Below are positions 1 to 64,000 of a DNA stretch of 64,000 bases, in pieces. The stretch is taken from positions 1 to 64,000 of the forward strand of contig MHBE01000011.1 of NCBI GenBank assembly GCA_001803205.1, in the 5' to 3' direction. A program made the position numbers and the translations under genes. Numbering within the stretch: position 1 is the stretch's first letter; the number at the start of each line of letters is the position of its first letter. The notes below the pieces were generated by a model, which was not told the origin of the DNA, did not search any database, and saw only the letters and a program-made list of their open reading frames with translations. This stretch comes from Lentisphaerae bacterium GWF2_38_69. GTDB lineage: Bacteria; Verrucomicrobiota; Lentisphaeria; Victivallales; GWF2-38-69.

Positions 1-1
1 G

Positions 2-163
2 AGCTCTACAGTGATAATTACTGACACTAATCAGCAGATACATCATCTGAGAATCTCCTCTCAGCCTGAAGTCTGCCACCTGAAAATATATGGAGCATTA
101 AAGATCAAACCGGTAAAAATACCTGAAGAAGTATATCGTAGCAAAAAGGTTGTAGGAGCCTAA
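2..163 (+). CDS. C-terminal fragment of an unidentified protein
   Basis: An open frame runs from the left edge of the window to a TAA at 161-163 and encodes 53 residues ending in KKVVGA. The start lies outside the window. The fragment is basic (KIKPVKIPEEVYRSKK) with no motif I recognise, so no function is given. The next gene starts 150 bases later on the same strand and belongs to a different pathway. Confidence 0.45.
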   Translation, partial: SSTVIITDTNQQIHHLRISSQPEVCHLKIYGALKIKPVKIPEEVYRSKKVVGA

Positions 164-264
164 AAAATCAGCTCTAGCATCATTTTATGCGCTTAATAAA
201 CAAACTTGGGCTAAGTTTTTTCGAGCAATTCGTTGATAAAAGTTTTGAGTTTTGGGTGAAAATA

Positions 265-280
265 AAAGCTGAACAGCTTT
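265..280 (+). promoter_or_regulatory. Small perfect hairpin upstream of the formate dehydrogenase operon
   Basis: AAAGCTG, loop AA, CAGCTTT forms a perfect 7-bp stem 34 bases ahead of the first gene of the operon. No T-run follows, so it is not a standard terminator for the upstream fragment. It could be a 5' UTR hairpin or chance. The rest of 164-313 shows no gene. Confidence 0.25.
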
Positions 281-313
281 AATCTGTTTATAGATTGATT
301 TGAATGCGCAACA

Positions 314-877
314 GTGTTAGACTTTTTCAAAATCCAAAATTTGCAATCAGAAATAAATTATATGTGTGAAAATTCCTCAAAAATTACAGTACTGGAAAAG
401 TATCCGGATAAGACAAAATCGCTGAATGAGTTTTTAAACAGTCTGCCGCTGGGAGCTGATATAAAAAGCAACAGAGGTTTTCTCATAAGCTGTCTGCATA
501 AGGCTCAAAGTATATTCGGTTATCTTCCTGATGAGGTTCAGCTTCTCATTGCTGAAAGACTAAGGCTGACTCTGAGCGATGTGTACGGGGTTATATCCTT
601 CTATTCATTTTTTACTACCCAGCCTCCGGGCAGGAATAAGATTAATGTATGTCTCGGCACGGCTTGTTTTGTTAAAGGAGCCGACAAGATTTTTGCGGAG
701 TTTGAAAAACAGATCGGAATCAAAGACGGGGCGACCTCAAAGGATATGAAGTATTCCCTGAGTTCTATCAGATGCGTAGGGGCGTGCAGCCTGGCGCCGG
801 TGGTTACTGTCAATGACAAAGTCTATGCTAAAATGACTCCGCTGAGAGTGAGAGAAATCCTCAAGGAGTGTGAATAA
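314..877 (+). CDS. NuoE-like [2Fe-2S] subunit of an NAD-linked formate dehydrogenase
   Basis: Thioredoxin-fold [2Fe-2S] subunit of the NuoE/HoxE/HndA family, which passes electrons between the NuoF-like flavoprotein and the catalytic subunit in cytosolic NAD-linked dehydrogenases. The four ligands are visible in the family spacing CX4C (C113, C118) and CX3C (C154, C158). The N-terminal helical domain includes the family-typical YLPDEVQLLIAERL and VYGVISFYSFF. The GTG at 314 gives 187 residues. An ATG at 362 would give 171, nearer the usual family length, and neither has a clear Shine-Dalgarno sequence, so the start is uncertain. The partner subunits lie downstream at 2051 and 3921, separated from this gene by an inserted nuclease gene. 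Confidence 0.9.
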   Translation: MLDFFKIQNLQSEINYMCENSSKITVLEKYPDKTKSLNEFLNSLPLGADIKSNRGFLISCLHKAQSIFGYLPDEVQLLIAERLRLTLSDVYGVISFYSFFTTQPPGRNKINVCLGTACFVKGADKIFAEFEKQIGIKDGATSKDMKYSLSSIRCVGACSLAPVVTVNDKVYAKMTPLRVREILKECE

Positions 878-905
878 TGCTAAATTCGAGAAGGACTGAC
901 TGGGA

Positions 906-2054
906 ATGCAAATGAGTACTCCCGAAAAGTACGAAAAGCACGAAATAAACCAAAGAAAGCGCCATGATAAAGGTGAAGATAATGGTGTTATTATTCCAGC
1001 GATTCCTTCAGCTCTGGAGTTGCCTGAAGATTATATCCATTTTTTTCTGGAGATTAAAGAAAAAATTCGGAAAGGAAGGCTTAAAGCCGTAGCTTCGGCT
1101 AATTCTTCTCTTGTCATGATGTACTGGGAAATAGGCTCTGCAATATTAGCTAAACAGGAAAATGAAGGATGGGGCGCCAAAGTTATTGACCGATTGTCCT
1201 CCGACTTGAGAAAGAGTTTTCCTGAGATGAACGGGTTTTCAGCCAGAAACTTGAAATACATGCGTAAATTTGCTGAAGTCTGGACAGAAAAAGAAATAGT
1301 GCAACGCACCGTTGCACTAATTCCATGGAGATCCAATTTGACATTACTTGAAAAGATTAATGAGCCTGAACTTAGATTGTGGTATGCGCGGCAAACTCTG
1401 GAAAATGGTTGGAGTAAGAGTGTATTAGAATTTCAGATAGATACGAAACTGCATATGCGTATTGGAAAAACTTCTAATAATTTTGACTTGGCTTTACCTC
1501 CGTTAGATTCAGACATGACGAATCAGATATTTAAAGATCCATACATCTTTGATTTTCTGGGTACTGCCGAGGTAAGAAAGGAAGCCGAACTAGAAATAAA
1601 GCTTATTGACCATATGGAAAAGTCTCTTTTGGAGCTTGGCCAGGGGTTTGCGTTTGTTGGTCATCAATTTCATATGGAGATAGGAGGCGAGGATTTTTAT
1701 ATCGACATGCTTTTTTATCATTTAAAATTACGATGCTTTATTGTAGTAGAATTAAAAGCGGGAAAGTTTTGTCCGGGACATGTCAGTTAATTGACTATGT
1801 ATATGAATATTGTCGATAAACTGATTCGACATCGGGAGGATAAGCCTACTATTGGATTGTTGCTTGTAAAAGAGAAGAACCACACCATCGCAAAATATGC
1901 TCTTGCAGGAAATACTAATCCTATCGGAGTAGCCGAATGGGAACAGAAAATAACCGAATCTTTGCCTGAAGATTTAAAGCCAAATTTACCTACTATTGAA
2001 GAAATTGAAAAAGAACTGGACATAGAATATTCTAATGATCTGGAGGTTGAGTGA
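906..2054 (+). pseudogene. YhcG/DUF1016-family PD-(D/E)XK nuclease gene interrupted by one in-frame stop
   Basis: Two pieces in the same frame together make a full-length DUF1016 protein. The N-terminal helical domain (YWEIGSAIL, GFSARNLKYMRKFAEVW) is followed by a PD-(D/E)XK nuclease core with the catalytic FYIDMLFYH and VVELKAGKF motifs intact. A TAA at 1788-1790 replaces what is normally a glutamine codon in the family's GQLNFYLN-like segment (here VS-stop-LTMYMNIVD). The C-terminal piece (DKPTIGLLLVKEKN, PTIEEIEKEL) then continues without frame change. A single CAA to TAA change explains everything. This could be a young pseudogene, a sequencing error or readthrough. The gene ends overlapping the GTG start of the next gene by 4 bases. 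It is out of place, since it interrupts a formate dehydrogenase operon. YhcG-type genes are common cargo near restriction systems. Confidence 0.85.
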
Positions 2055-3910
2055 AAATTATGATAAACAGTTTTGAAGATTTTACCGAATATTCGGCATC
2101 GGTAAAAGAGAAAAGCCTAAATAAGCCTGAAATCAATATTCTTGTTTCTCTGGGAACTTGTGGGATTGCGGCAGGTACGCTTCCTGTCCAGGAGGAATTC
2201 ATTTCTCAGATTAAGGAAAGAGAGCTCTCCAGTAAAGTTGAACTTACAGATGTCGGATGTATGGGGATTTGTTACTGTGAACCAAGCATCGAACTTATAA
2301 ACCGCAAAACAGGAAAAAGCATAATTTACGGTAATGTGAAAAGGGACGATGTCTCTTTGATCCTTGACTGCCTGACAGAGAAGGACGTAAAAGGAGTCGA
2401 TGTAATAAAAAAATCCTGGTATTATCCGGAAACAGAGGATGCAACCGCTGGACTCCTCCAGGCTAAGATTGCCCTCAGAAATACCGGAAGAATTAATCCT
2501 GAAATTCTTGAAGAATACATATTCAACTCAGGTTATCAGGCGCTTGCCAAAGTTCTTTCCTCCATGACACCAAAATCGATTATTCAGGAAGTTCTGCAGT
2601 CGGGATTGAGAGGGCGGGGCGGCGGCGGTTTTCCGACAGGGAAAAAATGGGATTTTGCAGCTGCACAGAAGAATGAAACTAAGTTCGTTATTTGCAATGC
2701 TGACGAAGGTGACCCCGGCGCATTTATGGACAGGGCAGTGCTCGAAGGCGATCCCCATAGTGTTCTCGAAGCTATGGCAATCGCAGGTTTTGCTATTGGT
2801 TCTCACAAAGGTTTTATCTATATCAGGGCGGAGTATCCGCTTGCTATCAAGCGGCTCCAGATTGCAATAAAGCAATCTACAGAGTTCGGGCTTCTCGGCA
2901 AAAATATTATGGGCTTTGGTTTTGATTTTGAGATTGAACTTAGATATGGGGCTGGAGCTTTTGTCTGCGGAGAGGAAACAGCCCTTATACATTCGATTGA
3001 GGGTTTGAGAGGAATGCCTACGACAAGGCCTCCTTTTCCTGCCGTGGCAGGACTATGGGAAAAACCTACAATAGTCAACAATGTCGAAACTTTTGCCAAT
3101 GTCTGCGCAATAATCAGAAAGGGCGCTCAGTGGTACAAGAGCATTGGGACTGAAACCTCAGCAGGGACAAAAGTTTTCGCTCTTGCTGGAAAAATCAATA
3201 AGGTCGGACTGATAGAAGTTCCGATGGGAACAAATCTCCGCGATATTATTTACGATGTGGGAGGAGGAATTTTTGATGGGAAAGAGTTTAAAGCAGTTCA
3301 GACAGGCGGGCCTTCAGGCGGCTGCATAACCAAAGATTACCTTGATACTCCGATTGACTACGAAACGCTCAAATCTTTGGGCTCTATGATGGGGTCAGGC
3401 GGAATGATAGTTATGGATGAAGATGACTGCATGGTTAATGTCGCAAAATTCTTTCTGGATTTTACCGTGGACGAATCATGCGGGAAATGCACGCCATGCA
3501 GAATAGGCGGCAAACACATGTATGCAATCCTTGATAAGATAACAAAAGGAAGAGCTTCAGATAAAGATTTGGAAACTCTTAGAGAGCTTTGCCAGACTGT
3601 CAAATCATCTTCATTATGCGGTTTGGGAATGACCTGTCCGAATCCTGTTCTCTCAACAATGAAATATTTTGAAAATGAATACAGAGAGCATGTGGCTGAC
3701 AAAAAATGCAAAGCCCACAAATGCCCTGACCTTATAACATATTTGATTGACATCGGCAAGTGTATCGGATGTAGTGTCTGCGCGAAGAAATGCCCTGTTC
3801 AATGCATATCAGGCAAACTGAAGGAGCCGCATAAAATCGATCAGTCAAAATGCATCAAGTGCGGTGAGTGTTTCATGGCGTGTAAATTTGCGGCTATTTC
3901 CAGAAATTAG
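2051..3910 (+). CDS. NuoF-like NADH/FMN subunit of formate dehydrogenase (HydB/HndC type)
   Basis: Flavoprotein that carries FMN and the NAD(H) site of the complex. The 619 residues contain, in order: an N-terminal thioredoxin-like [2Fe-2S] domain (to about 130); the FMN/NADH domain with GRGGGGFPTGKKW (about 187-199), CNADEGDPGAFMDR (about 215) and GAGAFVCGEETALIHSIEG; the [4Fe-4S] domain with SCGKCTPCR (about 475) and its distal Cys in SSLCGLG; and two C-terminal ferredoxin motifs CIGCSVCAKKCP and CIKCGECFMAC. The extra N- and C-terminal Fe-S domains are typical of the NuoF relatives in soluble, including electron-bifurcating, hydrogenases and formate dehydrogenases. The GTG at 2051 overlaps the preceding stop. 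An ATG at 2060 is the alternative. Electron bifurcation is an inference. Confidence 0.93.
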   Translation: MKIMINSFEDFTEYSASVKEKSLNKPEINILVSLGTCGIAAGTLPVQEEFISQIKERELSSKVELTDVGCMGICYCEPSIELINRKTGKSIIYGNVKRDDVSLILDCLTEKDVKGVDVIKKSWYYPETEDATAGLLQAKIALRNTGRINPEILEEYIFNSGYQALAKVLSSMTPKSIIQEVLQSGLRGRGGGGFPTGKKWDFAAAQKNETKFVICNADEGDPGAFMDRAVLEGDPHSVLEAMAIAGFAIGSHKGFIYIRAEYPLAIKRLQIAIKQSTEFGLLGKNIMGFGFDFEIELRYGAGAFVCGEETALIHSIEGLRGMPTTRPPFPAVAGLWEKPTIVNNVETFANVCAIIRKGAQWYKSIGTETSAGTKVFALAGKINKVGLIEVPMGTNLRDIIYDVGGGIFDGKEFKAVQTGGPSGGCITKDYLDTPIDYETLKSLGSMMGSGGMIVMDEDDCMVNVAKFFLDFTVDESCGKCTPCRIGGKHMYAILDKITKGRASDKDLETLRELCQTVKSSSLCGLGMTCPNPVLSTMKYFENEYREHVADKKCKAHKCPDLITYLIDIGKCIGCSVCAKKCPVQCISGKLKEPHKIDQSKCIKCGECFMACKFAAISRN

Positions 3911-3920
3911 GCGGTGAAAA

Positions 3921-6638
3921 ATGAATGATATTATCAAAATATTTATAGATGGAAGAGAAATCGAAGCATGTCAGGGAGAAAAAATCCTTGATGCGGCTCT
4001 TAGAAATAATATAAACATTCCTAATCTTTGTTATGATAAAAAACTCTCCTGCACAGGTTCCTGCAGGATGTGTATTGTTTCTATTGAAGACAGACCGGTG
4101 AATGTTCCTGCCTGCTCGACAGTCGTTGAAAACGGAATGAAAATAATAGCCTTTAACGATAAACTCGAAGCCGAAAGAAAAGTTATTCTCGATCTTATTC
4201 TTTCCATGCATAATGATGACTGCATCAACTGCGTGAAAGACGGTTCCTGCGATCTGCAGGATTTGGCATTCAGATATGATTTAGGGAGAGGAAAAAGAAC
4301 TTTTCATCCGATGTGGGGAGATGCCGCTGAGTATTCAGATAGCTCCTCGCAGGTTCTTAATTACGATGCGACAAAATGCATTCAATGCCAGAAGTGCATA
4401 AAAGCCTGTCAGGAGATTCAGGGAAAGGGTATTCTGACTCTGGAAAACCGCGGGATAGAAGCGGTAGTTTCAACAGGTTACAATCAATGGAGCGACTCAA
4501 AATGCGACGGATGCGGAGAGTGCGCTCAGGTTTGTCCTGTGGGAGCGCTTACTATGAAGTTCGTCTATACTGACGGAAAGAGATTCAGAGATAAAGACAT
4601 ATCAAAAATAACAGGAACGACTTGTCCTTACTGCGGAGTAGGGTGCCAGCTTGATGTTCACACTAATTCAGAAAATCAGATTATTAAGGTAACAGGCTCT
4701 GAGAGTCTGCCTAATCTGGGTTCTACATGTGTAAAAGGGCGTTTCGGCCTGCAGTATTCGGGGCATAAAGAGAGACTCAAATCTCCAATGATCCGCAGAG
4801 GCAATAGCCTCGTAGAATGTTCATGGAATGAAGCGCTGGCCTTTACTGCGGAAAAACTCAAAGAGATAAAATCAATACATGGCGGAGCTGATATGATTGC
4901 CGGCATGTCTTCGGCCAGATGCACAAATGAGGACAATTATCTCTTTCAGAAATTTATGCGAACTGTTATCGGAACCAACAATGTGGATCACTGCGCAAGG
5001 ATTTGCCACGGTTCAACCGTTGCCAGCATGCTTACTTCGCTCGGTTCAGGCGCTATGACAAATGCAATAGCAGATTTTGAAAAGGCCGATGTAATTTTTG
5101 TAACAGGTTCAAATACAACCGAAACACACCCAGTTATAGCCACGGCAATCAAAAGGGCCGTACTTAATAATAATGCCAGATTAATTGTTGCCGATCCCAG
5201 AAAGATAGACTTGGTAAGGTACGCGGCTGTCTGGATGAAGCAGAAAAACGGAACGGATATTGCGTTAGCCAATGGTTTGATTCATGTGATTCTGAAAGAA
5301 AGCCTGCAGAAGGATGATTTCATAAAGAACAGAACCGAAGGCTTTGAAGAGCTTAAGAAGTCTGTTGAGAAATATACACCCGAGTATGTAGAGAAAATCA
5401 CAGGCGTTCCTGCGGATAAAATTATCGAAGCTGCGAGGATTTATGGAACAGCCCAAAGAGCAAGTATCGCCTGGACAATGGGCATTACCCAGCATGCCTG
5501 CGGCACTGACAATGTCACGGCGCTTACAAACCTTGCAGTTATTACCGGCAATATCGGAAGGGAAGGAACAGGATTGAACCCATTGAGAGGGCAGAACAAT
5601 GTGCAGGGAGCATGCGACATGGGCGCCCAATGGGATTCTTATCCTGGTTATTTCCAGGTAGAAAATGAAACAGCTAAGAACCGCTTTGAAAGCCTTTGGA
5701 AAACTAAACTCTCTTCAAAGAACGGAATTCCTTTAACAGAAATTATGGATGCTGTTCTTGAAGGGAGACTAAAATCTCTCTATATAATGGGTGAAAATCC
5801 GGCTGTTTCAGAGCCTGACCTCAATCATACAGTAGAGGCTTTGAAGTCCCTGGATCTTCTAATTGTTCAGGACATTTTCCTTAATGAAACAGCTCAATAT
5901 GCGCATGTGGTTTTCCCCGCAGCTTCCGCTCTGGAAAAGAATGGGACTTTTACAAACACTGAGAGGAGAGTCATCCCTGTAAGAAAAGTTCTTAATATGC
6001 CCGGACAAGCAAAAGAGGATTGGGAGATAATACAGGATCTTGCTGCAGGCATGGGCTATTTTTGGAATTATCGTTCCTGGGAAGATATCATGAAAGAAAT
6101 CAATCTGGTTGTTCCCCAATATTCTGGAATCACGCCTGAAAGAATAAATAAAGGCGAGCTTATCCAATGGCCATGTCCTGACTCAAAACATCCCGGCACT
6201 TCAATTCTGCACGGAGAGAAATTCACAAGGGGCAAAGCTCTGCTTCAGGCCGTTGAACATATCCCTCCTGCCGAAGAAACATCTGAAGAATATCCATTTG
6301 TGCTCTCAACAGGCAGAAACCTCTTCCACTACCATACAGGTACAATGACGAGAAAAAGCATCGCACTTAACTCTTTTTGCTCAGATCCTTATTTTGAGAT
6401 GAATGAAGATGACATGAGAGAACTTGCTATAAACGAAGGAGAGAAGGTGAAAATCCTTTCAAGAAGAGGGGAAATAATAATTTCAGCAAGATCGTCAAAA
6501 AGAGTAGAAAAGGAAAATCTTTTCCTTCCGTTCCATTTTGCCGAAGCTGCTGCAAATATGCTTACAATTAACGCTCTCGACCCAAAATCAAAAATGGCCG
6601 AACTCAAAGTCTGCGCAGTTAACATAAAGAGACTGTAA
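3921..6638 (+). CDS. fdhA: Formate dehydrogenase catalytic subunit, cysteine form
   Basis: Catalytic molybdopterin (Mo or W) subunit that oxidises formate to CO2. The 905 residues carry a NuoG-like N-terminus with a [2Fe-2S] site (C37, C48, C51, C65), a HX3CX2CX5C [4Fe-4S] site (about 96-110) and two ferredoxin clusters (CIQCQKCIKAC, CDGCGECAQVCP). The FDH core follows, opening with CPYCGVGC (about 235). The active-site segment reads NNVDHCARICHGSTVASM. The catalytic residue is Cys362 (TGC at 5004-5006), where selenoenzymes have Sec. The molybdopterin-binding C-terminal domain ends in the family-typical NALDPKSKMAELKVCAV. The gene lies 10 bases after the NuoF-like gene, so the two are surely cotranscribed. 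Confidence 0.94.
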   Translation: MNDIIKIFIDGREIEACQGEKILDAALRNNINIPNLCYDKKLSCTGSCRMCIVSIEDRPVNVPACSTVVENGMKIIAFNDKLEAERKVILDLILSMHNDDCINCVKDGSCDLQDLAFRYDLGRGKRTFHPMWGDAAEYSDSSSQVLNYDATKCIQCQKCIKACQEIQGKGILTLENRGIEAVVSTGYNQWSDSKCDGCGECAQVCPVGALTMKFVYTDGKRFRDKDISKITGTTCPYCGVGCQLDVHTNSENQIIKVTGSESLPNLGSTCVKGRFGLQYSGHKERLKSPMIRRGNSLVECSWNEALAFTAEKLKEIKSIHGGADMIAGMSSARCTNEDNYLFQKFMRTVIGTNNVDHCARICHGSTVASMLTSLGSGAMTNAIADFEKADVIFVTGSNTTETHPVIATAIKRAVLNNNARLIVADPRKIDLVRYAAVWMKQKNGTDIALANGLIHVILKESLQKDDFIKNRTEGFEELKKSVEKYTPEYVEKITGVPADKIIEAARIYGTAQRASIAWTMGITQHACGTDNVTALTNLAVITGNIGREGTGLNPLRGQNNVQGACDMGAQWDSYPGYFQVENETAKNRFESLWKTKLSSKNGIPLTEIMDAVLEGRLKSLYIMGENPAVSEPDLNHTVEALKSLDLLIVQDIFLNETAQYAHVVFPAASALEKNGTFTNTERRVIPVRKVLNMPGQAKEDWEIIQDLAAGMGYFWNYRSWEDIMKEINLVVPQYSGITPERINKGELIQWPCPDSKHPGTSILHGEKFTRGKALLQAVEHIPPAEETSEEYPFVLSTGRNLFHYHTGTMTRKSIALNSFCSDPYFEMNEDDMRELAINEGEKVKILSRRGEIIISARSSKRVEKENLFLPFHFAEAAANMLTINALDPKSKMAELKVCAVNIKRL

Positions 6639-7114
6639 TGCACAAACACTTTTCCATACTATTCGAATACTTTAGATTTATTGGAGTAGCGCTCCTGTTT
6701 TATCTGACTTACTCCTATATCCATGGCAATGTAAATCGGCTTCATATCCTTTCTTTTGGAGTTGTTTTATTAATGTCAGGAACCACAGCGATCGAAGGAA
6801 TATTTTTAGGAAAAGAAAGCTCCGAAAAGATAGGCTACAGGCAAGACAGGCAGTATCAAATACAGTCGGCTTTGGCCAATTTGGCTATAGTAATTGCATC
6901 AATAATAGTTTTTTTTGATAAATGGGGCAAATTCGCCGACGCAACTATAGCAACTGTAATGCTTCTTTTCTTTCTTCTGTCCGGGATAAATCACGCCATA
7001 TCGTTAATCAAACACAGGAACTTCAAGTTGATTAATATGTTGAGACCGATATTCAGTTTAATTTTTACTTTGGCATTCCTTCCATCAATAATAGGAGCTG
7101 TATATCTCTCATAA
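6638..7114 (+). CDS. Small polytopic membrane protein, unknown function
   Basis: Protein of 158 residues with four or five hydrophobic segments (near 10-28, 37-55, 75-97, 105-122 and 135-155) and short charged loops such as GKESSEKIGYRQDRQYQ. No family is recognised. Its ATG shares the last base of the fdhA stop codon, so it is translationally coupled to formate dehydrogenase. A membrane anchor or formate-related transport role is possible, but the sequence does not show it. Its 3' end is directly followed by a copy of the fdhA tail, which suggests it came to lie here by a duplication or insertion at that site. Confidence 0.7.
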   Translation: MHKHFSILFEYFRFIGVALLFYLTYSYIHGNVNRLHILSFGVVLLMSGTTAIEGIFLGKESSEKIGYRQDRQYQIQSALANLAIVIASIIVFFDKWGKFADATIATVMLLFFLLSGINHAISLIKHRNFKLINMLRPIFSLIFTLAFLPSIIGAVYLS

Positions 7115-7205
7115 AACAATATTACATTGACAGTCAACGCCCTCGACCCCCAAGTCCAAAATGGCCGAACTCAAAGTCTGCGCTATAAAAATACAAAAAT
7201 TATAA
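7115..7205 (+). pseudogene. Relic of the 3' end of a second fdhA gene
   Basis: The bases match the tail of the intact fdhA (about 6563-6638). Both contain an exact shared stretch reading aaaatggccgaactcaaag and tctgcgc. Translated, the relic gives LTVNALDP, a one-base excess of C, then SKMAELKVCAIKIQKL and TAA, against LTINALDPKSKMAELKVCAV in the intact gene. Differences at third positions and at the C-terminus show a diverged paralogue rather than a recent copy. Nothing upstream of about 7115 remains of the second gene. Confidence 0.75.
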
Positions 7206-7213
7206 CTTTCATT

Positions 7214-7237
7214 TTATAGGCACTTTATACCTATAAT
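7214..7237 (+). promoter_or_regulatory. Dyad overlapping a TATAAT box ahead of the cmr operon
   Basis: TTATAGG, nine bases, CCTATAA is a perfect 7-bp inverted repeat at 7214-7236, and its right arm overlaps a consensus -10 hexamer TATAAT (7232-7237). No good -35 hexamer is seen 16-18 bases upstream. The layout is that of an operator covering a promoter, 60 bases before the cmr2 start. cmr2 itself has a strong GGGAGG site at 7283-7288. That a regulator binds here is an inference. Confidence 0.4.
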
Positions 7238-7297
7238 CCTTCCTGATAAAATCAAGTTGTGTTTTTATCTCAAAATGAATAAGGGAGGATTGTATCT

Positions 7298-9745
7298 ATG
7301 TCAGATGAACTATTTTGGAAACGCAAACTTTTAGCCTATCTCCACGACCCACCGGATAAAGCACTGGATATTTTAAACCATGAAGAAAATGCAAAAACAT
7401 TTCAAAAAGGGGCTGGGTTCACTGAGGAGAGTGAAAGAATTAACCTTCTAAAAGAGGTTAAGAAAGCAGATCATTTTGCTTCATCTGCTGAACGCTTTGT
7501 CTTTCCGAAGGGGAAATGTTCTACACAATTCAATGGGCAAAAAGGTTCGTCTTTTCTACATCCTCTTTCTTCTGCTGAATATCTGACTCCGGAAAACTTT
7601 TCTGTTCAGGCTGGAGAATTACATGGAATACTTCAGAATGCAGTTGGCGGCATAAACACTGAAGATTGGCGCAAAAAGTTTTTTCTTTACTGGAGAAGGT
7701 GGCTTGAGAATTCCAAAACGAATAACAAACAGAACGCCGAACATCTTGCTCTGCTTCCTGCAGATACTAGAATTCCTGATCATTCAATCTGGAATCATAT
7801 TTCGATAACATCAGCCTTAGCAGGATGCATAGAAACTGGAGAAGTAAAACCTGCCATGCTTCTTTTTCAGTTAGGCCCTGTTCAGGATTTCATAGCTCAG
7901 GCTCGTTCCACAAGAGACTTATGGAGCGGAAGCTATCTTCTCTCCTGGCTCATAGCTCATGCGATGAAAGCTGTTACTGACGAAATTGGGCCCGATTCAA
8001 TTATTTTCCCAAGCCTCAGAGGCAATGGTATTTTTGACGCCTTACATAAGGATGAAGTTTATTCAGAACTTTGGAATGATAGGAATGGCAAAGAAATGTC
8101 TACCTGGAAAAGGATGATAGAAGAGAAAGGAGATAAAGAAAAAGAATGGCTTCTTACTCCGACTCTCCCAAACCGTTTTCTTGCGATAGTCTCTGAATCA
8201 AAAGCTGAACAACTTGCGAAGCTTGCAAGTGAAGCGATCCAAGTTGAACTCAAAAATATCGGCAATGCTGTTTGGGAGTGGATAGAGTCAGAAGCTCAAA
8301 AAGCAGAATGCAACGATGTTTCGAATTGGAAGCTTCGCTGGGATTTTCAGATAAAATCGTTCCCTCAAATCTCATGGGCTGTTCAACCCTGGCTTGACCG
8401 TGAAACTTGCCTTCAGGAATTGGCTAATCTTCCTAACCAGGAAATTTACAAGAGATTAAAATATGTGCTTGAATTGGGTGAAAGGGTTTTGCCGTTTGAA
8501 GATCGGGATCAAAGATATTATGAAGATAATGAAAAGACAAAATTCAATAGCTCGGGTATTTTCTGGTCAGCTCATTATGCCCTTGTGGACGCACAACTTG
8601 CCGCTAGAAGGAATACTCGTGATTTCAATTCTTGGGTAACCGATAAAGGAAGCGTCAAAGATTCGCTCTCAGGAAAAGAGGAAATTATAGGAACAGAGGA
8701 ATTCTGGAAACATCTTGTTAAAGAACATCCGAAATTATTTCCCAGTTCTGGACATCGGTACGCTGCAATGAATCTAATTAAAAGACTCTGGTGCAGAAGC
8801 GATAAGGTAGATTATCTTAAAAGAAAACTCGGAATAGAGCCAAATATTCGCTTTGATTCTATTCCTGATGTAGCTGGAGAAAGAGAATATGTAGCTGTTC
8901 TTGCTATGGACGGTGACGAAATGGGCAAGTGGGTTTCAGGTGAGAAGACACCAAAACTTCTCGATCAACTTTCGGAAAAAGCCAAAGTATATCTTAGAGC
9001 CAAAGATAAAAAAGAAGTCCACAGACTTTTGACTCCATCTTATCACTTGCAGTTCAGCGAAGCTCTGGCTAATTTTTCTACATGGATTGCCGGATCAATA
9101 GTTGAGGAGTTTGATGGACAGCTTATCTATTCGGGCGGCGATGATGTGCTTGCAATGCTTCCGGCAGATCAGGCAATTGCCTGCGCTGAAAAATTGCGGA
9201 CTGCTTTCAGAGATGATTTCAATGGCAATAGGGTAACTCCCGGCTCAAAAACTGATGTGTCTATAGGTTTGGCAATTGGACACATACATGCTCCGCTTCA
9301 AATGCTGGTTCGTGAAGCTCAGAAAGCAGAGAAGAGAGCCAAGAATGAGTATAAGAGAAGTGCTCTGGCAATCTCTCTCTACAAGCGTTCAGGCGAGATA
9401 ATACAATGGGGATGCAAATGGGAGTCTGTCGCTATCGAACTTATAAATAAAGTTACTGAATTGTCAAGCGGAGATGAACCTCGGTTATCAGGCCGTTTCC
9501 CCTACGCTTTAGCTCAAATCCTAAAACCTTACAGATTAAAAGGTTCTATTCCTGACATGAAGGAAATTGTCATGAAAGAGTTTGAGCATGTTGTGGAACA
9601 GCAGGGGAGAAACCTGAAAAACGAAAAGGGAGAGTTTTTAGAACTCGGCAGGAAATGGCTTGATCAGACATCAGACAAGCTGGAAGATTTTGCCAATCTG
9701 TTTCTTGTGGAAACCTTTATTAACCGTTTCAAGGGAGAAGCATGA
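7298..9745 (+). CDS. cmr2: Cmr2 (Cas10), type III-B CRISPR large subunit with cyclase motif
   Basis: Large subunit of the type III-B Cmr effector. In this family the Palm domains convert ATP to cyclic oligoadenylate when target RNA is bound. The N-terminus has LLAYLHDPPDKAL (about 11-23), the degenerate HD-type segment usual in Cmr2. LFQLGPVQDFIAQARSTRD (about 188-207) is a strong family signature. The first Palm domain has AVLAMDGDEMGKW and the second has the cyclase motif GGDD at residues 613-616. The length of 815 is normal. An intact GGDD fits the two CARF-domain proteins encoded downstream. It starts the cmr operon and overlaps cmr3 by ATGA. Confidence 0.95.
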   Translation: MSDELFWKRKLLAYLHDPPDKALDILNHEENAKTFQKGAGFTEESERINLLKEVKKADHFASSAERFVFPKGKCSTQFNGQKGSSFLHPLSSAEYLTPENFSVQAGELHGILQNAVGGINTEDWRKKFFLYWRRWLENSKTNNKQNAEHLALLPADTRIPDHSIWNHISITSALAGCIETGEVKPAMLLFQLGPVQDFIAQARSTRDLWSGSYLLSWLIAHAMKAVTDEIGPDSIIFPSLRGNGIFDALHKDEVYSELWNDRNGKEMSTWKRMIEEKGDKEKEWLLTPTLPNRFLAIVSESKAEQLAKLASEAIQVELKNIGNAVWEWIESEAQKAECNDVSNWKLRWDFQIKSFPQISWAVQPWLDRETCLQELANLPNQEIYKRLKYVLELGERVLPFEDRDQRYYEDNEKTKFNSSGIFWSAHYALVDAQLAARRNTRDFNSWVTDKGSVKDSLSGKEEIIGTEEFWKHLVKEHPKLFPSSGHRYAAMNLIKRLWCRSDKVDYLKRKLGIEPNIRFDSIPDVAGEREYVAVLAMDGDEMGKWVSGEKTPKLLDQLSEKAKVYLRAKDKKEVHRLLTPSYHLQFSEALANFSTWIAGSIVEEFDGQLIYSGGDDVLAMLPADQAIACAEKLRTAFRDDFNGNRVTPGSKTDVSIGLAIGHIHAPLQMLVREAQKAEKRAKNEYKRSALAISLYKRSGEIIQWGCKWESVAIELINKVTELSSGDEPRLSGRFPYALAQILKPYRLKGSIPDMKEIVMKEFEHVVEQQGRNLKNEKGEFLELGRKWLDQTSDKLEDFANLFLVETFINRFKGEA

Positions 9746-10956
9746 TGAATAGTTTTAGTTTTCATATCGAACCAAGAGATTTGCTTTTCATGCGCGACGG
9801 GCGCCCGATGGAAGCTTCGGATGCAGGATTAGGAGCAAACTGGCCGAGACCTGACCAAATATATTCTGCATTTATCAATACTTTTCATGCCCAATGGTCT
9901 GATTTTCAGTCATGGGAAGGGCACAGACATAATCAGAATGACAGAGATACAAATAAGGATAGTTCATATCGTTTCGGCTCTTTAAAAACTGCAGGGCCGT
10001 TTCCTGCAAAGGGTAAGGAAATCTATCTCCCTTGCCCTCTTGATCTATCAGCAGATGACAATGGTTGTCTGTATCCGATGAAACTTGTTGAGGCAAAAAA
10101 TACTGATATGCCCAAACCTCTTACTCATGCTTTCTCTTCAGTTAAATTAGGTAAGACAGATCTTCCTCAATGGATATCATCAGCCGATTATCAAAAGTAT
10201 CTCAAAGGCGAATCTTTCAAGTCTAATAACGCAGAACTATATGATGTTGAGAGAAATATAGGAATAGCCATTGATCCTGCCACAGGAACCACAGAAGAAG
10301 GCAAATTGTATCAGGCTGAATATCTCAGATTCAAGCCTGAAACTAAAATGGCTATTTCTGCCTCATGTGAGATAGGCCTTGATAAACTTCTAGATAAAGG
10401 CCGATTTGATATGATCATGGGCGGACAGCAGGGCGTTTGCATGGTCAGCCAGGTTTCTGATCTATCTCTTCCTTCTTCCTGTTCGCAGAACATTCCTCAT
10501 TCCTTGTTCCTCAAATGGACTCTGATCTCTCCTTCTGTCTATCCAAAAATAGGCGAACATCCCGGCGGCTGGCTGCCTAGCTGGATAGATTCATTGACGG
10601 GTCAGGTTCTTTTGCCCAAAGGAAATACAGAAAGGAGGTCTGGAGAAAAAAGAGAGGTATGGCGCAAAAGAGTTGAAATAATGGAAAAATTTATGGCAAA
10701 ATTAGTCGCTGCGAGAATCGGCAAACCTCTTGCTTTTTCGGGCTGGGACTTACAGAGCGGTGCAAAACCAACCTATCTCGCAGCGCCTGCCGGGTCAGCG
10801 TATATCTTCAAATGCAAAGATATTGAGGAAGTAAAGGCTCTATCAGACGCACTTTCCTGGAATGGGGCTACTGGAAACGAAGTTAAAAACCGCCGTTCTA
10901 CGCTATTCGGGGAAAAGGGTTTTGGTCTAGGAATTTGTTCACAAATTAAAATATAA
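9742..10956 (+). CDS. cmr3: Cmr3, type III-B CRISPR subunit
   Basis: Cmr3 is the RAMP protein that sits beside Cmr2 and holds the 5' tag of the crRNA. The N-terminus IEPRDLLFMRDGRPMEA is characteristic of the family, and the RAMP glycine-rich loop appears near the C-terminus (LFGEKGFGLGICSQIKI). It has 404 residues. Its ATG overlaps the cmr2 stop (ATGA). Around residues 240-258 the coding sequence contains a copy of the TTCCTG...CATTCC hairpin element (10470-10512) that otherwise lies mostly between genes of this locus. There it encodes a Ser/Pro-rich segment (LSLPSSCSQNIPHSLFL). Confidence 0.9.
   Translation: MMNSFSFHIEPRDLLFMRDGRPMEASDAGLGANWPRPDQIYSAFINTFHAQWSDFQSWEGHRHNQNDRDTNKDSSYRFGSLKTAGPFPAKGKEIYLPCPLDLSADDNGCLYPMKLVEAKNTDMPKPLTHAFSSVKLGKTDLPQWISSADYQKYLKGESFKSNNAELYDVERNIGIAIDPATGTTEEGKLYQAEYLRFKPETKMAISASCEIGLDKLLDKGRFDMIMGGQQGVCMVSQVSDLSLPSSCSQNIPHSLFLKWTLISPSVYPKIGEHPGGWLPSWIDSLTGQVLLPKGNTERRSGEKREVWRKRVEIMEKFMAKLVAARIGKPLAFSGWDLQSGAKPTYLAAPAGSAYIFKCKDIEEVKALSDALSWNGATGNEVKNRRSTLFGEKGFGLGICSQIKI
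10470..10512 (+). repeat. TTCCTG...CATTCC hairpin element, copy a (inside cmr3)
   Basis: The core is TGTTC-GCA-GAACA (10480-10492), a perfect 5-bp stem with a 3-base loop, flanked by TTCC on both sides and followed by a second TTCC-rich stretch (attccttgttcc). The same arrangement occurs near 12258, 13785, 15288, 18039, 18140 and 18589. This copy is in frame within a conserved gene. Confidence 0.6.
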
Positions 10957-10972
10957 AAGGGAGAAAAGAATA

Positions 10973-11773
10973 ATGGAAAAGAAAATTATGGCAATCTTTA
11001 CAAGGACACCGCTTCATGTGGGCGCAGGTAATTCAGTCGGGGCAATAGATTCTCCGATTATGCGCGAAAGACATACAAGAATTCCAATAATTCCCGGTTC
11101 ATCTCTTAAAGGCGTGCTCAAGGATTTGTTCAATGACAGAAAAGAAGAGCAGAATATTCTTTTCGGGAAAGGCGACTCTGCCGGCAAACTGCACATCGGC
11201 GAAGCCAGAGTTCTGGCCTTTCCTGTCCGCTCTGCCAAAGGTTCCTTCGCTTGGATTACTTCGCCAATTGCTTTAGCAAGATATGAAAGGGATTCAGGGA
11301 TAAAAATGGATATAGATAAACTTGATGGACTCGAAGATAGCCAGTGCTTTGGTGCTCAGGATGTTATTTTGGGTAAGGATGTTGTTCTTGAAGAGTATAA
11401 ATTTGAATCTCAAGGTTTGTCCGAGGATATAGCATCAAAGTTGGAAAAAACCTTCGATGACAAAATCTGGAAAACAGTTGCTACAAGACTGGTCATAGTC
11501 AACGACGAAATATTTTCATACTTCTGCGAAAACGCCTGCGAGGTAGTTACTAGAATATGCATTGATGATGAGACAGGAGTTACTAAATCTGGCGCTCTTT
11601 TCAATCAGGAACAGGTTCCGTCAGAGACCATGTTCTATGCAGTCATCGGAGAACAGAAAGACGGATATATCGAAACTCTTAAAAAATCTCTTTCTCCAGT
11701 CCTTCAGATTGGCGGCGATGAAACCATCGGCCTTGGTTTCTGCTCAGTAGTTTTGTATGAGGTGACTAAATGA
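10973..11773 (+). CDS. cmr4: Cmr4, type III-B backbone subunit and target-RNA nuclease
   Basis: Backbone RAMP protein, several copies of which line the crRNA and cut bound target RNA at 6-nt intervals. The N-terminus shows TPLHVGAGNSVGAIDSPIMR, in which D26 matches the known catalytic aspartate of Cmr4. HTRIPIIPGSSLKGVLKD is the family's thumb-side motif, and the glycine-rich loop near the C-terminus reads LQIGGDETIGLGFC. The length of 266 is somewhat short but complete. The stop overlaps the cmr5 start (ATGA). It lies 16 bases after cmr3, with GGGAGA before its ATG. Confidence 0.94.
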   Translation: MEKKIMAIFTRTPLHVGAGNSVGAIDSPIMRERHTRIPIIPGSSLKGVLKDLFNDRKEEQNILFGKGDSAGKLHIGEARVLAFPVRSAKGSFAWITSPIALARYERDSGIKMDIDKLDGLEDSQCFGAQDVILGKDVVLEEYKFESQGLSEDIASKLEKTFDDKIWKTVATRLVIVNDEIFSYFCENACEVVTRICIDDETGVTKSGALFNQEQVPSETMFYAVIGEQKDGYIETLKKSLSPVLQIGGDETIGLGFCSVVLYEVTK

Positions 11774-12111
11774 AAAACCTCGAACAAATAAGAGCTAAAA
11801 ATGCACTGGAAGCCGCTCCCAATATAAAAGGGGGAGAAAAGGATGGAGAAGTAGTTAAAAAAATTCCTCCAATGATAAGAGATAGCGGGATATTAGCGGC
11901 TGCAGCTTTTGCTAAAGAAAAAGGGAAAGGGTATCAATCCGTCATTGATGCCATTGTTTGTCATCTTAAATGTGATGGCATAGGAATTATGCCTCGCAAT
12001 GAAACTGATTTTATTAAATGGTTAGCGGAAAAAGTCGATTCAGCTAAACTCAGGGCTGTTACTGAAGAAACCATGGCATATCTGAACTACTTACGCCGGT
12101 TTGTGAGGTAA
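11770..12111 (+). CDS. cmr5: Cmr5, type III-B small subunit
   Basis: Small all-helical subunit (113 residues) that packs against the Cmr4 filament and helps hold target RNA. The start MKNLEQIRAKNALEAA and the later IMPRNETDFIKWLAEK fit Cmr5, as does its position between cmr4 and cmr6. The AAAFAKEKGKGYQSVIDAI helix is typical. No catalytic motif is expected. It overlaps cmr4 by ATGA and lies two bases before cmr6. Confidence 0.88.
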   Translation: MKNLEQIRAKNALEAAPNIKGGEKDGEVVKKIPPMIRDSGILAAAAFAKEKGKGYQSVIDAIVCHLKCDGIGIMPRNETDFIKWLAEKVDSAKLRAVTEETMAYLNYLRRFVR

Positions 12112-12113
12112 TT

Positions 12114-12821
12114 ATGCCTATCCAAACCATAAAAGAAGTAAAAGCTGTTTTAAAGGAGAGCGAACTGAGTTTTTCTCTGCGAATGTCGAAATTTGCCAAA
12201 GTCGGTGAAAAAGATGCTGTTTCCTTTATTTACGAAGCAAAGAAAGTTCATTTTTCCTGCTTCAGCATTCCTTCTTCCTCCAGCTTCGAAATGAAACTCG
12301 GCGGAAGACTTATAGTCAACCACGCTGGCGGCGTCCTCGAAAATTCCGGCCTCTGTATCCACCGCTTTTTCAACTACCCGATGATTCCGGGAAGCGCCCT
12401 CAAAGGCATCGCCGGTCATGCCGCCTGGCTGAAACATCAGGAATGTTCTGACGAACAGGAACAAAGGAAACTCAAGGAACAGATAATCAAAATCTTTGGA
12501 AGTTTCGGAAATGAAACAAAGAGCGAAAACGCTGGAACAATTGCTTTCCTGGCAGCTGTGCCAGCTAAGGACGACTGGAAACTCGTCACAGATGTCCTGA
12601 CTCCGCATGGAGGCAATGACTACACAAACCCCGTCCCGAGTTTCTTTGTTGCCGTAGAAAAAGGAGCTACTTTTAAATTCACACTAAAAAAGACTTCCAG
12701 AGCTGAAGCAGACGATTTGGAACTTGCAGAAAACTGGCTTAAACGAGGCCTGACTGAAAACGGCGCTGGAGCTAAAACCGCCGCCGGCTACGGCTGGTTC
12801 AAGGAGGTCACAAATGGATAG
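12114..12821 (+). CDS. cmr6: Cmr6, type III-B RAMP subunit
   Basis: RAMP protein that caps the 3' end of the crRNA with Cmr1. Family features are RLIVNHAGGVLENSGLCIHR, then PMIPGSALKGIAGHAAW, FGSFGNETKSENAGTIAFL, DVLTPHGGNDYTNPVP and the C-terminal glycine-rich GAGAKTAAGYGWF. It has 235 residues. Bases 12256-12280 carry a weaker copy of the locus hairpin element (TGCT-TC-AGCA flanked by TTCC). It overlaps cmr1 by 8 bases. Confidence 0.92.
   Translation: MPIQTIKEVKAVLKESELSFSLRMSKFAKVGEKDAVSFIYEAKKVHFSCFSIPSSSSFEMKLGGRLIVNHAGGVLENSGLCIHRFFNYPMIPGSALKGIAGHAAWLKHQECSDEQEQRKLKEQIIKIFGSFGNETKSENAGTIAFLAAVPAKDDWKLVTDVLTPHGGNDYTNPVPSFFVAVEKGATFKFTLKKTSRAEADDLELAENWLKRGLTENGAGAKTAAGYGWFKEVTNG
12256..12280 (+). 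repeat. TTCCTG...CATTCC hairpin element, copy b (inside cmr6)
   Basis: The core TGCT-TC-AGCA (12258-12267) has TTCC on the left and TTCC on the right, followed by another TTCC. It shares the frame TTCCTG...CATTCCTTCTTC with copy f at 18140 and differs in the loop. It is weaker than the other copies and could be chance within coding sequence. Confidence 0.35.
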
Positions 12822-13773
12822 AGCAAAAGTTAAGTTCACATTCGTAACTCCCTGCATTACTTCCGGAGCTGATCAAAGAAAAGCAGAACTGCGAATTCCA
12901 TCTATCAGAGGGCAATTAAGATGGTGGATGAGAACTTTGGGTTATGAAGAATCAGTTCATAGTATTTTGGGAGGTATCGATTCTACAGGGAATGCTATTT
13001 CAAGCAGTTTTATTATTAGAGATTGCACTGAAAATAAAATAAAGACGGATGTACTAGAAAGAGATAGAAGCGACTATTTCTTATGGCCAATAAGGAATAA
13101 AGGATACATCTATGAGGATGAAGAAATACATATTGAAATCATCTATAGATATCGAAAAGATGCAAGTGACTTTCCAGATGAAGTTTTAAAGATATTCCTT
13201 CTTTTGGGTTCACTTGGCACAAGAAGCCGTAGGGCTTATGGGAGTATCTATCCAACTTCAGTTGAAATTGATGGAATCTCTTGGGATATACCAAAGGATA
13301 TTGCATCCTTCAAAAAGGAAATTTACGAGATTTTAAAAGGGCTAAACTGCAAAGTCTTATTGCTTTCACAATCTCAACAGAGATGGCAGGATGCTGTTGG
13401 TGTGTGTGCTTCTTTTCTCAAAGAATTCAGATGCGGGAGTACGAGGTATGGTCAGACTCCCAGTAAGTGGGGCAAATATGACCATGACTTAGCCTTTAAA
13501 GGTGATACTATTTATCGCGCTTCAATAGGAATGCCCCTTAAAACGAAATATTACGAAGCAAAAATAAATGACTTTGACAGGCTTGCAAGTCCAGTTCATT
13601 TTAAGGTTATTAAGCTTGGAAATGGCTTTTATCCAATATCAATCATTTTTCCTGACCATGCGCTTAAAGAAGGTTTAAATGTAAGAGTAGGACTAAAAAA
13701 TGTAAAGCTTTCACATGACTTGTTATATGCAATGATGGATGCTGATAATGTTGAAGTCTTATTTGATTCCTGA
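12814..13773 (+). CDS. cmr1: Cmr1, type III-B RAMP subunit
   Basis: Cmr1 family RAMP at the 3' crRNA end of the complex. Recognised by FVTPCITSGADQRKAELRIPSIRGQLRWWMR-type sequence at the N-terminus, of which IRGQLRWWMRTLG is the hallmark, by the LLGSLGTRSRRAYGS glycine/arginine loop, and by ASPVHFKVIKLGNGFYPISI near the C-terminus. It has 319 residues and is the last gene of the six-gene cmr operon. Its final codons and stop run into hairpin element copy c. The gene looks AT-richer than cmr6. Confidence 0.92.
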   Translation: MDRAKVKFTFVTPCITSGADQRKAELRIPSIRGQLRWWMRTLGYEESVHSILGGIDSTGNAISSSFIIRDCTENKIKTDVLERDRSDYFLWPIRNKGYIYEDEEIHIEIIYRYRKDASDFPDEVLKIFLLLGSLGTRSRRAYGSIYPTSVEIDGISWDIPKDIASFKKEIYEILKGLNCKVLLLSQSQQRWQDAVGVCASFLKEFRCGSTRYGQTPSKWGKYDHDLAFKGDTIYRASIGMPLKTKYYEAKINDFDRLASPVHFKVIKLGNGFYPISIIFPDHALKEGLNVRVGLKNVKLSHDLLYAMMDADNVEVLFDS

Positions 13774-13802
13774 TTCCTTGTTCCTGTTTGAAAAACATTC
13801 CT
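13768..13802 (+). repeat. TTCCTG...CATTCC hairpin element, copy c (after cmr1)
   Basis: The core TGTTT-GAA-AAACA (13785-13797) is a perfect 5-bp stem, with TTCC before and TTCCT after. It is nearly identical to copy d at 15271. The element starts inside the cmr1 stop codon region (gattcctgattcc) and separates the cmr operon from the next gene. Confidence 0.7.
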
Positions 13803-13822
13803 GAATTTAAAAAGAGGTAAAG

Positions 13823-14305
13823 ATGGCTAGAAAATTTGAAGAAATCCCTGTCTGGCAGAAGGCCAGAGAATTGTGCAGGCGTATATATTCTGTTACAAAA
13901 CAAAAACCATTCTGTTACGATAGAGGTCTGGTTGACCAGATCACGAGGGCAGCTGTTTCGGTTTTGTCCAATATTGCCGAAGGTGTAGAGCGAGGCTCTA
14001 CTGCGGAGCTGCTTCAGTTTCTTTTCATTGCAAAAGGCAGTGCAGGTGAAGTAAGAGCTCAGCTCTATGTGGCTGAAGATCAGAATTACATCACCAATAA
14101 AGAATCGGAGGAACTCAGGAATGCTGCGCAGGAAATAAGTTATCAGCTCTCGAATTGGATAAAGTCTCTTCAGACTCCTGATGCTCCAGTCGGCCCCAGA
14201 TATAATAAAGAAAAATCAAAATCTGATAAAATATACGAGGAAAACCACCATTTCTGGGAAGAGAAGGCCAGAAAAGACTACGAAGAAAGAATAAAAGAGA
14301 AATAA
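13823..14305 (+). CDS. Four-helix-bundle protein (TIGR02436, S23/Avd-like)
   Basis: 160 residues. The first 120 match the widespread four-helix-bundle family first named for an rRNA intervening-sequence protein (TIGR02436). Signatures are KFEEIPVWQKARELC at the start, QITRAAVSVLSNIAEGVERGS in the middle and KGSAGEVRAQLYVAEDQNYI near residue 75. The same fold is used by Avd of diversity-generating retroelements, but no reverse transcriptase or template repeat is seen here. The last 35 residues form a strongly charged tail (KEKSKSDK, EEKARKDYEERIKEK), probably helical. It lies between cmr1 and the CARF nuclease with a good AAAGAGG site. A role in CRISPR immunity is not established. Confidence 0.85.
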   Translation: MARKFEEIPVWQKARELCRRIYSVTKQKPFCYDRGLVDQITRAAVSVLSNIAEGVERGSTAELLQFLFIAKGSAGEVRAQLYVAEDQNYITNKESEELRNAAQEISYQLSNWIKSLQTPDAPVGPRYNKEKSKSDKIYEENHHFWEEKARKDYEERIKEK

Positions 14306-14307
14306 CT

Positions 14308-15275
14308 ATGATGATGATATCTATAGCAAGCAAGCAAGTTTGGCCTCAGATATTAAGCGTCCTACACTTTAAACCCAAAAAGCTTATTCTTCTGCATTCA
14401 AAAGATGATCAGGAGTCAAAATCGCCAGCTTATCGCTTGAAGGCATTCTTTGAAAAACAGAAACTGCTCGAAACCGTTTCTCCCAGAGAAATCTCACACA
14501 GGAAGTTTGAGGATTTAAGCAATATGAAGCTGGAGCCTGACTGCATACTGAACCTTACTGGCGGCAATAAACTTATGTCCTTTTCCATCTATGAGTTAGG
14601 AAGACAAAAAACTCTAAAATGTTCTATCTGGAAAGGAACAATGAAATCGTATGGCTAAATCCGTCTTCCGCATCTCAAAAGATAGACGGCTCAATTATTG
14701 ACGCTTTTGACCCTGCCGACCTTGTCGAATGCCAGCTTTCTGCCTCGTGGCTTGAGCGCAAGGGAGAACTTATAGCACTTGTTAACGGGCAGCTGAAAAT
14801 TTCAGACAAGCTTCCTCCGGAAGAGAAGAAAAAAGGTGACGATCTAGAATATGAGACAGCTAAAGAAGTTCTTAAGCTCGGAATAAAGCAAATCAGGAGA
14901 AGCCTGAGGTTGAAGCCAAAAGTTTATGGGAATCAGATTAAACCTCATAATGAAATTGACTTGCTTTTTATCTGGAAAGGAAAACTATGGATAATTGACT
15001 GTAAGGACAGGGTGTCTCCTCATAAACTTATGGAAAATCTGAGGGGAGATAAAAAAACGCTTGACAATGTATTGGGACAAATCAAACAGAATCGTACTCA
15101 TTATATAAAAGATGATTTGGTGGCCATTGCCGAGACAGGAGGTATTATGGGTAAAGCTGTATGTGTCTGGAAAGAAGACATGCCCCCTGAACTTTTATCG
15201 TATGCAAATCATCTTGGTGTCGAGTTTGTCAGGAAAGATATGCTTAAAGAAGGTCTTGAACGAATCCTTTCCTGA
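14308..15275 (+). pseudogene. Card1/Can2-like CARF nuclease (DUF1887), broken by a -1 frameshift
   Basis: Two overlapping frames (14308-14658 and 14619-15275) together encode one protein of about 320 residues. The first holds a CARF domain with LNLTGGNKLMS (residues 84-88 TGGNK), the ring-nucleotide sensing loop. The second holds a PD-(D/E)XK nuclease domain with NEIDLLF (E112, D114 of that piece), then IIDCKDR (D127, K129), the spacing seen in Card1/Can2. These are cyclic-oligoadenylate-activated nucleases of type III CRISPR systems. The joined reading runs through LKMFYLERNNEIVWLNP if one A is added to the A4 run at 14616-14619. An A6 run lies at 14606-14611. The break could be real, an assembly error or slippage. 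Confidence 0.8.
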
Positions 15276-15306
15276 TTCCTATGTTCCTGTTTGAAAAACA
15301 TTCCTA
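15268..15306 (+). repeat. TTCCTG...CATTCC hairpin element, copy d (before cas1)
   Basis: The core TGTTT-GAA-AAACA (15288-15300) is identical to copy c, with the same flanks (cctgattcct before, TTCCTAA after). It overlaps the stop of the CARF nuclease and precedes cas1, so it again marks a module boundary. Confidence 0.7.
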
Positions 15307-15318
15307 ACTGGAGTTATT

Positions 15319-16347
15319 ATGCCAAGTTTAATTATCACGGGAGAAACAGTTTCTGTCAGGCTCGAATCAGAACATCTGGAACTGGTCAAAAGAGATCCTG
15401 ACGACCAGAGAGGAGAGAGGATGATTCGCATGAGAGTTCCTCTCTTTGATGTGGACAGATGCGTTATTATAGGGCGTCCTGCCATGAGCATCCCTGTCCT
15501 CCAGCAGCTAATGAAAAGAGGCATTCCGACTTTTTTTCTGAGTTCCAGGTATCGTTGGTACGGGGCTTTGCACCCGGATAAAAATATGAATGCCGAACGC
15601 CGCATCCGACAATACCAATTGGCCAATGATCACGAACTTGCCTTGAAAATATCCAAAAAACTTGTTTATGCAAAGCTTCGCAACTGCCGGAGAGTCCTTC
15701 AGCGCCTCTCTGCCAACCGGAGCGAGTCTGAAAATCCTGCTCAGGTCAAATTTGCAGCCCAGATAAAAAACTACGGCCGGATGGCGCTGATTGGAAAATC
15801 ACTCGAAGAAATAAGAGGTTATGAAGGCATGGGGACAGCTATCTACTTCAGCCGCCTCTCGGATTTCTTTCCGCCAAATGTGCCCTTCAAGGGAAGAAAC
15901 CGACAGCCTCCCAGAGACGCGGCAAATGCGATTCTATCATGGACATACACTATAGTTCTTGGTGAACTTGAATCTGTCATCAGAAGTCATGGCCTTGATC
16001 CATGCATAGGTTTCCTGCATAGCGTTTCAAATGGTTCTCCATCTTTGGCTCTTGATCTGCTTGAACCTTTAAGACCTGCTCTCTGCGATATGCTGGTGAT
16101 GCATCTTCTGAATCATAAGGTGCTGACTGATGATGATTTTGAATTTAATGCCGAGGACGGTGGAACCTATCTTGCCAAAGATTCAATGAAAGAGTTCTTT
16201 ATGTCCTATGAAATCTATATGACTAGGAAGTTCACTCTCCGCAGAGGCGAGGATCATATAGATTACAGAAAGATTATAGATTCTCTTGTAATTGGAATCC
16301 TAAAAGCAATGGAAGGGAAGGAATTTCAGTTTTTTATCATGCAGTGA
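15319..16347 (+). CDS. cas1: Cas1, CRISPR integrase
   Basis: Metal-dependent integrase that inserts new spacers with Cas2. It has 342 residues with an N-terminal beta-sandwich and a helical catalytic domain. The three metal ligands of the family are recognised as E169 (GYEGMGTAIYF), H234 (IGFLHS) and D246 (SLALDLLEPLRP). It is a stand-alone Cas1 with no fused reverse transcriptase. The gene follows hairpin element d and precedes cas2 by 6 bases. No cas6 gene is found near it. Confidence 0.95.
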   Translation: MPSLIITGETVSVRLESEHLELVKRDPDDQRGERMIRMRVPLFDVDRCVIIGRPAMSIPVLQQLMKRGIPTFFLSSRYRWYGALHPDKNMNAERRIRQYQLANDHELALKISKKLVYAKLRNCRRVLQRLSANRSESENPAQVKFAAQIKNYGRMALIGKSLEEIRGYEGMGTAIYFSRLSDFFPPNVPFKGRNRQPPRDAANAILSWTYTIVLGELESVIRSHGLDPCIGFLHSVSNGSPSLALDLLEPLRPALCDMLVMHLLNHKVLTDDDFEFNAEDGGTYLAKDSMKEFFMSYEIYMTRKFTLRRGEDHIDYRKIIDSLVIGILKAMEGKEFQFFIMQ

Positions 16348-16446
16348 GAAACTATGAACGAATTTGAAAACATTAACGAATACAACCGATATAAGATCGG
16401 AGAAGATTCATCTGAATATGATCCTTCAAAGGAGGTTTATAGGAAT

Positions 16447-16722
16447 ATGCTCTACATAATTGCTTACGACATACGCGAGCCAAAACGGCTGCGAAAAGTA
16501 GCCAAAACTTGTGAAGACTACGGTATCAGAGTAGAATATAGCGTCTTTGAGTGCGATTTTTCAGAAGAGATTTTTAGGGAATTCTGGGATAAGCTGAAAT
16601 TACATGTTGATGAAGACGAAGACAGCCTTCTGGCTTACAGAATCTGCGGAAGCTGCGTTCAGAAAATCGAAAGCAGCGGTGCCGTGGTTCGTCCGGGAAA
16701 ACCTCTTCTTTATTTTATGTAA
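16447..16722 (+). CDS. cas2: Cas2, CRISPR adaptation protein
   Basis: Small ferredoxin-fold dimer that bridges two Cas1 dimers during spacer integration. MLYIIAYDIREPKRLRKVAKTCE-type sequence opens the protein (IAYDI carries the family aspartate), and the sequence ends RPGKPLLYFM. An ATG at 16354 in the same frame would add 31 residues of acidic, non-family sequence. A strong AAAGGAGG at 16428-16435 precedes the ATG at 16447, giving 91 residues, the usual Cas2 length, so that start is chosen. Confidence 0.92.
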   Translation: MLYIIAYDIREPKRLRKVAKTCEDYGIRVEYSVFECDFSEEIFREFWDKLKLHVDEDEDSLLAYRICGSCVQKIESSGAVVRPGKPLLYFM

Positions 16723-16744
16723 CTTATATTAAGGATAATTTTAT

Positions 16745-18022
16745 ATGAAAATTCTTTTAATAAGCGTAGGCGGCAATCAGGAGCCTGTAATCTTTTCGAT
16801 TATGAATAATAAACCAGATAAGATAATATTCTTTGTTTCCGAGGGAACTCGCGAGAAAGTAACAAAAGATATTATTCCTGCTGTTTTCAAAGAAAGCAAT
16901 CAGATTCCGGACTTTGAAATAATTAAGACTCCAGATGAACAGGATGTGGGAATTTGTGTAAAAACGCTTCTCTCATCTGTTCCAAAGGCCATGAGAAAAC
17001 TTAATATCTATGACAGACTTTGGCCTGATATAGTGGACTATACAGGAGGCACAAAAACTCTTAGTTCTTCCCTTGTCTGGGCATCTGCCAAATATCCTTG
17101 CAAGCTTTCTTATATTGGTTCAAAGGACAGTTCCGGCAGATCAAAAGACGGTCTTGGCATTGTCCAGACAGGCAGGGAATATCTGCTTCTTATCGAAAAT
17201 CCCTGGGACAAAATAGCTTACTTTGAAGTTGAATCTGCTATGCTTCTTTTTAATAAGTGCCAATATGCTTCAAGTGCATCTATTCTTAGGTCAATTGTCG
17301 AAAAGATATCTGATGAAAGGTTAAAGGTTCTTGTTTCTTCACTTTGCGAAGTGGTCGAAGGCTATGCCGCATGGGATGCGTTCGATCATTTTAAAGCAAG
17401 AAGGCTTTTGGAATCCAATAGAGAAAAACTAACTAGTTTCACCGATCTCGAACAAATACTCATTCCAGGACTTAAACCTTTTATTGAACAGATGATTGAA
17501 AATATTGAATTCTTACGAAGCTTGAATCCTAATAAGTTGTCATGGCCTATTCTTTATGATCTTCTTGCCAATTCTGCAAGACGGGCTTTTATCGAAAGAA
17601 AATATGAAGATGCTTCTGCAAGATGTTACGCTGTTATCGAAAAGATTGCCAAATATGAACTCCAGAAAACCTATGGCATAAATACAAGCAATGCATCTCC
17701 AGAGCTTCTTCCTGAAGCAATAAGGTCTGATTATATTAAAAAATATTCAATTAAACAATTGGATGGATCTGAGAAAATTCAGTTCGGTGCTATTGCTGCC
17801 TATGAGATTCTATCTGTTTTGAATAATACTTATGGAAAAAGGTTTAACTCAATTGCGAATATTCGGCCGCATCTAACAGAACGAAATCAATCCATTCTTG
17901 CTCATGGAATTCAACCAATGGACAAAGCTAAATTTGATAACCTATTTCTTGATGCCTTAAAAATCCTTAATATCTCGGAAAATGAACTTATTAAATTTCC
18001 CACCTTCTCACTATTATTATAA
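16745..18022 (+). CDS. TIGR02710-type CARF-HEPN protein (Csm6/Csx1-like ancillary RNase)
   Basis: Predicted cyclic-oligoadenylate-activated RNase of type III CRISPR systems. The N-terminal CARF domain begins ILLISVGGNQEPVI and carries DYTGGTKTLSSSLVWAS near residue 100, the conserved ligand loop of the Cas02710 family. The C-terminal half is helical and ends with a HEPN-type RX4-6H motif, R380-N381-X5-H387 (RNQSILAH). It has 425 residues. With the CARF nuclease upstream frameshifted, this may be the only working second-messenger effector here. It is the last gene before the array. The exact family name is from memory of motifs. Confidence 0.85.
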   Translation: MKILLISVGGNQEPVIFSIMNNKPDKIIFFVSEGTREKVTKDIIPAVFKESNQIPDFEIIKTPDEQDVGICVKTLLSSVPKAMRKLNIYDRLWPDIVDYTGGTKTLSSSLVWASAKYPCKLSYIGSKDSSGRSKDGLGIVQTGREYLLLIENPWDKIAYFEVESAMLLFNKCQYASSASILRSIVEKISDERLKVLVSSLCEVVEGYAAWDAFDHFKARRLLESNREKLTSFTDLEQILIPGLKPFIEQMIENIEFLRSLNPNKLSWPILYDLLANSARRAFIERKYEDASARCYAVIEKIAKYELQKTYGINTSNASPELLPEAIRSDYIKKYSIKQLDGSEKIQFGAIAAYEILSVLNNTYGKRFNSIANIRPHLTERNQSILAHGIQPMDKAKFDNLFLDALKILNISENELIKFPTFSLLL

Positions 18023-18060
18023 GTTCCTTCTTCCTTTATTCTTATGAAGCATTCCTTTAT
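18023..18060 (+). repeat. TTCCTG...CATTCC hairpin element, copy e (divergent)
   Basis: This copy reads gttccttcttcc, then attcttatgaagcattcct. The right flank CATTCCT is kept and the centre can pair as CTT-ATG-AAG (18041-18049), but the left TTCCTG is changed to TTCTTA. It starts one base after the CARF-HEPN stop. Confidence 0.4.
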
Positions 18061-18130
18061 TAATTTTGGCGGGACTCCAAACCCCCCAAAAAAACCTTAC
18101 TCGCGCCGAAAACCTCTTTTCGTGCCTGAT

Positions 18131-18175
18131 ATTTGTTCCTGCAAAGCATTCCTTCTTCTTTTATTCCTGCCCAAA
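18131..18175 (+). repeat. TTCCTG...CATTCC hairpin element, copy f
   Basis: TTCCTGCAAAGCATTCCTTC contains the stem TGC-AAA-GCA (18140-18148) inside the same TTCC flanks, followed by ttcttttattcctgccc. It lies in the leader region of the CRISPR array, about 100 bases before the first repeat. Confidence 0.5.
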
Positions 18176-18209
18176 TGGCATCTTCCCTCACATTCCCGCC
18201 GAAACGCTA

Positions 18210-18238
18210 TTGGAACTTTCTGAAATTTAGTATATTAG
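18210..18238 (+). promoter_or_regulatory. Probable leader promoter of the CRISPR array
   Basis: TTGGAA at 18210-18215 and TATTAG at 18233-18238 (17-base spacing), or TATATT at 18231-18236 (15-base spacing), lie just upstream of the first repeat at 18249. The AT-rich leader and the intact repeats lie on this side, while the repeats decay on the far side. This fits transcription rightwards. Confidence 0.45.
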
Positions 18239-18248
18239 ATATGTAGCT

Positions 18249-18502
18249 GTCAGAAATGACTGAAGAGCCGAAAGGCGATTGAGACTTATCGTGTATCCAT
18301 CTGCAAGTTTCATTTTTATTTTGGTCAGAAATGACTGAAGAGCCGAAAGGCGATTGAGACGGATTATTGCTGCTAGTTCCCAACACTTCTTCAATAAGTC
18401 AGAAATGACTGAAGAGCCGAAAGGCGATTGAGACTTTTGCTGCCAATAAAACTAACAAGCCATGTAGTTTTAGTCAGAAATGACTGAAGAGCCGAAAGGC
18501 GA
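18249..18502 (+). CRISPR. CRISPR array: three intact 37-nt repeats, one truncated terminal repeat, three spacers
   Basis: Repeats start at 18249, 18324, 18398 and 18473. The first three are 37 nt and end in GATTGAGAC, the usual type III/I repeat 3' end. The fourth matches for 30 nt (to 18502) and then changes to GAAAAAC. The spacers are 38, 37 and 38 nt. The repeat holds two small hairpins, each closed by a GAAA tetraloop: GTCA-GAAA-TGAC and GCC-GAAA-GGC. The array follows the cas genes on the same strand. Further decayed repeats seem to continue beyond it. No spacer source can be named from the sequence alone. Confidence 0.95.
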
Positions 18503-18545
18503 GAAAAACCAAAGCTTTGCTTTGCAGGAAAATTGAAGCATGAAA

Positions 18546-18716
18546 GTCAGAAAGCTGATAGGAAAGAGGAATAAAAGTTCCTTATTCCTGTTCGAAGAAC
18601 ATTCCTTGTTCCTTCTGCCGTCAGGCATGACCGCCGAGCCGATCTGACTGCGCCTTTGGGCTACGACGGACAATAAGGCCAAGGAGTAAGATGTGTCAGC
18701 GTGTCCTGCGAAGATT
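18546..18716 (+). repeat. Decayed continuation of the CRISPR array (three relic repeats in register)
   Basis: Three GTCAG-starting segments follow the array at 18546 (GTCAGAAAGCTGA), 18620 (GTCAGGCATGACCGCCGAGC, 17 of the first 22 bases as in the repeat) and 18695 (GTCAGCGTGTCC, TGCGAAGA). The start-to-start distances from 18249 onward are 75, 74, 75, 73, 74 and 75 bases, so the relics keep the period of the live array. The second relic keeps the first hairpin stem GTCA/TGAC. Hairpin element copy g lies in the interval between the first two relics. Confidence 0.5.
18575..18616 (+). repeat. TTCCTG...CATTCC hairpin element, copy g (after the CRISPR array)
   Basis: The core TGTTC-GAA-GAACA (18589-18601) is a perfect 5-bp stem, with agttccttattcc before and TTCCTTGTTCCTT after. 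It has the same stem as the copy inside cmr3 and the same loop as copies c and d. Confidence 0.7.
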
Positions 18717-18822
18717 CAGCTAAGAAGAAAAATGCGTGCAGTGTCAAAAGATTTAAAGCAAGTTTGTTAAAAACTCTGGAAATCTATAAGAAGCACTACA
18801 ATTGTGGCATATATCCATTAAA

Positions 18823-18855
18823 CTCATTAGTCAGGATAATATCAACACTAATGAG
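18823..18855 (+). promoter_or_regulatory. Inverted repeat upstream of the glutamate-cysteine ligase gene
   Basis: CTCATTAGT (18823-18831) and ACTAATGAG (18847-18855) form a perfect 9-bp dyad with a 15-base centre, 48 bases before the gene start. No T-run follows, so it is more like an operator or leader hairpin than a terminator. Upstream, 18720-18820 shows no gene. Confidence 0.35.
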
Positions 18856-18903
18856 GGTTTAAAAAGATTCGGATTATTAAAACGATTCTGAATCAAAAAA
18901 CAT

Positions 18904-20214
18904 ATGGAAAACGAGGCGCTAGCGTCATATTTTCAACAGGGAGAAAAGAAGGAAAAAGATTTCTGCCAGGGGATCGAGTGGGAACTTTTTGTAGTTGACA
19001 GTGAGAGTTTCAAGCAGATTCCCTACGATGGAAAGCACGGAGTAGCAGACTTGTTGAGAAAACTGGGAAAAGAATTAAAACTTGAGCCCAAACTTGATAA
19101 AGTAAATTCCAGTCTCATCGGTCTTTCCAATTCCAACTACAGCATTACTCTTGAGCCTGGAGGGCAGATTGAGCTTTCCGGAAGCAAGTTCAAGAAACTT
19201 AAAGATGCCGAAAAAGAGTGCAGGATGTTTCTGGGAGTTCTTAAAGATGTTTGCAGGAAATGGAAGCTGTCTGTCATGCCGGCTCCATATCATCCTCTGG
19301 CAAAAGTTGAGGAAATTCCGACAATACCAAAAACAAGATATGCATTCCTTGAAAAATATTTTCAATTATATGGCCTCAGTCTTGCCGAACACATGACTAA
19401 ACTTACCGCCTCTATTCAGACATCTATAGACTTCTCCTCCGAAGCTGATTTTGTAAAAAAACTTCGTGTTATTAATCTCATTTCACCTATACTCTCTGCA
19501 ATATACGCCAATTCTCCTATAGTCCGCAACAAAAAGAGCAGCTATATATCTTACAGAGGTAATGTCTGGCAGCATACAGAGGGGATTAGAAGCGGCCTTG
19601 TAAAAGGTATTTTTAGCGAATCGTTTGGCTACAGAGAACATGCCGAAAATCTTGCCAGACTTCCTGTAGTGGAGGGATTGAATGGCGAGAAGCCGGGTAC
19701 ACTTGTGGGGATGAGTTTTAAAAAATATGTTGAAAAAACTGGTAGATTTCTTCCTAAATGGTGGGAAAACCATATATCGTTTGCGTATACGGTGGTAAGA
19801 GCCAAGAAGTTTATAGAGATAAGATGTTTTGACAATCAGAATTCCATTGAGAGAGCGCTTTCCATTCCTGCTTTGATTAAAGGTCTATTTTATTCATCAG
19901 AAGAAATTATTGACGGGGCTGCTGCAATAAGCGAAAAGTTTGAGAGCAGTGATTTTTTTCAAATCAAGCATGCTGTTGACCGTTATGGGTTGGCCACCAT
20001 CTGGAAAGGCAGCTCTATTCTGGAAATGGCACAGGAAATATATAGTCTTTCGCTTAAAGGGCTTGAAGAGTTCCATCCAAAAGAGACGAAATATCTTCAG
20101 CCTGTAGGAGAGATTCTATTTGTTGATAAGAAATCACCGGGTCAGAGAGTTGCGGACTTCTGGGAAAGAAGAGGAAAAAGTGTATATAACATGAAAGATA
20201 TTTATTTTATTTAA
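18904..20214 (+). CDS. gshA: Glutamate-cysteine ligase (GCS2 / plant-type GshA family)
   Basis: Predicted ATP-dependent ligation of L-glutamate and L-cysteine to gamma-glutamylcysteine, the first step to glutathione-type thiols. Family motifs are CQGIEWELFVVD (the EXE metal-binding region), YSITLEPGGQIELSGS, and HMTKLTASIQTSIDFSSEADF, followed by the later PIVRNKKSSYISYRGNVW-type segment and FIEIRCFDNQ. The length of 436 residues fits the GCS2/EgtA superfamily. The ATG at 18904 is chosen. Thirteen bases separate it from the ATP-grasp gene, so the two should be one operon making one product. Confidence 0.85.
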   Translation: MENEALASYFQQGEKKEKDFCQGIEWELFVVDSESFKQIPYDGKHGVADLLRKLGKELKLEPKLDKVNSSLIGLSNSNYSITLEPGGQIELSGSKFKKLKDAEKECRMFLGVLKDVCRKWKLSVMPAPYHPLAKVEEIPTIPKTRYAFLEKYFQLYGLSLAEHMTKLTASIQTSIDFSSEADFVKKLRVINLISPILSAIYANSPIVRNKKSSYISYRGNVWQHTEGIRSGLVKGIFSESFGYREHAENLARLPVVEGLNGEKPGTLVGMSFKKYVEKTGRFLPKWWENHISFAYTVVRAKKFIEIRCFDNQNSIERALSIPALIKGLFYSSEEIIDGAAAISEKFESSDFFQIKHAVDRYGLATIWKGSSILEMAQEIYSLSLKGLEEFHPKETKYLQPVGEILFVDKKSPGQRVADFWERRGKSVYNMKDIYFI

Positions 20215-20227
20215 CTTAATAAGGCAT

Positions 20228-21562
20228 ATGATTACTTCGGATCACTTTTTTGAGTTTGCATGCAGGGAGGATTATTCCTTCAACAGGAACAGATATTTCG
20301 AACTGCTTGAAAAATCCAATAAGCGCTATGGTTATCTTATTTCATCCTTATATCATCCATACATTATTCCTGAAGATGAATTCAAGGAACTCAAAAGCCA
20401 GGCTGAAAAACTCGCGTTGCTTCTCTCAAGAGTAGCTGAGATTTACATCAAAGAAGCAGCGGTCGCTGCCTTTTATAAATTTTCAGACGAACTCAATGAG
20501 TGGATTTCTATTGATCCTGGTTATTCAATGTCGGTTCCGATTTCAAGATATGATGGCTTCTGGGACGGAAGAACCTATAGGTTTTGTGAATTCAACACTG
20601 ATGGCACAAGCGGGCTTAATGATATCAGGATTCTGGATGACTCATTTCTTTCTACGCCGATGGGCAAGGAATTTTCAGAAAAATACAATCTTATGAGATT
20701 TGATTTGCCGAAATCAATTCTTGAAGTCCTGATTGCAACCTATCGCGAATTCGGCGGGAAAGGCATCCCGAATATAGCAATAACAGATTATAAAGAAAAG
20801 AGCACAAGCGATGAGTTTCTCTATTTGCGGGATTATTTTATTTCACAGGGTTACCCGACAGAAATCTGCGATATCAGAAACTTTACCTTGCAGTCTGATG
20901 GGTTGTGGCACAACAACTTTAAAGTGGATCTTATCTACAGACGAGCGGTAACTGACGATATTATATCTTATGCTGCAGATTCGAAAGTCTTTCTTGAAGC
21001 CTACAGGAAAAGAGCGGTCTGTGTGGTCGGGCCGCTCCGCTCTCATGTTATTCACAACAAACAGACCTTTCCTTTTTTAAACAGTACAATAGCCGAAAAG
21101 TATTTTTCATCTGAGGATCTTTCCTTCATCCGTGAAAGGATTCCCTGGACCAGACGGTTATCAGACAGCCAATCGTCTGACAGACAAGTGTCTGATTCTT
21201 CAATAAATCTAAAAGAAATCATAGAAAACAAGAACGATTACTTTCTCAAACCACACGACTCTTATGCTGCAAATGGAGTAGTATGCGGTTCAGATGTAAC
21301 GGCAGAAGAGTGGGAAAGAAGTATAAATTCTATCCTTCAATCTGATGACGCGAAAAGATATTTAGTACAGAAAAAAATCGAGATTCCGACGCGCTTTTTT
21401 GCAGTTGATAATATTCCTTCTTTCAGAAAGTTCAATGTAAAGCTTGACCCTTATTTGTTTGGAACTAAATTTTGTGGATTCTATACAAGAATTTCAACTA
21501 AAAATATTATTGCTCTGAATCTTCAGGGAATGCTTCTTCCATGTTTTGTTTCAGGAGCCTGA
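20228..21562 (+). CDS. Glutathionylspermidine-synthase-like ATP-grasp ligase
   Basis: 444 residues resembling the ATP-grasp/synthetase domain of glutathionylspermidine synthase and related ligases. YDGFWDGRTYRFCEFNTDGT contains the typical EFNTDG, and FLKPHDSYAANGVVCG with VQKKIEIPTRFF supplies later ATP-grasp elements. Next to a glutamate-cysteine ligase it is best read as the second enzyme of a thiol pathway, adding glycine or another amine to gamma-glutamylcysteine in place of ordinary GshB. The substrate is an inference. Residues around 312-325 (SDSQSSDRQVSDSS) are encoded by a set of short inverted repeats and look like an insertion. Confidence 0.7.
   Translation: MITSDHFFEFACREDYSFNRNRYFELLEKSNKRYGYLISSLYHPYIIPEDEFKELKSQAEKLALLLSRVAEIYIKEAAVAAFYKFSDELNEWISIDPGYSMSVPISRYDGFWDGRTYRFCEFNTDGTSGLNDIRILDDSFLSTPMGKEFSEKYNLMRFDLPKSILEVLIATYREFGGKGIPNIAITDYKEKSTSDEFLYLRDYFISQGYPTEICDIRNFTLQSDGLWHNNFKVDLIYRRAVTDDIISYAADSKVFLEAYRKRAVCVVGPLRSHVIHNKQTFPFLNSTIAEKYFSSEDLSFIRERIPWTRRLSDSQSSDRQVSDSSINLKEIIENKNDYFLKPHDSYAANGVVCGSDVTAEEWERSINSILQSDDAKRYLVQKKIEIPTRFFAVDNIPSFRKFNVKLDPYLFGTKFCGFYTRISTKNIIALNLQGMLLPCFVSGA
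21160..21196 (+). repeat. Nested inverted repeats within the ATP-grasp gene
   Basis: ATCAGACA (21160-21167) pairs with TGTCTGAT (21189-21196), and a second set of TCTGACAGA and cagac words lies between them. The unit encodes SDSQSSDRQVSDSS, low-complexity residues between two conserved parts of the protein, consistent with a small palindromic element carried in frame. Confidence 0.5.
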
Positions 21563-21682
21563 TATTTCAGAAGTTGTAAATCTCCAACGCTTAGTTCAAT
21601 ACTTTTAACCGCGAAGATACAATCGTATCACTCGAAAAGCAACGAAATAAATGCAGAATAGGAGTACAGACCCGGCTTTCTT

Positions 21683-22624
21683 ATGGCGGGTATCATAACA
21701 ATTGCGAAAAACATTAATATCGTTTATACTTACCCAAGATATGTGCAAGAAATCAACATGAATATCAAAACATATAGAACAATTCAAACAAATAAGAAAG
21801 ATGTTTTGAATAAACTTGGGCTTTTGAGAGACGGAAAAGTTAACAATGCAGCAAAGGTTTTATTTGCCAGCAATACAGACCTCGAAATTCAAATGGCAAT
21901 ATTTGCCACAGATGAGAGGTTAACTTTTAATGATATACAGCGCCGTAATGGAAATGTTTTTGAACTGATCGAAGCTGCCGAAAAATACATAAGAAACAAT
22001 ATAAAATGGCGTGTTGACTTTGATGGTTCGTTACACCGCATTGAAATACCTGAAATACCGCTGGACGCGGTGCGCGAAGCCCTGGTTAATTCTTTCTGCC
22101 ATAGGGATTATCGTATTTCTCAGAATAATGAAGTATTAATCTACAAAAACCGCATAGAGATATATAATCCGGGAGCTTTTCCGGAAGGATTGACGCCGAC
22201 TGATTTTATCGAAGGATCCGAACGATCCATCAAAAGGAATCCTCAAATAGCCCAAATGCTCTATTATTCAAAGGATGTAGAAAGTTTCGGCACAGGTTTG
22301 AGAAGAATAACCGCTGCATGTAAGACTGCAAAAATAAAAGTAGGTTTTCAAATGCTGAAAACAGGTTTCGTTGTAGTCTTTTTCCGGCCTGAAAATATGC
22401 AAGCCGATAAAAAGCCGATAACGAAGTCCAATTCCGATAAAATTATTGAATATCTGAAAAACAATGACTGCATGACGAATAAAGAAGCTAGAGGAATTAT
22501 AAATCTTTCAGAATCAGCAACAAAAAGATTATTAAGAAGCATGGTTGAAAATAGAATTTTATTTGCATCAGGGGAAAGGAAAACAAGAAAATATTTTCTA
22601 AAAAAAGATGACAGCAATGAGTAA
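21683..22624 (+). CDS. ATP-binding regulator of the AlbA_2/RecG-like type, N-terminally truncated
   Basis: The protein matches the C-terminal two-thirds of a large family of putative regulators. It has the HATPase-like region with PLDAVREALVNSFCHRDYRIS and RIEIYNPGAFPEGLTPTDF, then NPQIAQMLYYSKDVESFGTGLRRI, and a C-terminal winged-helix segment (NKEARGIINLSESATKRLLRSM). The N-terminal AlbA_2 (Schlafen-like) domain is missing. The first 25-45 residues are atypical, and an ATG at 21758 may be the real start. It is probably a 5'-truncated remnant, and any activity is doubtful. The frame stays open to the end. It overlaps the next small gene. Confidence 0.7.
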   Translation: MAGIITIAKNINIVYTYPRYVQEINMNIKTYRTIQTNKKDVLNKLGLLRDGKVNNAAKVLFASNTDLEIQMAIFATDERLTFNDIQRRNGNVFELIEAAEKYIRNNIKWRVDFDGSLHRIEIPEIPLDAVREALVNSFCHRDYRISQNNEVLIYKNRIEIYNPGAFPEGLTPTDFIEGSERSIKRNPQIAQMLYYSKDVESFGTGLRRITAACKTAKIKVGFQMLKTGFVVVFFRPENMQADKKPITKSNSDKIIEYLKNNDCMTNKEARGIINLSESATKRLLRSMVENRILFASGERKTRKYFLKKDDSNE

Positions 22625-22895
22625 AAAAGAGTTTTTTCCACAGCGACTGTCAACAAATCCGACCATTTATACTCATGATCTTACTGGAGTGGCAACGCAT
22701 AAAGACTTGCTTAAAAAAGGCTTTCCAGATAAAGAGATAACAGAAAAAGAGGTCCTCTATTTCATTATATCCAGTTGGAAAAGTCACTGGTCTGATAAAC
22801 AAGACGAGATAAGCCTTACTATCAGAAATATTGTACTGCTGAAATGGATAAAGCTCAAATACACTGATGCCTTTATTTCAGACTATGCCTACTAA
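22617..22895 (+). CDS. Small hypothetical protein
   Basis: 92 residues from the ATG at 22617 (an in-frame ATG at 22608 would add three). It overlaps the end of the upstream regulator gene by 8 bases. Part of the sequence (KGFPDKEITEKEVLYFII, then SSWKSHWSDKQDE) looks helical and charged. I do not recognise a family. Being coupled to a remnant regulator, it may be accessory cargo. From 22896 to 23037 there is no gene, although an AAAGGAG site is followed by an ATG-AAG-TAA three-codon frame at 22930. Confidence 0.45.
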   Translation: MSKKEFFPQRLSTNPTIYTHDLTGVATHKDLLKKGFPDKEITEKEVLYFIISSWKSHWSDKQDEISLTIRNIVLLKWIKLKYTDAFISDYAY

Positions 22896-23037
22896 TTTTA
22901 TTAGACGAGTTTAGTTGTAAAGGAGATTTATGAAGTAAAGATGTTAAATACTAAATATATCTTGAAACACAGACAAAACTTGCAATAGTTTAGGTGGTTG
23001 GTAATGAAATCCGATAAATTTTCAAGGTCTTTAAAGA

Positions 23038-24051
23038 ATGTCTAAAATCGATACAATACAATTAGCCCATGGCGGCGGCGGGCGTTTGTCAGACGCTCTT
23101 ATAAGGGATGAAATACTTTCGAGGTTCGGAGAAGGCCCTCTTAAATCATTGCCCGACGGAGCAACTCTTCCGAAAATAGACGGAGAGCTCGTTTTTTCAA
23201 CTGACAGCTATGTGGTCAAGCCCTATAAATTTAATGGCGGGAATATAGGCAATCTGGCAGTTCACGGGACAGTAAATGACATATCTGTTTCAGGGGGGAT
23301 ACCAAGGTATCTTTCTCTGGCGATGATTATCGAGGAAGGTTTTCCAATATCCGAACTCAGGCTGATTCTTGATACAATTAAAACTTCTGCCGATGAATGC
23401 GATGTAAAAATAGTTACTGGCGATACGAAAGTTGTTGCCAGAGGCCAGTGCGATTCGATTTATATCAATACCTCAGGCATAGGAGAAAAACTTAAAGGTT
23501 TTGATTTGGGCAAACATCGTATTAAGCCTGGAGACGCTGTTATAGTAAGCGGTAACATCGGCGATCACGGAATGGCTATTCTTGCAGCAAGAGAAGGGAT
23601 AAATATAGACAATAACCTCGTAAGCGATACAGCGTCAGTTCAAAGACTTGTTCAATCTCTACATGAAAATTTTGCATATGCTGTTAAATTTATGAGAGAC
23701 CCGACCAGAGGAGGAGTAGCAGCTGTTTTAAATGAAATTGTTTCAGATACTTCCTACGGCATTGAACTTGATTCTGTTAAAATTCCATATTCAAGAGAGG
23801 CCTCTTCGATAGCAGAAATGCTGGGAATTGAGTTGCTCAATGTGGCATGTGAAGGGCGAATGCTGTTGATATGCGACAATTCAGTTGCGTCTGATATATT
23901 GAACCTGTGGAAAAACATGCCTGAAGGGAAAGGCGCTGAAATTATAGGGTATGTAAATAAAGAACCCGAAAGAGTATCTATCAAAACCGTTACCGGCGGA
24001 AGAAGGCTAGTAGATGTTCCCACCGGGGAACTTTTGCCGAGGATTTGTTAA
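23038..24051 (+). CDS. hypE: HypE, carbamoyl dehydratase of hydrogenase maturation
   Basis: HypE turns the thiocarbamate carried on its C-terminal cysteine into thiocyanate, the source of the CN ligands of [NiFe] hydrogenase. The signs are AHGGGGRLSDALI at the N-terminus, the AIR-synthase-type core (FSTDSYVVKP, MRDPTRGGVAAVLNE), and the diagnostic C-terminus PTGELLPRIC with the acceptor Cys as last residue. It has 337 residues. It leads a hypE-hypA-hypB cluster. hypC, hypD, hypF and the hydrogenase itself are not in this window. Confidence 0.95.
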   Translation: MSKIDTIQLAHGGGGRLSDALIRDEILSRFGEGPLKSLPDGATLPKIDGELVFSTDSYVVKPYKFNGGNIGNLAVHGTVNDISVSGGIPRYLSLAMIIEEGFPISELRLILDTIKTSADECDVKIVTGDTKVVARGQCDSIYINTSGIGEKLKGFDLGKHRIKPGDAVIVSGNIGDHGMAILAAREGINIDNNLVSDTASVQRLVQSLHENFAYAVKFMRDPTRGGVAAVLNEIVSDTSYGIELDSVKIPYSREASSIAEMLGIELLNVACEGRMLLICDNSVASDILNLWKNMPEGKGAEIIGYVNKEPERVSIKTVTGGRRLVDVPTGELLPRIC

Positions 24052-24085
24052 AAAGTTTTGGGTGTTAAGTTTTAGGTTAATTGTT

Positions 24086-24427
24086 ATGCATGAATTATCT
24101 TTAGCTCAATCAATGGTAAGCGAACTTGTCAGCTACATTGAAAAAAACAATGTAAAAAAGGTTCACCAGGTAACAATTGTTATCGGCAAACTTTCCGGAG
24201 CAGAAAAGGAGCCTTTTGAGTTTGCCTTTCCAATAGCTGCCGAAGGCACTCTTCTTGAGACGGCTGAACTTGTAGTAGAAATTCAAAAAGTAGTTATTTT
24301 ATGCAATGAATGCAGAAGCGAGACAACTCTTGACATGCCTCTTATGAAATGTCCATCCTGTTCTTCCAGGAGTGTAAAAATTATTAAAGGAAAAGAATTT
24401 ATAATTAAATCAATGGAGATAGAATAA
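24086..24427 (+). CDS. hypA: HypA, nickel-insertion metallochaperone
   Basis: Small nickel and zinc protein that works with HypB to load nickel into [NiFe] hydrogenase. It starts MHELSLAQSMV, with His2 as the nickel ligand. The zinc site reads CNEC then CPSC near residues 72-92. The ATG at 24086 restores the invariant MHE start, although the frame is open further upstream. It has 113 residues, the usual length. Its stop overlaps the hypB ATG by one base, so the two are translationally coupled. Confidence 0.94.
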   Translation: MHELSLAQSMVSELVSYIEKNNVKKVHQVTIVIGKLSGAEKEPFEFAFPIAAEGTLLETAELVVEIQKVVILCNECRSETTLDMPLMKCPSCSSRSVKIIKGKEFIIKSMEIE

Positions 24428-25293
24428 TGTGTAAGGATTGCGGATGCCAGGAAGGCAACGAGAAGAAATTTTTTGGTCACGATCGTGACATTCATAATCA
24501 TGATAACCACCACCACGATCATAGCCATGAACATGGCCATTTTCACGACGGACATTGGCATAGTCACGATTCTGACCATGAACATAATCACCCTGAAGGT
24601 CACCATCAGCATGATCACTCTCACGACAACCATATTCATGGCGATTCAAAGACTGTAATGATGGAAAAGAATATTCTTGCTAAAAATGATGAATATGCCC
24701 ATCAGAATAAGCATTGGCTTAAAGACAGGGGAATTGTCGCAGTAAACATTATTTCTTCTCCTGGTTCAGGGAAAACGACTCTTCTGGAAAAGACTCTTGA
24801 TGCATTGAAAGATAAGATAAACTGTTCGGTAATAGTTGGCGACCAGAGCACGGACAATGATGCTAAGAGGTTAATGGGAAAATGTGATTGTGTTTATCAG
24901 ATTGAAACAAAAAGTTCATGCCATCTGGATGCCAAACAAATATCGGAAATTCTTCCGCAGGTTGTCAACGATAACACTAAGCTTCTTTTTATCGAAAATG
25001 TAGGCAATCTTATCTGTCCGGCAGCTTTTGAGCTTGGAGAAGACTTTAAGATAGTGCTTCTCTCTTCGACTGAAGGAGAAGACAAACCTGTAAAATACCC
25101 TGTTATTTTCTCTGATGCGTCCGTGGCAATAATAACCAAAACTGACCTTATTCCGCATTTGGACTGGGATATTAAAAAATGCAGAAATTACATCAGGCAG
25201 GTCAATCCCGGAATGTATATTTTTGAACTTAGCTCCAAAACAGGCGAAGGCATGAATTCCTGGCTCGAATACCTTGCAAAGCTCGTAGAATAG
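24427..25293 (+). CDS. hypB: HypB, GTPase with long histidine-rich nickel-binding region
   Basis: GTP-dependent nickel donor for hydrogenase. The N-terminus has the high-affinity CKDCGC nickel motif, then about two dozen histidines between residues 18 and 71, which makes it a nickel-storing type. The GTPase domain has SSPGSGKTTLLEKT (Walker A), VGDQSTDNDAKRL, ENVGNLICPAAF and TKTDLIPH. It has 288 residues. The hypE-hypA-hypB order suggests one transcript. As the last gene of the cluster it is followed 9 bases later by an unrelated BRO-type gene. Confidence 0.95.
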   Translation: MCKDCGCQEGNEKKFFGHDRDIHNHDNHHHDHSHEHGHFHDGHWHSHDSDHEHNHPEGHHQHDHSHDNHIHGDSKTVMMEKNILAKNDEYAHQNKHWLKDRGIVAVNIISSPGSGKTTLLEKTLDALKDKINCSVIVGDQSTDNDAKRLMGKCDCVYQIETKSSCHLDAKQISEILPQVVNDNTKLLFIENVGNLICPAAFELGEDFKIVLLSSTEGEDKPVKYPVIFSDASVAIITKTDLIPHLDWDIKKCRNYIRQVNPGMYIFELSSKTGEGMNSWLEYLAKLVE

Positions 25294-25302
25294 TTCTCAC
25301 TT

Positions 25303-26133
25303 ATGACCAATTTAATCTTTTTTGAATCGAAAAAAGTCAGGCGTATTTGGTGTGAAAAAACTCAGAAATGGTATTTCTCTATTCAGGATGTTCTAGAGAT
25401 ATTGACTGACAGTTCCGATATTAAACAATATGTAAAGAAATTAAAAAGCCGTGATCCTGTTTTAAATGGCAACTGGGGTACAATTTGTACCCTGGTTGAT
25501 ATGGTTGCCTCAGATGGGAAAAAACGCAAAGTTCAATCAGCAGACACTGAACAGTTATTTAGGATCATTCAATCTATTCCTTCACCGAAAGCTGAGCCTT
25601 TCAAGAGATGGCTGGCAAAGGTTGGATATGAAAGGATTGAAGAGATTGAAAATCCGGAACTTGCTGCAAAACGCATGCGCGAGATATATAAGCAGAAAGG
25701 CTATAGCGATGAATGGATAGAAAAACGAGTTCGCGGGATAGCTGTTAGAGATGAATTAACTGAAGAATGGAAAAAACGAGGAGTTAAGGAAAAGACAGAA
25801 TATTCAATTCTCACAGCTGAAATAAGTAAAGCTACTTTCGGAATGACTCCGTCTGAGTATAAGAACTTTAAATCTTTAGAGAAACATAACGAAAATCTTC
25901 GTGATCACATGACCGATTTAGAACTGATTTTTACAATGCTAGGTGAAGCCTCTACTACAGAAATAGCAAAAACGAAAGATGTCCAGGGTTTCGTCGATAA
26001 CAAATTGGCAGCTAAAGAAGGCGGAACAGTTGCAGGCAATGCCAGAAAAGAACTTGAAACAAAGACTGGAAGAAAAATTTCAACGAAAGAAAACTATAAA
26101 GAGGTTACTGAAATTAAAATCAGAAAAAAATAA
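25303..26133 (+). CDS. BRO-N / DinD-like protein
   Basis: 276 residues. The N-terminal BRO/antirepressor-like domain (RRIWCEKTQKWYFSIQDVL, then DTEQLFRIIQSIPSPKAEPFKRWLAKVGYER-type sequence) is followed by the helical part shared with DinD: NPELAAKRMREIYKQKGYS, EWIEKRVRGIAVRDELTEEW and FGMTPSEYKNFK. DinD of Escherichia coli is SOS-induced and modulates RecA. Phage relatives act as antirepressors. It has no other phage genes around it and sits between hypB and a metabolic dehydrogenase gene, so it is probably mobile cargo. The next gene's ATG follows its stop by one base. Confidence 0.85.
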   Translation: MTNLIFFESKKVRRIWCEKTQKWYFSIQDVLEILTDSSDIKQYVKKLKSRDPVLNGNWGTICTLVDMVASDGKKRKVQSADTEQLFRIIQSIPSPKAEPFKRWLAKVGYERIEEIENPELAAKRMREIYKQKGYSDEWIEKRVRGIAVRDELTEEWKKRGVKEKTEYSILTAEISKATFGMTPSEYKNFKSLEKHNENLRDHMTDLELIFTMLGEASTTEIAKTKDVQGFVDNKLAAKEGGTVAGNARKELETKTGRKISTKENYKEVTEIKIRKK

Positions 26134-26134
26134 T

Positions 26135-27097
26135 ATGAAACCTAAACTTTATATAACTTATAAGATACCTGAAAAACCTTTAGGTCTGCTTGAAGGCAAA
26201 TTTGATATTTCGATAAATCCTTCAGATAAGTACCACAGCAAAGCTGAACTATGCGAAAAGGTAAGAGGTATGGATGCGCTCATTTGTACTTTGGCGGAAA
26301 CTATTGACAAAGAAGTAATCGACTGTATGGATAAGGCAAAAGTCATTGCCAATTACGCTGTCGGCTATAATAATATAGATTTTGCCTATGCTGCACAGAA
26401 GGGAATCATGGTTACGAATACGCCGGGAGTGCTGACGAACGCTACTGCCGATCTTGCATGGGCTCTGCTTTTTGCCGTTGCAAGAAGGATTGTTGATTCA
26501 GACAGATTCACAAGGGAAGGGAAATTCAAGGGATGGATTCCGACTCTTTTTCTCGGGCAGGAAATCACAGGTAAAACTCTTGGTATAATAGGAGCCGGCA
26601 AGATAGGTGCTAATTTTGCAAAAAAAGCCTCCGGTTTCAATATGAGAATTTTGTATAACAACAGGAATAGAAATCTTGAATTTGAGAAGGAGGCAAATGC
26701 CTCTTTTGTTGATAAAGATACTCTTCTGAAAGAGTCGGATTTTATCTCTCTTCATGCTCCTTTGACCCCAGAAACCAGACACATGATTGGTATGCCGGAA
26801 TTCAAGAAAATGAAGAGAACAGCTGTTCTGATTAATACTTCCAGGGGCCCTGTTGTGGATGAAGAAGCACTCGTTACTGCTCTCAAAGAAGGACTTATCT
26901 GGGGAGCAGGGCTTGATGTCTATGAAAATGAGCCTCAAATAGAGCCTGAACTCTTTAAGTTTGAAAATGTGGTAATGGCTCCGCATATTGGCAGCGCGAC
27001 AGAAGAAACGAGAGAGAAAATGGCTGAAATGGCTATAAAAAATGTTCTAGCCGCCATCAATGGACAAAAACCTCCTAATTGTGTGAATATGAAATGA
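26135..27097 (+). CDS. D-2-hydroxyacid dehydrogenase (glyoxylate/hydroxypyruvate reductase-like)
   Basis: NAD(P)-dependent oxidoreductase of the D-isomer-specific 2-hydroxyacid family. The Rossmann motif is GIIGAGKIGANFAKK. Catalytic elements are LINTSRGPVVDEEALV (Arg), DVYENEPQIEPEL (Glu) and MAPHIGSATEETR (His). The substrate-side N-terminus has NYAVGYNNIDFAYAAQKGI. The ATG at 26135 gives 320 residues, the normal length, although the frame is open upstream inside the BRO-type gene. It overlaps truB by ATGA. Confidence 0.9.
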   Translation: MKPKLYITYKIPEKPLGLLEGKFDISINPSDKYHSKAELCEKVRGMDALICTLAETIDKEVIDCMDKAKVIANYAVGYNNIDFAYAAQKGIMVTNTPGVLTNATADLAWALLFAVARRIVDSDRFTREGKFKGWIPTLFLGQEITGKTLGIIGAGKIGANFAKKASGFNMRILYNNRNRNLEFEKEANASFVDKDTLLKESDFISLHAPLTPETRHMIGMPEFKKMKRTAVLINTSRGPVVDEEALVTALKEGLIWGAGLDVYENEPQIEPELFKFENVVMAPHIGSATEETREKMAEMAIKNVLAAINGQKPPNCVNMK

Positions 27098-27840
27098 CAG
27101 AAGAAGTTAGAAAAGAAAGAAAACCTCCCTTTACTCAATCCGGTATTCTGCTGGTAGACAAACCCTCCGAATGGACAAGCCATGACATTGTCGCATATGT
27201 GAGAAGGGCTTTTAAAATTGATAAAGTAGGGCACTGCGGGACACTTGATCCGGCTGCTACAGGTCTCCTGATATTGGTTTTCAACAAAGCCACAAAATTC
27301 AGCCAGATTCTTAGCGGAAATGACAAGACTTACGAATGCGTGATGAGGCTTGGAATTGAAACAGATTCCTACGATATGGATGGAGCTGTCACAGCTGAAA
27401 AAGATTATTCTTCTGTAACAGAGCAGGACATAAGAAACGCTGTTAAGAAATATACCGGCAGAGTCATGCAGATTCCTCCAATGGTTTCAGCTAAGAAAGT
27501 CGGCGGCAAGAAACTTTATGAATTAGCTCGTGCAGGAAAGATCATAGAAAGGGAAGCAGTCCCAATTGAAATTAAATCAATTGAAATAACCAAAATTGAA
27601 CTTCCTGATGTGCATATGAAAATAGAATGTTCGAAGGGAACATATGTAAGAAGCCTTTGTTATGATATAGGCCAAACGCTTGGATGCGGCGCTGTGCTAT
27701 TTTCGCTCCGAAGAACAAGGAGTGGATTGTTCTCAATCGAAGAAGCTGTATCAATGGACAAAATCAAAGTAATAACACAGAAGGAACTTGAAGCTCTGAT
27801 GGTAGATGTCCAGAAAATGATTCTGGCGGTGAAACAGTAA
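27094..27840 (+). CDS. truB: TruB, tRNA pseudouridine-55 synthase
   Basis: Isomerises U55 in the T-loop of tRNAs. GILLVDKPSEWTSHDIV and KVGHCGTLDPAATGLL, carrying the catalytic Asp, are diagnostic. Further family motifs are QIPPMVSAKKVGGKKLYELAR-like sequence and CSKGTYVRSLCYDIG. The ATG at 27094 overlaps the upstream stop as ATGA, giving 248 residues, somewhat shorter than TruB with a PUA domain. The C-terminus ends soon after the catalytic domain. It is convergent with xylB, with no clear terminator between the two genes. Confidence 0.95.
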   Translation: MTEEVRKERKPPFTQSGILLVDKPSEWTSHDIVAYVRRAFKIDKVGHCGTLDPAATGLLILVFNKATKFSQILSGNDKTYECVMRLGIETDSYDMDGAVTAEKDYSSVTEQDIRNAVKKYTGRVMQIPPMVSAKKVGGKKLYELARAGKIIEREAVPIEIKSIEITKIELPDVHMKIECSKGTYVRSLCYDIGQTLGCGAVLFSLRRTRSGLFSIEEAVSMDKIKVITQKELEALMVDVQKMILAVKQ

Positions 27841-27843
27841 ATA

Positions 27844-29292
27844 TCAGATTGAAGAGAGCTTTTTGAACTGGGTTTTCAGCAGCGGATATAAATTTTCATA
27901 GATTGGCTGCATTTGAGAGTAAATCCTGTGACTTGATTCATTCGGTTCGTAAACCTGAGCTACTTTAACAATTTCACGCCCTGAAGAAACTATATCCTTA
28001 TAAACGCCTGCTCCAAAGCCGGCTATTATAGCAAGACCTAAAGTAGAACCGTCAGTAACTTTATTGGTTACAACGGGAAGGTTTGTAATGTCGGCTTTAA
28101 TCTGGTTCCATAGCGGGCTTTTTGCTTGTCCTCCGCACACACGGATTTCAGAGGCCGCTGCTCCATGCTGTTTAAATAACCTGAGCATATGGTTTATACC
28201 GAATCCTGTACCTTCAAGAATTGCTCTGACAATATCATGTTTAGTGTGTTCAAGGGATAATCCGAAAAATACACCGCGGGCGTTTGGATCCCACCATGGG
28301 GTTCTTTCTCCTGTCAGATAAGGAAGAAAGATGAGCCTTTTTGAGCCAGGAGGGGATTTGGAGGCGTCTTCAAAGAATTTTTCAAAACCTGCGCCTTTGC
28401 CGTAATATAGGTTTTTATACCAGTGCAAAGCTTTTCCGGTTGTAGCCATAAGTCCGGAAATGTGATAGAGCCCCTTAAGCAGAGGATGAGGCGCTTCAAA
28501 GAATCTCTTATCTCCGAAAAGAGTGTCCCAGCACATATTAACTCCCTGTGAAGAGCCTCCTCTATCGCACACGATTCCCTTTTTCAGGCTTCCTGAACTT
28601 ATCAGAACTTCAAGAAAGTCAGCTCCGCCAGTTCCCGCTATTACTGGAACGCCTAGGGGCAGTCCGGTTTCTTCAGAGGTATATTTTGAAGTTGTGCCCA
28701 GAGTCTCTCCCATTTTTATTTCTTTCGGGAAAAGTTCGCGCGGCAGTGAGGAGGCAGCAATAGTCTTTTCATTCCATATTTTGATTGTATCTGAAACAAT
28801 AGAAGTCCTGATGATGCCAGTAAGTTTGCAGTTTATGTAATCAAGTGGCTGAACAAAATATCTGACTTTTTTATAGGATTCAGGGCTGTTATTTCTTAGA
28901 TACATGGCTCTTGGGATAAACCATGCCAGATCGTTTGATTTGAGTCCAAGTTTTTTGGAAAGGAATTCAGCTTCGTTTGAACCGCGTCTGTCCATCCAGA
29001 GAATGGAATTGCCCACAGGATTGAATTTCTTGTCTAATGCCACCAGAGACGGCCCATGGCTCCCGACGCAGATAGCTTTGATATTTTTAGGATCTACTTT
29101 TAATAATGCTTTGCGGATAGTTTTTTTTACGGAAAACCACCAGTTAAGAACGGGCGATTCGGCAGAATTCTGTTTTTTATCATAAAAAACAACATGGGAA
29201 CTGGTTTCCTCAGTTATCTGATTTCCTTCAATATCGTAAATAGCTGTTTTGACTCTTGTTGTACCTACTTCAATACCAAGAAAGTATTGCAT
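27844..29292 (-). CDS. xylB: FGGY-family carbohydrate kinase, xylulokinase-like
   Basis: Sugar kinase that probably phosphorylates D-xylulose or a similar ketose. FLGIEVGTTRVKTAIYD opens the first actin-like domain, NSILWMDRRGSNEAEFL is the sugar-side segment, and VCGGQAKSPLWNQIKADI-type sequence marks the ATP domain. The ATG at 29292 follows a clear AAGGAG site and gives 482 residues. An upstream in-frame ATG at 29325 would lie inside the preceding gene. It is the last gene of a corA-thioesterase-kinase cluster on the minus strand. The exact substrate is uncertain because FGGY specificity is hard to read. Confidence 0.8.
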   Translation of the reverse strand: MQYFLGIEVGTTRVKTAIYDIEGNQITEETSSHVVFYDKKQNSAESPVLNWWFSVKKTIRKALLKVDPKNIKAICVGSHGPSLVALDKKFNPVGNSILWMDRRGSNEAEFLSKKLGLKSNDLAWFIPRAMYLRNNSPESYKKVRYFVQPLDYINCKLTGIIRTSIVSDTIKIWNEKTIAASSLPRELFPKEIKMGETLGTTSKYTSEETGLPLGVPVIAGTGGADFLEVLISSGSLKKGIVCDRGGSSQGVNMCWDTLFGDKRFFEAPHPLLKGLYHISGLMATTGKALHWYKNLYYGKGAGFEKFFEDASKSPPGSKRLIFLPYLTGERTPWWDPNARGVFFGLSLEHTKHDIVRAILEGTGFGINHMLRLFKQHGAAASEIRVCGGQAKSPLWNQIKADITNLPVVTNKVTDGSTLGLAIIAGFGAGVYKDIVSSGREIVKVAQVYEPNESSHRIYSQMQPIYENLYPLLKTQFKKLSSI

Positions 29293-29302
29293 ATGGATCT
29301 CC

Positions 29303-29824
29303 TTAGCCGTTATTGCATGCTTCAAGGAATTTATCGAAAGACAGGAGGCTTTCTTCAGACATAAGGTGGAGCCTTTTAGCCAGTTTCAAAGGGAAGAGCG
29401 CATAATGTCCTGTGGCGCTCGTGCAAAGCGTATTTTTATCATTATAGAGTTCTGATTTCATGATTATCGTATTATGCCCTGTTTCTTCAATCCAGGCAAA
29501 AGCCCTTACCTTTGAGTTTGTCAGTACCTTTTCGTGATAATCTGTCGTCATGGATTTTGTAAGTATAATATTCTTTGTCATGTAGATTGCAGCCCATGCC
29601 ATGATTTCATCAAGAATAGTAGATAATATTCCTCCATGAATGACCTGATCCCAACCTTTATAACAGTCGCGAAGCTCAATTTCTGACCAGAGGTATTTAT
29701 CGTCAGCATAGAAATGCATATGAAGGCCATGAGAATTCTCTGTCCCGCAGGCAAAGCATTCCTTTGACCAGATGTGAGTAGGAAGTTTGAATGCTTTATC
29801 CTTGTTTATTTCAGGTATTGGCAT
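29303..29824 (-). CDS. Hotdog-fold thioesterase (PaaI-like)
   Basis: 173 residues with a single hotdog domain. CFACGTENSHGLHMHFYAD at the N-terminus is common in PaaI/YigI-like acyl-CoA thioesterases. VIHGGILSTILDEIMAWAA holds the HGG and the catalytic acidic residue. The substrate is unknown. It lies one base after corA and ten bases before xylB, so they probably share a transcript, though their functions are not obviously related. Confidence 0.82.
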   Translation of the reverse strand: MPIPEINKDKAFKLPTHIWSKECFACGTENSHGLHMHFYADDKYLWSEIELRDCYKGWDQVIHGGILSTILDEIMAWAAIYMTKNIILTKSMTTDYHEKVLTNSKVRAFAWIEETGHNTIIMKSELYNDKNTLCTSATGHYALFPLKLAKRLHLMSEESLLSFDKFLEACNNG

Positions 29825-29825
29825 A

Positions 29826-30752
29826 CTACTTTTTACGCAGGAATATTGCCGCGGCTGTCCCTGCCAGGATAATCGATATAGTCATGGTGAAGATAAACGC
29901 GTAGGGGGATTCCTGCATGGGCAGTGGAATATTCATGCCGTAAATGCTTGCCACAAGAGTCGGCAACATTAGTACAAGGGTAACAGAAGCAAGGAACTTC
30001 ATCACAGAGTTAAGCTTGTTGGAAATAAGGGATGAGAAAGCATTGAGCATACTGCTTAGAATATTACTGTAAACATTGGCCATTTCTATAGCCTGCCTGT
30101 ACTCTACCCATACATCTTCGAGCAAGTCTCTGTCATCAGAACTTATTTTGAATTTTTTCGAAGCTGCAAGTCTTCCAATCATTATTTCATTGGCTCTCAA
30201 AGATGTGCTGAAATAAACCAAGCTCTTTTCTAGATCCATAAGCTTTATGAGTTCTTGATTCTTCATGGAAACCTGAAGCTCTTTTTCAAAGTCATTTGTC
30301 ATATTGCTGATCTGTTTGAGGTATTTGAGATAGAGAATAGCCGTTCTGAGAAATATCAGGAAGATAAATTTTTCCCTGTTCTTGAGAGAGAAGTTTTTAA
30401 TTTTCCTGTCAAGAAAAGTGTTTATAATCTCTGTTTCAATAGAACAAATCGTAATGATGGTTTCCTCAGATAGAACGATACCGAGAGGAATTGTGCTGTA
30501 TGGATTCTGCGGGTGTTCCTTGTCGTAGAAGGGAATACGAAGAATTATCAATATGTGCTCATCTTCAATCTCAATGCGGGGCCTTTCATCTATGTCGAGA
30601 GGATCTGTAAGGAATTCCTCGGGAATATCAAGTACTTTACTGATTTCGTTGAGTTCAACGAAGTTCGGCTGAATCGCGTTTATCCAGCAGTCCTTTTCAA
30701 TAGACGATATTTCCTGAAGAGAGTCATCAGCTTTTTTATAAATATTTATCAT
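29826..30752 (-). CDS. corA: CorA-family divalent cation transporter
   Basis: Magnesium or cobalt channel of the CorA family, 308 residues. A cytoplasmic funnel domain is followed by two C-terminal transmembrane helices. The signature YGMN occurs in the first helix end (VASIYGMNIPLPM), and the tail is basic (FLRKK). DIDERPRIEIEDEHILIILRIP-type sequence lies in the funnel. Upstream, 30753-30867 contains no gene or recognisable magnesium riboswitch. Confidence 0.92.
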   Translation of the reverse strand: MINIYKKADDSLQEISSIEKDCWINAIQPNFVELNEISKVLDIPEEFLTDPLDIDERPRIEIEDEHILIILRIPFYDKEHPQNPYSTIPLGIVLSEETIITICSIETEIINTFLDRKIKNFSLKNREKFIFLIFLRTAILYLKYLKQISNMTNDFEKELQVSMKNQELIKLMDLEKSLVYFSTSLRANEIMIGRLAASKKFKISSDDRDLLEDVWVEYRQAIEMANVYSNILSSMLNAFSSLISNKLNSVMKFLASVTLVLMLPTLVASIYGMNIPLPMQESPYAFIFTMTISIILAGTAAAIFLRKK

Positions 30753-30867
30753 TTAAGCGTGATAATTCCTATCGAAATTTTTCAGGTTCAGTTTAATGAT
30801 TGAAGTATAGAATGTTGAGCAGTTAAAATCAACATTCAATGAAGGTAAAAGAGGAAAGATTTTTAAT

Positions 30868-32532
30868 TTACTTTGCGCTCTGACGCTTCAGTATTTCTGA
30901 AGCATGAATAGAAGCAGCCTTGCCGCCTCCCAGCATCCTTGATATTTCAGTAATTTTTTCTTCAGGGGATAAGGCTCTTATTGAAGTAAATGTTCTTTCT
31001 CCTTTAACTTCCTTTATTACGCAGAGATGAGTTTCTGCAAATGATGCTACCTGAGCTAAGTGGGATATGCAGATGACCTGATGCTCTTTGCCTAATTTTC
31101 TGAGTTCTTTTCCAACTTCATTAGCCACTTCTCCTCCAATGTTTGCATCAATTTCATCAAATATCAGAATGGGGATGAGTTCTGAATGAGAGAGAACCGT
31201 TTTTACTGCAAGCATGATTCTGGAAAGTTCACCGCTGCTTGCGACACTTCTGAGAGAAGCCGCTTTTTCTCCCTTATTTGCGCTGAAGAGAAGCTCAAGC
31301 TTATCTATTCCAGAAGAGGATGGATCTGTTTCGGTAAAAAGGATGCTTAGCGCGGCTTCAGAGAAACCGAGAGTTTTTAACTTTTTCACCGTTTCATCAG
31401 CAAATCTGACACCTGCTATTTTTCTTTTTTCCGAGAGAATTTTTGCAGCTTTGATAAATTCATTTTTTTTCTGCAATAAAGATTGGTTCAGTCTTTCCCT
31501 GACAAAAGAAAAATTATCGGCCAACTCAAGTTTCTTTTCTGCTTTTTCTTTATTGAGTAAAACATTTTCAAGGGAGGGACCATATTTTTTTTTCAAGGAT
31601 GAGACGATTCCCAGCCTGTTCTCAAGTTCGAAATAAGCAGCCTCATCAAGTTCTATTCTGGAAGCATAGTCATCGATATCATAAGACAAATCTTTTAAGA
31701 GCGAAGAAATATTATTAAGCGACTCTGAGAATTTTGATACATTTTCTTCATCGATTTTTTCCGCTTCGCTTAGTTTTTTAAGAGTCTGTCCCAATATGGC
31801 AAAAGCTGAATTTTCTGAATCATACAGGAGGTTCTTTGCATGATTTGCCGTCTCTATCAAGCTTCGGCTGTTCGAAGCTATTTTATAGCGGTTATAAAGA
31901 TCAAAGTCTTCGTTTGGTTTCGGATCGGCCTGGGAGATTTCAGAAAGCATATGGCGCAGGTATTCTGTTTCAGAATCATTAGGAATATCTTTTTCTATAT
32001 CGCTGAGCTCTTTTTCGATGTTCTTATAATCTGAATATAAAGATTCAATTTTGATTCTTTCTTCGATACTGCCACCATAGGAATCAATCAGATAAAGAAT
32101 ATTATTGGTGTTTAAAAAAGATTGATGTTCCTGAGGACCATGGAAATCCAGAAGGTGTTCTGAGATGCTATTGAGGGTGTCTGATGTGACACTTGTGTCA
32201 TTAATGAAAGAACGGCTGGAATAGGGAGTTATAATGCGCCTGATTATCAGTTCGCTAGAAGAGTTAAATTCAATAGAATTCTCTTTGAAATGGTGTTCGA
32301 TTTTCGAAAGGAGATTATTTCTGAGCTTGATACCTGCTGAAAGCTCGCATTTTGTTTCTCCGGTTCTGATTACATTTTTATCTGTTCTGGCTCCGAAAAG
32401 TATCGAAATTGCGCTTATAATCACGCTCTTCCCTGCGCCTGTTTCTCCGGAAATTATATTCAACTCTTTTCCAAAATCAATTTCGGCATCCTGTACGAGA
32501 GCAAGATTTTTAATTTTAAGCCATGCTATCAT
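30868..32532 (-). CDS. recN: RecN, SMC-like DNA repair ATPase
   Basis: Double-strand-break repair protein. The N-terminal ATPase half has MIAWLKIKNLALVQDAEIDFG and GETGAGKSVIISAI (Walker A). Long coiled-coil arms fill the middle (about 150-370). The C-terminal half has the ABC signature in SVASSGELSRIMLAVKTVL, then LIFDEIDANIGGEVANEVG (Walker B) and ISHLAQVASFAE. The length of 554 residues is normal. An AT-rich palindrome-like stretch lies just before its start. I see no SOS box that I can support. Confidence 0.95.
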   Translation of the reverse strand: MIAWLKIKNLALVQDAEIDFGKELNIISGETGAGKSVIISAISILFGARTDKNVIRTGETKCELSAGIKLRNNLLSKIEHHFKENSIEFNSSSELIIRRIITPYSSRSFINDTSVTSDTLNSISEHLLDFHGPQEHQSFLNTNNILYLIDSYGGSIEERIKIESLYSDYKNIEKELSDIEKDIPNDSETEYLRHMLSEISQADPKPNEDFDLYNRYKIASNSRSLIETANHAKNLLYDSENSAFAILGQTLKKLSEAEKIDEENVSKFSESLNNISSLLKDLSYDIDDYASRIELDEAAYFELENRLGIVSSLKKKYGPSLENVLLNKEKAEKKLELADNFSFVRERLNQSLLQKKNEFIKAAKILSEKRKIAGVRFADETVKKLKTLGFSEAALSILFTETDPSSSGIDKLELLFSANKGEKAASLRSVASSGELSRIMLAVKTVLSHSELIPILIFDEIDANIGGEVANEVGKELRKLGKEHQVICISHLAQVASFAETHLCVIKEVKGERTFTSIRALSPEEKITEISRMLGGGKAASIHASEILKRQSAK

Positions 32533-32625
32533 AGAAAATTTACTGATATTTTAAAAAATATTAGATTCTTTTATAATGACCGACCCTGGAAAGAGGAGTT
32601 AATGTTGTTAATCCGGAAACTGTTT

Positions 32626-32961
32626 TTAGTCGACATAAAAGCGTATTTCGTTAAGATATATGGATATAAGGAAACAGTGAAACCAGTTATAGTTGTATTG
32701 TAATTTTACAAACTCATCGACCTCCTCTTTTGCCTGAGGATATGAAATTCCCCAACCATGTTCGAGTTCTTCAGGCATAATCCTCTGACCCAGCATCCAA
32801 CGGCCGTGAATGTAACTCCAGTTAGTTTCCATATAATCGAATCTTGCGATTTTATCCCGATCAGAGCCTGATGTAGGCTGCGTTATCTGATCATATGAAA
32901 TGCATCCGCTAAGAACAGCAAGCAGAATTGTAAAGATTATGGCTCTAAAGAAATATTTCAT
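32626..32961 (-). CDS. Small lipoprotein, unknown function
   Basis: 111 residues. The N-terminus FRAIIFTILLAVLSGCISYD is a lipoprotein signal with the lipobox LSGC, so Cys20 should be lipid-modified and the protein exported. The mature part is Trp/Tyr-rich (NWSYIHGRWMLGQR, YNYNWFHC) with no recognised domain. It is divergent from the next lipoprotein gene, sharing an 82-base promoter region. Confidence 0.75.
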   Translation of the reverse strand: MKYFFRAIIFTILLAVLSGCISYDQITQPTSGSDRDKIARFDYMETNWSYIHGRWMLGQRIMPEELEHGWGISYPQAKEEVDEFVKLQYNYNWFHCFLISIYLNEIRFYVD

Positions 32962-33043
32962 GAAACGACCTCTTTAAAATTAGGTTAGATTAAATAGAAT
33001 GTTTATTAAGACAATTTAAATTTTAACAGGGAAAAGGTAAAAA

Positions 33044-33463
33044 ATGAGATGGCATATTACAAAATATTCTAAAAAAAAATCAATTTTGTGCGCATTTTCT
33101 ATTTTATTGATTTTTCTATCTTCATGCAGTTCGACTTCTCAAAATTTCTCTCAGGAACAGATTTCAGATAAACAAATCCAGCAGATTCAACAGCTCGAAG
33201 ATAAGATGTTTGCCAATGATAAGCCCGAAACACATTTCGACGATATTAGGGAATATGTTTTTGAGCAGTATCCAGATCTTCCTGACGAAGTAGAGCTTCT
33301 TGTCAAAAATACCAACCCGAAAGTTGTATTTAACAAAATAAAAATGGAGTATAGTTTTTTTTGGGTTCTTCCTGACGGATCAATACTGGAAGTTGTAACG
33401 ACTCCACCACCTCTCTGCGATCCTATTGGGATTCATCACAGCAAACAGCTTAAATATGAGTAA
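33044..33463 (+). CDS. Small lipoprotein, unknown function
   Basis: 139 residues. A basic N-region and hydrophobic core end in LIFLSSCSS, with the lipobox LSSC. The mature protein starts Ser/Gln-rich (SQEQISDKQIQQIQQLEDK) and has an acidic helical part, then FFWVLPDGSILEVVTTPP. No family is recognised. It is convergent with the STAS gene, whose stop lies 14 bases away, with no clear terminator between them. Confidence 0.7.
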   Translation: MRWHITKYSKKKSILCAFSILLIFLSSCSSTSQNFSQEQISDKQIQQIQQLEDKMFANDKPETHFDDIREYVFEQYPDLPDEVELLVKNTNPKVVFNKIKMEYSFFWVLPDGSILEVVTTPPPLCDPIGIHHSKQLKYE

Positions 33464-33476
33464 TGCATTTAAAACC

Positions 33477-33797
33477 CTACAATATGAAGCTTGAGAGGCC
33501 GATTTCTTTGAAAAGATTATAGACAAAGATTTTGGTATTTGTTACTTTTAAATTTTCTTTCTTAATTCTTTGGCACAATATAAGAAGAAATCTGAAAAAA
33601 GCTGATGAAACATATTCTACGGCTGTCATATCCATAGTTATTCTCAGTTCACTTATATTTTGTTCCTGTGCAATAATTTTTTCTAATTCCAATTCTATTA
33701 GTTTTTTATTAGTTTCAGAGGCATCCCAATCCAATTTCTTTTCGTCGAATACGACTGTTAAGAGTTGGTTGGATGCTGAATAATTGTATTTAGCCAT
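33477..33797 (-). CDS. STAS-domain protein (anti-sigma factor antagonist-like)
   Basis: 106 residues with a single STAS domain: a beta strand, then the helix-start segment MTAVEYVSSAFFRFLLILCQR, with a Ser pair at the place phosphorylated in SpoIIAA-type antagonists, and a C-terminal IFVYNLFKEIGLSSF. In the family such proteins bind anti-sigma or other partner-switch kinases. No partner kinase or phosphatase is encoded nearby. Confidence 0.75.
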   Translation of the reverse strand: MAKYNYSASNQLLTVVFDEKKLDWDASETNKKLIELELEKIIAQEQNISELRITMDMTAVEYVSSAFFRFLLILCQRIKKENLKVTNTKIFVYNLFKEIGLSSFIL

Positions 33798-33876
33798 AAT
33801 AACTTTTCCTGATTTGTTTTTATATTATATATAGCTCAAAACAAAAGAGCTTCACATATTAAATTATAAAATCTGA

Positions 33877-34058
33877 CTATTTTACTAAAACGATTTTAGC
33901 TTTAGGGCTAAAAGTGAATTCTTCTCCCTCCAGGGCTAGATTCAAACCAATTCCTGCCATAGTCTTTTTTTGGAGTCAAGGTCGTTCATAATCACTGTCC
34001 ATCCGAAAGTTTTGCCTTTTTCGAGTTTCAGCTGTGCTATTTCAGAAAGAGGAAGCAT
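33877..34058 (-). pseudogene. Decayed gene fragment, possibly a carbohydrate-binding-type domain
   Basis: On the minus strand LPLSEIAQLKLEKGKTFGW, then TVIMNDLDSKKR, breaks off. After a frameshift the reading GIGLNLALEGEEF, then TFSPKAKIVLVK and a TAG, completes it. The pieces resemble the C-terminal end of CBM9-like sugar-binding domains, but the match is from memory and weak. No start or upstream part remains. The surrounding 33798-34237 otherwise holds no gene. Confidence 0.4.
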
Positions 34059-34252
34059 TGCTAGAAAATTTTAAAAATAGCATTGATTTGTATAATCGTA
34101 TCATTGTTGATCTCCCTTTCGAATCGAGATAATGTTTAAGGAGTTATCATACCCAAAAAAGTTCTATCTCTTTCCATGTGAGATATTGACGAAAGCTACA
34201 CTAAGAGCTACTAAGAGTATACATTAATAATTTAATTATGGAAGGCCGTAAT

Positions 34253-34429
34253 ATGTTTTATATCATTCTTGTAATTTTTGTAGTGTTTGTTCTTATAGTG
34301 CTTTTTATGATTGTAATGACTGGTGTAAACATATTGTTGCCATATCTACAAAGGAAAAATGATGATAAACATTTATCAGTAGATACAGAAAAATCTCACT
34401 TATTATTTAGACGAATAAGAAAACCTTGA
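34253..34429 (+). CDS. Small single-pass membrane protein
   Basis: 58 residues from the ATG at 34253, which a GAAGG site precedes at 7 bases. An earlier ATG at 34238 adds five residues. One hydrophobic helix (IILVIFVVFVLIVLFMIVM) is followed by a short basic tail. No family is recognised. It lies in a zone of broken genes, so it may be a real small gene or a remnant. Confidence 0.45.
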   Translation: MFYIILVIFVVFVLIVLFMIVMTGVNILLPYLQRKNDDKHLSVDTEKSHLLFRRIRKP

Positions 34430-34460
34430 TTTTTATTCGTTTTAAATTAATAAGCTCACT

Positions 34461-35175
34461 ATGCAAAAAAACATATTTATTTTTATATTAATTTCTGTAT
34501 TAGTATTTGGTGTATATGAAACTAAAACTTAAAGTTTTAATCCAAATAATCTTATTCATGATGATGTTTTTATAAACATCAGTGATATGAGTATTGAAGA
34601 TATTCAAAACTTTCTAGATAAGGAAGAAGGAGTACTTAAAAGTTATTCAGAAAATGGCAAGACTGCAGCGCAGATAATTTATGATGCCTAGAACGGGTTG
34701 GGGAAGGCTGCAGGTTTATCTAATGATTTGACAGTAGAAATAGATACTTCAACATGGACTATCAATCCAAAGGTTCTTTTTATAACTTTGGAAAAAAGTA
34801 AAGTTTAGTTATCCGGAAAGACTATTCTTAATATTCTGTCGATTGGGCTACTGGTTATGGCTGTTCCGACACTGGTACACGAAATGAACAATACAGAGGA
34901 TTCATTAAGCAAGTTGAAAATGTAGCTTGGCAACTTCGTTATAATTATGAGAGAGCTCAAGATTTAGATATGACTGACTACCAAGTTGGCGATATAATCC
35001 ATTTTATCAATACTTATCCTAATCCTTACGGTGCTCCTCTAGAACAAGATGTTAGAATGCATAATAGTGCTACTGCTTCCCTTTATAGATATACACCACA
35101 GGGATACAATGGTGATTGCAATTTTTGGAAGCTTACAATTAATGGTTTGAATAAATCCTTCTTCAACCTTCAATT
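34461..35175 (+). pseudogene. Broken gene for an exported hypothetical protein
   Basis: The frame starting at 34461 opens with a signal-like MQKNIFIFILISVLVFGVY but meets TAA after ETKT, then TAG after QIIYDA and after FITLEKSKV. Later a frameshift leads into WATGYGCSDTGTRNEQYRG, FIKQVENVAWQLRYNYERA, TDYQVGDIIHF and ATASLYRYTPQGYNGDCNFW. These pieces, in this order, are familiar from large secreted or cell-wall hypothetical proteins (NPKVL...TL, YGC, WQLRYNYERA, YTPH-YNGN-NFWKL). At least three stops and one shift make it a pseudogene. Its end overlaps a second broken gene on the other strand. Confidence 0.7.
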
Positions 35176-35465
35176 TGAGTGTCTGACAGTATTCCTAGAG
35201 GTTGCCCATGTCTTGTCATAAATGTCCCATTGCTCCGGTACTCCCTGAACATCTCCTCCGAAAATCAGATCTCTCATGTCAAAAACCAGGGCAGGGCGAA
35301 GGTTATTCCAATCTTTGATATCTGATAGCTTTCGGGCGCATATTGGAAGGTTTCTACGAATTGGGCATCACCTTCTATAGCAAAGTTAAAAAATGCTTTG
35401 CCCAACTGTGCCTGTGAGTTGGGTTCTGCTAGTTGTTCTTCAAGGTGACTTTTCTGAACAGGCAA
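35170..35465 (-). pseudogene. Broken gene, unidentified, minus strand
   Basis: HLEEQLAEPNSQAQLGKAFF, then NFAIEGDAQFVETFQYAPES, is followed by a one-base frameshift. The reading then continues as WNNLRPALVFDMRDLIFGGD, VQGVPEQWDIYDKTWATSR and a stop at 35170. The composition looks like a real protein (balanced, folded), but no family is recognised. The N-terminus is not clear. The stretch 35466-35566 shows no gene. Confidence 0.5.
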
Positions 35466-35566
35466 AATTTTATTAATTATATCTTCACTCTTGAGTAAGA
35501 TTTTGAAGTTTGTATGGAACTATAATTTGAATAATAAGGAAAGAAAGACTTTCAATATCCTAAAAT

Positions 35567-35596
35567 AAAAAGGTCGGTTTTAACACCGACCTTTTT
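35567..35596 (-). terminator. Rho-independent terminator at the end of the envelope operon
   Basis: AAAAAGGTCGGT, loop TTTAAC, ACCGACCTTTTT is a perfect 12-bp stem with A and T runs, so it can work in both directions. On the minus strand it lies 22 bases after the stop of the last DUF11-type gene. It also faces the decayed zone. Confidence 0.9.
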
Positions 35597-35617
35597 ATAG
35601 TTGATTTTTTTGAAAGT

Positions 35618-37087
35618 TTATTCTTTATAGAATGTGGTTGATTCATTTCTTGATACAGGGCGTTCAAGCTGGTCGCAAATAACGCTGACAGTGAATCTGG
35701 TATCTCCCGGTTTTACTGCTTTTATAAATGCATGAAGAGTAATTGTCTGATTGACGCCCAAGGATGAAATTGGTTTAAATACAAGCTTCATAGGATCAGA
35801 GATTGCTGTATCGACCTGACCGCCTGAAGCTTTAACTGCCTGCATAGAATCTTCAAGCAGACATGTAACTACAAGATTTGTAGCAGCAAGAGACCCCTGG
35901 TTTGAAATTTTGATTGAATAGTCTTCAATCTCGCCAAGAGCTATAGGGTCATTTACATCCGAAAGGTCTATTGATATAGCGGGAATTCCCTGTACATCCG
36001 TGCTGAGCGGTATCCTTTGGGCTTCGGCATTGTTGGCAGAAACTTGGGCTGTAGCCTTAATGAGTCTTATTTCATTACTGATAACTTTTGCCGTGAAAGT
36101 CTTTGTTTCATTCGGAAGAAAATCTTTGAAATCCCATATGACAGCATCATTTTCAAATTTTCCGCCTTCATTGGCTGACACGAATTCAAGCTCGGCAGGC
36201 AGAGCCAGATTAGCTTCAAATTTTCTCGCTTGGCCATTGCCTGTATTTTGGACTTCCAGTTTATATGTGATTGAGTTGCCGACATATCTTACTGCTGGTA
36301 CGCTGGCTTTAAAGTCGAGTTTAGGTTGTTTGGCAACAACTGAATAAACGGCCTTGGCCTTTACGCCATCGGCTGACGCAACTACAAATTCGTTTACATA
36401 TTTTCCTCTCTTCGAGGCTGTAAGTTCAAGAGGGATAACAGTTGATTGTCCGACCTTGAGATCTTCCGCGCTAAGATTAATTTGTTTTTCTCCATTTGCA
36501 GTGGCAATGCCGTCTGGAAAGTTAACGGGAAGTGTTATTCCGGTAATTGTTGAAGTACCTGTGTTCTTAACAAGCACGCTGACAGGGAAAGTCTCTCCAA
36601 CTAAAACCTCTTCAGGGCCAGTTGCCGAAGCAGCAAGTTCCGGCGAGACGATTTCAGTAAAAACAAGCATGGGCTTCATATTGAAAGAAGCAGTAGAGCT
36701 GCCTGAGTAATTTATCTTTCCAACAGTTGTAGATTTTCCTGTAATAGTGATAATTTCAGTTTGGCCAGGTACCATTATTCCGAGATTCCAGATAAGAACT
36801 CGTCCTCTTTCTTCGGTAGGAGGATTAACTTTGATTACATCGAAATTGCTTGGAAGATTTTCTCTTACTACAGCATCGTCTATTTTGTAGTCTGAATTAT
36901 TAGTTACTTTTAGAGTATAAATATATTCAGCATTGAGTTTGGTGCTTTGTGGAACCTCTCTTGCTATGGTCAATTTAGGCTGTTCTATTTTAACGATAGG
37001 AGCCGGAGCTTTTTTAGTGGCGCAGCCGCTTATAACAATAGCTGAAGCCAGTAATGCCGAAGAAACAAATTTATTTGTAAGTTTCAT
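35618..37087 (-). CDS. DUF11/CARDB-type repeat lipoprotein, paralogue 1
   Basis: 489 residues. The lipoprotein signal ALLASAIVISGCATKKAP (lipobox ISGC) is followed by four to five beta-sandwich units of the DUF11/CARDB kind. Each has the pattern YTLKVTNNSDYKIDDAVVRE, LPSNFDVI...PGQTEIITITGK (conserved N-x-G, GQ and P-E-L words). SLAATNLVVTCLLEDSMQAVKASGG is shared almost word for word with the next gene upstream. It is probably anchored in the outer membrane, as in OmcB-like surface or envelope proteins. It is the last gene before the terminator. The ligand is unknown. Confidence 0.85.
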   Translation of the reverse strand: MKLTNKFVSSALLASAIVISGCATKKAPAPIVKIEQPKLTIAREVPQSTKLNAEYIYTLKVTNNSDYKIDDAVVRENLPSNFDVIKVNPPTEERGRVLIWNLGIMVPGQTEIITITGKSTTVGKINYSGSSTASFNMKPMLVFTEIVSPELAASATGPEEVLVGETFPVSVLVKNTGTSTITGITLPVNFPDGIATANGEKQINLSAEDLKVGQSTVIPLELTASKRGKYVNEFVVASADGVKAKAVYSVVAKQPKLDFKASVPAVRYVGNSITYKLEVQNTGNGQARKFEANLALPAELEFVSANEGGKFENDAVIWDFKDFLPNETKTFTAKVISNEIRLIKATAQVSANNAEAQRIPLSTDVQGIPAISIDLSDVNDPIALGEIEDYSIKISNQGSLAATNLVVTCLLEDSMQAVKASGGQVDTAISDPMKLVFKPISSLGVNQTITLHAFIKAVKPGDTRFTVSVICDQLERPVSRNESTTFYKE

Positions 37088-37136
37088 AATATCGTATTTA
37101 CCTTATGCTTTAAAAGTTCATGAATATAATAATATC

Positions 37137-38663
37137 TTATTCATAGAAATTGGTTGATTGTTCAATATGAACAGGACGCTCCAGTTGGTCGCTGGTGACA
37201 TCAACGCTGAATCTGACATCGCCTGTTTTTATTGCTTTGACAGTGACATACCATTTAGCTTCAGACTGAGGTTCGAGAACCGAGAGAGGTTCAAATATCA
37301 CGCTGTCTCCATCGTAAAGAGCGCCTTTGGTAGCGCCTTCGGCCTTCACAAACTGCATAGAGTCTTCCAGTGTGCATTTTACTTTTATTTTTGTAGCAGG
37401 TAGCGAACCTTGATTAGTCATCGTTATTGTGTAAATAGTTTCACTTCCGAGAGATACTGGGTCTGGATCATCAATCACACTACCGAGGAGGCCAGGGATG
37501 CCGGCAACATCAGTTATCAAAGTGGTTTTTTGTATATTCTGACCTAGGGTTTCTGCTGAAACAAGAGTATTTACAACCATAATTCTCTTAGGCATAGCGC
37601 TGGCTGTCAGGTTTATAGTAGCATCAGGAAGAAGAGAAGGAATTGTCCAGGTGGCAAGTTGTCCTGCCTTGCTTGAAAATCCGTTTTCATTTACTGCAGC
37701 TAGTTCTACTCCATCAGGAAGTTCAAGTTTTACGACAATGTTTTTAGTTACGGCATCTCCATTATTTCTTACGCTTACTTTGTAAGGAATGATCCTTCCT
37801 ACAAATCTTTTTGAAGGAGCTGAAGCTGCAAGAACAATACTTGGTTTTGTGGACTTGAGTTCCATTTTTGCGTTTGTGGAAATTCCATCATCTGCAGTGG
37901 CATTGAAGGTTGTGCTGTAGAGACCAGGTTTGTCTGTCTTCATATTTACAGTGATATCTCTGCTCTGCCCCGGAGCTATATCCCCGACGCTCATGCTGAG
38001 TCTGCTTTTTCCTTCAGATGTGAGAAGTCCATCCGGAAGCTGCTTAATGATTTTTACATTTGTAAGGACTCCTGTGCCGGGATTTCTGAAAGTCATATCA
38101 ACAGGGAATTCTTCAGATACTACTACAACTTTAGGGTTTGTTAATGCGAAAGTCAGGTCAGCGCGGACTGCGTCTGTAACATGTTCAGGGGCATTGCTGG
38201 CAAAAGAAAGTTCGGTGTTTTCAATATATTTCAATGTGCCTGGTGTGGATACTTTGCCTGTTACTACAATTGGAGTTACAGTTCCAGGAGCAAGGTTCTT
38301 TAGAATCCATGTAAGATGGTTGCCGTCAATAACTGCTTTAGGATTGGAGTTTACGAGAGTAAAATTGGCAGGTATCTGTTGTTTAAGCATTGCTTCAGCA
38401 ATAGTAAAATCTGATCTATTGGATATATCAATTGTACATTCGAAAATCTCACTTACCTTGACTGTTTTTGGAGTCTTCTGCTCAATTAGTATCTTAGCCG
38501 AAGAAGGCTCTGATACTTCAGGGAAAGCCTGCCATGAGTAATTTACTGTCTCGACAGTATTAATTGGCGTAACAGTTTGAGGTTTGGGTGCTTCTTTTGT
38601 GAAGACGCAGCCTGCAAATATGCTAAGTGAGGCTGCCAATAGAACCAGACGAAATCTTCTCAT
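37137..38663 (-). CDS. DUF11/CARDB-type repeat lipoprotein, paralogue 2
   Basis: 508 residues. The lipoprotein signal VLLAASLSIFAGCVFTKEAP has lipobox FAGC. The repeat units and their order match paralogue 1, for example SLPATKIKVKCTLEDSMQFV and VRFSVDVTSDQLERPVH. Spacing to the next gene is 49 bases. The two proteins arose by duplication and diverged considerably, so different partners or a heteromeric assembly are possible. The C-terminus ends STNFYE in this paralogue and STTFYKE in the other. Confidence 0.85.
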   Translation of the reverse strand: MRRFRLVLLAASLSIFAGCVFTKEAPKPQTVTPINTVETVNYSWQAFPEVSEPSSAKILIEQKTPKTVKVSEIFECTIDISNRSDFTIAEAMLKQQIPANFTLVNSNPKAVIDGNHLTWILKNLAPGTVTPIVVTGKVSTPGTLKYIENTELSFASNAPEHVTDAVRADLTFALTNPKVVVVSEEFPVDMTFRNPGTGVLTNVKIIKQLPDGLLTSEGKSRLSMSVGDIAPGQSRDITVNMKTDKPGLYSTTFNATADDGISTNAKMELKSTKPSIVLAASAPSKRFVGRIIPYKVSVRNNGDAVTKNIVVKLELPDGVELAAVNENGFSSKAGQLATWTIPSLLPDATINLTASAMPKRIMVVNTLVSAETLGQNIQKTTLITDVAGIPGLLGSVIDDPDPVSLGSETIYTITMTNQGSLPATKIKVKCTLEDSMQFVKAEGATKGALYDGDSVIFEPLSVLEPQSEAKWYVTVKAIKTGDVRFSVDVTSDQLERPVHIEQSTNFYE

Positions 38664-38754
38664 GATTCCCTTGCTCCTTTTTTGTTTTTTAGGTTTTGAT
38701 TATATTTGTGAATCATATTAAAAATTGTGATTATGATTATAAACCAATTTCGAG

Positions 38755-39648
38755 TTATTTCATTAGTATTCCATTATCGAATATTTTTGAACTTTTGACT
38801 CTTCCTGATTCATAATATTGAATTACTTGTCCATTCAAATTATCGTTAACAAAATTTCCTTTCATCATAAGTTTGCCATTTTCGTGGTACTCTTCTATTT
38901 GTCCATTTCTTATACCATCTTTGAAATTGACAATTGTTTGCAATTGACCTGATTCATAAAATGTTTTTTGAGCGCCTTCAATCTTTCCATCATGATAATT
39001 AAGCAGGGCTTTTGTCTTTCCTGATTTATAAAACAGCTCAGTTACTCCATTCTTTTTGCCATCATTGTATTTTGAAGTGCCGGAAAGATTGCCGGTAAGA
39101 TCATAGAGTTTGCTTATTCCATTTTCTTTGCCATTTGAGAAAGAGCCCTCTCTTTTTAGTTTTCCAGAGTCAAAGTAAAATTTGCAGCTTCCGCTCAGGT
39201 TCCCGTTTTTTGCAGCGAGAGTAGACTTTAATACGCCTGAATCATAGTATTCATTGTAGAGTCCATCCTGAAGTTTTCCGTTATCAACTACAAAAGCATC
39301 ATTTGAATCCCAATGGCCTGTAGCGATCACTTCATTATTTTTTTTGAAAGTGTAAACATAACCATCATTATCCTCCCATTTCCTTGTGTAAACCAGATCT
39401 GAAGGTTCGTAAAATAAATTTCCATTGTCATCCAAAACTTTTGCGATTTTATAGATGAAAACAGATCTGTTTTTTCCATCGAGTTTGTAGAGAAAGGAGT
39501 CACCGATTTTCCTTATTCCTGAAACATTTTGAAGCTCTTTGCCATCTTTGAAGTAGATTGAAGCAGCTTTAGTCTGAATGGCCGAGAATGTGAAAATGCC
39601 GAGAATTCCAAAAGTAAATAAAAATAAGAAGTTTCGAGAAAGATTCAT
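38755..39648 (-). CDS. YwqK-like MORN-type repeat protein, exported
   Basis: 297 residues. The signal peptide is LFLFTFGILGIFTFSAIQTKA. The mature protein contains about seven repeats of about 23 residues with the pattern YYDSGVLKSTLAAKNGNLSG and FYESGQLQTIVNFKDGIRNG (Y-x-S-G-x-L, then N-G-x-x-x-G). These are the MORN-variant repeats of the YwqK antitoxin-like family. No toxin gene is next to it, so a toxin-antitoxin role is not supported here. More likely it is an envelope protein in the ExbB/ExbD operon. It lies three bases after the propeller gene. Confidence 0.82.
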   Translation of the reverse strand: MNLSRNFLFLFTFGILGIFTFSAIQTKAASIYFKDGKELQNVSGIRKIGDSFLYKLDGKNRSVFIYKIAKVLDDNGNLFYEPSDLVYTRKWEDNDGYVYTFKKNNEVIATGHWDSNDAFVVDNGKLQDGLYNEYYDSGVLKSTLAAKNGNLSGSCKFYFDSGKLKREGSFSNGKENGISKLYDLTGNLSGTSKYNDGKKNGVTELFYKSGKTKALLNYHDGKIEGAQKTFYESGQLQTIVNFKDGIRNGQIEEYHENGKLMMKGNFVNDNLNGQVIQYYESGRVKSSKIFDNGILMK

Positions 39649-39651
39649 ATA

Positions 39652-42012
39652 TTATTCCTTTATATCCTGGTCTTTTAATGTGTATTTATCAGAGATTTCC
39701 ATTTCTGTATTGGCAGGAAGAGTAAACTGGGCAGTGCTTGTGTAGATAACGCCGCTTAGAGAAAGAAGAGCGAATTTTTTAGTGTAGAATAATGTTCGAA
39801 TATATGTTGAAAGAGGAATATCAGGTCTTGGAACGAGTATAATTTCATTTGTAAGGTCTCTAAATGGAGTAGTATTAGTTCTGGATTTGACTGGGAAGTT
39901 CAGAGTTCTGTTTGACCCGTCGCTGCCTGCTCCAAGGAAACCCAATTCCGGCTGGTTAGTCCTTGTCAGTTTCCCTTTTCCTCTGTCCTGACCTAATGAA
40001 GGCAGATAGGCAGCTGGGTTTCCTGCTGTTTTCCTGTCTCTTCCTCCATCGCCAGTGGTGGAGGCAATTATATTACCCAGCGAACTATCGCCTGTACGAT
40101 CTAAACCTTCATTGTCATAGTCTGAACTCTCTCCTGAGGTGTCCCCAACGCTGCGGCTAAGGCCTTCAATATTTCCAGAACTCTGGTTGTCAGCGCCGAC
40201 GCTTTGAGCATCTTTATCTCCTTTGATATCAGAAGTACTTATAGAGCCGATAGACGGTGATCTTTTTCCTCCAACAATTCCTGCACCGGGCATTTCATCA
40301 GTTACAAAAGTCCGATTGCCTGCTGTTTTTCCCGCGCCGGCGCCTCCGCTTCCTATGCCATCCTGAGCCCCGTCTCCATCAAGATTCTGGTTTTCGCCGA
40401 TTCCCCTGGCTTTTGCCCGTTGTTCCATTTTAAAGTTGATATTGTTATTGAGGGAAATATCGGATATTGACATGCTTCCTCCTCCTGAAGAAGGGGATGC
40501 CTCGTCATTAGTTTGATCTATTGATGCAACGGACTCAGGAGTAGGAGAACTGTTTTCTCCTGCCTGGAAATCTTTTGGTTCCAATATAGACGAAGCCTGC
40601 TGATTGAGTTGAGCTGCAGTAGAGCTATTGTTCTCTTTCGATACAATTGACTGAGAAGTCTGTCTGGGCAGCGAAGCTATTCCTTCTTTGAGAGAAGCTG
40701 CAATACTCTCTTTAGCCAGGTTGCTTATTCCTATGGAGAGTTCGCCCTCATCGCTGTATTCTTCATATATCTGTTCCTTGAGGTATAACGCACTGAGGAT
40801 AAGAAGAATAATAAGGTGAATTATAACTGACGCGAGGAAGCATTTTGCAAGCAGACTCAGATTTGTGTTGCTTAAAAGATATTTTAGAAGAAGGAAAATT
40901 GCTGATAGGGTAAGGATTATCAGTATCAAAAGCAGTATTACTTCTGTATTAATTGCTGAAAAGACTTGTCTGGATTTGCTTTCGTATAGATGAAAGTCCT
41001 TGTAGCTCCTGCTGTTCTTATTTGAACTAAAGAGCATTTTGAAACTCCCCATTCTCATAAAAGGGCTGATCTCATCATATTCTGTGTTTATCGGAGCTTT
41101 GAAATTTATAGGCTGAATATATTTCCCATCCTTCAGCGTGCTTACATAGATATCGTAGCCTCCTAATCCGCCGTATCTGTCAGAACTCAGATAAACTAAA
41201 CTTCCGTCTTCTGACACAGCTATCTTGCCTTCATTTTTCTGTGAATTGAGATCCTGGAGGTTTTCAACAAAGCCGAAAGCCGGCGGGCCTGTGCTAACTA
41301 TCTGGAAGTTCTCAGACATTCGTATAGATCTGTATATGTCGAAGTTTTGTTTTCTATTCTCACTGGCAGTTTGCATGTTATTGGAAGAAGTAGGAATTAT
41401 GCGGTTGGATGAGAAAAAGAGAGCGTCTTTCAATGGAGAAATTTCAGGAAATACCTCATCGTATTGAGTATTTATTTCTCCGCCTAAAATATAAGGGCGG
41501 CTCCATTTGTTATCTTTTGTTAAAATTGAACACCAGATGTCAAAATTGCCTTTTCCGTTTGGTCTGTCAGAACTGAAGAAAAGCAACTTGCCGTCATATG
41601 ATATGTCAGGATTTAGTTCATTAAAAGAAGTATTGATATTCAGCAAGGGGGCTGGTGTCGTCCATTTATCGTCAATATTTTTTGATATAAAAAGGTCATA
41701 ATTATTTTCATCAAAGAGATGAGAAAATATCAGAGTAGAACCGTCAGTGCTTATAGTGCTGTCATAATTATTTGAAATTTCATTAAACTTTCCAGGAAGT
41801 TTTGCAGGAGCTTCCCAAAGTATGGAACTAGGCCTTTTTTCGAAAGCCATTTGATTAATATTTCCTCCGAAGTATAGACGCAGAAAGCCTATTTCAGGCA
41901 TTACGCCAATAAGGCTAATTATGATGAAAATCAATACGAATAAGCCAAGGTTCTTCAGCCACCGGGGAAGAGTTCCCTGAGAATTATTGTTGTTTTCTGA
42001 AGAATTATTCAT
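39652..42012 (-). CDS. Membrane beta-propeller (PD40) protein with linker and C-terminal domain
   Basis: 786 residues. A single N-terminal helix (about 17-37, LGLFVLIFIIISLIGVM) is followed by a periplasmic PD40/TolB-like propeller of about five blades, visible as LLFFSSDRPNGKGNFDIW, LVYLSSDRYGGLGGYDIYVS, DALFFSSNR and MLFSSNKNSRSYKDFHLYES. Two more helices lie near 370-425 (ILLILIILTLSAIFLLLKYL). Then comes a long Ser/Gly/Asn-rich linker (about 450-700) and a C-terminal domain of about 100 residues that I do not recognise (ELGFLGAGSDG, ILVPRPDIPLSTYIR). Together with ExbB and ExbD, the propeller suggests a TolB- or TolA-like role. Confidence 0.7.
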   Translation of the reverse strand: MNNSSENNNNSQGTLPRWLKNLGLFVLIFIIISLIGVMPEIGFLRLYFGGNINQMAFEKRPSSILWEAPAKLPGKFNEISNNYDSTISTDGSTLIFSHLFDENNYDLFISKNIDDKWTTPAPLLNINTSFNELNPDISYDGKLLFFSSDRPNGKGNFDIWCSILTKDNKWSRPYILGGEINTQYDEVFPEISPLKDALFFSSNRIIPTSSNNMQTASENRKQNFDIYRSIRMSENFQIVSTGPPAFGFVENLQDLNSQKNEGKIAVSEDGSLVYLSSDRYGGLGGYDIYVSTLKDGKYIQPINFKAPINTEYDEISPFMRMGSFKMLFSSNKNSRSYKDFHLYESKSRQVFSAINTEVILLLILIILTLSAIFLLLKYLLSNTNLSLLAKCFLASVIIHLIILLILSALYLKEQIYEEYSDEGELSIGISNLAKESIAASLKEGIASLPRQTSQSIVSKENNSSTAAQLNQQASSILEPKDFQAGENSSPTPESVASIDQTNDEASPSSGGGSMSISDISLNNNINFKMEQRAKARGIGENQNLDGDGAQDGIGSGGAGAGKTAGNRTFVTDEMPGAGIVGGKRSPSIGSISTSDIKGDKDAQSVGADNQSSGNIEGLSRSVGDTSGESSDYDNEGLDRTGDSSLGNIIASTTGDGGRDRKTAGNPAAYLPSLGQDRGKGKLTRTNQPELGFLGAGSDGSNRTLNFPVKSRTNTTPFRDLTNEIILVPRPDIPLSTYIRTLFYTKKFALLSLSGVIYTSTAQFTLPANTEMEISDKYTLKDQDIKE

Positions 42013-42025
42013 TATTAACGGTTAA

Positions 42026-42442
42026 TCAGTTTGTTGTATTAGTCAGATACGCGATATTGGCATCCCTTATGCCGCTCTTTTTACAGACGGCAATCGCGGC
42101 GGCTACCTGTCCATGCAGAGCCATTTGATCACCACGAATGAGAACTTTCTGATTAGGGTTGTCTTTCAGTAATCTTGAAAGTTCTACCTGGATATTTTGC
42201 AGATTCATGGTCTTATCGGCAAGGAGGTAAGAGCCGTCTCTGCGCACATTTATAATCAAAGGCTGGACTGTGGAACTTAGTGAAGCATCAGTAGAAGGCA
42301 GTGTGACTGCCAGATCTCTCTCAATTTCATTGAAGGACATTGTAACCATCAGGAAGATAATAAGAATAAAGAAACTGTCAATAAGGGGCGTCAGGTTTAT
42401 CGGATTTGGTATCTCTTCATCCCTGTTTAAACGGATTCTCAT
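42026..42442 (-). CDS. ExbD/TolR-family proton channel stator
   Basis: 138 residues. A short cytoplasmic N-terminus, then one helix, INLTPLIDSFFILIIFLMV, whose Asp is the proton-carrying residue of ExbD/TolR. A periplasmic ferredoxin-like domain with LIINVRRDGSYLLADKTM and VLIRGDQMALHGQVAAAI follows. It is an ExbB partner and acts in the inner membrane to couple proton flow to envelope work. The spacing is 13 bases to the propeller gene and 17 to the ExbB gene. Confidence 0.92.
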   Translation of the reverse strand: MRIRLNRDEEIPNPINLTPLIDSFFILIIFLMVTMSFNEIERDLAVTLPSTDASLSSTVQPLIINVRRDGSYLLADKTMNLQNIQVELSRLLKDNPNQKVLIRGDQMALHGQVAAAIAVCKKSGIRDANIAYLTNTTN

Positions 42443-42459
42443 GACATTCTCCGGATTAG

Positions 42460-43200
42460 TTATTTTTTAGTTACATGGATGAACTCATCCAGGAAAGCGT
42501 TACATTCGTCTTCTATTTTGTCTGAACACTTGTCCATTCTGTCTGCCAGGTAATAGTAAACGATAAGTACTGGAATAGCTACGATAAGTCCTGTAGCTGT
42601 AGTTACCATTGCTTCATAGATACCGCTTGCAAGCCTTGCTGCTTTTCCGTATTGTTCTACGGATGCCACATTCTGGAAAGCATTTATCATTCCAATAATA
42701 GTTCCGAGAAGTCCCAGGAGAGGGGAAATTGCACCGATATGCAAAAGCGGTCTCAAGGATCTTTTGTATTTATATACGAATCTCGAAGCATTGTCTTCAA
42801 TGATTTTTTCAGCCAGATCTCTATCATTTGTTTTCTGCCATTTTGAAAGTCCGGATTGAACGATTTGAGCAATGGTTGTTTTGCTTTTCGAACATTTGAG
42901 AAGGATGCTGGACAAATCTTTATCCTTGCCGTTTTCTGTAATATTCAGGAAGAAATTTTTCGGAGCTATTTTTTTTGGTGAAAGCGTTATCCATCTTTCA
43001 ATAGCTACAGCAAGAGCGATAAGAGAACATATTCCCAGCGGTATCATTACCGGTCCGCCTTTGAGCATTAGAGAAAAAATAGTTTCCTGGGGATTTGCGA
43101 TTGATGTGCTTGCCTGGATTGCGGCAAAAATCATGGTGCAGCCAAAGTAGCCTATGCAGATAGCAAACAGAGTTAATGTGCGTTTCTCAAACACTTTCAT
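42460..43200 (-). CDS. ExbB/TolQ/MotA-family proton channel protein
   Basis: 246 residues with an N-terminal helix, then a pair of helices around the conserved LHIGAISPLLGLLGTIIGMINAFQ motif and ATGLIVAIPVLIVYYYLADRM. Family members form a pentameric channel with ExbD. Together with the upstream giant TPR protein and the downstream propeller protein this gives the same gene logic as Tol-Pal or Ton, but with other partners. No tonB or tolA is seen nearby. Confidence 0.92.
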   Translation of the reverse strand: MKVFEKRTLTLFAICIGYFGCTMIFAAIQASTSIANPQETIFSLMLKGGPVMIPLGICSLIALAVAIERWITLSPKKIAPKNFFLNITENGKDKDLSSILLKCSKSKTTIAQIVQSGLSKWQKTNDRDLAEKIIEDNASRFVYKYKRSLRPLLHIGAISPLLGLLGTIIGMINAFQNVASVEQYGKAARLASGIYEAMVTTATGLIVAIPVLIVYYYLADRMDKCSDKIEDECNAFLDEFIHVTKK

Positions 43201-43242
43201 TTATTACCTCTTCAATTATTTATATTATTTTTAAAAAATTAA

Positions 43243-46200
43243 TTAATCAAAAGCTTTCTCTTCTCTTGAAGAGAGAATATCCGATGCAATAGATGCTTCT
43301 TCCGTCCCTTTGTAGTCGGTTATTACTTTTTTGAGAATCTGATTGGCTTCCTTATCCTTATTCTGGAGCATCAATACTCTGGCTGTTTCGAGCTGAGCTT
43401 TTGATATCCATTCAGGGAAGTCGTAATCTGTTTCGACTTTGATAAAAGCGATAATGGCTTTGTCAAATTCTTTCATGGAGAAATAGCATTCACCGATTTG
43501 GAACTGACTACGGGCTGCGATACTGCTATTCTGTCTTGTGTTGACTACCGAACTGTACTGTTCTATTGCCTCCTGGTATCTTTTTAAGTTTTCCAGTGTC
43601 CAACCTGACCACATCTTGGCTCTGTAGTAGAACTTGCTTTTTGGGAATGAGGTAATAAATGTCTTGAAGGAATTGTTTGCGTCAATCCATCTGTCTGTGA
43701 GTGTCTGAGTTTCTCCAAGTCTGAGAAGTATCTGTTCTTTGATATTGTCGCTGCTTGTGCTTGAACTCTTTTCCCATGCTTTTTTGAAGTCACTGTAGGC
43801 AGCTTCATATTCTTTTTCTGAAAGTCTCTTTTCTCCTGCCTGATAAGCTGCTACCGGAAGGAAACTGCTGTTTGGAAATTCATACATGAGGTTTTCAAAA
43901 ACTTTCATGGCTTCATATTGCTGATTCTTTTCCATGTAGCACCAGGCTTTGCGATAAAGAATTTTTTCCTTGAGCTCAGGGTTGATTTTTCCTGAAAGAA
44001 GTTTATTCAAAATATCCAGAGACCTATCATAGCTTTTTGTATCGTATTCAAGTTCTGCCAATTCAAACATTATTGCTTGTTTTTTATTGTCTGATTTTTC
44101 GGCATCGACATATTTTTCGTAGTACTTCTTTGCCTGATCAGCATCTTTCATTGTTCTGGCATTCCAGGCCATTTCATAAAGAGCCTCTCCCCGTAGTTTT
44201 GAATTGGGGTAATCTTTTAGGAATTTTTCAAACAGAGTATTTGATTCTTTTGCGTCACCTTTTCTGGCAACTGCTAAAGCATAATAGAAAGAAGCTTCAT
44301 CGAGGTTGGATTTATAATTCATGATAAAAATCTTCAGCTCATCTTCAGCTTCTTTATTTTTCCCCTGTTTTATCAAAACAATAGCTTTCTGGAATTGTGA
44401 GTCAGACGCAAGACTATGGTCGGGATGGTCTTTTACTAATGAATCGAAGCTATGGAAAGCTTTGTCATAGTCCTGATTTCCAAGAGCCACCCATCCAAGA
44501 TAATACTTAGCATAAGGCGCAAACTTGCTTTGCTTGTAGTTTTCTGTAATTGTTTCCAGATTGGTTTGAGCTTTGGAATAATCATTTACAGAATAATAGT
44601 ATTTTCCAAGTTCCATATATGCCTGATCCAGATAGAAACTGTCAGGATAGTTTTTGATAAGAGTTTCGAGGTAAGGAACAGCTGCCTTATTATTGTTTGT
44701 CTCAGCATACGATAATGCTGAATAAATTAATGAAGCATCAAGATTTTTATCTTTAGGATGCTGAGCCATAAATTCTTTGAAAAATAATATTGCTTTTTCA
44801 TAGTTTTTTATTTTGAAAGCGCAATAACCGGCAAGGTAGTAAAGCTGTTCAAAGAATGGATCACCAGGCGGTTCATTTAGAATAACTGAGAGATTTTCGA
44901 GTGCCTGCTTATAGTCTTTCTGTTTAATATAAATTTCCGCTAGTCTGTAGGCGGCTTCATTCGTATATTTCTGTCTTGAACCATCAAATGAAACAAATTT
45001 CTGATATATTATTCTGGATGCTTCATATTTTTCTAGAAAATAAAGGTTTTCAGCTTTGAGAAACATGACATCAGAGATATGTGAATTATTTTTAAATTTG
45101 TCAAGAAATTCATCACAGGATTTTAAGCTTTCACTGAAGGACTTCTTTCTGTTCTGAGCAAACGCTATTAGCCTTATTGAATCGGCAGCGAATTTTCCTT
45201 CTTTGAAATAAGCAAGAGCTTTATTAAAGATTATAATTGCCTGATCATATTTATTTTGAAGCATTAAGACTTCGCCATAACTAAAAAGCAGTGAAGGATA
45301 ATTTTGGTTTGATGTAAATTTGTCCATACCGTTTTTCAGAATGCCTTCAGATTTATCAAGCTGGTTTTGCCTTGTATATGTTCTAGCCAGCCATATTGTG
45401 GCTTTGCACTCTATTTTGCTGCTAGTTGAGAGTTTAGTAAAGACAGCTTCAGCTTTGCTGTAGTTTTTCTGGTTTAGGTAGCATCTTCCCAGATATAAGT
45501 TTGCTTCGTCAAAAAGAGTGTTGGACGGATAACTTATAATCAAGTTTGAAAATTGCTGAGAAGCCTTGTCGTAGGCTTTTTCGTTATAATATATAGTTCC
45601 CAGTCTGAATAAAGCACTGCAGGCCAGCTCGCTTTTTTTAAATTCAGTTATTACGGTATTATAGCTTTTCTTTGCAGGGGTAATATCTCCGAGTTTGAAT
45701 TGATTGTCTGCTAAAAGCAAATAAGCCTGAGGAAGGAATTGGGAGTCCTTGCTAGCAAAAATGTTGTCCAGGCATACAATGGATTCCTTATACTGTTTAA
45801 GCTCATAATAGGAAAGAGCGCTGAGGAGTTTTGTTCTGTTGGCAAACTCTGTTTTAGGTGCTAGTCTGATAAGTTCTTCTGTATATGTGATGACTCTGTT
45901 CCATTTATTTTGCTGATACAATGATTCAATCAGGCCGGCATAGCTTCTTTCCAACGGATCAAGATCATTAACTGTAGCCATTGAGATATTTGGGGTTTCT
46001 GAATGTTTCTGAGCTATACCTGGAAGTTCCATAAAGAGCCTTTCCTTACCATGCTCTACGCACCAGCGGAAAGCTATTTCAGCCTCTGCAGGTCTCCCAG
46101 CTTTTAGAAGGCACTCTCCTAACAAATTATGAACCAGTTGCTGTTGTGGAGCTTTATCATTATCAGCTAATTCAGAAAATAAAGCTTCTGCTTTTTCAAG

Positions 46201-46452
46201 TTGATTTAATGCATAATAGGAAAGAGCCAAACCCAGTTTGGCAGATAATATTTTCGGACTGTCGGGATACAGTTCAATAAAGGAAGTGTAGTCATTAATG
46301 GCGAGCTTATAAAGCCCCTTATTGTAGAGGGCGTTAGCTATATAATATTTTTCAAGAGTTCTGTCTTCTTCAGCATAAGTATATGATATAAAAACATTAG
46401 AGTACAGGATGATCGCAAGAACCGAAAAAATCACCAGTATTGATTTTTGCAT
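43243..46452 (-). CDS. Giant exported tetratricopeptide-repeat protein
   Basis: About 1069 residues from the ATG at 46452, which follows AGGAGAG by about 11 bases. An upstream ATG at 46503 would add 17 residues ahead of the signal peptide. The signal MQKSILVIFSVLAIILYSN is followed by TPR-type helix pairs through the whole length, for example DEANLYLGRCYLNQKNYSKA, ALYEMAWNARTMKDADQAKKYY and AKYYLGWVALGNQDYDKAFH. I would expect about 25-30 repeats. Similar proteins (YbgF/CpoB-like, GldN/TolA-coupled) are scaffolds in the periplasm. It leads the seven-gene run and probably works as a scaffold for the ExbB/ExbD system. Confidence 0.85.
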   Translation of the reverse strand: MQKSILVIFSVLAIILYSNVFISYTYAEEDRTLEKYYIANALYNKGLYKLAINDYTSFIELYPDSPKILSAKLGLALSYYALNQLEKAEALFSELADNDKAPQQQLVHNLLGECLLKAGRPAEAEIAFRWCVEHGKERLFMELPGIAQKHSETPNISMATVNDLDPLERSYAGLIESLYQQNKWNRVITYTEELIRLAPKTEFANRTKLLSALSYYELKQYKESIVCLDNIFASKDSQFLPQAYLLLADNQFKLGDITPAKKSYNTVITEFKKSELACSALFRLGTIYYNEKAYDKASQQFSNLIISYPSNTLFDEANLYLGRCYLNQKNYSKAEAVFTKLSTSSKIECKATIWLARTYTRQNQLDKSEGILKNGMDKFTSNQNYPSLLFSYGEVLMLQNKYDQAIIIFNKALAYFKEGKFAADSIRLIAFAQNRKKSFSESLKSCDEFLDKFKNNSHISDVMFLKAENLYFLEKYEASRIIYQKFVSFDGSRQKYTNEAAYRLAEIYIKQKDYKQALENLSVILNEPPGDPFFEQLYYLAGYCAFKIKNYEKAILFFKEFMAQHPKDKNLDASLIYSALSYAETNNNKAAVPYLETLIKNYPDSFYLDQAYMELGKYYYSVNDYSKAQTNLETITENYKQSKFAPYAKYYLGWVALGNQDYDKAFHSFDSLVKDHPDHSLASDSQFQKAIVLIKQGKNKEAEDELKIFIMNYKSNLDEASFYYALAVARKGDAKESNTLFEKFLKDYPNSKLRGEALYEMAWNARTMKDADQAKKYYEKYVDAEKSDNKKQAIMFELAELEYDTKSYDRSLDILNKLLSGKINPELKEKILYRKAWCYMEKNQQYEAMKVFENLMYEFPNSSFLPVAAYQAGEKRLSEKEYEAAYSDFKKAWEKSSSTSSDNIKEQILLRLGETQTLTDRWIDANNSFKTFITSFPKSKFYYRAKMWSGWTLENLKRYQEAIEQYSSVVNTRQNSSIAARSQFQIGECYFSMKEFDKAIIAFIKVETDYDFPEWISKAQLETARVLMLQNKDKEANQILKKVITDYKGTEEASIASDILSSREEKAFD

Positions 46453-46565
46453 TTTGAAGCACTCTCCTATAGGTATTACGAAAACAGAATATTTTATATT
46501 CAAATTAGAATCAATTCTATATTAGAGGTACTATTTTAACAATAGGGCAGTACTTAAAATTATTC

Positions 46566-47249
46566 TCAGTGTTTTCTTTGAAGTAGATTATTTAACAATA
46601 GATTAGCTATTTTAAAAGAGTCTGCAACAGGGCTGAAATTAGAGAGTTTACGGCTTTTATCGGAATAATTGACAGAAATTGGTATATCTTTTATCTGGAT
46701 TCCAACCATTGCAGCTTTTAGAAGTATTTCCATTTCAAAATCATATCTGTCTTTAGTGAATGAAATATTACAAAGATTTTTAAGGGGATAAACCCTGAAG
46801 CCGCTCTGTGTATCGGCAATGTTGATACCAGTTACTATCTTAAATCCAAGATTAGAGAACATTCTTCCCATTGTGCTTTTGTAAGGAATTTTTCCATGTG
46901 AAAAATCCCGGCATCCAATTGTTATTGAATCAGGAGAAGATTTCACAGCTTCAACAAATTTTCCTATCTCTTCAGGGTTGTGCTGTCCATCCGCGTCAAT
47001 CGTTATAATATGAGTATAGTTTTCCTTCGCTGCCATAGCAAAAGCTGTTCTCAGAGCATTCCCTTTTCCTTTGTTTTTTTGAATAGTGAACACTTTAATG
47101 TCATTAAAACTCATCAAAATTCTGTCTGTGCCGTCTGTGCTTCCGTCATTGATGACAAGAACATCCAGTTTATTTCTAAGTACTTTTTGTATAACTTCTC
47201 CGACATTATCGACATTGTTATAAACAGGTATTGCAACAAGTATTTTCAT
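46566..47249 (-). CDS. Family 2 glycosyltransferase (dolichol-phosphate mannosyltransferase-like)
   Basis: 227 residues with a GT-A fold of family 2. It starts MKILVAIPVYNNVDNVGEVI, followed by VLVINDGSTDGTDRIL, IITIDADGQHNPEEI (the DXD-type metal site as DAD) and SGFRVYPLKN. There are no clear transmembrane helices, so it resembles the soluble polyprenyl-phosphate glycosyl synthases. The gene lies 113 bases upstream of the TPR gene on the same strand. The product is unknown. Confidence 0.85.
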   Translation of the reverse strand: MKILVAIPVYNNVDNVGEVIQKVLRNKLDVLVINDGSTDGTDRILMSFNDIKVFTIQKNKGKGNALRTAFAMAAKENYTHIITIDADGQHNPEEIGKFVEAVKSSPDSITIGCRDFSHGKIPYKSTMGRMFSNLGFKIVTGINIADTQSGFRVYPLKNLCNISFTKDRYDFEMEILLKAAMVGIQIKDIPISVNYSDKSRKLSNFSPVADSFKIANLLLNNLLQRKH

Positions 47250-47271
47250 AAACGCCAGGAAAAATTTTTCA

Positions 47272-47345
47272 TATAATGGAAATGGTTACACTTTTGGTTA
47301 CAATCTTAAAATACGCTCAGGAAAATAAAAGTATTAAACTATAAT
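47272..47345 (+). promoter_or_regulatory. Regulatory region ahead of phosphoglucomutase
   Basis: Two TATAAT hexamers (47272-47277 and 47340-47345) are present, and the direct repeat TGGTTACA occurs twice at 12-base spacing (47283-47290 and 47295-47302), near one helical turn. No good -35 is seen. The repeats could bind an activator for pgm or for the divergent glycosyltransferase gene. AAGGAG before the pgm ATG is a strong ribosome site. Confidence 0.35.
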
Positions 47346-47370
47346 AAAACGCAAAACAAGGAGAAGTATT

Positions 47371-49023
47371 ATGGCTACAAGTCCATTTGCAGGAAAACCT
47401 GCTCCAAAGTCAATTCTTGCTAATATTCCCAGACTTATAAGTGCCTATTACACAGTCAAGCCGGATCCTTCTGATGTATCTCAGCTCGTATCATTCGGGA
47501 CATCTGGACACAGAGGAAGCTCTTTTAACGGAACATTCAATGAAGATCACATTCTTGCTATAGCTCAAGCTATTTGCCTCTATAGGAAACAGACAAATAT
47601 TAACGGGCCTCTTTTTTTGGGAATTGATACGCACGCGCTTTCTGAACCTGCTTTTATTACAACACTTGAAGTCCTTGCAGCCAATGAAGTAAATGTAATG
47701 GTTCATGAGAACCACGGTTATACTCCGACTCCAGGCGTATCTCACGCAATTCTTACATATAACAAGGACAAAACTACCGGAATGGCTGACGGTATTGTCG
47801 TGACTCCATCTCATAATCCTCCTGATAATGGAGGGATCAAATATAATCCTCCAAATGGCGGACCTGCTGATACTACCATAACAAAATGGGTTGCCGATAA
47901 GGCTAACTCATTGTTGAAAGAAGGGAATAAAGATATTAAGAGAATGCCTTTTGATAAGGCTATGAAGGCTAAAACCACTCATCAGCATGACTACATTACC
48001 CCATATGTAGAGGATCTGGCAAACATTATCGATATGGATGCTGTCAAAGGTGCCGGGCTGAAACTATGCGCGGACGCTCTTGGCGGTTCTGGTCTGGGAT
48101 ATTGGGGACCAATAGCTGAAAAATATGGACTGAATATTGAACAGAGAAACTGCCATTATGAGCCTACATTCAGTTTCATGAATGTGGATAAAGATGGAAA
48201 GATCCGCATGGATTGTTCTTCACCTTACGCAATGGCCAGCTTAATTGATCTTAAGGATGAATATGACATTGCATGGGGTAACGACCCTGATTTTGACAGA
48301 CATGGAATTGTAACAAGAAGTTCCGGCCTGCTCAACCCAAATCATTATCTGGCTGTTGCTATATGGTATCTTTTCCAGAACAGAGCCGGTTGGAGGAAAG
48401 ATGCAGCTGTAGGGAAAACACTTGTTTCAAGTTCGATTATAGATAGGGTTGCAAAGAGTATTGGCAGGAAACTATGTGAAGTACCTGTAGGATTCAAATG
48501 GTTTGTTCCAGGATTAGTTGATGGATCCTTTGGATTCGGCGGCGAAGAAAGCGCAGGCGCTTCATTCCTGAGAAAAAACGGTAAAGTATGGACAACAGAT
48601 AAGGATGGTTTGATCATGGCTCTTCTTGCAGCTGAAATCACAGCCAAAACATCACGCGATCCTGGATTGCATTATCAGGATCTTACAAAGCAGTTTGGAG
48701 CACCTGTTTATGAAAGAATGGATGCTGCTGCAAATCCTAAACAGAAAGCAGTTCTTGAAAAGCTATCTCCTGAACAGGTTACAGCTTCTGAATTAGCAGG
48801 TGAAAAAATTACTGCTAAGCTCACAAAAGCTCCCGGCAATGGAGCAGGTATTGGCGGACTTAAAGTTTGCACTGATAATGGCTGGTTTGCTGCCAGACCC
48901 TCAGGAACAGAAGATGTTTATAAGATCTATGCAGAAAGTTTCAAGGGAAAAGAGCATATAAAGAAAATTCAGGAAGAGGCTCAGAAGATAGTCAGCGACA
49001 CATTCAAAGCAGCTGGTGTATAA
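47371..49023 (+). CDS. pgm: Phosphoglucomutase (alpha-D-glucose type)
   Basis: Interconverts glucose 1-phosphate and glucose 6-phosphate. [20 protein letters not shown] is near the N-terminus, [20 protein letters not shown] contains the phosphoserine loop, and [13 protein letters not shown] is the metal loop. The sugar loop is [12 protein letters not shown], and [12 protein letters not shown] is the phosphate-binding loop. At 550 residues it matches the length of the Escherichia coli enzyme. It should feed glycogen or nucleotide-sugar synthesis. Confidence 0.95.
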
Positions 49024-49040
49024 ATAATTTTAATTTTTCA

Positions 49041-49063
49041 GAAGGCTCTTAAACAGAGCCTTC
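49041..49063 (+). terminator. Hairpin between pgm and the apyrase gene, weak terminator
   Basis: GAAGGCTCT, TAAAC, AGAGCCTTC is a perfect 9-bp stem 18 bases after the pgm stop, but no T-run follows (next bases ACCTATTC). It may give only partial termination or stabilise the pgm 3' end, and transcription probably continues into the apyrase gene. Confidence 0.5.
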
Positions 49064-49080
49064 ACCTATTCTGAGAATTT

Positions 49081-50229
49081 ATGAAAAAAAACAAAATTAT
49101 AATTATCCTGACAAGCCTGATAATATTTTCCCTCCAGCCCATCCTTATGGCAAAATATTATGCTGTTATCGATGCTGGGAGCACGAATAGCGGGCTTTAT
49201 CTTTTTGATATTTATGGAAACGATAAAGAGGTAAAGTTCAAGACTATTCCATTAAAGAAAAATCACCGGCCTCCTGGTCTTGCTCATGTTTTGCCCGAAG
49301 AAATGGAAACATACTTTTTACCTCTTATTGAAAGTTTGCGCGCAGGTATTCCCGAGGGGTTAAAAGAAAGCGATATTGATCTTTATCTTCTAGCTACCGG
49401 AGATATGAGAGCAGTATCTCCATTCACCCAAGAAAAAATATTTCATGTGATAAAGAAATACTTGGTCAAGAACACGAAACTGAATGTAAAATGTGCTGAA
49501 ACTATGCCAGAAGAGATGGAAGGTGTATTTGATTGGATTTGCATAAATACATTAACAGAAAAGTTAGGATCTGATTCAAATTATGGAGTCATTGACATTG
49601 GCGGAGCTACAATTCAGGTAGCTTATGCCGTAGATAACCTTTCGGAAAAAAATACCAAGGAAGTTAAAATAGGGGATTATACTTATTTTGTACATTCCCG
49701 TTCTTACCTTGGAATTGGCAACGATCAGACCCGTGAACAGTTCCTCGATAATCCTGACTGCATACCGAAAAATCTTGCTTTGGTAACCACTACAGGAAAC
49801 GGAAATTTTGCCGCTTGCCTTAAGGCAGTAAAGTCTTTTCTTATTAGTGTGCATAATGTCGAGTCTATCCCTCCTGATATTCTTAAAAAAACTAAATTTG
49901 TAGGATTTGCCTATTTCTCCTATCTGATTGATTCTCCTCCTTTTCTATTGGGCAAAGAAGCAAGTATAAATGAGATAAAAAGTAAGGCTGAGGCTTTTGC
50001 TAAACTCTCCTGGGAGGAAATGGTTGCGAAGTGGCCAAATGATAAATATCTTCATGCCTATTACTTAGGTTCTGCTTTGACTATAGACCTCTTGGAGATT
50101 CTCGGCTTTTCACCTGATACGAAAATAACTACAGAAAGGCTTTACGCGGGGATAGGAGATAGCTGGGCCATCGGAGCGGCAGTTTATTTCTATTATGGCA
50201 ACAAGCTCGATGAAACTTTATTAAATTAA
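49081..50229 (+). CDS. CD39/GDA1-like apyrase (nucleoside triphosphate diphosphohydrolase), exported
   Basis: 382 residues. The signal peptide is IIIILTSLIIFSLQPILMA. The apyrase-conserved regions can be found in order: YAVIDAGSTNSGLYLFD (ACR1), LLATGDMRAV (ACR2), MEGVFDWICINTL (ACR3) and YGVIDIGGATIQVAYAV (ACR4). In this family these hydrolyse nucleoside tri- and diphosphates. Bacterial CD39 relatives are rare and best known from Legionella and other host-associated bacteria. An ATP-binding HSP70/actin-like fold is shared with other families, so the assignment rests on the four motifs in order. Confidence 0.8.
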   Translation: MKKNKIIIILTSLIIFSLQPILMAKYYAVIDAGSTNSGLYLFDIYGNDKEVKFKTIPLKKNHRPPGLAHVLPEEMETYFLPLIESLRAGIPEGLKESDIDLYLLATGDMRAVSPFTQEKIFHVIKKYLVKNTKLNVKCAETMPEEMEGVFDWICINTLTEKLGSDSNYGVIDIGGATIQVAYAVDNLSEKNTKEVKIGDYTYFVHSRSYLGIGNDQTREQFLDNPDCIPKNLALVTTTGNGNFAACLKAVKSFLISVHNVESIPPDILKKTKFVGFAYFSYLIDSPPFLLGKEASINEIKSKAEAFAKLSWEEMVAKWPNDKYLHAYYLGSALTIDLLEILGFSPDTKITTERLYAGIGDSWAIGAAVYFYYGNKLDETLLN

Positions 50230-50610
50230 TGACTACTTAAAAGTAAAATAATATGGCGACATTGAAAAAATTCTTCAGGGAATGATATCCTAACCGGATG
50301 TACTGTCGGTTAAGTTCGAATGGAAAGAAGCTTATAATGTGAAGGTAAGAAGGATAGGGATATTCTGATTTCCAGAAAATCAAATTGACATAAAAAAGCG
50401 ACCCGAGAGCCGCATTTTTGTTAATTTACTGTGCCGGACTAGCTTGATTCAAAGATTGTGAATCCCGATCAGAGAAAGCTAAAGTAAATATACAATATTG
50501 TTTAAGATTAAAATTTTTCCTTCATTAAGAGACAGGATTGTTAATCTGATAACTAATAGAAGTTTCTGAAGGGACATCTTTATTCTAATCAAGGCACACT
50601 TGAAGCATTG
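50230..50610. other. Intergenic region without a recognised gene
   Basis: No plausible protein frame or RNA gene is seen. AAAAAAGCG (50392-50400) and CGCATTTTT (50411-50419) face each other around ten bases and could be a weak bidirectional terminator, with only a 3-bp G/C stem and a mismatched A. It would separate the apyrase gene and the converging small gene at 50611-50703. Confidence 0.35.
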
Positions 50611-50703
50611 TTACTTCTTTGCAGCTTTTTTAGCAACTGCTTTCTTGGCTGGAGCTTTTTGAGCAACTACTTTTTTTGCAGCAGGTTTTTTTGCTGTGGG
50701 CAT
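50611..50703 (-). CDS. 30-residue histone H1-like Lys/Ala-rich protein
   Basis: An ATG at 50703 encodes MPTAKKPAAKKVV followed by AQKAPAKKAVAKKAAKK and TAA. The composition is about 40% Lys and 35% Ala with PAKK/AKK repeats, as in the C-terminal tails of histone H1 and of bacterial HupB/Hc-like proteins. It is preceded on the minus strand by an AAAAAGGAGAATTCA site 8 bases from the ATG, which makes it a convincing short gene rather than a chance frame. It should bind DNA or RNA by charge. The region 50704-50947 contains no other gene. Confidence 0.75.
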   Translation of the reverse strand: MPTAKKPAAKKVVAQKAPAKKAVAKKAAKK

Positions 50704-50947
50704 TGAATTCTCCTTTTTATTTGTTTTTATTTAATTCTCCAAACTTGGAGACAAATATTTGGAAGTTGCTTGAACAATAGCTCTTTTTAACGAAACATAA
50801 TATCCTAGTCATCAGCTTATTGCGATACCAAATCAAGGGAAAATAAAAAATAATTCAAAAAAATACAAAAATAACTTGTAAATTATCTAAGCTAAAAAGA
50901 TTCAAAAGAGGAATTGTTTTTAGGAAAGATCAAAAAGAAACAGATTT

Positions 50948-51679
50948 TTAACTTTGATTATCCATGCATATTTTTGTAAACTCGTTAAATATCTTCTGCA
51001 TAGACAGGTTTTTGTCTGAATTCATTTCAGGATGCCACTGAACTCCGGCACAGAAGAAATCTTTTGCAGTTGATTCAATTGCTTCGATAAGGCCATCTTT
51101 GGATTGGGCAGTTATTTTAAACCCCTTAGCAAGGTCTTTTATTGATTGGTGGTGATAGCTGTTCGTGATAATAGTACCTCCAAGAAATGAGTTCAGCCAG
51201 CTCTCTTTGGTTATGGTTACTGTATGTTCCAGAAAATCAAATCCTCTAGCCTGGGAATGTCTGATATAGGAATTTTCTTTAAGAGAATTATCCTGATAAA
51301 GAGTTCCTCCGAAAAATACATTAATTAGCTGAAGGCCTCTGCATATTCCCAGGACAGGGATTTTTTTTAGATGAGCAATTTTTAAAAGTTTAAACTCATA
51401 GTCATCTCTAATTGGAACTACATTCCTTAGTTTATGATGTGGTTCTTCCCTGTAAGAGAGAGGATTAATATCATCTCCACCTGTAAATATGATTCCATCT
51501 ACTATGCTTGCCATTTCTTCAATCATGGCGATGTCGAATATCACCGGAAGTATCAAAGGTACAGCTGCGCTTCTGGCTATTGATTGAACATAATCATTGG
51601 AAACATAACATCGACCTTTTTCGATGGGTCTTTCAATTTCACCGCTTACCATGCCTGCAGATAAACCTATTTTCAGCAT
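50948..51679 (-). CDS. Class I glutamine amidotransferase, PuuD-like gamma-glutamyl hydrolase
   Basis: 243 residues from the ATG at 51679, which lies 12 bases after AAGGAG. A TTG at 51688 in the same frame is too close to the site. GICRGLQLINVFFGGTLYQD holds the nucleophilic Cys, and FCAGVQWHPEMNSD carries the catalytic His and Glu. It belongs to the peptidase C26 family (gamma-glutamyl-GABA hydrolase and relatives), acting on gamma-glutamylated amines. It is isolated and its substrate is not known. Confidence 0.85.
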   Translation of the reverse strand: MLKIGLSAGMVSGEIERPIEKGRCYVSNDYVQSIARSAAVPLILPVIFDIAMIEEMASIVDGIIFTGGDDINPLSYREEPHHKLRNVVPIRDDYEFKLLKIAHLKKIPVLGICRGLQLINVFFGGTLYQDNSLKENSYIRHSQARGFDFLEHTVTITKESWLNSFLGGTIITNSYHHQSIKDLAKGFKITAQSKDGLIEAIESTAKDFFCAGVQWHPEMNSDKNLSMQKIFNEFTKICMDNQS

Positions 51680-51782
51680 TTTGTTCAAACACTCCTTTTC
51701 AAGAAATAACTCTTAACCTTAAATAGATGTATTATAGTATCTGTAATCATCTAAATGCCAGCGAATTTAAGAGGTGCTTAAT

Positions 51783-52595
51783 ATGAATATTGAATTTTCC
51801 AAGATGCATGGAGCAGGAAATGACTTTATCATTATTGATTATAGGAGTTTGCCAGGGAGATTGCCTGAGTCAGAAGCTATTTTAAAAATGTGCAACAGGG
51901 AAAGAGGGATAGGCGCTGACGGACTGATTGTACTTAGGTCTGAAAAAAACTCCGAATATGATTTTGAAATGTTCTTTTTCAATAATGACGGAAGCAGGGA
52001 GTCAATGTGCGGAAACGGTTTGAGATGCGCATCTCTTTATGCGCATAGGTACTTCGAACTGGATAAACAATTAAGTGCTAAAACTGATTCTGGCATACTC
52101 AGAACTCAAATCATCGACGAGCGCACTGTAAGGATTGAAATTCCATATCTGGAAGAATTTAAAAAAATTACAGTGGAGGGTATCGAACTGTATGCTGGCA
52201 GTACCGGAGTTCCGCATGCAGTGCTCTTTGTAGAAGACATTAAAAGTATAGATGTATTGAAGGAAGGCAGATATTTAAGATATCACAAGGTTTTTGGACA
52301 GAGAGGGACAAATGTAAATTTTGTTTCGAATTTCAAAGGTTTGGACTCAGTTTATGCTATTCGCACTTATGAAAAAGGAGTTGAAAATGAGACTCTTGCT
52401 TGCGGCACTGGAATATCGGCTTCGGCTATTTGTGCTGTTCTTTTTAAAAATGCAGGTAAAAAAGTAACTTTTATTACTAATAGTAAGGATGAGCTTACTG
52501 TCGAGCTGCCGGACAGAGCTGAAAAATTCGACAAGGTATTTCTTACCGGGCCTGCGATAGAGGTTTTTAAAGGTAGAACTATTTGCCAATTTTAG
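51783..52595 (+). CDS. dapF: DapF, diaminopimelate epimerase
   Basis: Converts LL- to meso-diaminopimelate for lysine and peptidoglycan. The N-terminal FSKMHGAGNDFIIIDYR, the first catalytic Cys in SRESMCGNGLRCASLYA, and the second in ETLACGTGISASAICAVL are clear. The ATG at 51783 lies 7 bases after a GAGGTG site. A GTG at 51774 in the same frame falls inside that site, so it is rejected. It has 270 residues. dapA follows 94 bases later, consistent with a lysine-pathway operon. Confidence 0.95.
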   Translation: MNIEFSKMHGAGNDFIIIDYRSLPGRLPESEAILKMCNRERGIGADGLIVLRSEKNSEYDFEMFFFNNDGSRESMCGNGLRCASLYAHRYFELDKQLSAKTDSGILRTQIIDERTVRIEIPYLEEFKKITVEGIELYAGSTGVPHAVLFVEDIKSIDVLKEGRYLRYHKVFGQRGTNVNFVSNFKGLDSVYAIRTYEKGVENETLACGTGISASAICAVLFKNAGKKVTFITNSKDELTVELPDRAEKFDKVFLTGPAIEVFKGRTICQF

Positions 52596-52689
52596 GCTTT
52601 AATCAGAATCTAGATTGATATTTTCAGAGCTTCTTTTAATCTTAACTATCTTTAAGAATTGTTTTTAACCCTGTAAAAGGAATCGGATT

Positions 52690-53556
52690 ATGGAATTCAA
52701 AGGTTTGTACACTGCAATTGTCACGCCTTTTAGCAAGAATGGGAAAGTGGATTTTGATAAACTTAAAGAATTAGTTGATTTCCAGATAGCCAATAGGATT
52801 GATGGTATAATTCCTGTCGGAACTACTGGCGAATCTCCTACTCTTCCGATAGAAGATCATATGAAAGTAATCAAGACAGTTATAGAAAGAGCGAACGGCC
52901 GTTGCCAGATTATAGCAGGTACTGGCGCTAACTGTACAGAGGAAGCAATTGAACAAACTAAGAAAGCTAAAAAAATGGGCGCTGATGCCACATTACAAGT
53001 CACTCCTTACTACAACAAACCGACTCAGGAAGGTCTTTACAGGCATTTTTCTTCAGTTGCAGAAATAGGCCTTCCGGTAGTTCTTTACAATGTTCCAGGT
53101 AGAACAGGTACAGCAATTGCGGTTGATACTGTCGCCAGGCTCAGTAAAAATAATAATATTCCTGCAATTAAAGAAGCCGGAGGAAGCGTTGACAGGGTCA
53201 GTGAAATTCTCTCTACCTGTAAAATAACAGTTTTAAGCGGGGACGATTCCCTTACTCTTCCTATGATGGCTCTTGGAGCAAAGGGTGTCATAAGCGTAGC
53301 TTCAAATTATATTCCAGGACACCTAAAAGACATGATAGAGGCTTTTTTTGCTGGAAACCTTGAGAAGGCAAAAGAGCTTCATTATAAGTATTATAAATTT
53401 ATGAGGGATATTTTTGTAGAAACTAATCCAATCCCAATCAAAGCAGCCATGGCGCGCAGGGGTATGATTGAAGAAGAGTACCGTTTGCCTCTTTGTCCAA
53501 TGTCCGAGAAAAACAAAAAACTCCTCTTTGAAACTATGGACTCGATTGGAATATAA
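52690..53556 (+). CDS. dapA: DapA, 4-hydroxy-tetrahydrodipicolinate synthase
   Basis: Condenses pyruvate with aspartate semialdehyde, the first step of diaminopimelate synthesis. LYTAIVTPFSKNGKVDFDKL opens a (beta/alpha)8 barrel, GIIPVGTTGESPTL is the substrate loop, VLYNVPGRTG contains the catalytic Tyr, and PAIKEAGGSVDRV holds the Schiff-base Lys. It has 288 residues, the normal length. It is followed by an 18-bp palindrome and a strong terminator. Confidence 0.95.
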   Translation: MEFKGLYTAIVTPFSKNGKVDFDKLKELVDFQIANRIDGIIPVGTTGESPTLPIEDHMKVIKTVIERANGRCQIIAGTGANCTEEAIEQTKKAKKMGADATLQVTPYYNKPTQEGLYRHFSSVAEIGLPVVLYNVPGRTGTAIAVDTVARLSKNNNIPAIKEAGGSVDRVSEILSTCKITVLSGDDSLTLPMMALGAKGVISVASNYIPGHLKDMIEAFFAGNLEKAKELHYKYYKFMRDIFVETNPIPIKAAMARRGMIEEEYRLPLCPMSEKNKKLLFETMDSIGI

Positions 53557-53566
53557 TCTTCTTTGG

Positions 53567-53584
53567 AATACTTCATGAAGTATT
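53567..53584 (+). promoter_or_regulatory. 18-bp perfect palindrome after dapA
   Basis: AATACTTCATGAAGTATT is a perfect palindrome without a spacer, 11 bases after the dapA stop and 22 bases before the terminator. It could be a binding site for a dimeric protein or a DNA cruciform. As RNA it would fold poorly because the loop is empty. Confidence 0.4.
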
Positions 53585-53605
53585 TCATGGAACCTGAATT
53601 TTCAT

Positions 53606-53650
53606 AATTCTCAATGCCTTATAATTTCAGGCATTGAGAATTTTATTTTT
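53606..53650 (+). terminator. Rho-independent terminator after dapA
   Basis: AATTCTCAATGCCT, nine-base loop, AGGCATTGAGAATT forms a 14-bp perfect stem followed by TTTATTTTT. It ends the dapF-dapA unit and separates it from ligA. Confidence 0.92.
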
Positions 53651-53671
53651 AAACCTCTGTTTTTGACAAGA

Positions 53672-55576
53672 ATGAATAATGAAGAAATAAAAAAAGTGAA
53701 TATACAGGAACTTGTTTTTGAGATAGAAAGGCACAATAGGCTTTATTGGAAAATAAATAAGCCGGAAATCTCTGATGAGGAATATGACGCGCTGATAGAA
53801 AAGTTGCGTGAGCTGGATCCTGAAAATCCTTTCCTCGAGGCTGTAGAATCTTCAGAGGTAGCCAGCCTGGGAAAAGTTGTTCTTAACAAACCAATGATTT
53901 CCCTCGACAAGACCTATTTCTTTAAAGAAGCTCCGAAAGGGAAAAAGAGTTTGCTTAAATGGGCTTCTGAAATCATTCGTTCTGAAGAAGAAATTTTCCT
54001 CATCCAACCAAAATACGATGGAATATCTGCTAGTTATTCAAATGGAATTCTTGCTACCAGAGGGCAGGGGACTGAAGATGAAAATGTCACAGACAAAATT
54101 CCTCTGATAGAATTAGAATCTAAAAAATACAAAGGTCCGCTTGATAGACCGGTTCGGGGCGAAATCATCATTCGCAATGATGACTTCAAAATCATTTATT
54201 CAAGAATCAAAAAAAGTGACGGTTCATGTTATAAAAATCCCAGAAATGCTGTAGCAGGCATTATGGGTTTAAAGGATATTCGCCAGATGCTGGCACAAAA
54301 GGCTAAACTTACTCTTATTGATTATGATATGATCTCATATTCCACTGCTTATAAAGAGATTGAACGCAAGTGGACTGAGCTGCTGAAAGAGATTGAATCA
54401 TTGCCTTATCCTATGGATGGAATAGTTATCAAGCTCGCAGATAAGAACTATAGCGAGTCATTAGGTGAAACAGCTCATCATCCGCGCGGGCAGATAGCTT
54501 TTAAATTCAGCGGTGTCAGAAAGAAGACAAAACTTATAGGAGTTGAATGGAGTTTCGGAAAGAACTGTCTGACTCCGGTTGCCAAAATAGAACCAGTTGA
54601 AATCGGAGGAGTTACAATCTGCAATGTCACTCTCCATAATCTTGCAAATGTTGAAGAGAAGGACATTCAAATCGGAGACATTGTTACTGTCGAGAGAGCA
54701 GGGGATGTAATACCTCATATTGTAGAATCGGAAGACGGAGAAGAAAGAAGAAACTGCATTATCTTTGACTGTCCTTCGTGCCATTCAAAGCTTTACAGAA
54801 ATGACAAGGAGCTTCAGTGTATTAATCCTAACTGTTTTGAAACCAATCTCCAGAGACTTCTGGCATCTATACGCAATATAGGAATAGAGGAACTCGGAGA
54901 GCCAACTGTCAGGAAGATGATGAATATTCTGAAAGTAAAAACTTTGGCTGATATTTTCAGACTGACTGTTCCTGATATTCTAAAACTTGAAGGATTCAAA
55001 GAGAAATCAGCTTCTAATCTTTTCAAATCAATTCAGGTAGCTAAAAAAACTACCGACTATAAACTTCTTGCTTCTTTGAATATTAATGGCATAGGCCAAA
55101 CTTCTGCTAAAGCGCTTTTAAACAAATATACTTTAGACGAATTGAAGTATCTTACTATTGAACAGCTACAGGAGATCAAACAGGTCGGCCCGACCCTATC
55201 TGTATCTATATATAATTTCTTTAAAGAAAAATCTGAAGTTTTAAATGAACTTGTTCAAATCCTTAACCTTTTACAGACAAAAGGCTCTTCAGAAACTTCT
55301 GAACAGAAAACAATTTGTTTTACAGGCGAAATGCCTGAGAAAAGATCTTATTATGAAAAGTTAGCAGAAGCGCAGGGATTCAAAGCTGTATCATCTGTTA
55401 CAAAACAGCTTTCGCTTCTTGTGACTTCTGACAAAGATTCTAACAGCTCAAAAACTCAAAAATCAAAGAGTCTTGGCATAGAAATCCTGTCTCTTGAAGA
55501 ATGGCTGGATTCCTTGAAAGAAAATAATGCAGACAAGGAAAATTTAGACAATGACGGACTCCTTCCGGGTTTTTAA
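53672..55576 (+). CDS. ligA: LigA, NAD-dependent DNA ligase
   Basis: Replicative DNA ligase. The N-terminal Ia/adenylation domain includes RHNRLYWKINKPEISDEEYD and the active-site QPKYDGISASYS (Lys of KXDG). The OB domain has VTVERAGDVIPHIVE. The zinc finger has the cysteines CPSC and CINPNC, and helix-hairpin-helix repeats follow (IRNIGIEELGEPTVRK, NINGIGQTSAKALL). The C-terminal BRCT domain is TICFTGEMPEKRSYYEKLAE. The ATG at 53672 gives 634 residues, slightly short of the usual 670. A TTG at 53663 is possible. The NAD-binding Ia domain and KXDG are both present. Confidence 0.95.
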   Translation: MNNEEIKKVNIQELVFEIERHNRLYWKINKPEISDEEYDALIEKLRELDPENPFLEAVESSEVASLGKVVLNKPMISLDKTYFFKEAPKGKKSLLKWASEIIRSEEEIFLIQPKYDGISASYSNGILATRGQGTEDENVTDKIPLIELESKKYKGPLDRPVRGEIIIRNDDFKIIYSRIKKSDGSCYKNPRNAVAGIMGLKDIRQMLAQKAKLTLIDYDMISYSTAYKEIERKWTELLKEIESLPYPMDGIVIKLADKNYSESLGETAHHPRGQIAFKFSGVRKKTKLIGVEWSFGKNCLTPVAKIEPVEIGGVTICNVTLHNLANVEEKDIQIGDIVTVERAGDVIPHIVESEDGEERRNCIIFDCPSCHSKLYRNDKELQCINPNCFETNLQRLLASIRNIGIEELGEPTVRKMMNILKVKTLADIFRLTVPDILKLEGFKEKSASNLFKSIQVAKKTTDYKLLASLNINGIGQTSAKALLNKYTLDELKYLTIEQLQEIKQVGPTLSVSIYNFFKEKSEVLNELVQILNLLQTKGSSETSEQKTICFTGEMPEKRSYYEKLAEAQGFKAVSSVTKQLSLLVTSDKDSNSSKTQKSKSLGIEILSLEEWLDSLKENNADKENLDNDGLLPGF

Positions 55577-55586
55577 TCAAAAATGT

Positions 55587-56252
55587 TCAGGTTACCGAAT
55601 CTACGAAATCGTAAACTACTTTGGCTGTCATTCCCCAGATGACGGCCTTTGGCGTTTTATAGACGATAACCTTATGGTCGTCTGAACTCCATGGTTTGAG
55701 GTAGCGGTCGGGCAGTCCTAATTCCTTTACAGGAAAGAGTGTGACAATATTTCCATTATCGTCTATGATTTCGGGTTTTGCTTCGAGCCTGAGTTTGTAT
55801 TCAGAAGGATGATTATTCTTGAAATAAGACAGAGGAAGAGTAAAGACAGACGCGACTTCTTTTTTGTCAATGCTGAGTTCATCCAGGGAATTGATTTTAA
55901 GCATACCTACGAAAGTGTAAACAAGCATTCCGATGTGATGTACTAGCGTGTGGTACTGGCCTAGAATTTTGATTTTAGTTTCATCAATGCCAAGCTCTTC
56001 TATTGTTTCCCTTAGGGCAGTATCTCTTTCTGTTTTATCTTTCAATTTGTCATATCTTCCGCCGGGAAAGCAAACTTCAGAGCCCTGTTTAATGCTTTCG
56101 CTTCTTATCTCAAAAAGAAGGTGAAAATCATTCCCTATTTTTACAAGCGGAATAAGAATGGAAGCATTTCTATAATGCTTGCTCCAGATTACGCCAGGTA
56201 TTTTTGGTATGGCTTTTCTAATGTTCGAAATGTTGATTTTTGAATCGTTCAT
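55587..56252 (-). CDS. NUDIX hydrolase, CoA-pyrophosphatase-like
   Basis: 221 residues. The NUDIX box reads GGRYDKLKDKTERDTALRET followed by IEELG, the complete G(5X)E(7X)REXXEEXG pattern. The preceding LLFEIRSESIKQGSEVCFPGG matches the CoA-pyrophosphatase subfamily, which cleaves CoA to phosphopantetheine and ADP. It converges with ligA, with an 11-base gap. The substrate is assigned from the subfamily motif. Confidence 0.88.
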   Translation of the reverse strand: MNDSKINISNIRKAIPKIPGVIWSKHYRNASILIPLVKIGNDFHLLFEIRSESIKQGSEVCFPGGRYDKLKDKTERDTALRETIEELGIDETKIKILGQYHTLVHHIGMLVYTFVGMLKINSLDELSIDKKEVASVFTLPLSYFKNNHPSEYKLRLEAKPEIIDDNGNIVTLFPVKELGLPDRYLKPWSSDDHKVIVYKTPKAVIWGMTAKVVYDFVDSVT

Positions 56253-56269
56253 AGGAAATATAGTTTAAA

Positions 56270-57328
56270 TTATTTGAAATTTTTAGTTACATATTCCACT
56301 CCTAAATCCGGTTGGTCAGTAAACATCCCGTCTATTTTAGCTTTCTTAAAAAGTAAGTCGCAAATGCTATTATATGTCAGGCCTTTGGGTAAAGAATCAT
56401 TACGCAGTGTATAAGGGTGGATTCTTAAACCTGCTTCATGAGCCCATTTGGCAACATTATTAAGTTTTAAGTCAGGATTTTTTCCGTAATTTGTAAAAAG
56501 CTGGCTTATAGATGGGCCTATGCCGTAGGCGTAAGAAGCGATTTCTTTCAATCCTTTTTTTGTTAGCATCTCATTATAGTCAATATCCCTGTCGTCAGCA
56601 GAATTATCTCCGATTAACTGTATAAGCCTGAGTTTAGAATGCAGGTCATATTTGATATATTTCAGAAGGAAAGGATCGAAACATTGTATGTAACAATTTG
56701 AATCAGCATTGTCATATCCGTATTTAGCTAGAATAGCCAATACTTTTCTGGCAAACTCTTTGCCATGGTCAGGATATATTTTAGGCTGCTTGAGTTCTAC
56801 ATACAATCCTTTATTTTTTTCAGTGCTTTTGTTTAGCCCTTGAATCAAAACTATTTCCTGTTCCAGAGTAGGGACTTTTAAATCAAGTTCATCTGTATAA
56901 GGGAATCTGTTGTTGAACACGACTTTGCCTTTTTCATCTGTTCTTTCATGGACAGAAAGTTGTTTTATTTCATCCAGAGTGAAGTCGATTATGTGATATC
57001 TTTCATCTTTTTCGGCTTTGTCCGGATATACTTTTTTTACATCTGTATTTGTATCCAGAAAAATATCATGCATCACGACTATCTGTGCGTCTTTGGTCAT
57101 GGAGACATCTTGTTCTATATAGTCTGCATTTTGGGCATAAGCCATCACTTTGGCCAAAAGTGTGTGTTCAGGCACATAACCGCTTGATCCGCGGTGCGCT
57201 ATTATTATTGGGGTATCGTTATTCTCAAGAGCAATTTCTTCTTTCTGTAATTGCTGCGTTGTAGTGCATCCTGCCGAGAAAATCAGTGCAAGAGCAACTG
57301 TAGATGCAAGAGCTAATACCTTTTTCAT
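56270..57328 (-). CDS. glpQ: Glycerophosphodiester phosphodiesterase, lipoprotein
   Basis: 352 residues with a lipobox at FSAGC, so probably lipid-anchored in the envelope. The GDPD barrel has IIIAHRGSSGYVPEHTL (HR...E) then ADYIEQDVSMTKDAQIVVMHD (EXD and H), the catalytic set of GlpQ. ELKQPKIYPDHGKEF and GMFTDQPDLGVEYV are further landmarks. It releases glycerol 3-phosphate from deacylated phospholipids. It lies 17 bases upstream of the NUDIX gene on the same strand. Confidence 0.9.
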   Translation of the reverse strand: MKKVLALASTVALALIFSAGCTTTQQLQKEEIALENNDTPIIIAHRGSSGYVPEHTLLAKVMAYAQNADYIEQDVSMTKDAQIVVMHDIFLDTNTDVKKVYPDKAEKDERYHIIDFTLDEIKQLSVHERTDEKGKVVFNNRFPYTDELDLKVPTLEQEIVLIQGLNKSTEKNKGLYVELKQPKIYPDHGKEFARKVLAILAKYGYDNADSNCYIQCFDPFLLKYIKYDLHSKLRLIQLIGDNSADDRDIDYNEMLTKKGLKEIASYAYGIGPSISQLFTNYGKNPDLKLNNVAKWAHEAGLRIHPYTLRNDSLPKGLTYNSICDLLFKKAKIDGMFTDQPDLGVEYVTKNFK

Positions 57329-57720
57329 TGTTTTTATCCCTTTTATGAATAATATTTTTTGATCTAATCAATCAATTCAATTCCTATGCTGTCTAGCAAG
57401 GCTATTGCTTCATAGCGTGAAACCCTGGCTTTTTTCTTATGTTATTGGAATAAATGTCAGTATCATCGATAATACAGTCATAGAACCTGAAACTAATGGG
57501 AGAGGAGAGCATTATCTTTGGGCATGAAGCTTTGCACCAATTTATACCTATTGCTGTCTTTAATGTTATACATATTTTTATGATCTTAGTTGATAAGTAA
57601 AAAGTATAACAAGAAATACGGGCAAAAACAAATGTTCAGCGTCTATTTTTCTTTCTGTGCCTTAGTGTTAGCGACTTCTTTCATAGACTTTTTACCACTT
57701 CATGTCTGCGTCGATCTTTT

Positions 57721-57861
57721 TTTGACAAGCTCTTAAATGAAGAAAGTCATCTTTCTTGGAGTTAGAACAATTTTTTGAAAGACTAACTTAAAGAAATCGA
57801 ATTGGATAAAGCCTCATTTGCTGATACAGATAATGAAGCTTTTCTCCAAGAGGGGGGGTAA
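57721..57861 (+). pseudogene. Decayed C-terminal gene fragment
   Basis: One frame reads FDKLLNEESHLSWS, stop, NNFLKD, stop, LKEIELDKASFADTDNEAFL, QEGG, TAA. Two internal stops within a protein-like composition indicate a remnant. No family is recognised. The rest of 57329-57876 has no gene. On the minus strand near 57364-57422 a short stretch reads ARVSRYEAIALLDSIGIELI, then D and stop, possibly another fragment. Confidence 0.35.
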
Positions 57862-57876
57862 TTAGATTTGACCTTT

Positions 57877-59481
57877 TTATTTTTGTTCCTGTTTAGGGGA
57901 GGCTAGTTCTACGATGGATTTGTCGCCTTTCTTCTGATTCCTGAAAGTCTTCAGGATTCGTTCTGCGTCACGGAAAGAGACATTAACAAATGAGTACTTG
58001 TCATATATTTCCACATCCCTTATAAATCTTTGGGGGACTGAGGATTTCTTTGCCAGATAGTTGATGAACAGTCTGATATTTGCAAAATCATGCTTTCCTT
58101 TGGCGATGAAGAGGCGGGTTTTACCCTCAGCTTCCAGAAGCCGTTCGGCTCTTGCCTGTTTGCCAAAAGGAGTTATCTCTGCGTAGTTGTCCTTATTTAG
58201 TTTCTTTCCGAAAGCAAAGTGTAAGACAGCAGAAAGGACTTCTTCTGGTTGGTTATTTTCAAGTAACGAGCGAGCCCATTCTTTATATTCAGCTGAGTCT
58301 TCTGCTTCCAGTTTATTTTTAATTCCGTCATTTATTCTTGAACGGCGAGCTTCGATGATGCTGTCAACATTCGGGATATCGCCCTTACGGATTTCGGCTT
58401 TTGTGATTTTTTTAATAAAATTAAGAGTTTTAAATTCGGAAGGCGTAATAAAAGTTATGGCTGTTCCCTGATTGCCTGCTCTGCCAGTTCTGCCAATTCT
58501 ATGAATATATGATTCTGGGTTCTGAGGTACGGAATAATTGATTACATGCGTGAGGTTTGAAACATCTATTCCGCGAGCAGCCACATCTGTTGCTATCAGG
58601 ACAGAGAGTCTCTGGTTTTTGAAACTGTGGAGTATTTTTTCTCTCTGCGCCTGGGAGATGTCTCCGTGCAGCCCGTCCACATTATAGCCTTTCTCCATCA
58701 TAGACGGAACTAGTTCATCCACATCTGACTTGGTTCTGCAGAAGACCAGACCGTAAAACTTCTTTTCCAGATCAATTATGCGGCAAAGAGCTTCTAATTT
58801 ATCTTCTCTACGCACTTCGAAATATATCTGATCTGTAAGATCTGTAGTCAAATTTGTCTCTGCTTTTATCTGATTGTAGTCGCCCATGTATTTTTCGGCT
58901 AACCTTCTAATTGGATCGGGAATTGTTGCCGAGAAAAGGAGTACCCTTTTTTCTTTGGGAGTATGATCCATTATAGTTTCGACATCTTCAATGAAACCCA
59001 TATTGAGCATTTCATCGGCCTCATCAAGGACAAAATACTTTATCTGATCAAGCTTCAGTGTTTTACGCCTGATGTGGTCTAATATTCTTCCTGGTGTGCC
59101 TACAACTATTGTGAGACCTTCTTTGAGCTTTTTGAATTGTACTGTTATTGATTGACCGCCATAAACAGCTCCTACTGTGAATCTGGAGTTTTCGCTGAGG
59201 AACGACTGTATCTCGTCGCATATCTGGACTACGAGCTCTCTTGTCGGAGCAAGGATCAGAGCTTGTATGCCATGTTGGTGAGAATCAATTTTCTCTAGTA
59301 TTGGGAGGGCAAAAGCAGCTGTTTTTCCAGTACCTGTCTGTGCCTGTGCCACAATGTCTTTGTCTTCTGTGAGAATCTTCGGAATGACAAGAGCCTGTAT
59401 CTCTGTAGGTTCTTCAAATCCCTTTACTGATAGTGAGTTAATGCTCTCTTCAGAGAGCCCGAGTTTTCTAAAATTTTCCAT
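57877..59481 (-). CDS. deaD: DEAD-box RNA helicase
   Basis: 534 residues. The Q motif is near KGFEEPTEIQALVIP, motif I is AQTGTGKTAAFALP, then PTRELVVQI, DEADEMLNMGF (motif II), FSATIP (III), and the second RecA domain has ARGIDVSNLTHVINYSVP and HRIGRTGRAGN (VI). The C-terminus has a DbpA-like RNA-binding domain (KTRLFIAKGKHDF, RFIRDVEIYDKYSFVNV). It probably unwinds rRNA or mRNA structure. The long-form DeaD/CsdA-DbpA type cannot be split further by eye. Confidence 0.93.
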   Translation of the reverse strand: MENFRKLGLSEESINSLSVKGFEEPTEIQALVIPKILTEDKDIVAQAQTGTGKTAAFALPILEKIDSHQHGIQALILAPTRELVVQICDEIQSFLSENSRFTVGAVYGGQSITVQFKKLKEGLTIVVGTPGRILDHIRRKTLKLDQIKYFVLDEADEMLNMGFIEDVETIMDHTPKEKRVLLFSATIPDPIRRLAEKYMGDYNQIKAETNLTTDLTDQIYFEVRREDKLEALCRIIDLEKKFYGLVFCRTKSDVDELVPSMMEKGYNVDGLHGDISQAQREKILHSFKNQRLSVLIATDVAARGIDVSNLTHVINYSVPQNPESYIHRIGRTGRAGNQGTAITFITPSEFKTLNFIKKITKAEIRKGDIPNVDSIIEARRSRINDGIKNKLEAEDSAEYKEWARSLLENNQPEEVLSAVLHFAFGKKLNKDNYAEITPFGKQARAERLLEAEGKTRLFIAKGKHDFANIRLFINYLAKKSSVPQRFIRDVEIYDKYSFVNVSFRDAERILKTFRNQKKGDKSIVELASPKQEQK

Positions 59482-59637
59482 AATTGCGCTTAAAGCAAAT
59501 ACCTCTTGGGTGTTGATAATTATTAATGGATTAAATTTGCAAAGCGCCGGAAGAAATAGTCGGTAATTCAGTCAGGTGTCTTGTCAAATAAACTTTATAA
59601 GATAGCCTGCCGAGTGGGAAGAAACAAGTTTTCTTTA

Positions 59638-61515
59638 TTATTCAGCGGTTGCAGACTTGATCTTTTCGAGTTCATCCCAGCGAGAGTAGAGAGTTCCAAG
59701 CACTTTTTTCTCTGAATCAATGTCTTTCTGGAGTTCCTGGATTCGACTGCCATATTTTTCAAAGAAATCAGGACTGGCAAAAATATTTTCAATAGAAGTT
59801 ATTTTTCCTTCAGAATCCATTATCCTGTCCTCAATGGACTCCAGTTCTTTTTCTTCCTTCCAAGTAAGTTTACGCAGAACCTGTTTCTGTGCTATTTTCT
59901 TCTCTGCAGTAGTTCTTTCGATTTTTGATTGAGTCGAACGATTCCGTTCATAATAGTAGTCATAGTTGCCGACATAATAATTCAGATTATTCCCTTCAAA
60001 CGCAAGAATGCTTGAGCACACGCGATTGAGAAAATATCTATCGTGACTGACGAGGATAACGCATCCTTTAAAGTCAATCAAAACCTCTTCTAGAATACGC
60101 AATGTTTGCAGATCCAGGTCATTTGTAGGTTCATCCAGTATAAGGAAGTTTCCGCCTTTTTTGAGGATTTTTGCGAGTATTAACCTTCCTTTTTCTCCTC
60201 CTGAAAGTTCAGAAACGCGAGTCTTTATTCTCGCATCTTCAAAGAGAAAGCGTTTCAGATATGTCCATATGGAAATTTTATGTTCTCCTAATCTGACAAA
60301 ATCATAACCTTCGCCTATTTCATCGTAAACAGTGTTTTCTTCACTAAGCTTTATTCTTTCCTGGTCGACATAGTTAAACTCAAGGTTAGATGCTCTGAAT
60401 ATTGCACCGGAAGAGGGGAGTAAATCACCTGTGAGGGTTTTGAGAAAAGTAGTTTTGCCTGAACCATTTTTTCCGATGAGTCCAATTTTAATTCCTGGAT
60501 TTATCAGGATATTAAAGTCTTTAAAGAGAGTCCTATTATCATAAGAAAATGAAAGGTTCGTGCATTCCAGAACCTTATCGCTCAATTGGCGTGGAGGAGG
60601 TATTATAAGTTCGATATCTGATTCTCTCTCGGGCGGAAGCTGTGATGCGGCCTGATTGAATCTATCGACCCGGCTGGCAGATTTGCAGGTTCTTGCTTTT
60701 GGCATCCGTCTTATCCAGTCGATTTCGCGTCTTATGAAACTTTTGCGTTTGTTTTCAAGCTTTTCTTCAATTTCTATTCTTTTGGCTTTCCCAATAAGGT
60801 AATCGGAATAGCATCCTTCATAGGAGTAGAAATTTCCATTGGAAAGCTCGACTATTTTTGTAGCTAGATTATCTAGAAAGTAGCGGTCATGCGTTACGAA
60901 TACGATTGTTCCCTTATATGAAGCGATATATTTTTCCAGCCATTCTACCGAGTCAGTATCAAGGTGATTTGTAGGTTCATCGAGTATCAGGAGGTCGGGC
61001 TCTCCGATAATTGCCTGGGCAAGAGCAGTACGCCTACGCTCCCCTCCAGACAAAGATGCTATGATTCGTTCATGATCCGGAGCATTTACAGCATGAAGAA
61101 CCCGTTCGATTTTATTTTCAAGATTCCAACCGTCCATAAGGTTGATTTGATTTTCAAGAATTTGAAACTCTCTTGAATCGTGGGAAATAGTTTCATATTT
61201 TTTTATAAGCTCAGTAATATTTGCAGCTCCTTCAAGGACGCTTTCATATACTGTTTTTTCTGGTATTAAGGAATTTTCCTGGGAGAGGTAAGATGATGTT
61301 AATTCTTTTTTCTTCATGACTATGCCTGAGTCAGGTTCTGCAAGGCCGGCAATTATTTTAAGAAAAGTTGATTTCCCGCATCCATTCCTTCCGACAAGTC
61401 CGATTTTTTCGCCTTCATGCACAGTAAGCGAGGAATTTTTCAAAACAATTTGGGTTCCAAAGGTTACCGAAATGTTTTCTGCACTGAAAATGACTGGTGC
61501 AATTTCTTGAGACAT
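59638..61515 (-). CDS. ABC-F family ATPase (Uup/Ettx-like)
   Basis: 625 residues with two ABC ATPase domains and no transmembrane helices. Domain 1 has GLVGRNGCGKSTFLKIIAG and SLSGGERRRTALAQAII, with LILDEPTNHLDTDSVEWLE. Domain 2 has GLIGKNGSGKTTFLKTLTG and ELSGGEKGRLILAKIL, with LILDEPTNDLDLQTLRIL. A basic linker sits between them (ENKRKSFIRREIDWIRRMPK), and a C-terminal coiled coil ends at LEKIKSATAE. ABC-F proteins act on ribosomes. This C-terminal coil fits the Uup group. Confidence 0.93.
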   Translation of the reverse strand: MSQEIAPVIFSAENISVTFGTQIVLKNSSLTVHEGEKIGLVGRNGCGKSTFLKIIAGLAEPDSGIVMKKKELTSSYLSQENSLIPEKTVYESVLEGAANITELIKKYETISHDSREFQILENQINLMDGWNLENKIERVLHAVNAPDHERIIASLSGGERRRTALAQAIIGEPDLLILDEPTNHLDTDSVEWLEKYIASYKGTIVFVTHDRYFLDNLATKIVELSNGNFYSYEGCYSDYLIGKAKRIEIEEKLENKRKSFIRREIDWIRRMPKARTCKSASRVDRFNQAASQLPPERESDIELIIPPPRQLSDKVLECTNLSFSYDNRTLFKDFNILINPGIKIGLIGKNGSGKTTFLKTLTGDLLPSSGAIFRASNLEFNYVDQERIKLSEENTVYDEIGEGYDFVRLGEHKISIWTYLKRFLFEDARIKTRVSELSGGEKGRLILAKILKKGGNFLILDEPTNDLDLQTLRILEEVLIDFKGCVILVSHDRYFLNRVCSSILAFEGNNLNYYVGNYDYYYERNRSTQSKIERTTAEKKIAQKQVLRKLTWKEEKELESIEDRIMDSEGKITSIENIFASPDFFEKYGSRIQELQKDIDSEKKVLGTLYSRWDELEKIKSATAE

Positions 61516-61756
61516 AACTAAAGTTTTTTAGATTTTAAATTTATGATTGGTGGAGATTTCTGTCAGTTTTGCCTATCCTTTTTCGTATTGAGTAATAATG
61601 CTTTTTTTAGAGGCATAATCAATATTTCTTTAAAATGACGGTTTAAGCTCCATTTTTTTTGTACCAATAGAATAAATCTTAATTCAGGATAAAGAAATGA
61701 AATTTAGAGAGATTGATGAGAAGAATATGTTTTCCGTATATTTTCCATAATCAATC

Positions 61757-61784
61757 TTGAGTAAGAAGGTTCGCTTCATATAAT
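61757..61784 (+). promoter_or_regulatory. Sigma-70-type promoter ahead of the small lipoprotein gene
   Basis: TTGAGT (61757-61762) and TATAAT (61779-61784) with 16-base spacing lie 39 bases before the gene. The gap 61516-61822 shows no other gene, except a 17-codon frame at 61697 that I do not accept. Confidence 0.5.
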
Positions 61785-61822
61785 TTTATTTATAGTTAAA
61801 TATCTTAAGAAGGAAGATTAAC

Positions 61823-62080
61823 ATGAAAAAAATAATTGCTTTGTTCCTGGTTCTGTTTTTAACTGTTCTTTTATCTTCATGTAATTCTGATGAGAATGAA
61901 CCCAGACCGTATGATCCGCTTTCGACTGCTGAAATGTCGGGAACATCTGATGCTTCCAACCCCGAAGCAAAATACCTTCTTGAAACAAGTGATTCTGGGA
62001 TGGTAGGATATGCAAATTTCCAGGATGCTTTGAGTGATACAACATATACAAAGAGCCCCATTCCTCTTAAGAATAAATAG
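61823..62080 (+). CDS. Small lipoprotein, unknown function
   Basis: 85 residues. IIALFLVLFLTVLLSSCNSD is a lipoprotein signal with lipobox LSSC. The mature region is short, acidic and Ser/Asp-rich (DENEPRPYDPLSTAEMSG) and probably disordered. No family is recognised. A promoter and an AAGGAAG site support expression. Confidence 0.7.
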   Translation: MKKIIALFLVLFLTVLLSSCNSDENEPRPYDPLSTAEMSGTSDASNPEAKYLLETSDSGMVGYANFQDALSDTTYTKSPIPLKNK

Positions 62081-62133
62081 GCACAAAATTTGATTTTCTA
62101 TTTTTAAACTAATCTGGAAAGCGTGGATTTAAG

Positions 62134-63318
62134 TTATTCTGGCGTTCCGTCTTTTATATCGAACTTCCTGGAACCTGTTATAAGGCTTAGTATTTCGCTG
62201 CTTACAGGTGGACAACCCTGAATATACGGGCATTTTGATTTGTGAGATGAGGTGCAGTTACCTATGCAGAGTGTATTATCAGGCAGGGTCTTATGCCCCT
62301 TGCCTATGGCGATATTGAGTTTTCCGTCCTGGCAATATTCAAGAATAGAAGTGCCATATTGTTTGAGAAAAAGATAAAGGGAAGATTGGCAGGCGCTGCA
62401 TGAGTTCTTGTCAAAGACAGTGATATTTGGATATTCCAGAACAAGATCTTTTGGGGGTAGAGCAAATTGAATTATATATTTTTCCCAGTCAGAAGGGATA
62501 ATTTCAGTTCCTTCAAGACCCAGGGTTGTTCTATTAAACTGAGCTCCTAATTTTAGATGTGGAACTTTTTCAGGGTCAATTCCCATAATGTGACATGCGA
62601 CGGCATCGGTTTTGAAAGGATTAAAGCCTGCAATAACCATATTCATCGGTTTGGCAGTGCCTGCGCTGGGCCCCATCCCTTCCATGCAGATGGTTCCATC
62701 TATCAGGGCGAAATCCGGTTTAAGTATCGTTGACATATCTGCTATAGCTACATCAATAGGTTTGTCCTCAAATCCTGCAATTTCAGGAAACATGTGAAGG
62801 AGGACTTTGCTTCGAGCCCAGAGGCATCCTTTCATATTTTTAATTGACAGGGTTACTCCAGTGTGCATATGGGTTTTTATTACAGGGATTGAAACAATAA
62901 AATCGAATTCAGATACCTTTTTACAAAGTTTTATGCTTTTCAAAACCTTTGCATTCGGAATTTCTTTAATTATTGGCTTATCCGCATCCATGTCGAAAAG
63001 TGGACAGTTTCGCTCTTTTGCGATTTTCGCGATACCTGTAATGTCAAAGGCTTCCATTGTATTTACCCCTGAGATGGGACTTTCTCCGACAGCGGCTATT
63101 ACGCCAAATTTACGGAAAAAGTCAATGGCTCCTGCGATTACTTCAGGATGAGTTGTTATGCCTTTTTCATACGAGGCAATACGCCCTGCATTTGGTTTAA
63201 GCAGAACTTTTTTTCCTTTTAAAAAGCTGAAGTCAAAATGAGAAAGCACTTCGAGAGTATTCTCATAAGGCTCTTTCCCCCTAGAAATAACTATTTTATT
63301 GATACTGCTTTGAATCAT
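62134..63318 (-). CDS. DUF362-family protein with cysteine-rich C-terminus
   Basis: 394 residues. The DUF362 core is visible as LKGKKVLLKPNAGRIASYEK, HPEVIAGAIDFFRKFG, VSIPVIKTHMHTGVTLSIKN and MKGCLWARSKVLLHMFP. The family's usual C-terminal ferredoxin is replaced by an unusual cysteine set (CSAC, then CIGNC, CPYIQGC), possibly an Fe-S site. The enzymatic role of the family is unknown. It is common in anaerobes. No operon partner is clear: 245 bases separate it from the next gene. Confidence 0.85.
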   Translation of the reverse strand: MIQSSINKIVISRGKEPYENTLEVLSHFDFSFLKGKKVLLKPNAGRIASYEKGITTHPEVIAGAIDFFRKFGVIAAVGESPISGVNTMEAFDITGIAKIAKERNCPLFDMDADKPIIKEIPNAKVLKSIKLCKKVSEFDFIVSIPVIKTHMHTGVTLSIKNMKGCLWARSKVLLHMFPEIAGFEDKPIDVAIADMSTILKPDFALIDGTICMEGMGPSAGTAKPMNMVIAGFNPFKTDAVACHIMGIDPEKVPHLKLGAQFNRTTLGLEGTEIIPSDWEKYIIQFALPPKDLVLEYPNITVFDKNSCSACQSSLYLFLKQYGTSILEYCQDGKLNIAIGKGHKTLPDNTLCIGNCTSSHKSKCPYIQGCPPVSSEILSLITGSRKFDIKDGTPE

Positions 63319-63563
63319 AATTTACTTGCAAAGGTTTGCCTTCAGCTACACATGACTGAAGAGTAATAGCAAATGAGTGAAGAAACAGAAATAATAGAAT
63401 TCGTTTTCTAAATTGTTTTTTATTCTGTGAAAGCATCAGACTGCTCCATAGTAATTATTTCTCTGGCTAAAAAGAATTTATAAAGGATGTTATTACAAAA
63501 ACAATAGAGCATCTGCTGTTTTAACGGAGAGACTTCTAAAATGAAATATGCAGATGTTCATGT

Positions 63564-64000
63564 TTATGTATTCGGATAATTTGTCCAGCAGCTATCCATT
63601 TCATATGCTTGAACTTCGACTGCAACATCGGGGGAACCATAAATAGATATTTTTTCTTCACCAGAATTGCTGTTACAAGGAAGAGGCGCGGAGAGAACTT
63701 CGTAGTCAATAGGCTTACCTTTGTCTGATGCTGTGAAAAATATTTCCATAGATGAACCGTCGAGGAGGATGTTTAATGACAAAGAATCACACTCTCCAGG
63801 AAGAGCAAAACTAATTATTTTTCCTTCTGAGACAGTTAGAGTTCCTTTATTAAAACACACATCTGTATTATTGATTTTTAATCCGAAAGTAGATTCTGAA
63901 ATATTTTTAGAACTGAATGTTGTTTGTATAGCAAGGTGCAAGTTACTAATGCCTTCTAAATTTTGAGCTTTATCGGAATCGCTAAATTTGCATGAAATTG
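63564..64000 (-). CDS. C-terminal part of a GH32-like glycoside hydrolase (cut by window edge)
   Basis: About 145 residues remain and the start is beyond the right edge. The frame is open to base 64000 and the first complete codons read ISCKFSDSDKAQN. The sequence FGLKINNTDVCFNKGTLTV and LSLNILLDGSSMEIFF follow the beta-sandwich of the GH32 C-terminal domain (compare the VDRSSVEIF word in levanases and invertases). The catalytic five-blade propeller is not in view, so sucrose or fructan activity is an inference from this domain only. A later end SCWTNYPNT is unremarkable. Confidence 0.65.
   Translation of the reverse strand, partial: ISCKFSDSDKAQNLEGISNLHLAIQTTFSSKNISESTFGLKINNTDVCFNKGTLTVSEGKIISFALPGECDSLSLNILLDGSSMEIFFTASDKGKPIDYEVLSAPLPCNSNSGEEKISIYGSPDVAVEVQAYEMDSCWTNYPNT

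What the first reader, a model, noticed from the sequence alone, without database searches (positions are those of the whole stretch)
14308..15275. Card1/Can2-like CARF nuclease with intact domains but a -1 frameshift
Both the CARF (TGGNK) and PD-(D/E)XK (EID...DCK) motifs are intact, but they lie in different frames that join at A4 (14616-14619), near an A6 run. All other genes of the locus look intact. Either the nuclease was recently switched off, or reading needs slippage, or the assembly has an indel.
Basis: partly seen in the sequence, partly recalled or inferred. Interest (0 to 1): 0.6.

Follow-up and report, generated by a model that had tools for sequence, protein, structure and literature searches.

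The report
Frameshifted Can2/Card1 CRISPR effector gene
In this bacterium's CRISPR immune locus, the gene for a signal-activated nucleic-acid-cutting enzyme is split by a one-base frame change that its relatives lack, most likely an ordinary recent loss of one of two effectors (or an assembly slip), not a new way of making the protein.

Summary
ORF 14308-14658 ends inside a CARF domain; the rest of the CARF fold and a complete PD-(D/E)XK nuclease lie in the -1 frame (open 14595-15272). The gene is a Can2/Card1-type ancillary nuclease of a type III-B (Cmr) locus, from a subfamily found mainly in Verrucomicrobiota, between cmr1 and cas1. All 12 full-length homologues examined are uninterrupted and none has an A-run at the site. 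Read across the frame change, the protein has their TGGNKLM-to-FYLER spacing and keeps 40 of their 51 invariant residues, so this is a net one-base change in a recently intact gene. A model of a relative matches Can2, Card1 and VC1899 over its full length. There is no canonical slippery heptamer, stimulatory structure or conservation, so programmed frameshifting is unsupported, though not excluded. The split lies inside the CARF fold, against a working two-part protein. A sample of the assembly shows no other confirmed frameshift, but a single assembly slip cannot be ruled out without reads. An intact CARF-HEPN effector remains. Most likely a recently inactivated effector. Side observation: hairpin repeats confined to this locus.

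The parts
14308..14658 (+). First frame: N-terminal two thirds of the CARF domain (about 101 residues in register, then an out-of-frame tail)
   Evidence: PF23400 CARF_Card1 1.2e-7; PDLC01880 7.5e-13
14595..15275 (+). Second (-1) frame: end of the CARF fold and the PD-(D/E)XK nuclease; first ATG at 14619
   Evidence: PDLC01880 3.3e-7
14605..14621 (+). Stretch in which the frame changes, with A6 (14606-14611) and A4 (14616-14619)
   Evidence: alignment to 12 relatives
7298..9745 (+). cas10/cmr2, GGDD cyclase motif present
9742..13773 (+). cmr3, cmr4, cmr5, cmr6, cmr1, all uninterrupted (cmr5 by position and synteny)
13823..14305 (+). S23-type four-helix-bundle protein gene; no match to it in the related loci compared
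   Evidence: PF05635 1.2e-34, TIGR02436
15319..16722 (+). cas1 and cas2
   Evidence: cas1 TIGR00287
16745..18022 (+). Intact CARF-HEPN effector (TIGR02710/Csx1-Csm6 type)
18249..18511 (+). CRISPR array, 4 repeats, the last degenerate

Best explanation
This is a Can2/Card1-type ancillary nuclease gene of a type III-B CRISPR locus, disabled by a recent net one-base frame change inside its CARF domain. Family knowledge says how the intact enzyme works: Cas10 makes cyclic tetra-adenylate on finding target RNA, this binds the CARF dimer, and the PD-(D/E)XK domains cut nucleic acid. In this genome ordinary translation gives only a 116-aa CARF fragment with no nuclease, so cOA signalling would act through the intact CARF-HEPN effector at 16745-18022. 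Shown: the frame break, homology, synteny, the fold of a relative, and retention of the catalytic motif. Inferred: that the change is real in the organism, that it abolishes function, and that the second effector carries on.
For: 12 of 12 full-length homologues are uninterrupted; same spacing across the junction and 40 of 51 invariant residues kept; no further stop in the 226-codon second frame. No canonical slippery site, no unusual structure (z -0.45), no A-run in 12 of 12 homologues. Accessory-gene decay occurs in the same window: YhcG with an in-frame stop. Of 33 CARF4-PDDEXK places in 387 genomes of the phylum, two besides this one look broken or truncated (G209, G434). An intact second effector is present.
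Against: No reads and no same-genus genome were available, so one assembly slip gives the same picture. Both halves are so well kept that the loss must be very recent, which is also what an artefact or a recoded gene would look like. The break lies at or next to homopolymers, where both errors and slippage occur.
Confidence: 0.62

Rival explanations
1. Assembly or sequencing indel, or a consensus of mixed strains: the organism's gene is intact and the contig differs by one base at a homopolymer.
For: Draft genome of 66 contigs; the junction holds A6 and A4 runs; both halves are well conserved.
Against: A codon-usage scan of about 263 kb of this assembly (window plus stretches) gave 28 junctions; the 3 without a nearby start are all pairs of complete separate genes. 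Sensitivity is limited: 84 of 145 simulated losses found, 48 of 145 with the start filter, and the scan missed this very gene. It excludes an indel-rich assembly, not one slip.
Confidence: 0.22
2. Recoding or switching: ribosomal or transcriptional slippage at the A-run, or reversible run-length change, makes some full-length nuclease.
For: A6 and A4 lie within the 61-nt overlap of the open frames; a purine-rich AGGAAG lies just upstream; both halves look functional.
Against: No X XXY YYZ heptamer in the reading frame of the overlap; z -0.45 for the RNA around it; 0 of 12 homologues have an A-run of four or more there, and all 12 are plain ORFs. A6 is short for phase variation or transcript slippage (general knowledge).
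Confidence: 0.1
3. The two ORFs are translated separately and the CARF and nuclease pieces act together.
For: An ATG lies in the overlap at 14619. In G209 another CARF4 place has a CARF ORF and a nuclease ORF in different frames.
Against: The split falls inside the CARF fold, between helix 103-116 and strand 119-123 of the relative's model, not between domains. The nearest Shine-Dalgarno-like AGGAAG is about 15 nt from the ATG. The relatives are fused (12 of 12).
Confidence: 0.04

Closest known systems
Can2 (Sulfobacillus thermosulfidooxidans, PDB 7BDV; PMC7969007) and Card1 (PDB 6WXW, 6XL1)
   Same: CARF plus PD-(D/E)XK architecture, type III linkage, full-length fold match of a relative (7bdv Z 22.7, 6xl1 Z 21.1; profile matches 6e-16 and 3.5e-8)
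   Different: Sequence identity is low (16-21% over the fold alignment); the window gene is a separate subfamily and is frame-broken
Subfamily of 12 full-length homologues L038-L049, mostly labelled Verrucomicrobiota
   Same: Same domain order, motifs and place between cmr1 and cas1 where the locus is long enough to show it
   Different: All 12 are single uninterrupted ORFs and lack the A-run
Frameshifted or stop-interrupted cas1/cas2 genes in Sulfolobales (passage of PMC7694759) and frameshifts noted in a Mycobacterium lacus cas locus (passage of PMC10333696)
   Same: cas-locus genes broken by frameshift or stop in otherwise recognisable loci
   Different: Those named are adaptation genes, or not specified; here it is a cOA-activated nuclease

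Membership tests
Can2/Card1 ancillary nucleases | N-terminal CARF domain of the Card1 type | tested here: met
   PF23400 1.2e-7, above its cut-off; PDLC01880 7.5e-13
Can2/Card1 ancillary nucleases | C-terminal PD-(D/E)XK nuclease with E(I/L)D...(D/E)CK | tested here: met
   NEIDLLF...WIIDCK in the second frame, aligned to ELDVVF...VIECK of Can2 via the relatives; PDLC01880 3.3e-7
Can2/Card1 ancillary nucleases | Can2/Card1 fold over the full length | tested here: met
   For the relative L047, not the broken protein: top Foldseek and VIA rows are Can2, Card1, Cdn1, VC1899
Can2/Card1 ancillary nucleases | Linkage to a type III locus with a cyclase-competent Cas10 | tested here: met
   cas10 with GGDD and the cmr genes directly upstream
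Can2/Card1 ancillary nucleases | One continuous reading frame | tested here: not met
   Frame changes between about 14605 and 14621; it is a broken relative, not a working member as sequenced
Can2/Card1 ancillary nucleases | cA4-activated dimeric nuclease activity | not testable with these tools
   Needs biochemistry
Programmed -1 ribosomal frameshift genes | In-frame X XXY YYZ slippery heptamer | tested here: not met
   Codons of the overlap read contain none; a one-tRNA slip at AAA remains possible
Programmed -1 ribosomal frameshift genes | Stimulatory downstream structure | tested here: not met
   14596-14700 folds no better than shuffles, z -0.45, 58 of 200 shuffles as good; pseudoknots not tested
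Programmed -1 ribosomal frameshift genes | Site and frame change conserved among relatives | tested here: inconclusive
   0 of 12 distant homologues have it; no same-genus genome with the gene is held

The most novel reading that the evidence does not exclude
The A-run is a lineage-specific switch: slippage or reversible run-length change lets a small or variable share of cells make a full-length cOA-activated nuclease, limiting the cost of a dangerous effector while the CARF-HEPN effector does the routine work.
Probability: 0.07. Interest if true: 0.65.

Novelty: new member of a known kind. Interest (0 to 1): 0.22.

Why it matters
If the break is real, it is a clear snapshot of a type III locus losing one of two signal-activated effectors while keeping the signal maker and the other effector. 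The most similar whole locus found carries a different nuclease subfamily in the same slot, which suggests that effectors are exchangeable parts. If recoding were shown instead, it would be a new layer of control over a dangerous immune nuclease. As it stands it is an ordinary gene disruption, useful mainly as a caution when counting effectors in draft genomes.

Tried and rejected
Close relatives of the gene were sought and not found in genome contigs with the C half alone, in plasmids and in viral contigs. The profile search gave 17 loci. I used the 12 with full-length matches and dropped 5: L050-L053 (Bacteroidota, partial 23-24% matches) and L054 (CARF part only), though L054 is discussed separately.

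A phmmer search of the nuclease half against solved structures gave only weak, spurious chaperone matches. NCBIfam has no model for this gene or its relative L047.

The codon-usage frame scan gave 28 junctions, most of them ordinary overlapping genes. Of its same-frame cases, three places were tested with no Pfam match (L056, L059, window 36348); two (L060 at 779 and L061 at 18721) were not tested as joined proteins. None was shown to be a gene break. The scan did not flag the CARF nuclease itself.

I considered that the CARF fragment might act as a cOA sponge. It lacks the last strands of the CARF fold in the model, so I did not pursue it. Searches for print on frameshifted CARF effectors; the listings showed no such report, but subscription journals are mostly not held. 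Papers: PMC7694759, PMC10333696, PMC11229360 and PMC7969007 were seen as passages only; the rest as search listings. Searches on heptamer or palindromic repeats near cas genes listed nothing on this repeat; one listing (PMC4679880) reports intergenic heptamer repeats in Beggiatoaceae.

A REP-like origin of the TTCCT hairpins was looked at: the genome has three Y1 transposase matches, none on the window's contig C11. No link was shown.

Full report
What is there. The window is contig C11 of a draft genome of 3.12 Mb in 66 contigs, 95% complete. Named relatives of the gene come mainly from records labelled Verrucomicrobiota, including Lentisphaeria and Victivallales. The finding lies in a type III-B CRISPR locus: cas10/cmr2 (7298-9745, GGDD present), cmr3, cmr4, cmr5, cmr6, cmr1 (to 13773), a four-helix-bundle S23 gene (13823-14305), the split CARF nuclease (14308-15275), cas1, cas2, a CARF-HEPN effector (16745-18022) and a four-repeat CRISPR array (18249-18511). 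The cmr5 and cas2 calls rest on position and synteny. I did not look for cas6.

The split. ORF 14308-14658 carries most of a CARF domain with NLTGGNKLM. The -1 frame, open from 14595 to 15272, carries FYLER, the rest of the CARF fold and a PD-(D/E)XK nuclease with NEIDLLF...WIIDCK. The open frames overlap by 61 nt and contain A6 (14606-14611) and A4 (14616-14619). Each half alone matches the same PADLOC CARF_PDDEXK family.

It was one gene. A profile search brought 12 full-length homologues, L038-L049. All 12 are uninterrupted, and G372 and G209 add two more intact ones. In loci long enough to show it, the gene sits between cmr1 and cas1, sometimes with one or more further genes beside it. Read across the frame change, the window protein aligns without a gap at the junction and has the relatives' 15-residue distance from TGGNKLM to FYLER. 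It keeps 40 of 51 residues invariant in the 12: 16 of 19 before the junction and 24 of 32 after. So the difference from an intact gene is a net one-base frame change, placed by the relatives between about 14605 and 14621.

What the intact gene is. The relative L047, modelled from the 12-sequence alignment (pLDDT 87, pTM 0.82), matches VC1899 (Z 24.3), Can2 (Z 22.7), Cdn1 (Z 22.5) and Card1 (Z 21.1) over nearly its whole length. The top 23 Foldseek chains are all Can2, Card1, Can1, Cdn1 or VC1899. By profile, Can2 (7bdv) matches at 6e-16 and Card1 (6wxw) at 3.5e-8. Can2/Card1 enzymes are cA4-activated CARF nucleases that degrade DNA and RNA, by passages of PMC7969007 and PMC11229360. [quoted passage not shown]

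Why loss is the best reading. There is no canonical slippery heptamer in the overlap (codons read). The RNA around it is not unusually structured (z -0.45). None of the 12 homologues has an A-run of four or more at the site. An A6 run is common enough here (73 per 64 kb) that finding one in 61 nt is about a 7% event, and indels favour such runs anyway. The break falls between a helix and a strand of the CARF fold in the relative's model, so a two-part protein is unlikely. Damage to this effector class is seen elsewhere. Of 33 CARF4-PDDEXK places in 387 genomes of the phylum, four have open frames under 250 aa. One is this gene. One (G078) runs to the end of the stretch held. One (G209) has CARF and nuclease halves in different frames. 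One (G434) shows only the C-terminal end. I examined one further place (G385, intact as one ORF) and did not go beyond the table for the rest.

How far an artefact can be excluded. Reads were not available. A codon-usage scan of about 263 kb of this assembly gave 28 frame junctions. Three had no start codon near the upstream stop, and in all three both sides match separate Pfam families and look like separate genes. The scan recovers 84 of 145 simulated one-base losses, or 48 of 145 with the start filter, and it missed this very gene. It therefore excludes an assembly rich in indels, not a single slip. One other gene in the window, YhcG/DUF1016 at 906-2054, is broken by an in-frame stop inside its nuclease domain, so interruption of accessory genes is not confined to this one.

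Effector exchange and repeats. The most similar whole locus found, L054, is 65% identical in Cmr4 and 50% in Cmr1. It carries a different Can2/Card1 subfamily in the same slot (PDLC01880 at 3.1e-100), next to an IS200/IS605-type transposase gene. Here the S23 gene and the nuclease are bounded by two identical 22-nt hairpin repeats (13781, 15284). These belong to a family TTCCTG-stem-loop-CATTCCT with varying but still pairing stems. The loose pattern has 11 matches in the genome, 8 of them within 10476-18606 of this contig, and copies lie in cmr3, cmr6 and the S23 gene as well as between genes. In 197 genomes of the class the loose pattern is mostly at a scatter level, higher in one genus (g19; up to 34 matches). 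The strict hairpin with up to one mismatch is in 6 of 197 genomes, with 4 copies here and at most 2 elsewhere. Such repeats might mark joints at which effectors are swapped; that is a guess.

Verdict. The most likely meaning is an ordinary recent inactivation of one of two effectors (0.62), then an assembly slip (0.22), then recoding or switching (0.10), then a split enzyme (0.04). Interest is low to moderate.

Noticed in passing
10476-10497, 12254-12272, 12439-12461 (-), 13781-13802, 14117-14134 (-), 15284-15305, 18136-18153, 18585-18606: Hairpin repeats TTCCTG-[stem/loop]-CATTCCT whose stems vary but still pair (TGTTC/GAACA, TGTTT/AAACA, TGC/GCA), with TTCCT also recurring at 7-nt spacing around them. 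8 of the genome's 11 pattern matches lie in this 8.1-kb CRISPR locus, between genes and inside cmr3, cmr6 and the S23 gene.
   Followed up: partly
13767-15305: The S23 gene and the split nuclease are bounded by two identical 22-nt copies of that repeat (1503 bp apart); both cmr1 and the nuclease end in TCC TGA within a TTCCTGA unit, as if the block were an inserted cassette. The S23 gene had no match in the related loci compared.
   Followed up: partly
906-2054: A YhcG/DUF1016 PDDEXK nuclease gene lies between oxidoreductase subunit genes and is interrupted by an in-frame stop at 1788-1790 inside the YhcG_C domain.
   Followed up: partly
L054:5950-8018: The most similar whole locus found has a different, intact Can2/Card1 subfamily member in the same slot after cmr1, directly followed by a 324-aa protein with an IS200/IS605-type transposase domain.
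   Followed up: partly
L091 (G209:C23, around 36818-37174): A further Can2/Card1-type place whose CARF ORF (152 aa) and nuclease ORF (209 aa) lie in different frames about 120 nt apart; broken, or encoded as two proteins split after the CARF domain.
   Followed up: partly
6581-6638 and 7148-7205: A 58-nt copy (79% identical) of the 3' end of the large oxidoreductase gene 3921-6638 lies just before cas10; perhaps a remnant of an old duplication or insertion joint.
   Followed up: no

Follow-up and report, generated by a model that had tools for sequence, protein, structure and literature searches.

Here we provide evidence that a locus of seven genes on the minus strand of Lentisphaerae bacterium GWF2_38_69 probably encodes a trans-envelope motor of the ExbBD/TolQR kind, driven by the PMF, in which a 786-aa protein carrying a propeller and three transmembrane (TM) helices would act as an energy transducer of new architecture. 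The system is best named a variant of the ExbBD-driven trans-envelope motor, with a transducer that is apparently undescribed. The assignment of the 786-aa protein as a likely transducer is well supported by its sequence, since it follows from a His motif, the topology, a D-box-like strand, a dedicated ExbB clade and the conserved order ExbB-ExbD-propeller. The same features bear out an earlier note on this DNA, which had suggested that this protein could be the energy transducer.

Layout and conservation of the locus

The window, the whole stretch of 64,000 nucleotides that was analysed, lies on contig C11 of a 3.12-Mb assembly of 66 contigs that is 95% complete. Seven ORFs follow one another on its minus strand, with gaps of 42, 17, 13, 3, 91 and 49 bases from the TPR gene to the last DUF11 gene. 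The first ORF encodes a large, exported protein of 1069 aa with TPR Pfam matches (43243..46452); its ATG at 46452 is preceded by a GGAG-type Shine-Dalgarno site, the mechanically called ORF beginning earlier, at a TTG. It is followed by genes for an ExbB/TolQ-family channel subunit of 246 aa (42460..43200; MotA_ExbB, 3.6e-30), an ExbD/TolR-family subunit of 138 aa with the proton-binding Asp22 (42026..42442; ExbD, 5.2e-24), the 786-aa propeller/three-helix protein that we propose as energy transducer (39652..42012; PD40, 1.2e-10), and an exported MORN/YwqK-repeat protein of 297 aa (38755..39648; MORN_2, 3.5e-23). The last two genes, assigned by Pfam and co-occurrence, encode the DUF11 lipoproteins A (37137..38663; 508 aa, lipobox SIFAGC) and B (35618..37087; 489 aa, lipobox VISGC), with DUF11 matches of 4.7e-33 and 3.7e-32. 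The ORFs, the exact gaps and the Pfam matches all agree with the genes, identities and spacing given in the earlier note. The intrinsic terminator that it placed at the end of the series (35565..35598, minus strand) is also a real hairpin by folding (-21.7 kcal/mol, z = -8.1), with a stem of 14 bp instead of the 12 bp first reported. The frequency of promoter-like sites in the window was not above chance, and an Rfam search of the window gave no match.

The lipoboxes of the DUF11 proteins, the signal peptides of the TPR and MORN proteins and the tail of the propeller protein suggest that all parts of the system except ExbB, ExbD and the three helices sit in the periplasm or at the outer membrane. 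Reading of the sequence shows that neither DUF11 lipoprotein has an Asp at position +2 after the lipobox.

Of the 60 genomes sampled from the order, seven encode the propeller protein, window genome counted. Outside the order it occurs in an additional family of the same class (G075), in four genomes farther away within the phylum (L050-L053), and in named MAGs of Opitutae, Phycisphaerales, Tepidisphaeraceae and other Planctomycetes. The named MAGs came from a search with an alignment of homologues from family f7, most of whose matches, PorE-like propellers of Bacteroidota, were set aside; a locus search with the window protein alone as query found no relative. No relative was found on viral contigs, and on plasmids only Bacteroidota propellers matched.

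The genes for ExbB, ExbD and the propeller protein are consecutive in all 14 loci outside the window with contigs that extend far enough, the contig of L059 ending before ExbB and that of L021 before both motor genes. These 14 loci span Victivallales-type, Opitutae, other Verrucomicrobiota and Planctomycetota genomes, including Phycisphaerae, and in ten of them a TPR gene (~1050 aa) lies directly upstream of ExbB. Thus, TPR-ExbB-ExbD-propeller is an old unit that has the same order across those lineages, which answers the question of gene-order conservation raised previously. Furthermore, in a tree of 40 ExbB sequences the 15 propeller-linked ExbBs form one group (support 91/91, not 'starred'), separate from the remaining 25, which come nearly all from the same genomes. 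Based on the consecutive gene order and the separate ExbB clade, the ExbB/ExbD pair of the window type looks dedicated to the propeller protein and inherited with it.

The other parts of the system are not adjacent to this core in every relative. In four genomes of family f7 (G008, G015, G021 and G026) the TPR, MORN and DUF11 genes lie away from exbBD, and nearly all of them are present elsewhere in the genome. When tested, all seven genomes that have the propeller protein and none of five that lack it contained a full-length TPR orthologue (Fisher 0.0013); for the MORN protein the figures are seven of seven versus one of five. Among the 60 genomes, the propeller protein and the DUF11 pair each occur in seven, six of which are shared (P ~1e-6, phylogeny ignored); these P values treat the genomes as independent of kinship, and the presence counts for DUF11 and MORN cover genomes outside the lineages with a toroid-type C-terminal domain described below. 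There are two exceptions, both in less complete assemblies: G021 (86% complete) has the propeller protein and lacks DUF11, and G014 (78%) has DUF11 and a MORN fragment and lacks the propeller protein. Within the family of the window genome, G001 (96% complete) is without every part tested, and G000 and G002 carry all seven. In the Victivallales-type relatives, therefore, the seven genes are co-inherited even when they are on different contigs, and the set is kept together either by order or by co-occurrence.

Could these be generic TPR, PD40, MORN and DUF11 genes that lie beside an exbBD pair by accident? All four domain families are common, but the order conserved over two phyla, the exclusive ExbB clade and the co-inheritance even of unlinked genes make a chance neighbourhood highly improbable, and we rejected it. 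The earlier description of a seven-gene operon needs to be narrowed. A single transcript is plausible in the window, whereas relatives usually split the set into at least two units (TPR-ExbB-ExbD-propeller and DUF11-DUF11-MORN), so that one seven-gene transcript would be a local arrangement that is not conserved. Because DUF11-DUF11-MORN is a unit of its own in G026 and likewise, in a divergent arrangement, in G002, the run in the window looks as if two linked units had merged.

The 786-aa protein as a candidate transducer

Hydropathy analysis of the 786-aa protein shows exactly three strongly hydrophobic helices, each also present in an AlphaFold2 (AF2) model built from a ten-sequence alignment: TM1 (residues 17-46; 41875..41964), TM2 (residues 356-381; 40870..40947) and TM3 (residues 387-420; 40753..40854), the proposed motor-docking helix. 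TM1 and TM2 flank a TolB-like beta-propeller, predicted to be periplasmic (residues 64-349; 40966..41823), which is modelled with a pLDDT of mostly 80-94 and whose best PDB matches in a Foldseek search are TolB proteins (6pnv, 8.8e-11; 4r40, TolB/Pal). A PDB sequence search gave no match. Beyond TM3, a disordered linker of ~240 residues (residues ~447-688; 39949..40674; AF2 pLDDT ~30) leads to a small C-terminal domain (residues ~690-786; 39655..39945), delimited by alignment and a low-confidence AF2 model. The architecture of propeller, three helices and linker deduced in the earlier note is thus confirmed. The linker is also Ser/Gly-rich as stated there (S+T 20%, G 16%), although this composition is peculiar to the window genome, the linkers of most homologues being richer in Pro and Ala.

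The C-terminal domain was previously regarded as novel, and it has no recognisable relative. It is not TonB- or TolA-like: a TonB_C-like domain was considered and rejected, as Pfam matches to TonB_C, TonB_2 and TolA C-terminal domains were absent from the window protein and six homologues, which also gave no match to a vWA domain. The small domain is kept only in Victivallales-type homologues. In seven others (L051-L053, L084, L058, L059 and L061) its place is taken by a helical domain of ~330 residues, which is probably a squalene-cyclase-type toroid, to judge from weak SQHop_cyclase/Prenyltrans Pfam signals below cut-off and from the match of the L084 model to AprG and squalene-hopene cyclases (1.5e-5 and 6.2e-5). 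Since a toroid replaces the small domain in distant relatives, the propeller and TM core resembles a platform whose ends can be exchanged.

Several features of the central part of the protein resemble those of known transducers. First, three TM helices are present in all 15 complete homologues, window included, and in all 15 the TM2-TM3 loop is net positive, which by the positive-inside rule predicts that TM3 runs in-to-out and that the propeller and the tail are periplasmic. Second, TM3 contains Ser395-x3-His399 (40816..40830), identified in the homologue alignment as a signature of the TonB/TolA type. In the SHLS motif of E. coli TonB and TolA (Ser-x3-His-x6-Leu-x3-Ser), the Ser and His touch ExbB Ser34/Trp38, and the His is essential (PMC12215075). 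The TM3 His is invariant in 16 of 16 homologues, of which 11 have Ser and five have Ala at -4; the complete motif occurs only in L059, and elsewhere it is partial, the later Leu and Ser being mostly missing. Third, a D-box-like strand, LSIGISN (residues 425-431; 40720..40740), lies at +26 from the His. The D-box of TonB falls within residues 43-54 and is captured by ExbD as a beta strand (PMC10907165); in E. coli its first hydrophobic residue follows His20 at +25. In 14 of 16 homologues, hydrophobic and polar residues alternate in such a pattern at +24 to +27 after the His, versus 2.4 expected by shuffling, for a pattern chosen post hoc and homologues that are related to each other. The AF2 monomer has no strand at this segment. 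The E. coli sequences used as a yardstick match these publications in residue identity and numbering.

The partner subunits keep most residues for motor contact and the proton path. In the 15 linked ExbBs, the equivalents of the TonB-contact Ser34 of E. coli and of the proton-path residues Thr148 and Thr181 are always kept and that of Pro190 in 14, the window ExbB having all four; the linked ExbDs all have the Asp equivalent to E. coli D25. The Trp38 equivalent is absent from the linked ExbBs, where it is Leu, Val or Phe, and also from another ExbB of the same genome, on contig C5.

Other motor and Tol-Pal genes of the genome

The genome contains three transducer candidates and three motor pairs. 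TolQ/TolR-like genes lie on contig C30, and contig C44 carries a TonB_2/TonB_C protein with no motor genes adjoining. A third ExbB/ExbD pair is found on contig C5, between a TPR gene and a gene for a 276-aa single-TM protein. The pair in the window would most naturally work with the propeller protein. The earlier note had raised the possibility that a tolA/tonB-based set elsewhere uses this pair; we found that the TonB/TolA-type gene on C44 has the C30 pair available, which has better TolQ/TolR scores. This also bears on another reading, in which the 786-aa protein serves in the inner membrane as a sensor or regulator gating ExbB/ExbD while the true force transducer is encoded elsewhere, the C44 protein being an example. 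A transducer with two extra TM helices and a propeller would indeed be unusual, and the C44 protein does lack adjoining motor genes. However, the motor cluster keeps the propeller protein, no other single-TM candidate is present in any examined locus, and TM3 of the 786-aa protein itself has the His signature and the D-box-like strand. We therefore consider the sensor reading unlikely.

The likeness to Tol-Pal that had been noted for this locus holds in part. The propeller resembles TolB, but the locus has neither a Pal/OmpA nor a TolA/TonB C-terminal domain, and a separate, scattered Tol-Pal set is present: besides the TolQR and TonB/TolA-like genes, we identified a TolB-like protein on contig C29 (TIGR02800, 179 bits, under the model cut-off of 343), and contig C63 carries a Pal that scores above its cut-off. 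The window operon was for this reason rejected as the Tol-Pal system of the genome, and the window system appears to be an addition to Tol-Pal and not a replacement. It could still be argued that the locus is a diverged Tol-Pal, in which DUF11 lipoproteins replace Pal and the fused propeller replaces TolB: besides the TolB-like propeller, the TPR protein scores with the YbgF/CpoB model, ExbB and ExbD of the window score best with the TolQ and TolR models, and the lipoproteins are of the outer-membrane type. The separate Tol-Pal genes largely refute this reading, which is quite unlikely also because the locus encodes no peptidoglycan-binding OmpA domain and most genomes of the order are without the system. 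A TonB-dependent receptor was rejected as the target of the motor, a search of the genome for the Plug domain having found none in the 95% complete assembly.

Comparison with known systems and proposed working

The closest published idea is that of the vWA force transducers; the locus agrees with it as a concept but is no member of the family. For the PVC group, Williams-Jones et al. 2025 (PMC12204202) propose vWA-tailed SHLS transducers behind TPR and tolQ/tolR genes and anticipate further undiscovered transducers. As described there, those systems share with the window locus an upstream TPR gene, the order TPR-ExbB-ExbD-transducer, an SHLS/His TM helix, a disordered linker and, at the C-terminus, a domain with no relation to those of TonB and TolA. 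The window transducer differs by its non-vWA C-terminal domain, its three TM helices and its fused N-terminal periplasmic propeller, and the locus has one ExbD where the vWA systems have a heterologous TolR pair. No propeller-type transducer appears in the accessible part of that paper, and none was found in the openly searchable literature, a scope without subscription papers, preprints and supplements, or by a term search of a 2026 review.

With TonB-ExbB-ExbD and TolA-TolQ-TolR the system shares motor genes of the 5:2 type, an in-to-out His docking helix and a long linker, and it may share the D-box/motor-box position. Unlike in TonB and TolA, the docking helix is the third and not the first, a single N-terminal TM anchor and a TonB_C, TonB_2 or TolA C-terminal domain are lacking, and the N-terminal part is a propeller. 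With Tol-Pal (TolB, CpoB, Pal) the locus has in common a TolB-like propeller, a TPR partner and lipoproteins, but not a Pal lipoprotein with an OmpA peptidoglycan-binding domain; moreover, TolB is exported and joins an N-terminal Rossmann-type domain to its propeller, whereas the window propeller is fused to TM helices. The closest curated sequence family for this propeller is PorE/CHU_0125, the TPR-propeller-OmpA lipoproteins of Bacteroidota. PorE, however, is a lipoprotein with an OmpA domain, and the window protein is a three-TM inner-membrane protein encoded beside exbBD.

We infer motor docking, force transmission, the direction of work, the outer-membrane partner and the biological task as follows. 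ExbB and ExbD would form the inner-membrane motor, with TM1 and TM2 anchoring the propeller on the periplasmic side. TM3 may dock at the outer face of the ExbB ring, where Ser395/His399 would face the conserved Ser59 of ExbB, and the stretch right after TM3 would be caught by the periplasmic domains of ExbD as a D-box-like strand. The linker would span the periplasm, so that the C-terminal domain could grip a partner at or near the outer membrane, for which the two DUF11 lipoproteins are the likeliest candidates in this lineage; the large TPR protein and the MORN protein may be periplasmic adaptors. The work is likely mechanical, with lipoproteins of the outer membrane being moved, released or held; it would resemble that of Tol-Pal while being distinct from the genome's own Tol-Pal.

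To our knowledge, there are few routes by which proton energy of the inner membrane reaches the outer membrane, namely TonB, TolA and the recently proposed vWA proteins. The chances are evenly balanced that the proteins described here are a PMF-driven transducer class of their own, of PVC-wide age, which joins a propeller like that of TolB and a docking helix like that of TonB in a single inner-membrane protein, has a modular end towards the outer membrane (a small Victivallales domain or a squalene-cyclase-type toroid), and powers an envelope function with DUF11 lipoproteins as cargo in Victivallales. If this is true, transducers with a fused propeller and swappable ends, kept in two phyla, would be another transducer class, and they would suggest how TolB- and TolA-like parts may combine in one chain. 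They would also provide a defined gene set for an energised process of the PVC envelope.

Genes and sequences around the cluster

On the upstream side of the seven-gene cluster, a glycosyltransferase family 2 gene (46566-47249) lies on the same, minus strand as the TPR gene and 113 bases upstream of it; no glycosyltransferase family 2 gene adjoining the cluster was seen in the relatives examined. Immediately downstream of the operon terminator, the translation of positions 34450-35220 is interrupted by multiple stops and frame changes, and this segment looks like a decayed gene. Elsewhere in the window, positions 7298-9745 and 12814-13773, with adjacent plus-strand ORFs, hold a type III, Cmr-type CRISPR-Cas gene cluster that includes Cas10/Cmr2 and a RAMP protein.

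Homologues of the putative transducer and a possible further type

In seven loci of distant relatives (L051, L052, L053, L058, L059, L061 and L084), the homologues of the proposed energy transducer end, at the C-terminus, in a squalene-cyclase/AprG-like alpha-alpha toroid.

The window's own genome contains a further TPR-ExbB-ExbD set on another contig (locus L005, contig C5, with 9109-9546 and 8273-9103), followed by a 276-aa single-TM protein. The ExbD of this set has Asn at the position expected for the proton-binding Asp. The 276-aa protein, for which no family match was found, is possibly one more transducer type.
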